A stretch of DNA of 34,726 bases from a virus, in IMG/VR virus record IMGVR_UViG_3300028835_002670, positions 1 through 34,726 of that record; one strand, given 5' to 3'. The first letter of the stretch is position 1, and every line of letters starts with the position of its first letter. This document shows positions 1 to 34,726 of the stretch, one piece after another. The notes under the pieces were generated by a model. It made no database searches, had not been told where the DNA came from, and was given only the letters and a program-made list of their open reading frames with translations. Both the position numbers and the translations under genes were made by a program.

Positions 1-398
1 TGAGGAGTGTGGCTGTGAGGAGTATGAGTATGAGCTACATCCGAATGAGGAGTATGTATATGAAGCTCATCCTGATGAGGAGTATGGCTGTGAGGAGTAT
101 CTACATGAGGTGTATGATTATGAGGAGTATCCACATGAGCAATATCATCGTGAGGAGTATGAGAATGAGCAGTATCCGAATGAGGAGTATGACTGTGAGG
201 AGTATGTATATGAAGCTCATCCTGATGAGGAGTATGACTGTGAGGAGTATCTACATGAGGAGTATGACTGTGAGGAGTATGAGTATGAGGAGTATCTAAA
301 TGAGGCTGATGTTGATGGGAAATGTCTACATGAGGAGTATGACTGTGAGCACTATCACCATGAGGTGTATGAGTATGAGGAGTATCGTAATGACCCAT
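1..398 (-). CDS. Repeat-only His/Asp pentapeptide protein (partial, runs off left edge)
   Basis: The minus-strand frame opens at ATG 398 and is uninterrupted to position 1, giving at least 132 residues. After Met it consists only of 26 five-residue units in perfect register, such as PHTHT, PHGDS, AHSHT, PHVDT, PHQDE and LHIHT. About 14 HxH pairs alternate with HxD units. The units match the C-terminus of the tail-tip gene 5 kb away, so the likely role is a tail needle or fibre extension; that is inference from similarity. The start is uncertain: an in-frame TAA lies immediately before the chosen ATG and I see only a weak AGGAAA-like sequence upstream. It follows the GT2-DUF483-like gene by 30 bases in the same direction. 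The C-terminal end is outside the window, so total length and any non-repeat domain are unknown. Confidence 0.7.
   Translation of the reverse strand, partial: MGHYDTPHTHTPHGDSAHSHTPHVDISHQHQPHLDTPHTHTPHSHTPHVDTPHSHTPHQDELHIHTPHSHTPHSDTAHSHTPHDDIAHVDTPHNHTPHVDTPHSHTPHQDELHIHTPHSDVAHTHTPHSHTP
6..395 (-). repeat. Pentapeptide (15-bp) tandem repeat array 1
   Basis: There are twenty-six 15-bp coding units, consensus [P/A/L]-H-x-[D/H]-x, with CAT ACT CCT CAC-like codons recurring throughout. A longer block (a PHQDE LHIHT pair plus its neighbours) occurs twice, which suggests growth by duplication of multi-unit segments. The array resembles the one at 5637-6014 in sequence and orientation. Confidence 0.9.
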
Positions 399-428
399 TT
401 ACATATAGAACCATAATAAGTTTCCTAT

Positions 429-2147
429 TCACTCTTTTATTAAATTGTTAGGATAAACTAATCCCCTTTCAGCCTCAGGAGGAATATAATCACCCTCAAA
501 CTCTACCACAAAACGCTCAACACTACCACAAGAAGGCACAACAGCATAAACTATCGGTGTTCTCACTAGAGCTATCCCATGATAACAGTCCCAACTCACA
601 GGCATCCTTAAAAGCTTCACAACCTTATCTATAAGAGGAGAATTAAGTTCTCGTGCCAACTCCAACCGCTCTTCTGTAATTTTTTTAGTCCCTTGACAAT
701 CAAACGAACAAGGAAGATGAAAAGCAATCCGAACACTTAAGAAACGAAGTGCAGGATTAAATAGCTCATAAGACTTTACTCTAATATAACGAGACTCTTT
801 GTGACTACCAGATGTGTTAAGAGCCGCCTGCCAAACAGGGTCATGATAACCCTTAAGCCAAACATCAACAAAAAACCGACAACAACATTCAGGATAACCT
901 AATAAAATACCCATAGTATAATCATCCTCTTGCTCAACTGCTTTTCTAAAAGCCTCTAAATCATCCATATTCTTAGAAAGAATACAACAAACCATAGCGG
1001 GCTCTCCCTCACGAACAGGATAATGTTTATTAGTAAATCCCTGAACTCCCCCCACTCTACGAACAATAGCTGAGACCAAGCCTTTCTGCTCCCATTCATC
1101 TTGAAATTTCGAATAATATTTTTCTTCTACAGTCTGCCAAGAACAAGGTCGCTGTCCTCTCACAACACTCTCTACTTCCATATCCTGTAACAGACAAAGA
1201 GCATCAGAAAGAACTGGTTCCCATTCTTCTTTTGCCTTCTGATTAAGCCAAACCTTTCTTCCAAAGTTGTCTAAATCAAAGTTTTGTAGTAATTCCATTT
1301 TAGAACCTCCTTGCATGTCACTCAATTTATTGTAACAAAGTCCTGTTGTTTTATTCAACCAATTTGTATCAAACAACTCATCTCTCACTACGTATCGAGA
1401 CTGATAAGCTAAACCCTTCATAATTTCGGGTAAAGCAGAATGAACCTCTCCTTCTCCTACAACACCACCTGTATAAAAAACTCCTGCCCTCTCTACACTT
1501 GCAAGCTCTTCATTCATTAGTTTATCCGCAACAGCCGTATTCTCAGGAAATAACCGATGAAAGTGATAAAACTCAAGGTACGAATCAATCTCAGGAGGAA
1601 GATTAGAAGAAGTAAAACCTTCTCTTATACTTCTATCAGGCTCTACAAAAATATCATCTCCTGCTCGAAACAATCTTAAGTTAGATTGCTTCTTAAATAT
1701 CCGAATTGTTTTATATGTTGAGCCTCGACAATAATTGCGGTCAAAAGAGTCCCATTTAACCTCTACCATTCCTGTTCTAATCCCCTTACAACCAGATTCA
1801 TCGGCTTTTATTATTGATTCTTTTAACTTCACAATATCATGTTCATGCCAAAGCTCATCCCCCTGCACATTAATTATCCAATCTCCCTCTGCACAGAAAA
1901 CCAAGTCATTCAAGGAGCTATCTATATTCTCACAATTTGGAGAAGGCACCCAAGCATGTTGAAAAATTTTCACCTTCTCAGGAAAAGCCTCTCGCAACTT
2001 ACACAGAGCCCTCCAAGTTTTATCAGAACTACCACCGTCCACAACCAAAAACTCGTCAACAACAGGCAACACCGATAAAATACCCTCAAGAAAAGGAAAC
2101 CCCCCAACAATTCCATTCTTTATCGCCATAATACCAGTTACTTTCAT
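429..2147 (-). CDS. Glycosyltransferase family 2 fused to a DUF483-like Cys-rich domain
   Basis: Residues 1 to about 230 look like a GT-A family 2 glycosyltransferase: an N-terminal MAIKN strand, VDGGSSDKT (36-44) for nucleotide-sugar binding, and QGDE (95-98) in the place of the usual DxD motif. The C-terminal part (about 380-572) carries LGYPECC (416-422) and HLPCSFDC (477-484), which resemble the uncharacterised DUF483 family; the clustered Cys residues suggest metal binding. The ATG overlaps the stop of the upstream B12-type radical SAM gene by four bases (ATGA), so the two are probably translationally coupled. Downstream lies the repeat-only protein. I infer that it glycosylates a phage structural protein or a host surface glycan. 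GT2 is fairly secure; DUF483 is from motif memory. Confidence 0.75.
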   Translation of the reverse strand: MKVTGIMAIKNGIVGGFPFLEGILSVLPVVDEFLVVDGGSSDKTWRALCKLREAFPEKVKIFQHAWVPSPNCENIDSSLNDLVFCAEGDWIINVQGDELWHEHDIVKLKESIIKADESGCKGIRTGMVEVKWDSFDRNYCRGSTYKTIRIFKKQSNLRLFRAGDDIFVEPDRSIREGFTSSNLPPEIDSYLEFYHFHRLFPENTAVADKLMNEELASVERAGVFYTGGVVGEGEVHSALPEIMKGLAYQSRYVVRDELFDTNWLNKTTGLCYNKLSDMQGGSKMELLQNFDLDNFGRKVWLNQKAKEEWEPVLSDALCLLQDMEVESVVRGQRPCSWQTVEEKYYSKFQDEWEQKGLVSAIVRRVGGVQGFTNKHYPVREGEPAMVCCILSKNMDDLEAFRKAVEQEDDYTMGILLGYPECCCRFFVDVWLKGYHDPVWQAALNTSGSHKESRYIRVKSYELFNPALRFLSVRIAFHLPCSFDCQGTKKITEERLELARELNSPLIDKVVKLLRMPVSWDCYHGIALVRTPIVYAVVPSCGSVERFVVEFEGDYIPPEAERGLVYPNNLIKE

Positions 2148-3589
2148 TGAACTTTTCCTTCCAAAAACAATGACAATGTTTTCAAATAAAATTCAGACCT
2201 TGCAGCCGAATCAGGATACCCTCTTTGCCAAACCACCTGAGAAACTTTTTCAAGAAGAATCCTAACCCCAGCATCAAAAGGGAATACTCGAATTTTTTTA
2301 TTAAAAGAAAAATCCGTCCTCGGAATCCTGACTTTTTCCGTTTGAATAAGCAAATCAGGCTTTCTAAAAATACTTGCTCCTACAAAAGGCATAAGATATA
2401 GAGTAATACCAACCTCCGCTCCCTTAGAAATATGCTCAATACATTTATCCACAGTCAACTGAACATCAGAAAGACTGCATCCTGGAGAAGACAAAATAAT
2501 ATTAATAAAAGGAGTCATCCTTGCTCGGTATGTCCATTCAAGTGCTCTATTAATCTGGTTTACTGTAATCCCCTTCTGATATTCCTCAAGAATTCTCTCA
2601 GAAAACGACTCTACACCATAAGAGACCATTCGGAACCCTGCTAAAGCCATCAAACGAAGAAGCTTCTCAGAAACATCAGAGATTCTTGTCTGACATATAA
2701 AAGACAAAGAATTAAGAAGAATCTGTTTCTTTTTATAACCAATTACTTTCTTACAAAATTCCGAAATTCTCTCCCTTCCATGCTTCCCTTGAATAAAGTT
2801 ATCATCCTGAAAAAAGATTGTTTGAATAGAAGGATATACTGAAACTATCCGTAAAACCATAGCTAGAAGTCCCTCCGAAGGAATCATAGCGAAGAGAGGT
2901 TTTTCCCCATAAGAAAATTTCAAGAAGTTAGTTGAACTACAAAAAGCACAACCATTAGGACAGTAACTAGAAGTGTATAACCGCACCGTTCTTATTTTTA
3001 ATTTATTCGGATTCACTTTCTCTATCATTGCCCAATACTTCTCATAAGGAATCTCATTAAAATCCATTTCAACAGTGAGGTCACAAAATTCTTTTTTTCT
3101 CAAAGGTTTTTGGTTTCCAATATAACACCTTCCAGAACTTTTCAACAATCCAGTATTTACTATCTCCGCTAACGGATGTTCACCTTCACCAAAAATAATA
3201 TAATCAAGAGGAGAATGTTCAGCAATTTGAGATGAATTAAATGTCGCTTCTTCTCCTCCTGCAACTAAAACCGCTTGAGGATTTTTCTCATGAGCATACC
3301 ACATCAAAGATAAATCATGCTCAAGTGTCAAATGAGAGGGGCTGAAACCGATAACATCAAACTCCGAAGCAAAGTCTTCCAAGAACTTATAGGGGTCAGA
3401 TAGAACAGGGTCAAAAACTTCAACAGGATGTTTAAGAAACCCCTTTATCCGATACAGCCCTAAAGGAGGAGCAGGATAACCTGAGATGTTCCCAGACACT
3501 CTAGTTTCTTTGTAAAGGCATGTTTCAACATCAACTGTACAGCCATTTACCCTGTTATAAGCACTAATTAATAGAATCCTCTTCGACAT
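2144..3589 (-). CDS. B12-binding-type radical SAM protein
   Basis: Residues 1-160 resemble a cobalamin-binding Rossmann domain of radical SAM enzymes: PPLGLYRIKG near 41, DVIGFSPSH near 78, LVAGGEEAT near 108 and IIFGEGEH near 131. The radical SAM core follows, with the 4Fe-4S motif C210-x3-C214-x2-C217 (CPNGCAFC). The architecture is that of class B methyltransferases and related B12 radical SAM enzymes, which act on unactivated carbons of peptides, lipids or RNA; the substrate cannot be read from sequence. Its start overlaps the stop of the SPASM radical SAM gene by one base (TAATG) and its stop overlaps the next start (ATGA), so three genes form one tightly coupled unit directly downstream of the tail tip. 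I see no classical cobalamin-ligating DxHxxG motif, which is common in this class. Confidence 0.85.
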   Translation of the reverse strand: MSKRILLISAYNRVNGCTVDVETCLYKETRVSGNISGYPAPPLGLYRIKGFLKHPVEVFDPVLSDPYKFLEDFASEFDVIGFSPSHLTLEHDLSLMWYAHEKNPQAVLVAGGEEATFNSSQIAEHSPLDYIIFGEGEHPLAEIVNTGLLKSSGRCYIGNQKPLRKKEFCDLTVEMDFNEIPYEKYWAMIEKVNPNKLKIRTVRLYTSSYCPNGCAFCSSTNFLKFSYGEKPLFAMIPSEGLLAMVLRIVSVYPSIQTIFFQDDNFIQGKHGRERISEFCKKVIGYKKKQILLNSLSFICQTRISDVSEKLLRLMALAGFRMVSYGVESFSERILEEYQKGITVNQINRALEWTYRARMTPFINIILSSPGCSLSDVQLTVDKCIEHISKGAEVGITLYLMPFVGASIFRKPDLLIQTEKVRIPRTDFSFNKKIRVFPFDAGVRILLEKVSQVVWQRGYPDSAARSEFYLKTLSLFLEGKVQ

Positions 3590-5208
3590 TACATATCTCC
3601 ATGAGGTCTGTCTCCATAAGGTTTATCCCCGTGAGGCTTGTCTCCATAAGGCTTATCCCCATGAAGTTTATCTCTAGAAGATTCATCTCCATAAGGCTTA
3701 TCCCCATGAAGTTTATCTCTAGAAGATTCATCTCCATAAGGCTTGTCTCCATAAGGCTTATCCCCATGAAGTTTATCTCTAGAAGATTCATCCCCGTGAG
3801 GCTTGTCTCCATAAGGCTTATCTTTATAAGAACTATCTCCATGCAGTACATGAGTATGCCCACTATCTCCATGAGGTCTGTCTCCATAAGGTTTATCCCC
3901 GTGAGGCTTGTCTCCATAAGGCTTATCCCCATGAAGTTTATCTCCATGAGGTCTGTCTCCATATCCACACGCATCTCTAGTAGGCGATTCAAGACACTGT
4001 TGTTTTAATTCTTCCAAATTCTTTCTTTTATTTTGAGCCCAACTCGAACCATCCTCTCCTAACGAAGCTTGTACCAAAGAAGGGGAAGGAAAGCAAGGAT
4101 AAAATGTTGGTAATGGATGAACATTAGGCATTAACCCCTTTATCTTCTCCTCAACATGAGAAAAAAGCTGCTTCCAAGCTTCACACTTTCTCGTTCGATT
4201 CCTCCAGTCATTATCGATACCCGCCCCTGGACAACCACCATTACATATAGACCAATATCGACAATCTTTACAACCCTTCTGTTCTTGAGGAGTCTGAAAA
4301 AGCATACGGTATCTCGCATCTCCTAGACCCTCAGCCGCTAAAGCTTGAATACCATCAATAGCCGCTCCCCCCTTAAGACAACCTCCGATACTCCCGTCAC
4401 CCATAATTGTTCGCTCAGAATTAGTAGCCCAAACGTCACACTGAGTAAAAATACAGGTTGCATTTCTTGTATAGCCCAGCATAAGGTCAACAACCTCTCT
4501 AAAAGGCAACCAAGCCAACACAGGGTCAGAAAAACAAACATCTGCCAACTGACAATAAGCATACCCCATCTCTTCGTTCGTCAACTCTTCCTCGTCTCTA
4601 TTCTCTTCTTCAGATATAAGAGCTTCATTTATTCGAACCCAACAAACTCCAAACTCGTCTCGAAGCCTCAATAGAAACTTTATAAAAGCAGGTAATCTTT
4701 CTTTTGAAGCATTGTATTTAGACAAGAGAGTGATAACACTAAGGTCTAACCCCGCATCTCTACACAGCCGCATGTTATCAAGAACCTTATCCGTTTCTTT
4801 CTGAATATCCCCTTCAGGCAGATATGCCGCATTCCATCTACCATAGTTCAGCTCCCAAGTATCTCCATCAATGCTAACCCCTACAGAAAACCTATACTCT
4901 TTAAACAATTCAATTAACTGAGGCGTAATCAAAGTTCCATTTGTTTGAATATTCCCAGACCCATATAGTCCATGAATTTTGATAACCAATTTTTCAACAT
5001 CCTCAAATTTCATCATCAAAGGCTCTCCGCCATGAAGACAAGCATGAGAATACCGAAGGTTCTTTGGTGTTTTCGAAGTCTCCTCTTCCAAAGTTTTTAG
5101 GATTGCATCAATGTCATAACTTGTATCAGAATGAACTGACCTAATCCGATTCTCATAACACCTTCTACACAATCCATTGCAACCAATCGTTTTTATACTA
5201 ATAGGCAT
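3589..5208 (-). CDS. SPASM-domain radical SAM peptide maturase with a fused 25-unit repeat tail
   Basis: The N-terminus has C10-x3-C14-x2-C17 (CNGLCRRC) for the radical SAM 4Fe-4S cluster and GGEP at 60-63. A SPASM-type Cys region follows: C252, C257, C277, then C313-x2-C316-x5-C322-x3-C326 and C342, expected to bind auxiliary clusters. This is the layout of sulfatase maturases and RiPP peptide maturases such as PqqE and cyclophane-forming enzymes. From residue 415 to 539 the protein becomes 25 perfect pentapeptides such as PHGDK, PYGDK, LHGDK and SSRDK. This tail is not part of any maturase family known to me. It matches the repeat family of the adjacent tail-tip protein, including one HxH unit (GHTHV). 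The start has a good GGAGG site. The tail may be a substrate, a docking segment or a virion part; I favour substrate or docking. Confidence 0.88.
   Translation of the reverse strand: MPISIKTIGCNGLCRRCYENRIRSVHSDTSYDIDAILKTLEEETSKTPKNLRYSHACLHGGEPLMMKFEDVEKLVIKIHGLYGSGNIQTNGTLITPQLIELFKEYRFSVGVSIDGDTWELNYGRWNAAYLPEGDIQKETDKVLDNMRLCRDAGLDLSVITLLSKYNASKERLPAFIKFLLRLRDEFGVCWVRINEALISEEENRDEEELTNEEMGYAYCQLADVCFSDPVLAWLPFREVVDLMLGYTRNATCIFTQCDVWATNSERTIMGDGSIGGCLKGGAAIDGIQALAAEGLGDARYRMLFQTPQEQKGCKDCRYWSICNGGCPGAGIDNDWRNRTRKCEAWKQLFSHVEEKIKGLMPNVHPLPTFYPCFPSPSLVQASLGEDGSSWAQNKRKNLEELKQQCLESPTRDACGYGDRPHGDKLHGDKPYGDKPHGDKPYGDRPHGDSGHTHVLHGDSSYKDKPYGDKPHGDESSRDKLHGDKPYGDKPYGDESSRDKLHGDKPYGDESSRDKLHGDKPYGDKPHGDKPYGDRPHGDM
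3592..3966 (-). repeat. Pentapeptide (15-bp) tandem repeat array 2 in the radical SAM gene
   Basis: Twenty-five 15-bp units end directly at the stop codon. Many form a 45-bp higher-order unit (SSRDK LHGDK PYGDK/E) repeated three times in the middle. The outer blocks (PYGDK PHGDK PYGDR PHGD) recur at both ends, a sign of segmental duplication. Position 4 of the unit is Asp in all but one unit, and position 2 is His or Tyr except in the SSRDK units. Confidence 0.95.
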
Positions 5209-5226
5209 TACTCTCCTCCCTTTTAA

Positions 5227-5529
5227 TTAATATTCGAACCATAAATCTCCGTTATTACCATCACCCCCACCTGGAGCAGCATCAGAAACATAAAACTTTC
5301 TGCCCGCTTCAGCATTATCCAAAAGAACAATAGGAGGCATCATGCTCTTATCCACATCACCAGAAGAATTCAGCTTAATAGGATGCTCTGCATCCCCCGC
5401 TCCCGCCGAAGCATCTTTAAAAACCTTCTTTTTATGAAAAAACTTAGCAGTTTCATGAGCAACACCAGCTTTTTGACCTATATGTTTTTGAAAGTCTGAT
5501 TCCGAACTAAATGTTTTCTTTTTTGCCAT
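5227..5529 (-). CDS. Small tail-fibre-like protein
   Basis: This 100-residue protein has a basic N-terminus. Its middle, HPIKLNSSGDVDKSMMPP, resembles hinge sequences of phage tail fibres (KLNxxGxIDxSMLP type). The C-terminus GNNGDLWFEY resembles the GDxWF(E/D)x ends of many phage tail proteins. Both are pattern matches from memory. It has a clear AAGGTGG ribosome-binding site and sits between the tail-tip gene and the radical SAM cassette, fitting a fibre or tip accessory protein. Because a small gene lies just upstream of a SPASM enzyme I considered a RiPP precursor; the fibre-like motifs and lack of a repeated core make that less likely, but it could still be a substrate. Confidence 0.6.
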   Translation of the reverse strand: MAKKKTFSSESDFQKHIGQKAGVAHETAKFFHKKKVFKDASAGAGDAEHPIKLNSSGDVDKSMMPPIVLLDNAEAGRKFYVSDAAPGGGDGNNGDLWFEY

Positions 5530-5633
5530 TTTATTCCACCTTTATAAAATCTTATATAAAACTCTCTTCATATAGACTATACCGACAAATCATCTTTCTA
5601 GTAATCTCTCTTCTTCCATAACAGCTCACCTCA
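5530..5633. other. Intergenic gap between tail tip and cassette
   Basis: This 104-bp gap is one of the longest in the window and separates the tail-tip gene from the radical SAM cassette. On the minus strand it holds a poor promoter-like pair (TTACTA, 17 bases, TATAGT) and the ribosome-binding site of the small fibre-like gene. I see no terminator hairpin. Readthrough from the tail genes is the simplest assumption. Confidence 0.4.
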
Positions 5634-7778
5634 CTAAAAAGTATGAATATGAGGAGTATCTTGATGAGGAACATGGGTGTGTGGAGAATCCGAGTGAGGA
5701 GTATGACTATGAGGAGTGTCTGTATAAGGAGAATCCTCATAAGGAACATCTAAATGAGGTGCATGGCTGTGAGGAGTATCCTCATGAGGGGTATGAATAT
5801 GAGGAGTATCGTAATACATATCTCCATGAGGCTCACCTCCCCCGTCTCCATACATGTCACCATGCCAATCAGAATGAGAAGTATGAATATGAGCACTATC
5901 ACCATGAGGAGTATGGCTGTGGGGCGTGTCTTGATGAGAAGTATCCTGATAAGGAGTGTGGCTATGAGCTACATTCGAATGAGGAGTATGAGTATGAGCT
6001 ACATCCACATGAGGAACATCCCCCATAGATTGAAAATCATCTACCAAAACAAGATAAGTCCGTTCAGTATTTGTATTCTTAACAACTTGCCTTACTCTAA
6101 ACACCTTTTCATCCCAAGCTCCCGAAGAATCCACTGCCCTTTTCCGAGAAACTTTTACTTTCATCGTAGGAAAAAGTTTAAACGCTTTTATTCCACACGA
6201 AGTATCCACAATCTTAACTGGATTGCTGCACATATTTCGAATCGCAGTCGCAATCGAATTAGCATCGGAATCCTCCCGAAGATATGTTTCTAATATCAAG
6301 GTCTCTCTCACCCCATATTTATACAAAACCTCATAATTATTCTTTTCCACAACTTTAAATTCTTGCGTTTTAGGATTTTGGTCATATTGAAATTTAATCT
6401 TATTCCGTAGAAAAGTATCATTCAATCCCACCTGCCAGTCTTCCCCAAAATCTCTATCCTCCAGCTTCATTACATCCGCAGGAACCGTCTCTTCATACGA
6501 CACAAAAGCAAGCTTACCTTCTTCAGTAGGAGTAAAAAAAGATACAACACCACGACCGATTGTTTGAAGAACCTGCCTAGAACTCCTATCCACATCCAGA
6601 TAGATACACTGCTCATAAGGTCGCACAGTATCCACGTTATCAAATGAATCCAAGTCCAAATCATCATCAATATAATCCAGATAAGTCTTCAAAATATCTT
6701 TTGCTATCTCTCCCCCCGTCTCCATTAAAACACCACCATCAATTACATACCCTTTAGCATCAACCTCCAAAGTATCCCCTTCTATGAGAGGAATAAGTAA
6801 AGTAAACTCCGCATTATTCAAATCAGTAGTATAATGAGTATTTTCAATTAAAGGAACAGAATAATCTATATCTCCAAAATTTAACCGAATCTCAGTAAAC
6901 TCTTTAATTTTTCGGCTACCCGCTATTTTCCACTTACTACCCGTAGGATAAGGAGGGTCTCCATACGGCTCTATCACCCTGTTTGAATCTATACAAACAG
7001 GAATTATATTTGTCTTTATCCCATAAAAGACAGGAATAGCCAATCCCTCCGCCCCTGTTTCCAATTTAGGATAATTACTCAACCAATAATGGTCAATCGG
7101 AATCGCTGCATATGCTCCAACTCGAATATCTTTTACAGTAAAAATAACCTCCTCATCTTTCACATAATAATTAGATGCCCTTCCTCCAAAATAAACAATA
7201 TATTCAGTATAAGGGAGGTCTTCGCCTCCTAATTTGATTAACATTTTACAATTAGTCCAAAGATAATCATCAGCCGCTTTATCAAACCAGCCAGGATTAT
7301 TCATCTTAAAACTACCAAAATTAAACTTATAAGCCCCTTCCACAATATCATCAACACTCAAATCCAACATTGGAAGACTATTCTGACGAATGATAGGCAT
7401 ATACTGAACCCCATTAAACTCACAAGCATCGGTAGAAAAATACTTCCAGACAAAAGCAACTACTACCGTATCAGTAGAACTTGAACTCAAATTATCATTA
7501 TCAAAACAATGGACATATAAAACCTGATTAGCCTTATCAAACCACCAACTCCCAGCAGTAGACTTAACATCTGCTAAATTACTTTTCTCCGTCATTTCCT
7601 GTCCATCATCAGCCGTAGCAGAAACCTTTACTTCAAAGCAAACATGAGAATATGTATCACTCCCTTCAGATATCCAACTTTCTCCTGCTGGATAATGAGC
7701 ACGAGGGTTTGCTTCCACCAAAGCACGTAGGCTAGGATTAGCCAAATCCGCTAACTCATCCCAAGTTGTTACACCCAT
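5634..7778 (-). CDS. Tail-tip/hub protein with a His/Asp pentapeptide needle-like C-terminus
   Basis: The gene lies directly after the distal-tail-like gene, where tail-tip or tail-associated proteins are encoded. Residues 1-588 form a beta-rich, Cys-poor body that I cannot assign to a named family; the middle (about 100-580) fits a hub-like tip protein by position and composition. From 589 to 713 the protein is made of pentapeptides such as PHVDV, AHTHT, PHSHT and PYQDT: ten units, a Gly/Asp-rich break (about 639-658), then eleven more, with nine HxH pairs in total. In T4 gp37 such HxH motifs bind iron ions along a trimeric receptor-binding needle, so a metal-stiffened needle is a sensible inference. 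Start: GAGG site, ATG two bases after the upstream stop. Confidence 0.8.
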   Translation of the reverse strand: MGVTTWDELADLANPSLRALVEANPRAHYPAGESWISEGSDTYSHVCFEVKVSATADDGQEMTEKSNLADVKSTAGSWWFDKANQVLYVHCFDNDNLSSSSTDTVVVAFVWKYFSTDACEFNGVQYMPIIRQNSLPMLDLSVDDIVEGAYKFNFGSFKMNNPGWFDKAADDYLWTNCKMLIKLGGEDLPYTEYIVYFGGRASNYYVKDEEVIFTVKDIRVGAYAAIPIDHYWLSNYPKLETGAEGLAIPVFYGIKTNIIPVCIDSNRVIEPYGDPPYPTGSKWKIAGSRKIKEFTEIRLNFGDIDYSVPLIENTHYTTDLNNAEFTLLIPLIEGDTLEVDAKGYVIDGGVLMETGGEIAKDILKTYLDYIDDDLDLDSFDNVDTVRPYEQCIYLDVDRSSRQVLQTIGRGVVSFFTPTEEGKLAFVSYEETVPADVMKLEDRDFGEDWQVGLNDTFLRNKIKFQYDQNPKTQEFKVVEKNNYEVLYKYGVRETLILETYLREDSDANSIATAIRNMCSNPVKIVDTSCGIKAFKLFPTMKVKVSRKRAVDSSGAWDEKVFRVRQVVKNTNTERTYLVLVDDFQSMGDVPHVDVAHTHTPHSNVAHSHTPYQDTSHQDTPHSHTPHGDSAHIHTSHSDWHGDMYGDGGGEPHGDMYYDTPHIHTPHEDTPHSHAPHLDVPYEDSPYTDTPHSHTPHSDSPHTHVPHQDTPHIHTF
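5637..6014 (-). repeat. Pentapeptide (15-bp) tandem repeat array 3 in the tail-tip gene
   Basis: About 22 units of [P/A/S]-[H/Y]-x-[D/H]-x end at the stop codon apart from one final Phe. The register breaks once, at a Gly-rich segment about 50 codons from the array start. HxH and HxD units alternate irregularly. The array is close in sequence to array 1 and more distant from array 2. Confidence 0.93.
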
Positions 7779-7779
7779 C

Positions 7780-8538
7780 TTAATCCAACCTCAACCAGGA
7801 CAAACTAATAGTTTTAAACAAATTTCCAGGAATCCTACGACCATACCGACCCTCAAAAATTATATATCTCATTGTTTCTTTGGCTTGCGTATGGTCTTCA
7901 ACAAAAACAAGAGGAAACCTTTTTCTTGTTTTTCTATAAACTCTTTCCAGCCTACTCTCATCCCCAAGCATTACTTCATAAGTAACAGTTTTAGCTTCTA
8001 CCTCTCGCCCCTGCATCACATTCAAGTGACCATCCTTGGAATAAATATGAGCACTTGTATCATCCAAATCATTTGTTGCTCCATACTCATAACCTCGACT
8101 AAGCTGAATGGAACTCCCCAAAACAATAACTCCCAACTGCACATAAGAAGCCACAGTAGGGTCATCCATCACAATTCTATATTTAGAAGCAGAAACTTCT
8201 GCATAACTAACTATAGCTCGCCCATTACTTGAATCATAATCAAAATTAGCCACGTCTACCCACTGCGTCGTATACATCTGAAGTTTCAAAGTAGTATAAG
8301 AACCTGTAAGATTTAAGCCGTAAAGAGCACATCCTGTCGTAGCAATAACAACACTTCCCTCTGATTCTATTTCTATCGTAGCATTCTTAGTTCCTGCTAA
8401 ACTTCTATAAACATAATCCACCCATATATTCTTAATTTTCGAAGGTTCATAACCTGGCTGGAAGTTTGAAGAAGGAACAACCGAAATATCACCAGCCCTC
8501 ACAATTTCATCATAAATAAATACATTATCACCACTCAT
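7780..8538 (-). CDS. Distal tail / minor tail protein
   Basis: This 252-residue beta-rich protein is encoded between the tape measure and the tail-tip gene, the usual place of the distal tail (Dit-like) or first minor tail protein. Sequence features are alternating hydrophobic strands, a Tyr/Asp-rich centre and a basic C-terminus. I do not recognise a specific motif, so the assignment rests on gene order. The GGAGGTG site sits inside the end of the tape-measure gene, nine bases before ATG, and the stop lies one base before the next start. Confidence 0.6.
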   Translation of the reverse strand: MSGDNVFIYDEIVRAGDISVVPSSNFQPGYEPSKIKNIWVDYVYRSLAGTKNATIEIESEGSVVIATTGCALYGLNLTGSYTTLKLQMYTTQWVDVANFDYDSSNGRAIVSYAEVSASKYRIVMDDPTVASYVQLGVIVLGSSIQLSRGYEYGATNDLDDTSAHIYSKDGHLNVMQGREVEAKTVTYEVMLGDESRLERVYRKTRKRFPLVFVEDHTQAKETMRYIIFEGRYGRRIPGNLFKTISLSWLRLD

Positions 8539-8541
8539 AAC

Positions 8542-11500
8542 TTAGTACACCTCCTCTGCATTCGTTTCAAAATCTCCATACTTCTTCCCTTCCTTTATAT
8601 AAGGAACAATAGCTTTATAAAACTGTCGTCCGTCTATACTAATAATTGCAACTTGCATACCCTTTCCGCCTTCCTCCACAGAAATAGGCTGGGCTCCCCC
8701 ACCAAAAAATTGACGCAAAGCCTCAGAAAGAGCTGGCGGAAGAATCGATTCTCCCCTATGAGCATAAATCAAAGCATTCTGTCCTAGATTAGGAATCCCA
8801 AACTGTGCTCCTCTTCCACCTCTACCCCCATTACTAGGAAATTTCGGAAAATGCTTCCCCACCGTATCAAGAGCATCAGTCAACCCCCGACTCCCTGTAA
8901 GAATTTCAATCAAATCTCTGATAGCTTCTATAACTCCTTCAAACCCTTCTGTAAGAATTTCAGTCATGCTCTTAGCATCCTCACCAAGAACCCCATACTC
9001 ATCTGCCATCTCAATCATTTTTAATATATCCTCATCTAAAACAAGTCCATATTCCTCAGCCCAATACTGAAGCCTCCGCAGAGTAGGAGCCATCACTGAA
9101 AGAGCTTGCTCCTGAGTCAATCCAGCATCCAGTAACCTCTGATAATATTCATATGCCTGAGCAGCAACATCAGCAAAAGCTTTGGCTCCTTTTTCACCGA
9201 AGAAAGAAGCAGAATGCCCCAATGCGTCCAAAACCATCAGATTCCCTTCTATAGCATCAAATAAATCTTTATTAAGTCTATAAATCAAAGCAATATCAAG
9301 AAGAGCATCAATCGCCTCTCCTCCTGAAATTCCGAGTGCATCCATTCTAAGCTTCAAAATTAGAAGACTTTCTCCTATAGCAGCAAAAATTTCTATCCAA
9401 CTCATACCCGCCGCAATCATAGAATTGACTATAGTTATAGCAATATTGGAAAGACGCTGTAATTCTTCCGCAGTATTACCAGCAGCCCACACCATCGCAT
9501 TCAAACCCTCAACCGCAGTATCCAACCATTTACGACAATATTCATCAAGGACTTTGACTTCAATACCAAGCTCTTGTGTTCTTTTAATCAACTCAAGTAT
9601 CGCTGCACTACCTTCAAGTCCAGCCTCCTCCATTGCATCAAGAAGCTCCTCCCAAGCATCACTAAACATCTCTAGATATTTTCGTGAAAACTCCGTTTGT
9701 CTCTCCATGATTTCTAACCACTTTATTAACTCTTCCAAAGCCTCGGCATATTCATCAACCCACCGAGATACTTCCTTACCCCCATCACCACCAACACGTT
9801 TGTCCGTCGGAGCTTGCAATTGCTCCTTAGAAATAGTCTCTGCAATTTCTCCTCCCTTCCTCCTAACCTCTTCCATTTTATCCAGGATTGCCTGCATTTC
9901 CGCATCAACTTTCTGTCTTAAAATTCCAAAAACTGTAAGAATATGTTTAACTATACCCGCTACAACCCAAGCCATAAAAGCAACAGCAAAAAATTTCATC
10001 ATGACTTTAAGACTTTTTATAAATGCCGCAAAAGCTAACTTCATAGTTATCAAACCTTTAGCCCAAGTTAAAAGCATTTCCGCAACCATCTGACCTATAA
10101 GAGTAAGGATTGACTTCACGAAACTTCCAAAATTTTTATTTAGATTCTTCAAATCTACAATTATATTAGAAAAAAACCGACCAAAATCACGAGTTAATTT
10201 ACGGAAAAGACTCCGTGATAACGTATCTATAGAGCCAAAAGTTTTCTTCCATACTTTCAACCCTGCTGCTAATTCTGCTTTATTAGTGATTCCCATTTCT
10301 GACATCAACTCAAAATACATCCGAAATGTCTGATTATAGCGTGCCTGTTTTTCAAATTCCGACCAAGAAGTCATATCAATCTCACTCTTCGTGCTTTTAG
10401 CCAAATCTTCTATTCGACGAAGATTACCCACTCCCAAAGCTAAATTCAACATCTCATTTAATTTCAATAACTTGTCTGTGTACTCTTCCCAAATTGCAAA
10501 CATATCACTCTCTGCCTGCATCTCAAGAGCTACCCACTTATCCAGTTTCACCTTTTCCAATTTAATAATCTTTTTAGTTTGTTCAACAATATCATCCCAT
10601 TCTTCCCCTCTCAATTCATTCCTCATCATTTCCATGTTCGTGTCAATACGGGTAAAGTCACTTATTAAAGTTTTATGGAGAGCCAATGCTTTCTTCGCAT
10701 ACTTCTCTTGAGCAGTTAACTTCGTATCTAGCAACTTAATAAAATTCTCTAAAAGAACCTTATTCTCAAAATCCCCAAGCCTCTCCAAATTATTTTTTAT
10801 AAGTTCAAGCTGAGTCCGATGTTCCTTCACAAAAAGCTTCATCACCTCCGCACTATCCCCATACGCCTCTACCCATTTGGTCTTCCATGTATCCGCCAAC
10901 GCCTCTACACTTGTTTCCAAAGCCTGCAAAGGAGGATGCATTTTCTCAAAAATAACTAGATATTCCCGCATAAATTCCTCATATTTCATCTCTCTGAAAA
11001 CTTCAGGTTGAACCGCTAATGCTTCTTCAAGCCTTTTTATATATTTAGGAATTTCCTTCTCTGTGAGTTTCTCCAATGACAACCCTAAAGAAGTCAAATA
11101 TGCCTGAACCAGCACCCATTTCGGGTCTTCAGGTGTCAATTCCATTAACTCTCCTAACAACTTTATGGAATCTTCTAATTCTTCTTTACTAAGTACTCGT
11201 GCTAAACCTCTAACATGTTGACTTGACGACTCCACTATTTTATTCCAATCCCTCTGAAGACGACTCAAGAATCTCATAGCTTCTATAGATTTCTCCATAA
11301 TAGCTAAGTTTGTCCTTTGTGCATCCATCCATTCTTTTATCCGCTTTGTACTATATCCCCAATTTCGAGCAAGAGCTTCTAAAATATAATTAAACTCCGT
11401 CATGTCTGTCTCTCCTGCCCTAAGTGCTTCAATAAATGCAGTAACGTCTTTTAACATACCCCTATTAACCACTCTAAACTCTTCGACAAGAGCCTTTACA

Positions 11501-13146
11501 ATATCTCCATACATACCTACTACGTTAAAGCTTTTACGGAGAGCTGCCAGCACATCAGCCTTACCCAACGCTCGAAGCTCTTTAGCAACATTTCCAGTCG
11601 CCTCACCTGCTGATTTAGCCGCAGCAACATATAAATTCAATTCATCTCTCAATGCTTTCATCGCTTTAGATTCCCGATGCATTGTAGCTATTGCCCTGTC
11701 TGATGAAGCTATCCACATGTCTAAAGCAAATTTAATAGCTGCATATGCTATAACACCAGCAATTACACCTCCTCTCATAAGCATAAAATACTTATGTCTA
11801 ATCATAAGAGCCTTATTCGATGCACTGAGCGTCGCAGTATGTTTAATCTCAGCTATTGTCATACTTTTTAAAACATTCACATACGCTTTTGCAAAAGTTA
11901 TATTTGTCAACTGTGCAGCCGATGAAACTTTATACGCTTTAGCTAACCGCCACACTATTGGAATAGCAGCCAATATCACCACACTTGACCTCATCAAAAC
12001 AGCAATGAAACTACTAGCTAAACGAATAAAACCGCTTAACCATTTAAAACCCTTACCCTCCCACAATTCATACATTACCTTTAACATCTTCGCTCCTGCC
12101 GCTTTTACCTCCTCCGCTACAGTCCCAATCATCTTACCATAACCTCGTGAGACTTCTCCTCCATCTTCAGTAGCATCACGAATCTTCTGCAACAACCGTA
12201 CATAATCTTTGAATCCTTCACCTGCCAGAACAAAAGCTCCCCTCAAAGCTCTTTGTCTCCTAAATATCTTAGGAAGAATATCTCCATAACGAGCACTGGC
12301 TTCCACTAAACGTCTTAGAACACCCAGCAACCCAATTCCTTCAAAAGCATTTCTACCCCATGCCCAACCAAGTTTTTGAAACTCTTTCTTAGCTTTATCA
12401 ATAGGTCGCATGAATGCGAGCATCATCCTATTTAAGGCTGTCGCTGCTTCAGTGACATCCAAACCACGCTGAGTCATGACAGCCAATGCAGCAGAAATCT
12501 CATCGATATGAACCCCCATAGCTGCTGCGGTAGGCAGAACTTTTCCAATAGCCTGATTCAGTTCTTCGGCATGGTATTTTCCCTCCATAACCGATGCAAA
12601 AAGCATATCAGACTTTCCTCGCATTTCATCAGCAGTATACCCGTAAGCCTTCATAATCGCAGTCAAACTGGATGCTGCGGTAGCCAAATCTGTAATTCCT
12701 GCTTTTGCATATTTTGCTGACACTACCAAAAGCTTAAATGCTTCCACGGGTTTAGTTACACCAGCAGACATAATTTCATATAAACCTTTAGTAAGGTCAG
12801 TAGCCTTCCCCAGGTAGGGACTTAACTGCAAAAGGTCTCTAGTAACCACTCGGAAAGACGCAGCCATCTCCTTATTCCTCATATCCACAAGAGTAGACAC
12901 TTCGGCGAGACGGGTTTGTAAACTTATAGCTTCCCCTATCAATTTAGTTAGAACACCAAAAAAGGTGAAGATTGCGGTATATGTTGCGATACGTGTGAGA
13001 GCTAACTTAAGATAACCTGTCTGCTTTATCGTCTGCCGCATCTTGTCAGTAGTACGCTCAAAATGCGTACCCATCTTCTCAGTAGTTGCAGACACCCCTT
13101 CATCTGTAGCAACAAACCTTACGCCAGCCTCAAAATCTTCCGCCAT
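8542..13146 (-). CDS. Tail tape-measure protein (TP901-type)
   Basis: At 1534 residues this is by far the longest gene in the tail block. The first 260 residues match the TP901-1-type tape-measure core: an N-terminal coiled segment, a hydrophobic stretch near 50-70, and an Ala/Thr-rich region with LMxxGVTKP-like and LPTAAAMGV motifs. Further hydrophobic segments lie near residues 385-405, 460-480 and around 1020-1070 and fit membrane-interacting tape-measure segments. Much of the rest is long amphipathic helix. Using the general rule of about 0.15 nm per residue, the tail would be roughly 230 nm, a long flexible siphovirus tail. The ribosome-binding site is weak, so translation may depend partly on ribosomes leaving the frameshifted chaperone, which ends 33 bases upstream. 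Confidence 0.93.
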   Translation of the reverse strand: MAEDFEAGVRFVATDEGVSATTEKMGTHFERTTDKMRQTIKQTGYLKLALTRIATYTAIFTFFGVLTKLIGEAISLQTRLAEVSTLVDMRNKEMAASFRVVTRDLLQLSPYLGKATDLTKGLYEIMSAGVTKPVEAFKLLVVSAKYAKAGITDLATAASSLTAIMKAYGYTADEMRGKSDMLFASVMEGKYHAEELNQAIGKVLPTAAAMGVHIDEISAALAVMTQRGLDVTEAATALNRMMLAFMRPIDKAKKEFQKLGWAWGRNAFEGIGLLGVLRRLVEASARYGDILPKIFRRQRALRGAFVLAGEGFKDYVRLLQKIRDATEDGGEVSRGYGKMIGTVAEEVKAAGAKMLKVMYELWEGKGFKWLSGFIRLASSFIAVLMRSSVVILAAIPIVWRLAKAYKVSSAAQLTNITFAKAYVNVLKSMTIAEIKHTATLSASNKALMIRHKYFMLMRGGVIAGVIAYAAIKFALDMWIASSDRAIATMHRESKAMKALRDELNLYVAAAKSAGEATGNVAKELRALGKADVLAALRKSFNVVGMYGDIVKALVEEFRVVNRGMLKDVTAFIEALRAGETDMTEFNYILEALARNWGYSTKRIKEWMDAQRTNLAIMEKSIEAMRFLSRLQRDWNKIVESSSQHVRGLARVLSKEELEDSIKLLGELMELTPEDPKWVLVQAYLTSLGLSLEKLTEKEIPKYIKRLEEALAVQPEVFREMKYEEFMREYLVIFEKMHPPLQALETSVEALADTWKTKWVEAYGDSAEVMKLFVKEHRTQLELIKNNLERLGDFENKVLLENFIKLLDTKLTAQEKYAKKALALHKTLISDFTRIDTNMEMMRNELRGEEWDDIVEQTKKIIKLEKVKLDKWVALEMQAESDMFAIWEEYTDKLLKLNEMLNLALGVGNLRRIEDLAKSTKSEIDMTSWSEFEKQARYNQTFRMYFELMSEMGITNKAELAAGLKVWKKTFGSIDTLSRSLFRKLTRDFGRFFSNIIVDLKNLNKNFGSFVKSILTLIGQMVAEMLLTWAKGLITMKLAFAAFIKSLKVMMKFFAVAFMAWVVAGIVKHILTVFGILRQKVDAEMQAILDKMEEVRRKGGEIAETISKEQLQAPTDKRVGGDGGKEVSRWVDEYAEALEELIKWLEIMERQTEFSRKYLEMFSDAWEELLDAMEEAGLEGSAAILELIKRTQELGIEVKVLDEYCRKWLDTAVEGLNAMVWAAGNTAEELQRLSNIAITIVNSMIAAGMSWIEIFAAIGESLLILKLRMDALGISGGEAIDALLDIALIYRLNKDLFDAIEGNLMVLDALGHSASFFGEKGAKAFADVAAQAYEYYQRLLDAGLTQEQALSVMAPTLRRLQYWAEEYGLVLDEDILKMIEMADEYGVLGEDAKSMTEILTEGFEGVIEAIRDLIEILTGSRGLTDALDTVGKHFPKFPSNGGRGGRGAQFGIPNLGQNALIYAHRGESILPPALSEALRQFFGGGAQPISVEEGGKGMQVAIISIDGRQFYKAIVPYIKEGKKYGDFETNAEEVY

Positions 13147-13179
13147 TTTTATTCAACTCATTCTAAGGGATTTTTATTC

Positions 13180-14324
13180 TCACTTCCCTTTATGCAAGGC
13201 TGCTCTTACTTTCGCCTTTTCTTGTTCTTTCCGCATTCTTTCCCTTTCCACTTCTATTCGAGTACTTTCAACCACCAAAAGACCATCCCACTCCTCTTTA
13301 GTCAAATCATTAATAGAAAAGGTCGCCCCGACACGTCTCAATCCATCAATATAAAAAAGATGCTGTAACCAAGGAACAACTACAAAGCCTCCCTCAATGT
13401 CACTCAGTTTAGATTTAGAGAAGTTGAACTCACATGGTTGACAGACAGTCCCCTTGTCCTGAGCAGATTGAAACTTCTGGCACTGCTCTTCGCCAACACA
13501 CCACTGCCGCCCTAAACTCTCCGCAATAATAACTTTAGCTGTTTCTTTTAAGAGCGAAGAATTTAATCCCCACTGAATTTTCCCGCTTCTTCTTCTTGCA
13601 ATGAAGCAGTAAACACTTCTTGAACAGCCATCCGCTTCTGTAAAGCATCAAGCTTGTCTTTCCAATCTGGAGCTTCCATAACGTCCTTGCCTTCAAAAAT
13701 ATACCCTTCAACTTTCTCAATCAACTTATCAAAAAGCTCTACAAAAGGACTAATATCCGTAGGAACACGAATAGCACTCACGTTACGCTGCTTGGTTCTC
13801 TGAAGCTGCATTTTACTGGTAAGACGACTGAAGCGGAGATAATCCTTAGATTCAGGAGCATGGAAATGAAAAACAACTCTTTCCGTTTTGCCATTCTGAA
13901 AAATAGCAAACTTCATCTCCATTCCACCCTCTGCTAAGTCAAAACCTTTAGCCTCAATCAAAGCAGCGTCTTCAGGAACATCTTCTCTTCCACTAAGCAG
14001 GAATCCGCTAACTGCTTCAAGCCTGTGATTTAAAGGAATTCTGGTTTTCCAATCTTTTACTTCTGAGATTGGTTTGCCTTTCCAAAGGTAACCTTCAACC
14101 CGAACAATCAACTGTTCCCACAGCCATTCATCTCTTTCCTGTCGGACATTAGACATCTCAACAATGTCTTTGCCCTTGCTCAGACCAAGCTGACTCGTTC
14201 CTCTATGATACTCTACCCAGTCTTCAAAAGTAGGTGGACGAAACACATGTTTCAATATGAACTTCTGGTCTCCTCGGACTTCCCGAATGGTAAAAAAACA
14301 CTCTTCTAAAGATAAATCGTACAT
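13180..14324 (-). CDS. Tail assembly chaperone, -1 frameshift (GT-like) fusion
   Basis: After codon 249 (AAA, 13580-13578) a -1 slip continues without a stop for 132 codons, to TGA at 13182-13180, giving a predicted 381-residue fusion. The extension contains C-x5-C and C-x2-C pairs (CVGEEQC, CQPC) and ends in a helical charged segment around DLTKEEWDGLL, like the T part of GT chaperones. It fills the apparent 416-base gap before the tape measure, which has no other convincing gene. Frameshift products at this exact position are well established in lambda-like and many other siphoviruses; the event here is predicted from sequence. Confidence 0.82.
13563..14324 (-). CDS. Tail assembly chaperone, short (G-like) form
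   Basis: This 253-residue protein lies between tail tube and tape measure, the position of the tail assembly chaperone. It contains an internal duplication: residues 10-110 and 136-236 align, with matched segments VEGYLWKGKPISEVKDWK (77-94) and VEGYIFEGKDVMEAPDWK (205-222). Each half begins with beta strands and ends in a helix. A good GGAGGAG site precedes ATG. The gene carries a slippery heptamer five codons before its stop, so a second, longer product is expected. In lambda the short form (gpG) is made in excess over the frameshifted gpGT, and both coat the tape measure during assembly. Confidence 0.8.
   Translation of the reverse strand: MYDLSLEECFFTIREVRGDQKFILKHVFRPPTFEDWVEYHRGTSQLGLSKGKDIVEMSNVRQERDEWLWEQLIVRVEGYLWKGKPISEVKDWKTRIPLNHRLEAVSGFLLSGREDVPEDAALIEAKGFDLAEGGMEMKFAIFQNGKTERVVFHFHAPESKDYLRFSRLTSKMQLQRTKQRNVSAIRVPTDISPFVELFDKLIEKVEGYIFEGKDVMEAPDWKDKLDALQKRMAVQEVFTASLQEEEAGKFSGD
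13578..13584 (-). promoter_or_regulatory. -1 ribosomal frameshift slippery site GGGAAAA
   Basis: On the minus strand the heptamer reads G GGA AAA in the frame of the short chaperone, a canonical X XXY YYZ site (lambda uses G GGA AAG). It lies 15 bases before the zero-frame stop (TAA, 13565-13563). A purine-rich run just upstream (GAAGAAGAAG) could act as a stimulator; I could not establish a downstream stem-loop. Confidence 0.85.
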
Positions 14325-14363
14325 AATTCACTCCTCCTTATAAATTTTACTCTAACCGTCCTA

Positions 14364-15431
14364 TTAAGCAGATGCGGCTAGGTAAGTTTCCGTCTTGTTA
14401 ACAACCGTAATCTGAAGCAACGGAGCAGGAGAAGCACCTGTCTTATACAGAACTCCTTCCTCACTAAAAGTCACTCCGTAAGTGTAAACACCATCGGCTT
14501 CATCAATCGGCATCGCAGAATACAAAAGGTCAGGAAACTCAAACTTGATACTATGCTTCACTGCACCCTCAGATATATCTCCTTCACAAAGGATTTCCAG
14601 TGCCACTTCTGTGTTAATTAAAAAGTCATCCAGTAAATCAGAATCTGCGGCAAGGTCAACAACCAGAGCTGGGAGAGCACTTCGAACTCCAACCTCCAAT
14701 CTGCCACGATAAAGACCACTAGAAGGAAAATACCCACGAGCTTCCTTCGGGTCATTACCGAGTGCAACAGACCAGCTTCGAACCCTAGTAGTAATATCTT
14801 CAGCAGCATCTCCTAGCTTAATAACCGCATTATTTGAGGTCAGATAAGAAACTGAAGGTATATCAGGCATAGTTAAAGTAGAAGCTTCTGTCTTTCCACT
14901 ACCAATAAACTCAGCAGACGCACTAAGATGTTCAAAACCCTCAGCAGAAATGGTCAAACTAGAAAGTGCCATAGAAAGAAGATACCGCTTCAGAGCTGTA
15001 GCTGCTGCAACCTTCTCAACTATAGTAGTAACGGGCATCTGAGCCGTTCCTTCAGTATCTGGGTCAAAAAACGTAAATTTATGTCGGTAAGTATTAGGAG
15101 CATAGACTGCATCAGGCTGGTCAGTGGAAACTTTACCCATAGCAAATGCACACAACCAACCCAGAATATATGAGCTTCCATCTACAACTCTCGTAAGAGC
15201 GAGACTCCTTGCAACTTCCCACTGGTCAGTAGCAAATTCATGCCCTTTACCAACCGCTTCTCTATCCGAACGTGTCTCTTTTGTAATCTCAGCAGGTCGG
15301 ACTTCCCTGACAGGATGAGACAGTATCAAATCACCATCAACAACCTTAGTATCATAATCTGACTGTTTCTTTGAGGAAAACGCCCATTGCATCTCCAAGA
15401 CTCGCTGTGCTTCGTAACCAGGTAATGTCAT
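14364..15431 (-). CDS. Major tail tube protein
   Basis: This 355-residue beta-rich protein lies immediately upstream of the chaperone pair. The repeated beta segments (LSSLTISAEG, LEVGVRSALPALV, TYGVTFSEEGVLY) and the polymer-like composition fit phage tail tube proteins. It is longer than the common 150-250 residues, leaving room for an extra Ig-like or decorating domain, although I see no clear border. GGAGG site six bases before ATG. It is the second gene after the strong promoter at 15696, which suits a highly expressed virion protein. Confidence 0.75.
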   Translation of the reverse strand: MTLPGYEAQRVLEMQWAFSSKKQSDYDTKVVDGDLILSHPVREVRPAEITKETRSDREAVGKGHEFATDQWEVARSLALTRVVDGSSYILGWLCAFAMGKVSTDQPDAVYAPNTYRHKFTFFDPDTEGTAQMPVTTIVEKVAAATALKRYLLSMALSSLTISAEGFEHLSASAEFIGSGKTEASTLTMPDIPSVSYLTSNNAVIKLGDAAEDITTRVRSWSVALGNDPKEARGYFPSSGLYRGRLEVGVRSALPALVVDLAADSDLLDDFLINTEVALEILCEGDISEGAVKHSIKFEFPDLLYSAMPIDEADGVYTYGVTFSEEGVLYKTGASPAPLLQITVVNKTETYLAASA

Positions 15432-15432
15432 T

Positions 15433-15651
15433 TTATTCCTCCAAATCTAAACGTTTTATTTCCACACTTCTTTTTTTCGTTTTCGGAACAGGTTCTGTAA
15501 AAGGCTTCAAATACTTCTCATAGACCTCTCTATCAACCTCAAACCCGTCAGGACTATTCTCTCCTCCATCTTTTATCACAATTGAAAAAGCGGGAGTTCC
15601 TATGGTTAAGTACCGCCTTCCATCTTTGAGACGAATTTTAATAGCAGACAT
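15433..15651 (-). CDS. Small hypothetical protein before tail tube
   Basis: This 72-residue protein has an N-terminal beta region (IKIRLKDGRRYLTIG) and a Lys/Arg/Glu-rich C-terminus. It is the first gene after a near-consensus promoter, has a GGAGG ribosome-binding site and ends one base before the tail tube start. The tight linkage suggests a role in tail assembly, but I do not recognise it. Confidence 0.6.
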   Translation of the reverse strand: MSAIKIRLKDGRRYLTIGTPAFSIVIKDGGENSPDGFEVDREVYEKYLKPFTEPVPKTKKRSVEIKRLDLEE

Positions 15652-15667
15652 ATTAACCTCCTAACTT

Positions 15668-15696
15668 ATAATACTTGTCCTCTCTTTAAATGTCAA
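15668..15696 (-). promoter_or_regulatory. Sigma70-type promoter for the tail genes
   Basis: On the minus strand TTGACA (15696-15691) is followed by exactly 17 bases and TATTAT (15673-15668). It lies wholly within the 49-bp gap after the methyltransferase gene, just before a GGAGG site and the 72-residue gene. It would restart transcription of the tail block downstream of the glycosyltransferase/methyltransferase insert. Confidence 0.8.
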
Positions 15697-15700
15697 GTCC

Positions 15701-16330
15701 TTAAACTTCCTTCCTTAATACAAAAGTATAGATGTCCTCTCTCCCACATTTAATCTCATCATCCCGAAGCTCAAGTAGTTTAAAATCAAAAGAATCCATA
15801 TATCTAATGAAAGAACGCTTAGTAAAATAATAAAAATGCTCATCCTCTCTCAAATGCCTAGAACTTAATAAATGTTCCAAGTCTTTAAAAATTGGAATCG
15901 AGACAAAAACAAACTGCCTTTTTATTTTATTAAGAATCCTCCCAGGATTCTCGATGTGTTCAAGACTATCAAAAAAGGTTATCCCCTCCATCTCTTCAAA
16001 ATTCTCCTCATAAGGATTATAAAATAACTCCAAAGATTTAAGATACTCTACAGCTTTGGGATTTACGTCATAGCCCACACAGCTACCTCTCAACTTAATA
16101 AATGTACCACAACCAACTCCAATATCCAAAACCTGTCCTTTAGTATAGCGGTTCACAAGATTAACTCTAAAAGAATTCAAACATCTCCCTATTTCTGTAC
16201 TTTCATACATCACATATTTATTAAAATATTCATCATCATATACACGCTGGTTTACAGGAAAATACCCAATTTCTTGTTTCGGCAACCAGACCAAACTCTT
16301 CTCCATCTCTTTTCTAATTACTTCATCCAT
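15701..16330 (-). CDS. Class I SAM-dependent methyltransferase
   Basis: Motif I is VLDIGVGCGTF (residues 67-77), followed by VGYDVNP and FFDSLEHIENP near 120, typical of Rossmann methyltransferases that act on sugars or other small groups. The C-terminal HLREDEHFYYFT segment resembles methyltransferases in polysaccharide gene clusters. I place the start at ATG 16330 because TGGAGG lies six bases upstream; a longer reading from 16384 would overlap the preceding gene by 62 bases and lacks such a site. With this start the product is 209 residues and overlaps the previous gene by eight bases. It forms a unit with the other methyltransferase and the GT9-like gene, so sugar methylation is the likeliest role. 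Confidence 0.82.
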   Translation of the reverse strand: MDEVIRKEMEKSLVWLPKQEIGYFPVNQRVYDDEYFNKYVMYESTEIGRCLNSFRVNLVNRYTKGQVLDIGVGCGTFIKLRGSCVGYDVNPKAVEYLKSLELFYNPYEENFEEMEGITFFDSLEHIENPGRILNKIKRQFVFVSIPIFKDLEHLLSSRHLREDEHFYYFTKRSFIRYMDSFDFKLLELRDDEIKCGREDIYTFVLRKEV

Positions 16331-16931
16331 TCCATACCTCCAAACATACTCCTGAAAGCAAGGAATGTTCCCCAGCCACTTCACCTTCCATCCTAACTTC
16401 TTTTTCTCTGCACCAGCAATACTTTTTCATCTCTTCATCATAAGTAAAATATTGAATATCCACTAAATTTAACTCTTTAACTAACTCTTCCACCATCCTC
16501 TTATCATAAACAAACTGCCAGCCTTGATTCTCAAAACTTCCATAAGGTAAAGAACAAAGCAATCTCCCCTTATAACCCAAATAATTGAGACAGTACTGCA
16601 AAGCGTGCCTCTGATATTCTTTAGGATTTTCCACAGCCTTATTTCCATAAATCTCTAGCCCAATGTGCTCAAGAGTAGAGAGAAGCACCACGTTATCAAA
16701 TCGATGAAAGAATTTCCTACCAAGATTCATTATATCTCCCCTGACACACCGTTCCCTCCCTTCTGGTTCAATCTTTCTAGTGTCCACTCTACAAAGTTCG
16801 TAATCTTTATCTAATAACTCTTTTATATAGGTTGCTTCCTGAGAACCTACATCCAGTACCCGACCAGACTTCAAAGTTCGCAACATCCAACCCACTTCCA
16901 TAGCTTTTATCAGCTCACTTATTTTATTCAC
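16323..16931 (-). CDS. Class I SAM-dependent methyltransferase
   Basis: Motif I is RVLDVGSQEATY near residue 24, an acidic residue follows in CRVDTR, then CVRGDIMNL and the post-motif VVLLSTLEHIG. GRLLCSLPYG continues the fold, as in DUF268-like or sugar-associated methyltransferases. The start is GTG 16931, with AAGGA six bases upstream, overlapping the GT9-like gene by eight bases. The substrate is unknown; its position between a glycosyltransferase and a second methyltransferase suggests modification of a transferred sugar. It is less related to its neighbour than a recent tandem duplicate would be. Confidence 0.8.
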   Translation of the reverse strand: MNKISELIKAMEVGWMLRTLKSGRVLDVGSQEATYIKELLDKDYELCRVDTRKIEPEGRERCVRGDIMNLGRKFFHRFDNVVLLSTLEHIGLEIYGNKAVENPKEYQRHALQYCLNYLGYKGRLLCSLPYGSFENQGWQFVYDKRMVEELVKELNLVDIQYFTYDEEMKKYCWCREKEVRMEGEVAGEHSLLSGVCLEVWNG

Positions 16932-17892
16932 TTCGGTTCCTTAAGTTTTCAAACCTCTCTATTATTGTTTCCTCAGGAATCTCCTTATTACAAATATATT
17001 CATTCCTTGTATTAACTCCCTCACAAAAAGGATTTGGGACGATATATTCAAACTTCTCCAGCCCCATCTTTTTACCAAAAATTTCTTCTGGCTCTTTGCT
17101 TCCCCCAAAAATACAAAAACACTTTGTCCTTATTGCAATCCCCAACAAAGCAAAAAAACTCGGATGTACTATCATCATATCAGCAAGTTTAATTAAACCA
17201 AATAGTATAGGGAGAGACGCTTCTGCATGAATCAACTCTTTATCAACCCCAGCCAGCCCACCATCTAACCACTCTTCATCTTCCTCAGTATGAGCAAGAG
17301 ATATATAATAATACTCTTCTTTATACTTATCTATTAAAAGCTGAGTATGCTCCATCTTCGGATTCCTCAAAAAATATGTAGAAGGGTATCCTCTTCGGAC
17401 TGTAGGCGGATTTACAAGACAAACCTTCTTCCCTTCAGTATTCCAAGAGTCTAACAATTTTTTCGTCCCCGTCACCCAACTTCTTTTCAAAGGAAAAAAG
17501 AAATCAAAATCAATTATAGAATCATAAGCTTTAAAAAATTCCTTATTCAATCTATCCCTTCGTGCATGGACTTCTCTAGCATCTCCTCCCATCCAATTAT
17601 TCGCATAAGGCATCCTACAAATTGTCCAAGATATTTTATGAATACCATCCAAATTTACAGATGTCCAAATCTCTTTCTTCTGTCTCTCAGCATTCCTCCT
17701 CTGTACCCTAAAATGTCGAGGAAGATGGTCAGGAAAAACAAACTTCACATTTGGAATATCCCAATAAAATTCTGGAACTGGTGTTCTCAAATATATAGTA
17801 TGATAACTCTTCGCCAACCCTTTTATCAAAATCCGTTGACAGACATTATCTCCAAAACCATCACAGCCCAAAAAATATAGCTCCTCATACAT
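16924..17892 (-). CDS. GT9/heptosyltransferase-like glycosyltransferase
   Basis: This 322-residue protein has a GT-B look: an N-terminal Gly-rich segment (LGCDGFGDNVCQRIL) at the position of the GxGD loop of heptosyltransferases, a central CLVNPP strand starting the second domain, and a C-terminal LADMMIVHPSFFALLGIAI plus FGGSKEPEE, matching the donor-sugar region of GT9 enzymes. The ATG lies seven bases after a GGAG inside the end of the upstream tail gene. It opens a three-gene insert with two methyltransferases. It could decorate the phage tail or modify host surface sugars; sequence alone does not decide. Confidence 0.72.
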   Translation of the reverse strand: MYEELYFLGCDGFGDNVCQRILIKGLAKSYHTIYLRTPVPEFYWDIPNVKFVFPDHLPRHFRVQRRNAERQKKEIWTSVNLDGIHKISWTICRMPYANNWMGGDAREVHARRDRLNKEFFKAYDSIIDFDFFFPLKRSWVTGTKKLLDSWNTEGKKVCLVNPPTVRRGYPSTYFLRNPKMEHTQLLIDKYKEEYYYISLAHTEEDEEWLDGGLAGVDKELIHAEASLPILFGLIKLADMMIVHPSFFALLGIAIRTKCFCIFGGSKEPEEIFGKKMGLEKFEYIVPNPFCEGVNTRNEYICNKEIPEETIIERFENLRNRSE

Positions 17893-17896
17893 ACAT

Positions 17897-18394
17897 CTAC
17901 TCCAGGTTAACCCAACGCTGTCCCCTAGGTCTATAGCCTACCCTTGCCTCAAAAATAAATTCCTCTCTGTCTTCTTCGGGAGCAAGCACATCGAACCTTG
18001 AAGTAACATCCAATTCATTTAATTTAGGGTACAATTCAATAACTCCTCCCAAAGTATTCTTATATAATGTTCTGTAAACATCTTCATACATAGCTAATAC
18101 CCCCACATTAGGAGGCGAGCCAGTAGGACTATCCGCCATGAGAGCATCTTCCAACCCGTTTCGGATTTTCCCCAGCAAAATAAGCTCCACTGTATTCGCA
18201 ATCCATCTCTGAGCCGCTTCATAAGGAACCGACTCAGCCGACAGAGGACTTATCACAATAGAATAATATTCAAATTCTGGCAAAGTATCTCGCCTATACT
18301 TCCGAATCGCAACAACATCTACATAGGGTAAAAAACTAGAACCCTCCAACGCAGTTTTAATTGCCGAGTATACATCTTTCGGGAACAATGCCAT
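17897..18394 (-). CDS. Tail-terminator-like neck protein
   Basis: This 165-residue protein has an N-terminal helix (PKDVYSAIKTALEG), central beta strands with SIVISPLSAES and VELILLGK, and a segment EDVYRTLYKNTLGG typical of tail terminator or tail completion proteins. It is the last neck gene before the tail block. AGGAG lies eight bases before ATG, inside the end of the HNH gene. Two terminator-like genes (this one and 18765-19232) flank the HNH gene; which one closes the tail is undecided. Confidence 0.55.
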   Translation of the reverse strand: MALFPKDVYSAIKTALEGSSFLPYVDVVAIRKYRRDTLPEFEYYSIVISPLSAESVPYEAAQRWIANTVELILLGKIRNGLEDALMADSPTGSPPNVGVLAMYEDVYRTLYKNTLGGVIELYPKLNELDVTSRFDVLAPEEDREEFIFEARVGYRPRGQRWVNLE

Positions 18395-18763
18395 TTAATT
18401 AACTCCTATTTGATGAGGACAATACCCATACATACTTATAACATTATTACAATTATAGCACAAAACTCTATACCCTTCAGGGAAATTATTTTTTATCAAC
18501 CAACTATAAAAAGTATGTCCCCCAGGACTGCCAAGTTTTCGTCTATGTTCATTACCTCTTCCATTTACATGGTCAATACACAAAAATTCATGAGTACTCT
18601 CCCCACAGCAAGCACACTTATCACCATAAGCCGCAAGTACCTCATCTTTCACTTTTTCTCTCCACCTCTTCCTTTGGGCTCGATATTTTTCCCGATTTCT
18701 CCCATAATAATCCTTAAAATATTTTCGGTGATACTCGTTATATACTTCCACACTACTAGACAT
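18395..18763 (-). CDS. HNH endonuclease (homing-type)
   Basis: A C50-x2-C53 pair and a C102-x2-C105 pair form a zinc site around D64-H65 (CIDHVNGRGNEHRR), the core of phage HNH nucleases of about 120 residues. The N-terminus is a basic helix rich in Arg, Lys and Tyr for DNA contact. It is inserted between two neck genes with GAGGA as ribosome-binding site and leaves the neighbours intact. Freestanding HNH genes of this type are usually selfish homing endonucleases; a packaging role is known for some that lie next to the terminase, but this one does not. Confidence 0.88.
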   Translation of the reverse strand: MSSSVEVYNEYHRKYFKDYYGRNREKYRAQRKRWREKVKDEVLAAYGDKCACCGESTHEFLCIDHVNGRGNEHRRKLGSPGGHTFYSWLIKNNFPEGYRVLCYNCNNVISMYGYCPHQIGVN

Positions 18764-18764
18764 T

Positions 18765-19232
18765 TTAGTCCTCTTCCTGTGCTCTAATCTTCACTGAAAT
18801 AACAGCAACATGAGCCTGTCCATCAGAATACATAACTGCCTCCGAACGTGTTCCAATCAAAGAAGACGACGTTGCTGCTCCATTCGGATGACTTGTAGAG
18901 ATAAGCTTTCTATTACCCTTCAAAAGAGTTCGAACCAATCGAGCAAGCTCACAAGCTTTGTCCTCAGCATCTACTTCTCCTTCTGTTTCCTTAAGCTTAA
19001 CCACAGAACCACAGATAATATCCTGATAAAAAGTTACATATTTGTCTTTAAGGTCTCCAGTCACAACATCTTCAAAAGTGAAATCCCCTAAAGCAATAAA
19101 ATCAAAAACATCTCCAGGTAAATTTGTTCCTGCACTTTTCAGAATTATATCACATTTTCCAGACAATGAACCGCTTGGGTCAGTTCGAGCCTTATCCAGA
19201 ATCTCATACAAAGCTTCTTTATGTTTTATCAT
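18765..19232 (-). CDS. Neck / tail-completion protein
   Basis: This 155-residue protein has an N-terminal helix, a middle of alternating strands, a helix ELARLVRTLLKGNRK and a C-terminal strand HVAVISVKIRA. The pattern is similar to gpU-like tail terminators. Its ATG overlaps the stop of the gp10-like gene by four bases (ATGA), so coupling is likely. The assignment is by order and secondary-structure pattern. Confidence 0.5.
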   Translation of the reverse strand: MIKHKEALYEILDKARTDPSGSLSGKCDIILKSAGTNLPGDVFDFIALGDFTFEDVVTGDLKDKYVTFYQDIICGSVVKLKETEGEVDAEDKACELARLVRTLLKGNRKLISTSHPNGAATSSSLIGTRSEAVMYSDGQAHVAVISVKIRAQEED

Positions 19233-19726
19233 TTGAATGTCTTCTTCATCCCCATTGCCACTTCATACTGATATATATCTCTCAGCTTCTTTTGTGCAAA
19301 CTCTCTACCTCTTTCTAACAACCTCTGTGGGCGTTGACCAGCAACAGATTTTGCTGAAACCCATCTCCCCTGATATTCCCAGGCTAATCTTTTAGCAAAA
19401 ACAGGAAAGATTGGTCGTCCATATAACCCGTAGATTCCCGTACCATAATTTACATATAATGGATAAAAAGCTCCCTTCCCAGCATAATCTCCCCTTCTCC
19501 AGCCAAACCAGAAAACGAAGCCCCCTCGACCATAAATCCGAAGGTTCCAGTATCTCACAGTACTTTTCATATAACCACTTCTGCTTGGTGATACTCCTCT
19601 AACAAATCCCACAGTAGCCTCTGCAAGCCTCATGGCTCTCACCTGGACTCGTGCCAACGATTCATTTAGAATTTTACCAATGTCTGGGGGGAAACCGCCC
19701 TTCATACTTACCACTTTGAAATTCAT
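19229..19726 (-). CDS. HK97 gp10-like neck protein
   Basis: This 165-residue basic protein has an N-terminal helix with RMAEAT-like residues, a central SPSRSGYMKSTVR segment and the hallmark FYPLYVNYGTGIYG followed by a Pro-rich stretch (GRPIFPVF) and a C-terminal helix. This corresponds to HK97 gp10-type head-closure or tail-neck proteins. It overlaps the upstream stop by one base (TAATG) and the downstream start by four (ATGA). There is no strong Shine-Dalgarno sequence, consistent with coupled translation. Confidence 0.75.
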   Translation of the reverse strand: MNFKVVSMKGGFPPDIGKILNESLARVQVRAMRLAEATVGFVRGVSPSRSGYMKSTVRYWNLRIYGRGGFVFWFGWRRGDYAGKGAFYPLYVNYGTGIYGLYGRPIFPVFAKRLAWEYQGRWVSAKSVAGQRPQRLLERGREFAQKKLRDIYQYEVAMGMKKTFK

Positions 19727-20271
19727 TATCCATCTTCTTTAGGCACGTATGTCTTATCACCACGAGCTGCCTTAATCAGAGCTTCTTCATCACTAGAAAT
19801 CATAGCAACAGTTGGGAACTCATCCAGCCCTGGGAATACCCTTTGAGTAACCTCAAACCAAAATTCTTTGAACTTCGCACTCGTTATAAGACACTCAGGA
19901 ATCATACAATTAGCCATATACGAAAAATTAGATGCAAGAGCCAAAATCTCTCTGGTAAAAGAAACAAGTTCCTGCTCTCCCCCCCTACCTCCAACAGAAG
20001 CTGTTCGGAGCATCCCCGATTCAGCAACATTAACACCTATAGCAGGAAGAGCATAACTAACTGTCAATAAAGCTTCTGCGTACTTTAACTTTTCATTATA
20101 AATCTCAGGTTCAAGAGTACCAGCAATAGCTTTAGCATAGTTAGCTTCCCCAATTGCTAACTTTAACCAAAAAGAGGTGAAATTTAGATAGAAAATTAGA
20201 GAACCATCAGTAAGTTTTTTACTGAAATTGCCTGCATTACGGACATCATCAAGAGAAGCAATAGTTGCCAC
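19726..20271 (-). CDS. Head-tail connector-like protein
   Basis: This 181-residue, mainly helical protein begins at GTG 20271 with GGAGGT eight bases upstream. Its N-terminus is TIASLDDVRNAG and long helices fill the centre, as in gp6-like adaptors. Its place directly before the gp10-like gene also fits an adaptor on the portal. A Gly-rich loop (GGRGGEQE) lies near residue 93. No specific motif recognised. Confidence 0.5.
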   Translation of the reverse strand: MATIASLDDVRNAGNFSKKLTDGSLIFYLNFTSFWLKLAIGEANYAKAIAGTLEPEIYNEKLKYAEALLTVSYALPAIGVNVAESGMLRTASVGGRGGEQELVSFTREILALASNFSYMANCMIPECLITSAKFKEFWFEVTQRVFPGLDEFPTVAMISSDEEALIKAARGDKTYVPKEDG

Positions 20272-20300
20272 TTATCCAGACCTCCAAAGAATTATTAAAC

Positions 20301-20897
20301 TTACTTCTTATCTTTCTTTCCTGAAGCTTCCTTCTTTAGTTCTTCAACAGGGTCTTTGACAGGTTCTTCAGGGGGAGCTTCCGCTTCCTTCTTTGGTTCT
20401 TCAACAGGGTCTTTGACAGGTTCTTCAGGGGGAGCTTCAGGAGCCTCCTCAGCAGGGTCTTTGACAGACTCCTCTGGAAGCTCGATTGGTTCAACCTTTT
20501 CCTTTGGAGCCTTAACTACTTCAACCTTCTCTTCTGGAGCATCTTCTATTTCCATATCAACACTATCTTTCAGCATCCGAATTGCAGTAAGCTTCTTAGC
20601 TTCTTTCGACTCTGCATAATCCAGAGCAATCCTCAACTGTTTCTTAGATAGATGCCCTCTAACAGACGCACTTCCAGGGTCAAGCTTTTTGTCTCGGATA
20701 GCTGCTATAATCTCTTCAGAAGTAGGCTGGCGAAACACAACTTCACCACTGTAAATCTTTTTCTGCTTCCTCGCCCAAGCTTCAGCAGATAAATCCTTAT
20801 ACGCCCTCTCTATAGCTCCAGTTAAGATAAAAATATCTCCTTCCCTGTAAACCTTCCTAGCATAAGTCAATCCAGTCTTTATACATGTTACAAGCAT
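20301..20897 (-). CDS. Glu/Pro-rich repeat protein after major capsid
   Basis: I place the start at ATG 20897, 198 residues, because GAGGAGGT lies seven bases upstream; an upstream GTG would add eleven residues without a better site. Residues 1 to about 100 look globular, with a helix containing SEEIIAAIRDKK and LSKKQLRIALDYAE. From about 115 the chain is acidic and Pro-rich with a PPEEPVKDPVEE block occurring twice plus a degenerate copy, then a Lys-rich end. Such disordered tails are common in scaffold- or head-associated proteins. Function unknown; the location between capsid and connector genes suggests a head role. Confidence 0.7.
   Translation of the reverse strand: MLVTCIKTGLTYARKVYREGDIFILTGAIERAYKDLSAEAWARKQKKIYSGEVVFRQPTSEEIIAAIRDKKLDPGSASVRGHLSKKQLRIALDYAESKEAKKLTAIRMLKDSVDMEIEDAPEEKVEVVKAPKEKVEPIELPEESVKDPAEEAPEAPPEEPVKDPVEEPKKEAEAPPEEPVKDPVEELKKEASGKKDKK
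20339..20438 (-). repeat. 43-bp direct repeat, two exact copies
   Basis: Positions 20339-20381 and 20396-20438 are identical over 43 bases, spaced with a 57-bp period, and encode the repeated PPEEPVKDP block. A weaker third copy follows at about 20441-20490. The exactness points to recent duplication. Confidence 0.9.
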
Positions 20898-20956
20898 AAT
20901 ACAAACCTCCTCATAAAAGTTTCCCACCACCCAACCCAGCTCGATTATAAACCAAG

Positions 20957-20976
20957 CTGCTTTATGAAAAAAGCAG
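20957..20976 (-). other. Short hairpin downstream of major capsid gene
   Basis: CTGCTTT and AAAGCAG form a 7-bp perfect stem around a 6-base loop, 14 bases past the capsid stop. No U-run follows, so it is a poor intrinsic terminator; it could be an mRNA processing or stability element that sets capsid level against downstream genes. A TATAAT at 20949-20944 has no matching -35 element. Confidence 0.35.
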
Positions 20977-20990
20977 GCAGGACAAGCTAA

Positions 20991-21998
20991 TTAAGTAAGA
21001 ACAGTAGCAACAATAAGATTATCAGGTCTTTGAATAATCGGCAGAAAATTTTCTTCAATCAGGAAAAATCTAGCTGACGGGTCTTTTGTCTGCCAAGATT
21101 TAGAGAATTTACCAGTGTGATTCTTAGGAGCATCGTGGTCAGCAGAGAGTCCTTGTAGCATTTGAAAGGGATTTCCACCTTTAGCCATCATGATAAGCTT
21201 TTTAGCATCAATGTACGGGACAAAAGTATCTTCAGGTTCCTCATATCCGCCATCAAACACATGCCAATTCAGTCCTAGCAACCCTTCAATCACTGAACTT
21301 TGCAGATACTGCCACTTGTGCTTCTCTGAGAACAACGATTTAATGAAATGGTTCCGATACACATACTCCATAACATCTCCAGGAAGATAAATATCTGTAG
21401 CATCAAAACCAGTATCCTGACGAATCAACTTCCTCCAGGTATAAATATCACCGATAATGTCACCATCATAGTAATCCAACGCTGGGTCACTTCCAGTAAT
21501 TGCATTATCCCACTTTACAGTAGAAGTAACAATATGAGTAGCATCGATACCCATACTAATAGTAGCTTGAACATCAACTTCATCGATAGTAATTGTTCCC
21601 TGAAGAGCTTCCCAACAATAAGATTCCTCCAGCCGCTCCAACCTTTGATTCAGGTCTTTTGTCTCTCTTCGAACAGTAGCCTCAGCATTCGCCCTTGCCA
21701 TCTCACCAGGCTCTCGGAGCCAACGGATTGTGGTAGGTTCAAAAGCTTTCTTTTCTCTCACATATATAAAAGAAGCAGTCTTCTGCCCGACACCTAACTG
21801 GGATACGATTTTCGCTTCTCTGTTAGGAAGGGTAGGTTGAGACCTTTCTCGACTACCCTTTATGACATCCCACTTTGCTTCAGTAAAAGGATGACTCTTA
21901 TTCTTAAACAGATTCCGTCCAACACTTTCAGGCGGAGCAACATACTTCTCAATAAGTCCTGTCAGTACATTTTGTTTTAACAAACTAATTTCAGGCAT
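20991..21998 (-). CDS. Major capsid protein (lambda GpE family)
   Basis: This 335-residue protein follows the classic plan of the GpE family: an N-terminal extension with LLKQNVLTGLIEKYVAPP, an ERSQPTLPNREAK segment for the E-loop, a helix REPGEMARANAEATVRRE (spine helix region) and a C-terminal domain with DIYTWRKLIRQDTGF and a terminal beta hairpin. The ribosome-binding site GGAGG is strong. It follows the decoration protein and precedes the acidic repeat protein. HK97-fold capsid shell subunit. Confidence 0.9.
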   Translation of the reverse strand: MPEISLLKQNVLTGLIEKYVAPPESVGRNLFKNKSHPFTEAKWDVIKGSRERSQPTLPNREAKIVSQLGVGQKTASFIYVREKKAFEPTTIRWLREPGEMARANAEATVRRETKDLNQRLERLEESYCWEALQGTITIDEVDVQATISMGIDATHIVTSTVKWDNAITGSDPALDYYDGDIIGDIYTWRKLIRQDTGFDATDIYLPGDVMEYVYRNHFIKSLFSEKHKWQYLQSSVIEGLLGLNWHVFDGGYEEPEDTFVPYIDAKKLIMMAKGGNPFQMLQGLSADHDAPKNHTGKFSKSWQTKDPSARFFLIEENFLPIIQRPDNLIVATVLT

Positions 21999-22028
21999 TG
22001 TCTTTCCTCCAAATTATTTCACTCTCTC

Positions 22029-22421
22029 TTAAAAGATTAAAGCATCCGCAGCTTCAATATACCGAGCCTTAAGGTCAGTGATAACAGCAGCGTTCCAATT
22101 GGATGCAACAGAAACAACAGAATACTTCACAGCTCCACCAACCACAACCTCAATAGCAACATCCCCATCAGTAGGGTCTCCAGGGATTCTAACAAAACCA
22201 ATAGCAAGAATCTCGTCTCCAGAGCCACCAAAGAGATAATTTATCCACTTCTTAGCAGTAGCATCCCATGCAACTACATCTCCAATTACAACTGCGTCTT
22301 CTGCTTCTGTTAAATTTCCACCGACTTGATAGTAAGGCAAAGTCGAAAAGGCTAGAAGCTCTTTCGCTTTGGTAATTGCGACTTCCGTGATATGCGGTAA
22401 TTTTATACTAGAATCTGACAT
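22029..22421 (-). CDS. Head decoration protein
   Basis: This 130-residue beta-rich protein contains AFSTLPYYQVGGNLTEA, VVIGDVVAWDATAKKW and GDEILAIGFVRIPGDPTDGDV, a pattern seen in trimeric head-stabilising proteins of the gpD/DUF2190 type. It is encoded directly upstream of the major capsid gene, as in lambda. GGAGG lies eight bases before ATG; an out-of-frame ATG closer to the site opens only a few codons. Confidence 0.78.
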   Translation of the reverse strand: MSDSSIKLPHITEVAITKAKELLAFSTLPYYQVGGNLTEAEDAVVIGDVVAWDATAKKWINYLFGGSGDEILAIGFVRIPGDPTDGDVAIEVVVGGAVKYSVVSVASNWNAAVITDLKARYIEAADALIF

Positions 22422-22444
22422 TGTTCATTCCTCCAATAAAATTA

Positions 22445-23059
22445 TTATTCACTCTTAGGCGTAGGGACTAATCCCTCTTCTTGAGCTGCTTTGATGTTTC
22501 TGTCCAGGTCTTTAGCATCCTGTGCAGCTTCCGTTTTCTCCGCTTCAACCTCTTCCACTCCTTTTTCGTCTAATTCAACTAGCTTTTTGCCAGCCCTTCG
22601 AACCTTCGCCAGCTTCTCAAAAAGCTTAACGTCAGTTTTATGAAGTTCTTCCAGCGTCTCTTTTTCAGCTGGAAATGCAAAACCATCTGAAAGAAGAGCT
22701 CCAACGGATTTTTCGGATTCCATATCGCTCAGCTTCCCTTCTAAGGTCTTCTGGCTTTCTGCAAGTTTCTTCTGCTCAGTAGAAAGCTCAACAAATTTGT
22801 CGAGCATAGCTTTAACTAGCTCATCAGGCTTCTTATCCTCTCCATCTCCTAACTTCAGTTCGTCTCTGAGCTTCTTAATCATCTCTTCGCTTAGAAGTTT
22901 CTCTTTATCTTTCTTATCAACCAGTTCCCCCTTGTCAATCCTGTCACTTAGAACCTTCAACTCTTCGCTATCCGTAAGCAAAGCTGCGACATCAACCTTC
23001 TCTTTCTCCTTCAGAAACTGAATTGCGTTTTCCTTAGTTAATTCTACTTTTTCTGGCAT
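22445..23059 (-). CDS. Nested in-frame scaffold protein (internal start)
   Basis: ATG 23059 is preceded by GGAGGT (23071-23066) with a six-base spacer, a stronger site than many true gene starts here. The product would be 204 residues, beginning MPEKVELTKEN, and consists only of the charged coiled-coil part without the protease. This mirrors Nu3 inside lambda C and the scaffold Z inside Mu I. The reading is supported by sequence; expression is inferred. Confidence 0.75.
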   Translation of the reverse strand: MPEKVELTKENAIQFLKEKEKVDVAALLTDSEELKVLSDRIDKGELVDKKDKEKLLSEEMIKKLRDELKLGDGEDKKPDELVKAMLDKFVELSTEQKKLAESQKTLEGKLSDMESEKSVGALLSDGFAFPAEKETLEELHKTDVKLFEKLAKVRRAGKKLVELDEKGVEEVEAEKTEAAQDAKDLDRNIKAAQEEGLVPTPKSE

Positions 23060-23776
23060 GTTCTTACCTCCGCCAAATTTATTTTCACTCATAATAAGAG
23101 GCGTATACTTCTCATCCGTATCCGACAACGATACCGCTTGATACCCGCCAAGCCCCTCAATATATGGATGGTTAACCAGAGCTACGTGTTTAACCACGGC
23201 TCCAAGTTCCTCATCTGTTTTCTTGTCTCTATACTCTAAATCCAACCAACAACTTACACCTGGAGCTTTATCCGAACTTTCAATATTCGAATTCATCTCC
23301 TTATCGTCCACACTCAGAACAGCATCAAGACCCACATCGGTCTTGATAAACTCTTTAATCAACCCAACCTTCTTCGTTGGGTCATCAGTATGCGTCAAAA
23401 CAACAGGTGCCTCTACAGGTACTCCCTTTTTAAAATTAGCTATAATCTCATCGGCAACTTCAGGTGTAATCTCAAACTCAACATCTCTATTCTCAGGATG
23501 TTTCCATATGCCAAAAGCCAGAATCGGCTTCCTCCACAATTTCCCATCCTGCTTTTCAAAATCTTTTTTTTCATTAAAGAAGGCAAGCTGAATCTTAGGC
23601 ATCCTAATACCCTCCTCCAACAAAGTTTTTTTCCCTCTCGCTTTCCGCAAGGATGTATAACACATTCCTTGTATCTGGTCATCAGGTCGGTCAGGGTCTT
23701 TGTGATGCATTGTTCTTATGCACCGACTAATGAAATCCTGACTTCCCTCGCCTTCATTCGGTTTCGGAACAGGCAT
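22445..23776 (-). CDS. Mu I-like prohead protease with C-terminal scaffold
   Basis: Residues 1-50 (MPVPKPNEGEGSQDF, then a CYTSLRKA ending) match a small domain often fused to phage protease proteins. Residues 75-225 resemble the Mu I/gp32 head maturation protease, with candidate catalytic residues in VLTHTDDP (His) and PGVSCWLDL (Ser) and a HVALVNHPYI segment. Residues 240-443 are highly charged, helical and coiled-coil-like, as in internal scaffolds. Two internal Met codons (residues 59 and 240) have near-perfect ribosome-binding sites, so shorter products of 385 and 204 residues are likely. A promoter with TTGACA lies just upstream. Confidence 0.85.
   Translation of the reverse strand: MPVPKPNEGEGSQDFISRCIRTMHHKDPDRPDDQIQGMCYTSLRKARGKKTLLEEGIRMPKIQLAFFNEKKDFEKQDGKLWRKPILAFGIWKHPENRDVEFEITPEVADEIIANFKKGVPVEAPVVLTHTDDPTKKVGLIKEFIKTDVGLDAVLSVDDKEMNSNIESSDKAPGVSCWLDLEYRDKKTDEELGAVVKHVALVNHPYIEGLGGYQAVSLSDTDEKYTPLIMSENKFGGGKNMPEKVELTKENAIQFLKEKEKVDVAALLTDSEELKVLSDRIDKGELVDKKDKEKLLSEEMIKKLRDELKLGDGEDKKPDELVKAMLDKFVELSTEQKKLAESQKTLEGKLSDMESEKSVGALLSDGFAFPAEKETLEELHKTDVKLFEKLAKVRRAGKKLVELDEKGVEEVEAEKTEAAQDAKDLDRNIKAAQEEGLVPTPKSE
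23600..23618 (-). promoter_or_regulatory. Internal ribosome-binding site and ATG (residue 59 of protease)
   Basis: GGAGGAGG at 23618-23611, an eight-base spacer, then ATG at 23602-23600 in the protease frame. Use of this start would yield a 385-residue protease without the N-terminal small domain. It may be a remnant of a formerly separate gene. Confidence 0.6.
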
Positions 23777-23794
23777 AAATAACCTCCATTTAAG

Positions 23795-23824
23795 ATAATA
23801 TACCTAATCTATCACGTTTGTCAA
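23795..23824 (-). promoter_or_regulatory. Sigma70-type promoter for protease and capsid genes
   Basis: TTGACA at 23824-23819 is followed by an 18-base spacer and TATTAT (23800-23795); alternatively a 16-base spacer gives TATATT. It sits in the 63-bp gap before the protease gene. Confidence 0.7.
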
Positions 23825-23839
23825 CCCCTACTTTCATTT

Positions 23840-24166
23840 TTATTCAATCTTCTCCAGTTGTCCCAAGTAAAAGTCTAAATCGCTTAGGTTAAATCTATTT
23901 GATTCCAGAGTCTCCATACCTAAAGCACGAGCGATACGTACTAACTTCCTCAGAGCAGTTCTCTTCACAGCAGCAGAAGCATTAACCTGATTAACCTCAG
24001 CTAAAGCACTTTGAACTTGGGCTCTGTCAATCTTACCCGCAGCATTCTTATACGGCAATGCTCTCAATGACCTGGGGACAGTCCGACCAGTTTCATCCTC
24101 CTTCCCACCAGACAAAATAATAACAAATGCCAAATCAGGTAAATCATCAGCAGAAGCATTCTGCAT
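23840..24166 (-). CDS. Small phage protease-associated domain protein
   Basis: The 108 residues follow a pattern I know from larger phage head proteins: FVIILSGGKEDETGRTVPRS, then LRALPYKNAAGKID, AQVQSALAEVNQ and KRTALRKLVRIARALGM. In many phages this domain is fused to a prohead protease or Mu-like head protein; here it is a separate gene. AAGGAGA lies six bases before ATG, inside the preceding gene, with a 20-base overlap. Function of the domain is unknown. Confidence 0.6.
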   Translation of the reverse strand: MQNASADDLPDLAFVIILSGGKEDETGRTVPRSLRALPYKNAAGKIDRAQVQSALAEVNQVNASAAVKRTALRKLVRIARALGMETLESNRFNLSDLDFYLGQLEKIE

Positions 24167-24485
24167 ATTCTATCTCCTTTATAAAACTTTCAATCTCACG
24201 AGATAAACCATTAAACACTACCCTTTCATTTTGAGAAAGCATCTGTTTCTGCGGATTAATAGGAGTAGCAGGTTGAAATTGACCCCCCCGACTGACACAA
24301 AGAGACTGAGCAATCTGGATACTAACATTCCCAGGGATTCTTATACTACGAAGGGCTAATTTTCCATTGGGTAACTTTCCGTAAACCAACCGTAAAATCC
24401 CATAGGGAGTTTTCTTCCTGCGGATTTCGGCTATCTCAGTAACTTTGTCATTGACCATACAGCTATGTTCCGTGCGAAATGGCAT
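24147..24485 (-). CDS. Small phage protein with an EHSC-type domain
   Basis: The start is ATG 24485, six bases after GGAGG; a TTG two codons earlier is unlikely. The 112-residue product begins MPFRTEHSCMVND and has a GGQFQPAT block, resembling an N-terminal domain of phage head proteins (PFxxEHSCRLxDP ... GGxFxPA). The C-terminal helix ends in a Cys pair (ECFC). Together with the next gene and the protease N-terminus it looks like a family of small domains separated into individual genes. No known activity. Confidence 0.55.
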   Translation of the reverse strand: MPFRTEHSCMVNDKVTEIAEIRRKKTPYGILRLVYGKLPNGKLALRSIRIPGNVSIQIAQSLCVSRGGQFQPATPINPQKQMLSQNERVVFNGLSREIESFIKEIEYAECFC

Positions 24486-24502
24486 ACCCAACCTCCAACA
24501 TT

Positions 24503-24531
24503 AAAATACTTCAAACTCACATCCTTGTCAA
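24503..24531 (-). promoter_or_regulatory. Sigma70-type promoter after portal gene
   Basis: TTGACA at 24531-24526, exactly 17 bases, then TATTTT at 24508-24503. It starts two bases after the portal stop codon and precedes a GGAGG site, so it would drive the small head genes. Confidence 0.7.
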
Positions 24532-24532
24532 C

Positions 24533-25972
24533 TTAAGCTCTTACAAACCCTGCGGGAGTCTGAAAGTAGCCTTTATCCACAGGAAACAATGAAAGTTCTT
24601 TGTCCGTCTCCTCAACCTTAGTTCCTGGAGCCTTCTTCCCCTTCTCTGGCTCCTCTACCTCTCCACCTTCCCCAACTCCAGCCTCCATCGCCTCCCTCTC
24701 CTTCTTCATCCGCTCCTCAACTTCTTTATAATCAATTTCTATACCCAACTCTTCAGCAACCGCTTCCTCCATCTTAAGAGCAAATTCAGGACTAACCTGC
24801 GGAAACCTTGCAGCCAATAAACTCTTAAATGTATCCATGATAGCTGAACGAATCGTATCTGAAAATGGAGAAAATATAAGTCTAGGATATTTCTTTGTTC
24901 CAAAATTCCAATCAATCAACTGAGGAATAACCTGAGTATTAAAAACCTCAGAAATATCTTCAAGAAGTGACATAAGAGACATTAAGAATAAGTTGCTCTG
25001 GTCTTTTGAAAGAGCAAAGCTACCCCCACTGCCTTCCTGTCCTAGATTCATAAATTGAGTAAGGAAAGCCATAGACATTTGAGAGTCATGATGCTGAATA
25101 AGCCCCAAGAACTCTGTTAATTTTCGCACACTCTCAAACTTTTCAACCGTACAATCTTTAGGCATTGTCATAGCAACACTTGTTCCTAAAGCCCGTAAAG
25201 ATTCTCTAAACGTCTCCAGTGAAGAATCCTTAAGATTTGTAGGATGTGTCCCTATCCTAATAGGAACAGCATTTAATTGATAAGCTAAATGAGCAATCGA
25301 ATACAGTTTATGCTTCTTATCATAGTGATAGAAGACGGGATAAAAATCTCCTTCCCCCATATAAGGATTTTCTTCTGCATTATAGACGAAATATGCAATC
25401 TTATCTTTCTTCCACTTTACATCGACAATTTTATCCTGGAAATTGGTCTCTTGATGAGCTCCATTGATACCACCATGAGCATCATATGTAAGTTTAGTAC
25501 ACAAAGTACTACGGTAAGCTAGTTTATCCAGCCAATATTTCCCATCTTCATATCTCCAAACCTTTTCAAAGATTTTATATCCATCTCGAACTGCAAGAGC
25601 CATGCGAGCGATTGCCACACGCAAAGAAGTTTGCATTCCTCCCTGCGCAGGAGTCGCAAGCAAGTTCTGTTCAATAAATTTAGCTTCCTTCTCTCCTCCC
25701 TCTGGCACTTTTATCTTAGGACGAGACATCCTCACAGGATACTTTATTGCATTCAGAATCCCCTTAGCTTGCCCATCATTTTTACACATAAAGATTAACT
25801 GCTCAAGTGAAACATCCCGAAAATCCAAAACCTCTTTCTGGATAGTAGTTACCATCTCTGTAATAGTTCCTATAACTCCAGCCTCTGCTCTCTTCCGTCT
25901 ACCAGGAGTCTCACCAAATCTTATTTCTTCACTTATAGGATTACCACCAACATCAACCAATTTTACTGCCAT
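24533..25972 (-). CDS. Portal protein (Mu gp29-like, DUF935-type)
   Basis: This 479-residue protein has the portal sequence pattern: LEQLIFMCKNDGQAKGILNAIKYP early, the clip/stem-forming central part with RDGYKIFEKVWR and PVFYHYDKKHKLYS, a long helix with LMSLMSLLEDISEVFNTQVIPQLIDWNFG, and an acidic disordered tail. It lies directly after the large terminase and before the head-protease genes. The TAAGGAGGT-like site before ATG is strong. It forms the twelve-fold ring through which DNA is packaged. Confidence 0.88.
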   Translation of the reverse strand: MAVKLVDVGGNPISEEIRFGETPGRRKRAEAGVIGTITEMVTTIQKEVLDFRDVSLEQLIFMCKNDGQAKGILNAIKYPVRMSRPKIKVPEGGEKEAKFIEQNLLATPAQGGMQTSLRVAIARMALAVRDGYKIFEKVWRYEDGKYWLDKLAYRSTLCTKLTYDAHGGINGAHQETNFQDKIVDVKWKKDKIAYFVYNAEENPYMGEGDFYPVFYHYDKKHKLYSIAHLAYQLNAVPIRIGTHPTNLKDSSLETFRESLRALGTSVAMTMPKDCTVEKFESVRKLTEFLGLIQHHDSQMSMAFLTQFMNLGQEGSGGSFALSKDQSNLFLMSLMSLLEDISEVFNTQVIPQLIDWNFGTKKYPRLIFSPFSDTIRSAIMDTFKSLLAARFPQVSPEFALKMEEAVAEELGIEIDYKEVEERMKKEREAMEAGVGEGGEVEEPEKGKKAPGTKVEETDKELSLFPVDKGYFQTPAGFVRA

Positions 25973-25982
25973 CTCAACCTCC

Positions 25983-27698
25983 TTAAAACTTTAATTCCTC
26001 CGCCTTAAAAACTTCAAACCCTTTCGGGCTTTGTCCCTTTTCAGTAGATTTCTCAGACCAAAATTCTATATTTCCCCAACCCTCTTCTTTCACACAATTA
26101 TTCACAGCCCCAGCAACCGCATCTGACCCGTCCTTACCTCGCCCAGTACGATGTTCAATTCTCTTACCCTTCCAATCTATCAGAAAAGGCATCTCTTCTT
26201 CAACCAATATTTTATTATAATACGAAACAAAGCGTCCTTCATATAGAGCATCCTGCCATGTCTCATAAGCTTCTCGTGTTCTGTCAACAGACTGAATATC
26301 CACTTCAAGCCCCTTCGCCGCCATTGCCTGCATCATTTGAAGAGACTGATAACCGTCAAAAGTCAACAGAGCCACATAGAAACCTCGCTGTTCTACAAAT
26401 TCTACTAACATACTCTGTACCTTAGCAAAATCAACTTCTCCACCAGGAGGAGCTTCAAAATATGCCAGAACATCCATCTTCAATAACGGCATATCCACAG
26501 TCACTATTTGTTTCTCTCCTTCTTTATCCTCCGCTTCTATTTTTTCTTGTTTCACATTGTATGCATGAACAAAAGAAAAAGCAGCCCTACATCGATTTTT
26601 AGCTAAATCTACATGTCCAAACCTAAGAAAATTATCTGTCCCTTTACACCGAAAGTCATATTTATAATGCCCCGTTTCCATATCTATAGGATTGGGAAGG
26701 TCTCGTCTAAATGCTCGTTTTATTGCAACATGATTTTTAAAGAAAGCATCCTCAGCAACCTTAGGTTCACACAAAATTCGACAAGCATACCTTATCGGGT
26801 TCCTCTTCTTCTCATGGGCAAAATCTAAAGCTTTTTTAGTTGGATTTATATCAAAAGTCGACCCAAAGCTTGTATAAATCTTAGAATCATTTTTACCTTC
26901 ATCATACCGAGTCGTAATAAAATCCCCCTTAAAACGTGGAAACGAAAGAGACACAACCTTACCCACCTTTGGAAACCGCATTATAGATGTCATCGCAAGG
27001 TCATGCAAAGAATTAGCTGACATCGGAATGTTCTTCCGCAACCGAGTTCTTTTCAAATCTGCCACTTCTTCATCCGTCTTGAATGCTGCTATCTCATCCA
27101 AGACAACTATAATCAAATTCAATCCCTCCTGGGCTTCTGCCTCGGAATGCCCACTAATAAGAGTGATAGCTTTTTCAAATCTAATCTCCGAAGCCAGAAC
27201 CTCTGCTCTATCCTTGAAGAAAGGAGAACTCTTCACATACCTACGCAGAGGAGCAAAAAACACATTAGATGCCTGGTCTTTCGTACTAGCAGTATTCAAC
27301 ATATGAATTGACTCAGACCCACAAGACATATCAGGAGAATAAAAATACGCTTGAGGATTCTTTAAAGCCAATAACAGATAAGCAATCCTCATCAACATAA
27401 CACGTGCCACAAAATCTTTACCACTTCCCTTACCCCATAGAAGCACCAGTTCATTCACATACCTCAACCGCTTCCAACCTAGGCTCTTCAATGTTGGAGT
27501 AAAATAAATCTGCGTCGCATACTCCACAGCTTCATACTGTCTGGGAGAAAGCTCAGGAAGCCCAAGAAACCGCTTCCCCCGAATAAATTCATTCAAAGGA
27601 ACAGGGTCAAACTCAAAAATAGAGGAATTCCCACGACTGTATTTCTCTTCAGTCTCCAGTTTCTCGATTGCCTTCTGAAAGACATTTCCACCATACAT
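25983..27698 (-). CDS. terL: Terminase large subunit
   Basis: The ATPase part has Walker A GKGSGKD (89-95) and Walker B VVLDE with D202-E203. The RNase H-like nuclease part has D365 (FGHVDLAKN), D449 (TFDGYQS) and D524/D527 (KDGSDAVAGA), the expected acidic triad. Length 571 fits the family. It overlaps the stop of the 341-residue gene by one base (TAATG) and has a GAGGT site. It drives DNA into the prohead at the portal and cuts the concatemer. Confidence 0.95.
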   Translation of the reverse strand: MYGGNVFQKAIEKLETEEKYSRGNSSIFEFDPVPLNEFIRGKRFLGLPELSPRQYEAVEYATQIYFTPTLKSLGWKRLRYVNELVLLWGKGSGKDFVARVMLMRIAYLLLALKNPQAYFYSPDMSCGSESIHMLNTASTKDQASNVFFAPLRRYVKSSPFFKDRAEVLASEIRFEKAITLISGHSEAEAQEGLNLIIVVLDEIAAFKTDEEVADLKRTRLRKNIPMSANSLHDLAMTSIMRFPKVGKVVSLSFPRFKGDFITTRYDEGKNDSKIYTSFGSTFDINPTKKALDFAHEKKRNPIRYACRILCEPKVAEDAFFKNHVAIKRAFRRDLPNPIDMETGHYKYDFRCKGTDNFLRFGHVDLAKNRCRAAFSFVHAYNVKQEKIEAEDKEGEKQIVTVDMPLLKMDVLAYFEAPPGGEVDFAKVQSMLVEFVEQRGFYVALLTFDGYQSLQMMQAMAAKGLEVDIQSVDRTREAYETWQDALYEGRFVSYYNKILVEEEMPFLIDWKGKRIEHRTGRGKDGSDAVAGAVNNCVKEEGWGNIEFWSEKSTEKGQSPKGFEVFKAEELKF

Positions 27699-28723
27699 TA
27701 CTTCTTACCTCGAATATCCATATAACCTTGGTACAGAGCCCGACCAAAAGAATACCGAATATTACGAAGACTCCGACCAGGGTCAGCACAAACATGCTCC
27801 ACTCCCCACCCAGACTTTACTGCTTGTCCCGCAAACCGCCTCAAAGCATAGTAATCAGCCCTATCAGACACACAGCTCGCTATCTTAACCCCCCGCTCAT
27901 TTTGAGGAATCGCTTCTTTTAGTTCAAACCCTTTTTTAAAATAACTAAAACCTTCTCCTCCTATCTTATCGAACATGTTTTCGGAAACCACCAAAGGAAT
28001 ATCCCTACCAAACCGTCCTGTTACACTATCCACAAAGGAACTCATCTCTCTGTCACGAAGCCCCGAACTTAAATCCCACACGATTCGAAATTTCTTACTC
28101 TTTTCCATATACCATAATAAAGCATTTTTATACTTCGGGAGAGCCTTCAAAAGATAGGGAACCTCCTCACTAAAAGGAGTAATAAAGACAACCAATCCCC
28201 TCTCTGTCAGAATAGAAAAAACTAATTCACACAGCCTTAAATGACTCTCCGCATTCTTAAATTCAAAATCCAACTGGTTAAGATACTCCAAATGTTGAGC
28301 AGTGAACAAAATAAACCTAGTCCCATTATTCAGATTCTCAGCAAGACGATTAGCAAAAAACCGAATATCTGAAACATGATAACCAAACAAATTAGGAACA
28401 CTGAATAAAAGAGGAACTTCCGTTTTTACAACATCAAACTCAAGAGTCTTCTCAGTAAGACACTCTTCTCCTTTTAAAAGTTCAAATTTCACACTACCTG
28501 AATTCTGGATGTTAAGAAAAAATCGATTCCAAGAATGCTGATTCACCAGGATGTCTTCCTCATTGCTAGAAGTAATTCTAAAATCCACCCGCTCTCTGAA
28601 CATGCCTTTAAGAATGAACTCCAGATAAATACCCGTATAGGGCAACCACTGCCCCCGTTTTTCTAAAAACTCGGTATCAAACTTACTCTCATCCCCTAAG
28701 TATACATCTACCCGAATTTTCAT
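27698..28723 (-). CDS. Unrecognised 341-aa protein before terminase
   Basis: The first 110 residues look like a beta sandwich (FRITSSNEEDILVN, FLNIQNSGSVKFELL). The rest alternates strands and helices, with TRFILFTAQHLEYLNQ, GLVVFITPFSEEV, FRIVWDLSSGLRDREMSSF and DIPLVVSENMFD, resembling a TIM barrel such as an inactive glycoside hydrolase; this is weak inference. No catalytic pair can be assigned. It is tightly coupled to the terminase by TAATG, an unusual position for a non-packaging gene. Confidence 0.6.
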   Translation of the reverse strand: MKIRVDVYLGDESKFDTEFLEKRGQWLPYTGIYLEFILKGMFRERVDFRITSSNEEDILVNQHSWNRFFLNIQNSGSVKFELLKGEECLTEKTLEFDVVKTEVPLLFSVPNLFGYHVSDIRFFANRLAENLNNGTRFILFTAQHLEYLNQLDFEFKNAESHLRLCELVFSILTERGLVVFITPFSEEVPYLLKALPKYKNALLWYMEKSKKFRIVWDLSSGLRDREMSSFVDSVTGRFGRDIPLVVSENMFDKIGGEGFSYFKKGFELKEAIPQNERGVKIASCVSDRADYYALRRFAGQAVKSGWGVEHVCADPGRSLRNIRYSFGRALYQGYMDIRGKK

Positions 28724-28740
28724 TTCTCTTCTCTCCCATC

Positions 28741-29145
28741 TTATTTATCTCCCTCTTCTTCCACAATATTTTTTAGACAACGAAAAACATCCCTTCGTAA
28801 ACTCTCATCTACAATCACCCTGGTTATCTCCTCCACACATTTCTTATAAAATGCCTGCCTCTTTGCTTGCTCCCGCTTAGCTGAATGCATCTCTGCAAAT
28901 ATCATTGTCAGCCAGCGTTGTAATTTATCCTGAGCAGCTTTAAATTTCTTCTCACTAAAGCTCTTCGTATCCATGCCCATGCCCAAGGTAGTAACATAAG
29001 CATCAGCTACTCTGTCTATCAACATCTGATGGAAAATCGTAATTTCTCTTGAATCCCCTTCAAAGAGTTTCTCTCCTTCTGCTATCAGCTTCCTGTATAT
29101 CCCAACTTCCTCTCCCTGATACTTAGACAAATCTCTTTCAAACAT
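28741..29145 (-). CDS. Candidate small terminase subunit (helical protein)
   Basis: This 134-residue, almost entirely helical protein has many charged residues and a helix IFHQMLIDRVADAYVTTLG followed by a long basic helix (KLQRWLTMIFAEMHSAKRE). Its place at the start of the packaging block, behind its own promoter and just ahead of the terminase pair, suggests a small terminase or its accessory. I do not see a clear helix-turn-helix. AGGAGA site seven bases before ATG. Confidence 0.45.
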   Translation of the reverse strand: MFERDLSKYQGEEVGIYRKLIAEGEKLFEGDSREITIFHQMLIDRVADAYVTTLGMGMDTKSFSEKKFKAAQDKLQRWLTMIFAEMHSAKREQAKRQAFYKKCVEEITRVIVDESLRRDVFRCLKNIVEEEGDK

Positions 29146-29163
29146 AAAAACTCTCCTAGATAT

Positions 29164-29192
29164 AAAATACTCTAATCTTACTCAGATGTCAA
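29164..29192 (-). promoter_or_regulatory. Sigma70-type promoter for packaging genes
   Basis: TTGACA at 29192-29187, 17 bases, TATTTT at 29169-29164. The -35 lies inside the last codons of the dnaX-like gene. The layout (TTGACA, 17, TATTTT) is the same as at 24531. Confidence 0.7.
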
Positions 29193-30290
29193 GAGTCGGG
29201 CAACCTCCTCACCCTTCAAAAGTTGGGGTTTGGTAGAGGATTTTGATAACCCCCCAACTGTGCTGGCAATCTCACAAAATAAAAGCTTTGCGGCTGGCTT
29301 CCCCTGGTACACGATTCGATTAGAGATAAAACCATAAGTACATTTCAACATCGCTCCATATAAAAGGCTGTCTCTAGTCCCTGCCTTTAAAGCTTGCCGA
29401 AGCATACTACCCAGATAGTCAACAAACCGTCTTATAAAAACCTTAAAATCAGGCTGAAATATCTGGAACTCATCAAATAACTCTACTGCCTTAACAAAGT
29501 TTCCCACTTTTAATTCTTTTATAATCTCTTTAACAACTGTCACATCTCCATACACTTCCCTCACAAACTCCCTCGTAACTTCACCTTTCCCAAGAACAGA
29601 TAGATGCTCAAGCATCACAAGCACTTCCCGCAGATTATATTCTGACAAAAAGTATAACTCTCTACACAGCTCCATTGAACAATTTGTAGATTCTTTGTGC
29701 AATAGCATTGTAAGAAACTTCTCTATTTCAGTCCACCGAATTGGTTTAAATCGAAACTCCAGGAGACGACTCACAACCGCTTCGCTCTTTTTAACAATCT
29801 CCGAAACATCTGTAGTAATCAAAATAAAGAAAACATTCTCAGGAGGTTCCTCTAAAAGCTTCAACAAAGCATTAAGAGCTTCTCTGGACATCATATGACA
29901 CTCATCCAGAATAACAATCTGGTACTCTGCAAAGGAATAAGAAACAAGGCGGTCTCCGAGTTCCCTTATGTTATCAACCAGACCACAAAATGCTGCATCA
30001 AGCTCCATAACCCCACCGAGCCCTTGAGTTATCTGATAGCAGCTTTCACACGTCCCACAAGGTTCTACCCCCGTTCGCTTATCACAATTTAAGGATGCAG
30101 CAATAACTCTCGCCACAGTAGTCTTCCCTACTCCACTGCTACCACCGAAAAGAGCTCCCGCAGGAAGCGGTCTTTGATTCTTATAGTATTCACCCAGAAC
30201 AATCTCAAAAAAATCAACAATGTGCTTCTGCCCCAGAACATCTTTAAACTGTTTCGGTCTGTATTTAAGATTCCATCTCGTCGCTGCCAC
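29178..30290 (-). CDS. dnaX: DNA polymerase III clamp-loader subunit (DnaX-like)
   Basis: Walker A GGSSGVGKT (49-57), Walker B VILDECHM (DE at 129-130) and a four-Cys zinc site (C69, C78, C81, C84) identify a gamma/tau clamp-loader ATPase. SRLLEFRF (174-181) supplies the arginine finger. At 370 residues it corresponds to the gamma form without the tau tail. The start is GTG 30290, preceded by GGGAGGT, and overlaps the radical SAM gene by 26 bases. It loads the sliding clamp for phage replication and implies that a clamp is encoded here or borrowed from the host. Confidence 0.93.
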   Translation of the reverse strand: MAATRWNLKYRPKQFKDVLGQKHIVDFFEIVLGEYYKNQRPLPAGALFGGSSGVGKTTVARVIAASLNCDKRTGVEPCGTCESCYQITQGLGGVMELDAAFCGLVDNIRELGDRLVSYSFAEYQIVILDECHMMSREALNALLKLLEEPPENVFFILITTDVSEIVKKSEAVVSRLLEFRFKPIRWTEIEKFLTMLLHKESTNCSMELCRELYFLSEYNLREVLVMLEHLSVLGKGEVTREFVREVYGDVTVVKEIIKELKVGNFVKAVELFDEFQIFQPDFKVFIRRFVDYLGSMLRQALKAGTRDSLLYGAMLKCTYGFISNRIVYQGKPAAKLLFCEIASTVGGLSKSSTKPQLLKGEEVARLLTSE

Positions 30291-32862
30291 GACAAACCTC
30301 CCTTAATATTTCATTCTCTCTCTCCCAAAGCCCCACTTTTTCCACTGAGAATGAGAGAATCTTCCGAAAAGATTTATCAGCAAAGAAACCTTTCAAGAAT
30401 GTTCGAATATAAACATCATGACTCAGCCGTATTTTCAACACACCATAGTCTTCTATATGAACATCCCAGAAATGCACTTTTTTAAGGTCAATAGGCTTCT
30501 TCCGCTTCCCTGAATAATATCGAGTTATCTGCTGCAAAACAACAACCTCCGACGCATTACAGAACCGATTATAATATGCACGTAACACATCCTGATTCCA
30601 AATTCCTGTCTCAACCCTATACTCACTTATAACGTTTTTTAGTCTCGGTTTTTTAGCCTCCAACCCCTTACACCGAACAAGTTCAATATTTGGAAGCGTC
30701 TCAGAATTCAAAGACTGAAACTCATGGTCAGAGATTTCCCGCTGTGTTGCCATGAAGAAATAATCGTAACCCCCATACCAATTTTTATTGTCCCTATCAC
30801 TAAGAAAAATCATCTGATTCACAGATAAAGGAAAATCATGCAAATAAGCTGACCGATGAAATACAGCTTTAAAATGTGAATTCGGCACCATTTGATAATC
30901 ACCATGTACTCGATAGATAACCCGATGCCATCGAACATAACTCTGCTCGTCATGCTCAGGAGTATCAAGGACACCAGCCTTTATCTTCGGTTTAATCCGT
31001 ATCTCTCTTTCATCAAATTGCCCTGACTTTATGCCAAGATACATCTTAAGTAAGGACGACTTTGGTACACCCCTATCTACAATATCCCAAGGAAAGGTTT
31101 CGTTACTGTTACGCTCCCGCATAACGTATCCCCAGGAAAAACCAGCTTTCTTCATCCATTTCGTTACAGTATCTTTCATAGTACGACAGTACGATACATA
31201 GAACGGTCTATCCAATTCTTCAGTCGCTCCCACCACAGCTTCAGCAAATCTCGTATCTCCCAAATGCATCCCCTGCATCACATACAGAAAATTTTCCTCG
31301 AACTTTCCTCCTCCTCCTCGTGGATATTTCACAATACGTTTAATAACTTTACCCTCTTCATCTTTAATATTAAACCTATCAAGATGTTCACTAATCTCCA
31401 TCCAGGGCTGCCTCTGGTCTAAAGTAGGCTTCTTCCACTGGAGAGGAGTACAAGGCTCTATAAAAATAGGAGTCCAACTAACCAATATTTGTATTTTAGA
31501 CTTCATCAAATTCCGATACTGAACAACTTTATCCAATAAGGAGAAAAACTCCTCATAATCCTTCCAATCCTCATCTACATTTGCGAGCATATAAAATTTG
31601 ATTTTCGTATACCCTTTAGTATCTATCGCAATCTGACACGCCTTCAAAATCTCCTCCTCAGTAATCCCTTTCAGAAGACGATTTCGCAATCGCTGAGACA
31701 CACCCTCAACCCCAAGAGCCAATTGATGCATTCCCAACCTACTCAAAAAGCGGTCAAATTCTCGGTCACGTGTAAAAGCATCCATCCGTATAGAAAGAGG
31801 GTCAACAACCCGACTAACTTTAGCTAACTCATTAAACAATTTCCGTTTTTCACTATAAAAAGCAAACTCCGTAGCAATAGGACAAAGCCCTTTGAATGTA
31901 CCACCATTCTTCTTATTCTCTTTCATCCCCGCAACTATCTTCTCCACACTCCGTTCTCGATAAGGTCGATACTTCCAGCCGATACCACAGAATGCACAAA
32001 CTCCTCGGCATCCCCTTGAAATCTCCACCTCTCCCAGCCCCATCGAAGCATCCGTATACGAAGGAATCGGCTTTGTGTACATCGGAGATTTATCCAATTC
32101 CTTACACTTAGCGACTTTAAACTTCATAGGAAATTTTGATGTACTTGGTTGCCACTTAACAAACTTTTCCTTATCATAATGAGGCTTATAAAACCTTGGA
32201 CAAAAGATAAAATCGAAGTCCTGCTGAGCAAGGTTTAGTCCCTCATGATTAGACAACCTATACTCCTTCACGTTCATCCACATTGTAAGCAAATCAAACA
32301 AACCTGGCTCCGCATCTCCCAAATAAATCATATCTGCAACAGGATAAGCAATGCAGAAATTACCATACATCGCCGAACCCCCAACCAAAATCATTGGATA
32401 TTTAGGTTCATCTGTTCCATCATACCACTCTCGGTCTTGTCTCAACACAGGAATACCACTCATCTTAAGTTGGAGGATAAAATTAACCCAGGGAGGAAGG
32501 AAACTCAGAGAAGTAGCAACTATATCAAACTCTCCTGCTGACCGCTTCGATTCCACACTAAAAAGAGGATATTGATGATTCCGAAATAGTTTGTATTCTT
32601 TTTCCGTACTAGGAAAATAAGCTCTTTCACAGAGAACATCTTCCCTCCACTCATTAATCATTTGATAGAGGAGAGGAAGACTTTGATTCCCCCTAAAATC
32701 TTCATAGCGGTAAGGAGCAACCAAAAGGATTCTCAACTTAGCAGAATCCCAGTCTCGATGAAATGTATTGGGTTCCTTCCCCAAATAGCAATGAGGCAAA
32801 TCAAGTCCAGACTTATGGTCTTCCAGAAAATCTTTGACTTCCTCAGGCGACCTGATTAGCAT
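30265..32862 (-). CDS. B12-binding radical SAM protein with DUF2344-like C-terminus (TIGR03960-like)
   Basis: Residues 40-195 resemble the cobalamin-type N-domain of TIGR03960 proteins (RILLVAPYRYED, then PLFSVES, FDIVATSLSF, GIPVL and MILVGGSAM). The radical SAM cluster site is C285-x3-C289-x2-C292 (CRGVCAFC). The last ~250 residues show a DUF2344-like pattern, with RKKPIDLKK and a SFSVEKVGLW end. Total length 865 is typical of the fused bacterial family, whose reaction is not established. It is linked by TAATG to the glycosylase gene and overlaps the clamp loader, so it is an integral part of the replication operon. RNA or DNA modification is one inference. Confidence 0.8.
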   Translation of the reverse strand: MLIRSPEEVKDFLEDHKSGLDLPHCYLGKEPNTFHRDWDSAKLRILLVAPYRYEDFRGNQSLPLLYQMINEWREDVLCERAYFPSTEKEYKLFRNHQYPLFSVESKRSAGEFDIVATSLSFLPPWVNFILQLKMSGIPVLRQDREWYDGTDEPKYPMILVGGSAMYGNFCIAYPVADMIYLGDAEPGLFDLLTMWMNVKEYRLSNHEGLNLAQQDFDFIFCPRFYKPHYDKEKFVKWQPSTSKFPMKFKVAKCKELDKSPMYTKPIPSYTDASMGLGEVEISRGCRGVCAFCGIGWKYRPYRERSVEKIVAGMKENKKNGGTFKGLCPIATEFAFYSEKRKLFNELAKVSRVVDPLSIRMDAFTRDREFDRFLSRLGMHQLALGVEGVSQRLRNRLLKGITEEEILKACQIAIDTKGYTKIKFYMLANVDEDWKDYEEFFSLLDKVVQYRNLMKSKIQILVSWTPIFIEPCTPLQWKKPTLDQRQPWMEISEHLDRFNIKDEEGKVIKRIVKYPRGGGGKFEENFLYVMQGMHLGDTRFAEAVVGATEELDRPFYVSYCRTMKDTVTKWMKKAGFSWGYVMRERNSNETFPWDIVDRGVPKSSLLKMYLGIKSGQFDEREIRIKPKIKAGVLDTPEHDEQSYVRWHRVIYRVHGDYQMVPNSHFKAVFHRSAYLHDFPLSVNQMIFLSDRDNKNWYGGYDYFFMATQREISDHEFQSLNSETLPNIELVRCKGLEAKKPRLKNVISEYRVETGIWNQDVLRAYYNRFCNASEVVVLQQITRYYSGKRKKPIDLKKVHFWDVHIEDYGVLKIRLSHDVYIRTFLKGFFADKSFRKILSFSVEKVGLWERENEILREVCRGSDEMES

Positions 32863-33446
32863 TACACCCTCATCAAAACCTCATCTAAAACTTTTGCCCC
32901 TGCTTGTAGCTTCTTCCATTCATAAGGTTTATAACAAATAACTGCTGGATGAATAAGTGGTATAACTGTAAACCCCATCTTATGTTTAAGAACCTTCCCA
33001 TGATATTCGCTAATCTTCGATATACTATTAATGAAATAATTCGGCTGAGCTCCAAAGACCACCACAACTTTCGGCTTCATAAACTTCAAATTAGGAATCA
33101 AAAACTTACGAACACATGTACTGACTTCATACCTTGACAATAAACGATTCTTCTTCGTCTTACACAAGCATACATTTGTCACAAAAATATCTGGTCGCTC
33201 CAATTCTATTTCCATAAGGAATCTCTCAAAAACTTCACCCGCCTTCCCTACAAAAGGACGACCTATCTCATCTTCCCTTTCTCCAGGGTTTCGCCCAATA
33301 AAGAACACACGAGGGTACATACTACCCTCACCAGGAACAGGCTCACTACAATCTCTACGTGCAGGGCACTCCGTACAACCTAGAACCCTCTGACGATAAA
33401 CAATGTACCATCGGTCTCGTTCCCTTTGAGCCTCATCAACACTCAT
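32862..33446 (-). CDS. Family-4-like Fe-S uracil-DNA glycosylase
   Basis: The motif FIGRNPGEREDEIGRPFVG (49-67) followed by KAG matches the active-site region of Fe-S uracil-DNA glycosylases, as do TNVCLCKTKKNR and IHPAV. Cluster ligands are probably C24, C27 and the two later Cys in CLCK and VSTC. The usual Glu-Ala of GEAPG is Arg-Asn here (GRNPG), so substrate or catalysis may differ. I start at ATG 33446 (ATGA overlap, GAGGAG five bases upstream) rather than an earlier GTG. It may remove uracil or a modified base from phage or host DNA. Confidence 0.85.
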   Translation of the reverse strand: MSVDEAQRERDRWYIVYRQRVLGCTECPARRDCSEPVPGEGSMYPRVFFIGRNPGEREDEIGRPFVGKAGEVFERFLMEIELERPDIFVTNVCLCKTKKNRLLSRYEVSTCVRKFLIPNLKFMKPKVVVVFGAQPNYFINSISKISEYHGKVLKHKMGFTVIPLIHPAVICYKPYEWKKLQAGAKVLDEVLMRV

Positions 33447-33979
33447 TCCCACTCCTCAAAATTATTATCCAGATGAAGAAAAATTCCTGGAAGATTCCAG
33501 TGCTCCTCACCTCTCTTGTGATGATAAATAAAAATGTTTTCATCATCGATAATTTGCTGAAAAGGGATACTCGCTCGGTCTCCCTGCTCATCCAGCTTAA
33601 CAAAATACTCTACATCAATCATCGCTATAAGATTCACCCGCTTCCCTACCCCAAACTGTTTCTGCTGTTTCTCTGTCACAGAATAATTGCGATAGTTAAT
33701 GACAATATATGCTCCACCACGATTCCGAGACACTTCCATAAGAGACTCGATTTGATACTGTGTCACAGCACCAAAAGGAAATCCCGTCAAGGACTTCATC
33801 CATTTCAACTCAAAAGCTACGAAAACCTTCTCAAAGAAAGCATAGCAGTCATATGGCTTTCTAGGGATAAACCTGGAATCCCCCACTCTAGGCATATCAG
33901 GAACCTTCACAAAATGAGCATTAGGAAAATAGAACTTAAAGGAATCCCTCCATTCTTTCTGAAATACAGTTTCCCTCAT
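33443..33979 (-). CDS. RecU-like Holliday-junction resolvase / PD-(D/E)xK nuclease
   Basis: The 178-residue protein has D44 and E57-x-K59 (PYDCY ... AFELKWMKS), the PD-(D/E)xK pattern, followed by FPFGAVTQYQIESL, whose Gln-containing helix is typical of RecU. N-terminal FQKEWRDSFK also fits. RecU resolves junctions made in recombination-dependent replication, which suits its neighbours. Starts with an ATGA overlap. Confidence 0.78.
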   Translation of the reverse strand: MRETVFQKEWRDSFKFYFPNAHFVKVPDMPRVGDSRFIPRKPYDCYAFFEKVFVAFELKWMKSLTGFPFGAVTQYQIESLMEVSRNRGGAYIVINYRNYSVTEKQQKQFGVGKRVNLIAMIDVEYFVKLDEQGDRASIPFQQIIDDENIFIYHHKRGEEHWNLPGIFLHLDNNFEEWE

Positions 33980-34617
33980 TTCACTTTCTCCACAATTGTT
34001 TTTCCATTTTCCTGCGTAAACCTATAAAGCCTATCAGCAAACTCTCCATACTCGCCTGAATGAGCAAGAAGAACCACCTGTATATCAAGCTGCTCACAGA
34101 CTTCCTTAAGCAAAGCAGACATACTCCCATGATACTTTTCTGAAAGATGCACCATAGCAGTATCCAGGAGGAGGAAGGGGCATAACACGCCCCTCATCGC
34201 AATCACAAAGAATAGCTGCAAAAGAATGCTAACCACCTCCGCAACGCCTCCCCCTTTCGCATTTGTCACATCGCTCTGAAGGTCGTCGGTTCGGATGAAG
34301 AAGTCAACCTTTAAGTCTTTCCCCTCCACACCTAACTCGGTAATAAACTGGTAGCTCGCTCCAAAAACGGTGGACAAACCATAACTTATAAATATTTCTA
34401 ATTTATCAAGAAGTTCCTGCTCCTGCTCTCCTCCTAAGGATTTAAAGAATTCCGCAACCTTCAACAAAGTAGTGCTTAATTTCTTTTTCTCATCAACCGA
34501 CAAAAGAAGTTTCATCTTTTCAGTCTCTTTCACCTCTTTCCGCATTTTCTCTCGCTCCGCCATAGAAACCACCTGTGCAAGTCTTCTTTCCAAATCAATA
34601 AGAATTTCTTCTCTCAT
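33976..34617 (-). CDS. Truncated SbcC/Rad50-like ATPase
   Basis: Residues 1-100 are helical coiled coil. The C-terminal part has AKGGGVAEVVS (ABC signature-like), PFLLLDTAMVHLS (Walker B and D-loop) and VVLLAHS (switch His), the order found in the C-terminal half of Rad50/SbcC ATPases. No Walker A exists in the 213 residues, and the Glu normally following the Walker B Asp is Thr. A partner with the N-terminal half may be encoded upstream, outside the window. It overlaps the upstream stop by ATGA and the RecU start likewise. Confidence 0.75.
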   Translation of the reverse strand: MREEILIDLERRLAQVVSMAEREKMRKEVKETEKMKLLLSVDEKKKLSTTLLKVAEFFKSLGGEQEQELLDKLEIFISYGLSTVFGASYQFITELGVEGKDLKVDFFIRTDDLQSDVTNAKGGGVAEVVSILLQLFFVIAMRGVLCPFLLLDTAMVHLSEKYHGSMSALLKEVCEQLDIQVVLLAHSGEYGEFADRLYRFTQENGKTIVEKVK

Positions 34618-34726
34618 TTTTTACACATAGGGATTAAAGCTTTACTGCTCTCACTCTTCAACACAAGATATTCCTTATCAACAAAAATCTGAACGGTTTT
34701 ATCAGTAATCACTGGATATGAAAGAG
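34614..34726 (-). CDS. Partial upstream gene, C-terminal 36 residues
   Basis: One frame is open from the right edge to TGA at 34616-34614, ending IPMCKK, with ATGA overlap to the next gene. The tail (IFVDKEYLVLKSES, then KALIPM) has a faint likeness to the C-terminus of sliding clamps, which end in a hydrophobic-x-PM motif. That identity is speculative, but a clamp near a clamp loader would make sense. Confidence 0.5.
   Translation of the reverse strand, partial: LSYPVITDKTVQIFVDKEYLVLKSESSKALIPMCKK

Follow-up and report, generated by a model that had tools for sequence, protein, structure and literature searches.

A tripeptide repeat shared by a phage tail hub and its neighbouring radical SAM/SPASM enzyme, and its candidacy as a substrate for serial cyclophane formation

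The tail-tip region of a tailed phage, recovered as a 34.7-kb virus record (the window, that is, the whole stretch of DNA analysed here), encodes a predicted tail hub protein and a radical SAM/SPASM enzyme that both end in arrays of the same short repeat. In relatives of this phage, the arrays follow a common rule, an aromatic residue at position i and Asp or Asn at i+2, and they are linked to a single clade of the enzyme. Cross-linking is proposed because this rule, with its free middle residue and free spacing, is the rule of cyclophane formation. We suggest that the enzyme joins residues i and i+2 of the arrays and thereby stiffens a fibre extending from the tail hub, a proposal that, taken as a whole, we consider probable. 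So far, radical SAM chemistry on peptides has been described chiefly for small ones, such as antibiotics; here it would apparently be directed at virus structural proteins, with up to 113 sites in each, in records that derive from viruses of bacteria and archaea or from prophage-like loci.

Repeat arrays and gene context in the phage

The genes of the phage lie on the minus strand and encode a Mu-type portal, capsid E, a tail tube and a tape measure protein, followed by the tail tip and the cassette (positions 1–7778). The features of this region are collected in Table 1. The DUF483-like domain, fused in this phage to a glycosyltransferase domain, accompanies the enzyme family constantly; near-invariant residues of the DUF483-like protein are E324, CC421-422, D436, R468 and C484. 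The B12-binding radical SAM protein encoded next to it had no counterpart in the cassettes of the relatives L006 and L007, and is therefore probably an optional accessory.

Table 1. Features of the tail-tip region and repeat cassette (positions 1–13146 of the window)
Feature	Position	Strand	Remarks
Truncated repeat protein, N-terminal part (MGHYDTPHTHTPHGD...); array 1	3–398	−	26 units HxD/HxH, period 5
Family-2 glycosyltransferase domain fused to DUF483-like domain (about 432–1310)	429–2147	−	
B12-binding radical SAM protein without repeats	2144–3589	−	
Radical SAM/SPASM enzyme, 539 residues, core about 3994–5208	3589–5208	−	CxxxCxxC and 8 further invariant Cys
C-terminal array of the enzyme (array 2), (P-[H/Y]-G-D-[K/R])n, 22 units, predicted disordered	3592–3966	−	
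100-residue protein, conserved at the corresponding place in L008 (7342–7641)	5227–5529	−	
Predicted central tail hub/tip protein, 714 residues, carries array 3	5634–7778	−	Fold match, residues 3–591
Array 3, hub C-terminus, 25 units HxD/HxH/YxD, predicted disordered (pLDDT <35)	5637–6017	−	
Tail protein between tape measure and hub	7780–8538	−	Gene order as for the 251-aa gene of L006
Tape measure protein	8542–13146	−	Context: tail module

The initial annotation had described three arrays with a 15-bp period in a single orientation, and all three were recovered at the positions given there, on the minus strand. Array 1 keeps a spacing of 5 throughout and contains 14 HxH and 12 HxD units. Array 2 is made up of 11 HxD, 10 YxD and 1 HxH, the unit being followed by K (12) or R (3), and array 3 comprises 10 HxD, 9 HxH, 5 YxD and 1 HxN at spacings of 5 (20), 4 (3) and 8 (1). 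The initial annotation had called arrays 1 and 3 HxH-rich and array 2 HxD/YxD-rich with Lys. The number of motifs alone is a weak test, because shuffles of such H/D-rich sequence yield many units (means of 16.5, 6.7 and 13.0 for arrays 1, 2 and 3, respectively); the strong evidence for the arrays comes instead from the strict period and from the cross-genome data. Searches of Pfam, PHROG and NCBIfam gave no named match to the arrays, save a sub-threshold, low-complexity match of ORF 3–398 to the Spt5 CTD.

The protein bearing array 1 had been taken to be nothing but repeat, a claim that the sequence does not establish. ORF 3–398 runs past the contig end, and its probable counterpart, the second repeat protein of relative L009 (11744–13618), has repeat from its start, about 578 residues, followed by a Trp- and Lys-rich non-repeat domain of some 46 residues. 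The HxH form represents 54% and 30% of the units in the two virion arrays of this phage, 15% in L008 and 12–26% in L009, with a family median of about 1%. Frequent HxH is thus a hallmark of the clade formed by this phage and its two closest relatives, and is seen only there.

Other features of the window are recorded here as separate observations. Methyltransferase-like and glycosyltransferase-like genes are located at 15701–17892 and 429–2147, within the structural gene block or next to it, so that the cassette may go together with glycosylation of the virion. A 57-bp repeat occurs twice at 20326–20438, at the C-terminus of the protein encoded at 20301–20930 (EAPPEEPVKDPVEE...). Finally, a small ORF amid the tail genes (18395–18763), judged by eye to be HNH-type endonuclease-like, is perhaps a homing endonuclease.

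The tripeptide rule and its linkage to one enzyme family

Relatives were gathered by scans with the enzyme and with its DUF483-like partner, and none of these loci was gathered via the repeat. They include viral contigs, haloarchaeal records (L079, L080, L082), bacterial genomes (L077, L078, L081) and the cultured Thermus phages Cumys, phiMa and phiLo. When relatives were sought in viral_contigs and phages by the tail hub alone, none was found, whereas the enzyme query succeeded.

The residue rule was computed on 72 arrays from 45 loci, encompassing 10,244 residues. His at i was followed by D/N at i+2 in 94% of cases (1809 of about 1929), a percentage that is partly built in, since the arrays were delimited with His motifs. 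The values for the other aromatic residues, which are not affected in this way, were 55% for Trp (49/89), 44% for Phe (67/153) and 41% for Tyr (149/362), compared with shuffle means for W, F and Y of 15, 11 and 11% (maxima 26, 17 and 17%). No other residue tested had D/N at i+2 in more than 9% of cases. The starts of successive units lie 3 (15%), 4 (24%), 5 (41%) or more residues apart, and the commonest spacing is 5 in 25 loci, 3 in 9 and 4 in 8. Because the spacing between units varies, the unit is the tripeptide, and the pentapeptide of this phage is, as read from the sequences, one arrangement of it. Hence, the family proposed in the initial annotation is retained as a shared repeat, but its common element is the tripeptide [H/Y/W/F]-x-[D/N] and not a pentapeptide. 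The pentapeptide repeat proteins (PF00805, A(D/N)LXX) were also considered and rejected, as no match was obtained at E 0.1 and relatives do not share a five-residue unit. Ser, Thr and Gly predominate in the middle of the unit in virion arrays, and the repeat proteins, tail hubs included, range from 170 to 1421 residues and from 12 to 113 units.

The association between array and enzyme was then counted in both directions. The 78 enzymes collapsed into 53 clusters at 80% identity, and ORFs antisense to arrays were discarded as shadows. A DUF483-like gene was present in all 53 clusters (53/53), and a repeat ORF was found in the locus DNA examined for 49 of them, at no more than 100 bp from the enzyme gene in 35. 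The enzyme family constitutes one clade (support 98/99). Neither a repeat ORF nor a DUF483-like gene was detected, at the thresholds used, in 11 loci whose best enzyme hit is only a distant radical SAM protein; in one of these loci, L031, a His-rich ORF of weaker character lies at a distance of over 5 kb. Among the exceptions within the family, L029 and L043 are truncated by contig ends, with a 41-residue piece of array at the L029 edge, and in L027 and L080 no array was seen in the locus DNA examined, the enzyme and the DUF483-like partner being present. No array was found either in L083, whose enzyme is in two pieces and which was left out of the counts.

For the opposite direction, the search began from DNA patterns that encode five H-x-D units with a period of 5 or 4; it retrieved 178 stretches, 63 of them in frame in array ORFs. 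The enzyme was encoded in the DNA examined for 33 of these 63, and for none of the 115 non-array stretches. The 30 array ORFs that lacked it in the DNA examined are mostly simple repeats of identical units in improbable ORFs; L183, L222, L246 and other such hits of the pattern scan were discarded as low-complexity ORFs. For the genuine arrays in L143, L196 and L212 the enzyme is at another place in the record, L205 and L244 are located at contig ends, and for the array in L127 (G004) no enzyme was found in the 64-kb record, which does contain a DUF483-like gene.

Substitutions were counted in three diverged pairs of arrays. The aromatic position showed 26 synonymous and 3 replacement changes, every replacement being H<->Y, and the D/N position showed 17 synonymous and 6 replacement changes, five of them D<->N. 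The remaining array sites accumulated 63 synonymous and 42 replacement changes (Fisher p 0.003 and 0.004 for the two motif positions). These counts indicate that the motif positions are under purifying selection, replacement changes being suppressed there.

The enzyme and the tail hub carrier

The cysteine residues of the CxxxCxxC motif (C10, C14 and C17) are invariant in 46/46 representatives of the enzyme family, and the enzyme matches PF04055 above cut-off. Eight further cysteines (252, 257, 277, 313, 316, 322, 326 and 342) are invariant among the same 46 representatives; in the predicted model, which resembles anSME and ChlB, the C-terminal cysteines would hold the two auxiliary clusters characteristic of SPASM proteins. 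The solved structures nearest to the model are ChlB with precursor leader (Z 30.6) and anSME with peptide (Z 29.5), and the profile match to anSME (4k36–4k39) reached an E value of 3e-29. The NCBIfam models YhhB, DynA, AmcB and anSME matched 46/46 representatives; all scores of the enzyme of this phage fell far short of the curated cut-offs (85.1 of 450 bits for DynA, 64.4 of 445 for YhhB and 58 of 425 for AmcB).

At least two HxD motifs follow the SPASM domain in 42/53 enzymes, at a density about 60 times that of the enzyme cores, and most of them are HGD. The enzyme tails are therefore a class of their own with respect to the Ser/Thr/Gly middles of the virion arrays, and not simple copies of the array next to them; the DNA comparison of tail and hub array in this phage (51/100 shuffles) points the same way. 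Moreover, the tails, with their mostly Gly mid-unit residue, are closer to one another across phages than to the hub array of their own phage. The independent evolution of the three repeats, which the initial annotation had set against its view of one family, is thus seen in half: the enzyme tails match across phages. The family itself and a common role for it are upheld, as the tail hub, the enzyme and a further protein bear the same unit across relatives.

Two unusual arrangements of the enzyme gene were observed. The L048 enzyme (5938–7989) carries an apparent intein, with LAGLIDADG-type motifs and an ...ILHN|C end, at the third cysteine of CxxxCxxC. The loci L023 (6470–9917) and L025 (5973–9359) each encode two enzymes in tandem beside two repeat proteins, the enzyme tails being of the PHGDHTD type.

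The carrier of array 3 was modelled together with 11 relatives. Its residues 3–591 resemble known hub/tip proteins with Z scores of 16–20, namely those of JBD30 (20.1), phage Chi (19.4), GTA (19.3), lambda (tip, gpJ; 17.8) and T5 (pb3; 16.6 over 478 residues). This predicted fold (gp27/gpJ/T5 pb3) and the position after the tape measure, which known hub/tip proteins share, identify it in all likelihood as the central tail hub/tip protein; the match is one of fold only, since the hub profile found no sequence match in the PDB. The protein differs from those hubs in its C-terminus, which consists of the motif array, predicted to be disordered as a monomer. As a separate observation on carriers, fibre proteins of collagen-like sequence (GPTGPT) that bear HxD/HxN arrays adjoin the cassette of a 105-kb phage (L274, 7995–12409), and another array protein (L143) is found at a separate position in that record.

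Candidate chemistry, alternatives and related systems

We regard it as very likely that the radical SAM/SPASM enzyme encoded alongside the arrays has them as its substrate. Cyclophane-forming enzymes connect the beta-carbon of residue i+2 with the aromatic ring of residue i, and the i/i+2 bonds described include Tyr-Asp (YxdB), His-Ala (HaaB), His/Tyr-Arg (YhhB) and Trp-Asn/Asp (PMC11002830). By analogy, the array rule matches the motif cross-linked by these three-residue-cyclophane ("triceptide") enzymes. The phage enzyme would abstract a beta-carbon hydrogen of the Asp or Asn residue at i+2 (perhaps of His, in this phage), and the beta-carbon would then be bonded to the aromatic ring of residue i, giving one three-residue cyclophane per unit. 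We favour a cyclophane as the product, with fair but lesser confidence. A series of such rings would convert the floppy C-terminal tail of the hub, and those of other proteins of the tail or its fibres, into a stiff fibre resistant to proteases and heat and used in adsorption, and the short array of the enzyme itself may keep the enzyme on its substrate or undergo modification too. The HxH units would need His as acceptor; they may be unmodified or metal-binding. To our knowledge, HxH has no precedent as an i/i+2 cross-link, and no known cyclophane enzyme has a leaderless large virion protein as its substrate. Whether poly-cyclophane, with tens to more than 100 C–C side-chain rings per ribosomally made polypeptide, is a tail-fibre component in many tailed bacterial and archaeal viruses, produced by a radical SAM enzyme of the virus with the same motif in its own sequence, is a wider proposition whose chances we rate as even.

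The arrays could be modified by the enzyme through some other reaction at the beta-carbon or backbone, such as oxidation, epimerisation or inter-chain cross-linking. The enzyme is about equally close, in sequence and fold, to anSME and other peptide maturases that do not make cyclophanes, and links between the chains of a trimeric hub would likewise fit a fibre. Nevertheless, i/i+2 cyclophanes are recognised by just this pattern, an aromatic residue at i and D/N at i+2 while the spacing and the middle residue are free, and a reaction on D/N only has no need for Trp, Tyr or Phe two residues before, so that we consider this course unlikely. Alternatively, the array might be a docking tag that recruits the enzyme to the tail or a complex, its real target being DNA or the glycan of the neighbouring glycosyltransferases. 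The HxD motifs in the enzyme tails and the glycosyltransferases of several cassettes are compatible with such a tag, and the available part of Kolesnik et al. 2024 (PMC11437467) proposes a DNA target for the Cumys module, with relatives beside deazapurine DNA-modification genes, in cyanobacteria. However, the number of units per protein far exceeds what a tag needs, the residue rule is strict and under purifying selection, and the nearest relatives of the enzyme act on peptides; we find docking improbable.

The initial annotation had offered co-trimerisation into one needle as an explanation, which would have HxH/HxD arrays binding iron or another metal along the spike, with the enzyme unrelated or merely docking. 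The abundance of HxH in this phage speaks for it, as do the trimeric state of hub proteins in known phages and the HxH metal sites known from phage spikes and fibres. Yet Trp and Phe, which do not bind metal, keep to the same rule, spacings of 3, 4 and 5 disrupt the in–out pattern of a strand, HxH amounts to about 1% of units outside this clade, and the radical SAM linkage and the enzyme-borne array are left unexplained, all of which makes a metal needle distinctly improbable. Its other suggestion was recombination, by which a selfish or neutral short repeat would have spread among genes with no shared function. Array lengths do differ, and the paired repeat genes of L025 and L065 exceed codon shuffles in DNA likeness, a sign of recent duplication in these relatives. 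In this phage, however, codon shuffles reached the observed DNA score in 12/100 (array 1 vs 3), 51/100 (2 vs 3) and 2/100 (1 vs 2) cases, and within the power of the test there is no clear excess over the likeness expected from the proteins. Since replacements at motif positions are suppressed and the association with one enzyme clade spans bacterial and archaeal records in 53 clusters, mere recombinational spread is highly improbable.

The preferred reading, cross-linking of residues i and i+2, brings the cassette closest to the triceptide systems (XncB, OscB/GrrM, YxdB, HaaB, YhhB, and DynA of dynobactin), in which a radical SAM/SPASM enzyme likewise stands beside an aromatic-x-polar protein. 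The i/i+2 motif, an aromatic-x-(D/N/R/K/S/A) substrate adjoining the enzyme and the NCBIfam similarity are shared. In contrast to those systems, the candidate substrate here is a long virion protein and not a short leader–core precursor, the enzyme itself bears the motif, a DUF483-like partner is constant and the cyclophane is a proposed product. Because both the short precursor and the curated family score fail, we do not file the cassette as a triceptide member. In the His-Xaa-Ser system (HxsA/HxsB/HxsC), a His-x-polar protein is putatively matured by radical SAM enzymes (PMC9062424), but the polar residue is Ser instead of Asp/Asn and two radical SAM enzymes are involved; membership was rejected on account of the predominance of D/N at +2 and of the HxsB model, which matched only 10/46 representatives, and weakly. 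The anSMEs share the fold and cluster layout of the enzyme; their target is one Cys/Ser of sulfatases, whereas the neighbour here is a repeat protein and not a sulfatase. Enzyme class and bond type are already known. As far as our searches show, a virion-protein substrate, a motif-bearing enzyme and a constant DUF483-like partner have not been described together in the open-licence literature, in which we found no paper linking phage tails, radical SAM enzymes and cyclophanes.

The Thermus phages Cumys and phiMa contain the same three-gene cassette (unknown gene, rSAM, DUF483), and our loci L092 and L093 are members of this module. The available part of the article reporting it (Kolesnik et al. 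2024, PMC11437467) describes the third gene of the Cumys module as encoding a protein of unknown function, proposes DNA modification, and names neither repeats nor a link to the tail. In our analysis, that third gene encodes a repeat protein of 343 residues (XKB90002.1) in which the motif occurs about 60 times, a probable substrate for a module whose role had earlier been guessed to lie in modifying DNA. Since the carriers Cumys, phiMa and phiLo are available in culture on T. thermophilus HB8, the matter lends itself to direct experiment. If the proposal is true, chemically cross-linked tail fibres would be a new route to the virus particle, yielding a covalent, heat-proof polymer, and an enzyme would be available for stiffening long repeat proteins.

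Several radical SAM genes in one phage genome have been reported for the Campylobacter phages CP220 and CPt10, which carry 11–12 (PMC2853527). The phage studied here has three such genes (2144–3589, 3589–5208 and 30265–32862), the last of which lies distant from the arrays and encodes a large B12-binding radical SAM protein of 865 aa, TIGR03960-like (220 of 462 bits).

Follow-up and report, generated by a model that had tools for sequence, protein, structure and literature searches.

The window, a 34,726-nucleotide stretch of viral DNA (IMG/VR record IMGVR_UViG_3300028835_002670), carries a SPASM radical SAM gene among phage tail genes and genes for repeat proteins, all on the minus strand (Table 1), which the initial annotation had left unstated for the enzyme. 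The repeat region of the tail hub/tip-like protein is built on the unit PHTHTPHSDT and holds 9 HxH, 10 HxD, and 5 YxD motifs. The initial annotation had placed it in the same family as the repeat on the enzyme itself, which is right in that a related repeat is present, but the unit is not the PHGDK of the enzyme. Across the window's repeat proteins, HxH is almost as frequent as HxD. A direct search for the hub/tip-like protein yielded no relatives among viral contigs or phage records, and no PDB match was found for it.

Table 1. Positions of the genes and features discussed here.
Feature	Position	Strand	Remark
Second repeat protein, 14 HxH and 12 HxD	3..398	minus	possible second substrate; runs off the contig end
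Glycosyltransferase family 2 domain fused to DUF483-like domain	429..2147	minus	
DUF483-like domain	432..1325	minus	partner of the enzyme at nearly all loci
B12-binding radical SAM enzyme	2144..3589	minus	possible extra modification
SPASM radical SAM enzyme, 539 aa	3589..5208	minus	proposed to mature [HYF]-x-[DN] motifs
C-terminal repeat tail of the enzyme, residues 415-539, 20 x [HY]GD	3592..3966	minus	predicted disordered
SPASM cysteine region of the enzyme, C252 to C342	4183..4455	minus	
Cluster motif C10-x3-C14-x2-C17 of the enzyme	5158..5181	minus	sequence; invariance in 62 homologues
100-aa protein	5227..5529	minus	similar to the N-terminal part of the tail fibre in L006
Tail hub/tip-like protein (PHROG 8917), terminal HxH/HxD/YxD repeats	5634..7778	minus	proposed substrate
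Repeat region of the tail hub/tip-like protein, residues 590-714	5637..6011	minus	
Probable distal tail protein	7780..8538	minus	context
Tape measure protein, phage tail module	8542..13146	minus	PhageMin_Tail E=9e-25

DUF483 proteins are frequently fused to a methyltransferase, and in the window to a glycosyltransferase. Against the Pfam profile (PF04467, cut-off 25 bits), the copy of one relative, L014, scored 31.7, the window copy 17.9, and the others 16.7-20.4, while most copies have LGYPxCC in common. A model of DUF483 (pLDDT 91) found no persuasive counterpart in the PDB (best Foldseek E 0.06; best VIA Z 6.9 over 103 residues, 2guk). The B12-binding radical SAM enzyme is missing from the closest relative, L006.

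The enzyme and its C-terminal tail

The complete radical SAM core and full SPASM cysteine set claimed in the initial annotation were confirmed by motifs, by invariance, and by a Pfam Radical_SAM match (E=1e-12). The cluster motif CxxxCxxC reads CNGLCRRC, and the SPASM cysteines (C257-x14-G-x4-C277; C313-x2-C316-x5-C322-x3-C326; C342) agree with the seven-cysteine motif C-x(9-15)-G-x4-C...C-x2-C-x5-C-x3-C...C, with C252 in addition; in an alignment, all of these cysteines were unchanged across 62 homologues. An AlphaFold model of residues 1-363, like the other structure models based on alignments from which the Thermus phage rows were left out, adopts a SPASM radical SAM fold. In structural comparison, the multiple-cyclophane synthase ChlB (9GMC; Z 30.6, 3.0 Å over 331 residues) and anSME (Z 30.1) were tied as the closest folds, a match at the level of the model that does not tell cyclophane synthases from anSME, and a sequence search of the PDB returned anSME as best match. 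In anSME, however, the SPASM cysteine is followed by Asp277, the catalytic base, whereas in HMM alignments of the present family a G or L follows C277 and the Asp is not conserved.

Judged by its sequence, the enzyme falls among the SPASM peptide maturases. No NCBIfam cyclophane model reached its cut-off when scored against it (bits/cut-off: DynA 85/450, YhhB 64/445, AmcB 58/425, XyeB 34/450), and the HxsB model matched 61 of 65 family members weakly. The best of these matches, to the dynobactin maturase DynA, is far under the cut-off; the DynA pathway makes a three-residue link involving His, though on a small antibiotic peptide.

Beyond the catalytic domains, residues 409-539 fell below pLDDT 50 in the model of the full enzyme. 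The tail had been described as 25 perfect pentapeptides from residue 415, and both the start and the 25 slots stand, but only 18 slots follow [PL][HY]GD[KRES] exactly and 20 contain [HY]GD (11 HGD and 9 YGD), the remaining five comprising one YKD, one HTH, and three SRD. The 21 [HY]xD motifs greatly exceed the numbers in 10,000 sequences shuffled from these residues (mean 4.4, maximum 12). Tails with at least 2 HxD motifs occur on the enzymes of 40 of the 52 viral clusters (defined below); as the other 12 lack a clear tail, we regard it as dispensable. Such a tail might be a functionless by-product of recombination, copied from the fibre gene, given that repeats spread easily and that the tail, besides being missing from these clusters, underwent at least 5 changes across the enzyme tree. 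We consider this improbable, because the composition is unlike that of the fibres: Gly takes the middle position in 140 of the 248 HxD motifs on tails, whereas the 1816 fibre motifs have Ser there in 419, Thr in 307, and Gly in 286, and in the window the units themselves differ.

Pairing of the enzyme with repeat proteins

Because we searched for homologues with the enzyme stripped of its tail, their recovery was independent of the repeats. The enzyme clade was monophyletic and comprised 73 clusters at 80% identity, 52 of them viral. An HxD-rich open reading frame lay near the enzyme in 48 of the 52 viral clusters, on the same strand in 46, and a DUF483 gene in 49, while 56 more distant radical SAM loci serving as controls showed no HxD-rich neighbour, no DUF483 gene, and no HxD tail on the enzyme. 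In the reverse direction, contigs were picked solely by a DNA pattern encoding HxDxHxDxxHxDxHxD, and the enzyme was found on 57 of the 78, or 57 of 68 counting genuine repeat ORFs, after exclusion of ten matches that were frame artefacts or short His-rich stretches. Seven contigs with genuine HxD repeats and downstream DNA had no radical SAM gene, which counts against the pairing, though these records may be fragments. Homologues consistently devoid of both repeats and tail-gene neighbours had been named in the initial annotation as evidence against its proposal; we found the opposite, with HxD-rich neighbours and HxD tails at the frequencies given above.

Besides Thermus phages, bacterial contigs (from Bacillota, Acidobacteriota, and others), a plasmid of a haloarchaeon, and a Micrarchaeota contig have the module. 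Enzyme and repeat proteins are paired in phages, in bacteria, and in archaea. Phage tail genes surround the copies in isolated Thermus phages, and a tail-gene setting was seen at part of the loci.

The aromatic-x-Asp/Asn motif and its proposed modification

The partner proteins carry up to about 100 motifs each (in total 1840 HxD, 188 YxD, 142 HxN, 67 FxN, 50 FxD, 37 WxD, and 19 HxH). Two residues after His, Asp was found in 87.3% and Asn in 6.9% of cases (Asp/Asn 94% of 2051 His), and HxD occurred 1791 times compared to 375 in shuffles. Proline was never the middle residue (0 of 1966, 119 expected) and occurred twice at position +3. As the spacing between motifs varies from 3 to over 10, it is the tripeptide rather than a fixed period that is conserved. 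One relative, L032, has 37 FxN motifs and is nested within the HxD clade on the enzyme tree. The partner proteins thus contain aromatic-x-x motifs of the triceptide type and are candidate substrates; the HxD motif is very probably what the enzyme acts upon.

SPASM enzymes are known to link a ring carbon of Tyr or His with the beta carbon two residues further on, with YxdB joining Tyr-Asp, HaaB His-Ala, and YhhB His-Arg (PMC11002830). The triceptide maturases (YxdB, HaaB, YhhB, AmcB, XyeB, FxsB, GrrM, and ChlB) resemble the present enzyme in being SPASM radical SAM proteins that pair with an aromatic-x-Asp/Asn/Arg/Ala motif, many times per substrate. Their substrates, however, are short RiPP precursor peptides, whereas here they would be long structural proteins with some 100 motifs at most, and the motif-bearing enzyme tail and the DUF483 partner are extra here. 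HxD was not found in the literature as a characterised cyclophane motif. A further parallel is the His-Xaa-Ser system (HxsA/HxsB/HxsC), in which His-based tripeptide repeats are paired with radical SAM maturases; there, the third residue is Ser instead of Asp or Asn, and an HxsB/HxsC pair takes the place of the one radical SAM enzyme with DUF483 in a phage tail setting.

The long tail fibre of phage T4 offers a different precedent, as its receptor-binding tip, gp37, bears His-rich repeats that form an HxH iron needle, and we know of no radical SAM enzyme associated with T4 fibres. By analogy, the repeats could be metal-binding needles and the enzyme could serve something else nearby. His and Asp both bind metals, HxH and HxD alternate in the window's tail protein, and their near-equal numbers, taken as sequence, would suit metal binding as well. 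Nevertheless, we think this quite unlikely: in the relatives HxH is rare and HxD, HxN, and FxN dominate, the FxN motifs, including those of one mostly-FxN fibre, could not bind metal in that manner, an irregular spacing is ill-suited to a regular trimeric needle, and the repeat co-occurs with a single enzyme clade in both search directions. A cyclophane fits better than metal binding because of the Asp/Asn at +2, the lack of proline, the irregular spacing, and the replacement of His by Tyr or Phe. The three-residue cyclophane put forward in the initial annotation is in keeping with this aromatic-x-[Asp/Asn] pattern and its H, Y, and F variants.

We therefore propose, with a probability of roughly 0.6, that the enzyme is a phage-encoded maturase that cross-links the phage's own tail protein at aromatic-x-Asp/Asn. 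The partner would be a tail hub or needle-like fibre with tens of such tripeptides, mainly His-x-Asp. The enzyme would generate a 5'-deoxyadenosyl radical that takes a beta-hydrogen off residue three (Asp, Asn, or His), whose beta carbon would then bond with the aromatic ring of residue one, turning each tripeptide into a strained three-residue cyclophane and the flexible repeat into a chain of small rings that may be stiff and resist proteases. The tail on the enzyme itself, mainly HGD, is substrate-like and probably also modified or used for docking to the fibre, while the DUF483 protein may be an obligate helper or a second modifier.

For the product, we somewhat favour the three-residue cyclophane. 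The enzyme could instead act on HxD with another outcome, such as Asp or His epimerisation, a bond from His N to Asp C-beta, hydroxylation, desaturation, or priming of the site for the DUF483 partner to methylate or glycosylate. The chemistry of SPASM enzymes is diverse, DynA forms a bond from Tyr C-beta to His N, and both the methyltransferase and glycosyltransferase fusions of DUF483 and the adjoining B12 radical SAM enzyme would suit further modification. We hold such a product to be unlikely, since H/Y/F/W-x-[DN] without proline at x is what closing a ring from residue 1 to residue 3 would need, and epimerisation of Asp would require no aromatic partner.

If cross-linking at this motif is correct, phages use radical chemistry, so far known from small peptide natural products, to harden the fibres with which they bind receptors, placing as many as about 100 cross-links in a single protein. 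This would be an undescribed type of virion protein maturation, making tail fibres ribosomally made, radical-cross-linked polymers, and it would assign a function to a widespread class of HxD-repeat proteins and to the enzyme that partners DUF483. Such cyclophane enzymes could also provide a source of stiff, protease-resistant protein fibres. We see an even chance that these proteins form a class of structural proteins, in viruses and in cells, cross-linked at tens to ~100 aromatic-x-Asp/Asn tripeptides by a dedicated SPASM enzyme, whose own tail often bears these tripeptides as well.

The module in Thermus phages

Copies of the module are present in the Thermus phages Cumys, phiMa, and phiLo; the Cumys copy is located after the baseplate and collar-fibre genes and consists of Cumys_11 (DUF483), Cumys_12 (the enzyme), and Cumys_13 (the HxD protein). 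The host of Cumys and phiMa is T. thermophilus HB8. In these two phages, the module was published by Kolesnik et al. (2024) as an "rSAM module" with a proposed role in DNA modification (PMC11437467), and it shares with the module studied here the trio of HxD protein, radical SAM, and DUF483 genes; the available part of that article does not mention repeats or a protein substrate. The statement in the initial annotation that no such phage system had been described thus needs amending in that the module itself is published; no paper describing this use of the chemistry was found, nor was a phage-fibre radical SAM cross-linking system in open-licence literature on radical SAM, cyclophanes, and HxD. 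Kolesnik et al. also place homologues close to genes for deazapurine modification of DNA in some cyanobacteria (PMC11437467), which favours a role in DNA modification. We nonetheless find this highly improbable, as the third gene of the module encodes an HxD-repeat protein with 54 motifs, the enzyme clusters with SPASM peptide maturases, and its pairing with repeat proteins extends over phages, bacteria, and archaea; the proposed cross-linking, if borne out, would correct the published suggestion. Campylobacter phages contain many radical SAM genes, which were treated as metabolic genes (PMC2853527).

Pairing of the enzyme with His-x-Asp repeats

Gene pairing and motif statistics give good support to the idea put forward in the initial annotation, that the enzyme modifies aromatic-x-Asp repeats of a phage tail protein. 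Using the catalytic domain alone as the query, with the repeat tail removed, we kept the best 80 of 83 relatives on viral contigs and the best 80 of 260 in genomes, and found that a bit-score gap splits them into two groups, at ~240 or more and at 170 or less. The high-scoring group, whose 107 members fall into 73 clusters at 80% identity, forms a clade with support of 100/100 in a tree with four outgroup rows. Among its 52 viral clusters, all from the best 80 of 83 relatives, an HxD-rich ORF occurs in 48 (in 46 on the enzyme's strand, usually directly upstream) and a DUF483 gene in 49; in 40, the tail of the enzyme itself bears two or more HxD. In two of the four viral clusters lacking an HxD-rich ORF, the upstream DNA is shorter than 1.4 kb; the other pair carries FxN and HxN repeats instead. 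DUF483 is present in 21/21 genome clusters (from the best 80 of 260 relatives), of which 14 pass the strict HxD rule and most others have HxD clustered at the C-terminal end of a longer protein upstream. Neither an HxD-rich ORF, an HxD tail nor DUF483 was found at the 56 loci of the low-scoring group (L114-L169).

The pairing was also approached from the repeat, by running a DNA pattern encoding HxDxHxDxxHxDxHxD on viral contigs without use of the enzyme. The enzyme was present in 57 of the 78 records found, which were searched whole. Because 10 of the 21 enzyme-free records were discarded as not being genuine repeat ORFs, 57 of 68 genuine cases pair; in four of the other 11, the contig ends in the direction in which the enzyme would be expected. 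The remaining seven (L223, L243, L220, L185, L193, L225 and L227) lack a radical SAM gene on the record despite a genuine repeat and downstream DNA; they could be incomplete records, losses or cases of an enzyme supplied from elsewhere. Judging overlap by eye from contig names, 29 of the 57 enzyme-bearing records were absent from the enzyme-led set, and pairing on new contigs alone was 29/40.

The motif and its candidate chemistry

Across the repeat regions from 59 partner proteins, which contain 2051 His, position +2 relative to His is occupied by Asp in 87.3% and by Asn in 6.9% of cases, with 1791 HxD observed versus 375 in shuffles. Spacing varies within one protein from 3 to >10 residues. 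Proline is never the middle residue (0/1966 versus 119 expected) and almost never follows the Asp (2), though it is common before the His (281). The +2 bias, irregular spacing and proline avoidance therefore define the conserved unit as a local tripeptide with direction. Such a unit has the character expected of an enzymatic target site, not of a periodic fold. Other aromatics replace His (188 YxD, 67 FxN, 50 FxD, 37 WxD), and one relative nested within the HxD clade (L032) has 37 FxN. Metal binding alone is an unlikely explanation of the repeats, because Phe and Asn, used by the FxN variants, are poor metal ligands.

The reading of a complete radical SAM core and SPASM set was borne out: the 539-aa enzyme carries CNGLCRRC and all SPASM cysteines, invariant across 62 homologues. 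In its AlphaFold model, confidence is high for the core (residues 1-363), and the tail (409-539) is disordered; ChlB (9gmc; Z 30.6, rmsd 3.0 Å, 331 residues) and anSME (4k38; Z 30.1) tie as top structural neighbours. In anSME a catalytic Asp follows a SPASM Cys, whereas that Asp is not conserved in the window enzyme. The best NCBIfam matches are the peptide maturases DynA, YhhB and AmcB, plus anSME, none scoring near its cut-off. ChlB is called a 'multiple cyclophane synthase' in the title of its paper, as referenced in PMC12636437. Known SPASM enzymes bond residues 1 and 3 through Tyr C3 and Asp C-beta (YxdB), His C2 and Ala C-beta (HaaB) or His C2 and Arg C-beta (YhhB) (PMC11002830); by analogy, a His-x-Asp cyclophane would be a small step. 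The precise reaction and the proposed stiffening are inferences.

Enzyme tail and gene layout of the window

The enzyme tail had been described as 25 perfect pentapeptides, but the exact unit fits only 18 of the 25 slots, which hold 11 HGD, 9 YGD, 1 YKD, 1 HTH and 3 SRD. It has 21 [HY]xD versus 4.4 in shuffles (maximum 12 among 10,000). The motifs of enzyme tails and fibres differ in composition: the middle residue of HxD is Gly in 140/248 tail cases, but in fibres it is chiefly Ser, Thr or Gly. The tail underwent five or more changes on the tree and is thus dispensable though useful; it could serve for docking or be a target of self-modification. A shared repeat family in the tail-tip protein held in part: the repeat is related, but its unit differs (PHTHTPHSDT; 9 HxH, 10 HxD, 5 YxD).

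On the minus strand of the window, a 34.7-kb virus record, descending coordinates lead through replication genes, terminase, portal, head protein, neck and tape measure.

Tail and modification genes of the window
Feature	Coordinates	Strand	Position
Tape measure	8542-13146	minus	
Probable distal tail protein		minus	between tape measure and tail hub/tip protein
Tail hub/tip protein, related to PHROG 8917	5634-7778	minus	
100-aa protein	5227-5529	minus	between tail hub/tip protein and SPASM enzyme
SPASM radical SAM enzyme	3589-5208	minus	
B12-binding radical SAM enzyme	2144-3589	minus	between SPASM enzyme and DUF483 fusion
Glycosyltransferase fused to DUF483-like domain	429-2147	minus	
Second HxH/HxD repeat protein	3-398	minus	downstream of module; continues past contig end

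The B12-binding enzyme, which could be a second fibre modifier, has no counterpart in the closest relative (L006). The 100-aa protein may be a shortened fibre, because it has the stretch PIKLNSSG..D.SM.P in common with the N-terminus of the 426-aa L006 tail fibre (L006:11818-13098). In L006, an ORF after the glycosyltransferase (11096-11842) has an N-terminus that is sulfotransferase-like by eye, without a Pfam match. Two nearly identical 57-bp tandem copies lie at 20326-20438 of the window, within ORF 20301-20930.

DUF483, isolated phages and cellular copies

DUF483 occurs in almost every locus of the enzyme clade, fused to the radical SAM enzyme in some (L092, L093, L097, L098, L106) and often to a methyltransferase. 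Its confident model gave no convincing match among solved folds.

The Thermus phages Cumys and phiMa share the order baseplate genes, collar-fibre gene, small gene, HxD protein (54 and 53 motifs, respectively), enzyme and DUF483, and their enzyme tail is HGDYTDHGDAPHGDHWD. Thermus phage phiLo (L009) has DUF483 and an enzyme whose tail bears HxD. Its three HxD proteins, 474, 782 and 675 aa long with 72, 101 and 55 motifs, respectively, are encoded at 17807-23663, on the other strand from the enzyme. Kolesnik et al. 2024 described this 'rSAM module' in Cumys and phiMa and suggested DNA modification; the part of their account drawn on here does not mention the repeats (PMC11437467).

Among cellular copies, L101 (Aquimarina) is close to a phenylalanyl-tRNA synthetase gene and L111 (Sphingomonas) to a GH43 gene; no phage genes were found among the few neighbours scanned. 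In these two and L107, the HxD motifs form the C-terminal part of a large protein. In archaea, HxD proteins accompany the enzyme and DUF483 on a Halomicrococcus plasmid (L108) and in Micrarchaeota (L109).
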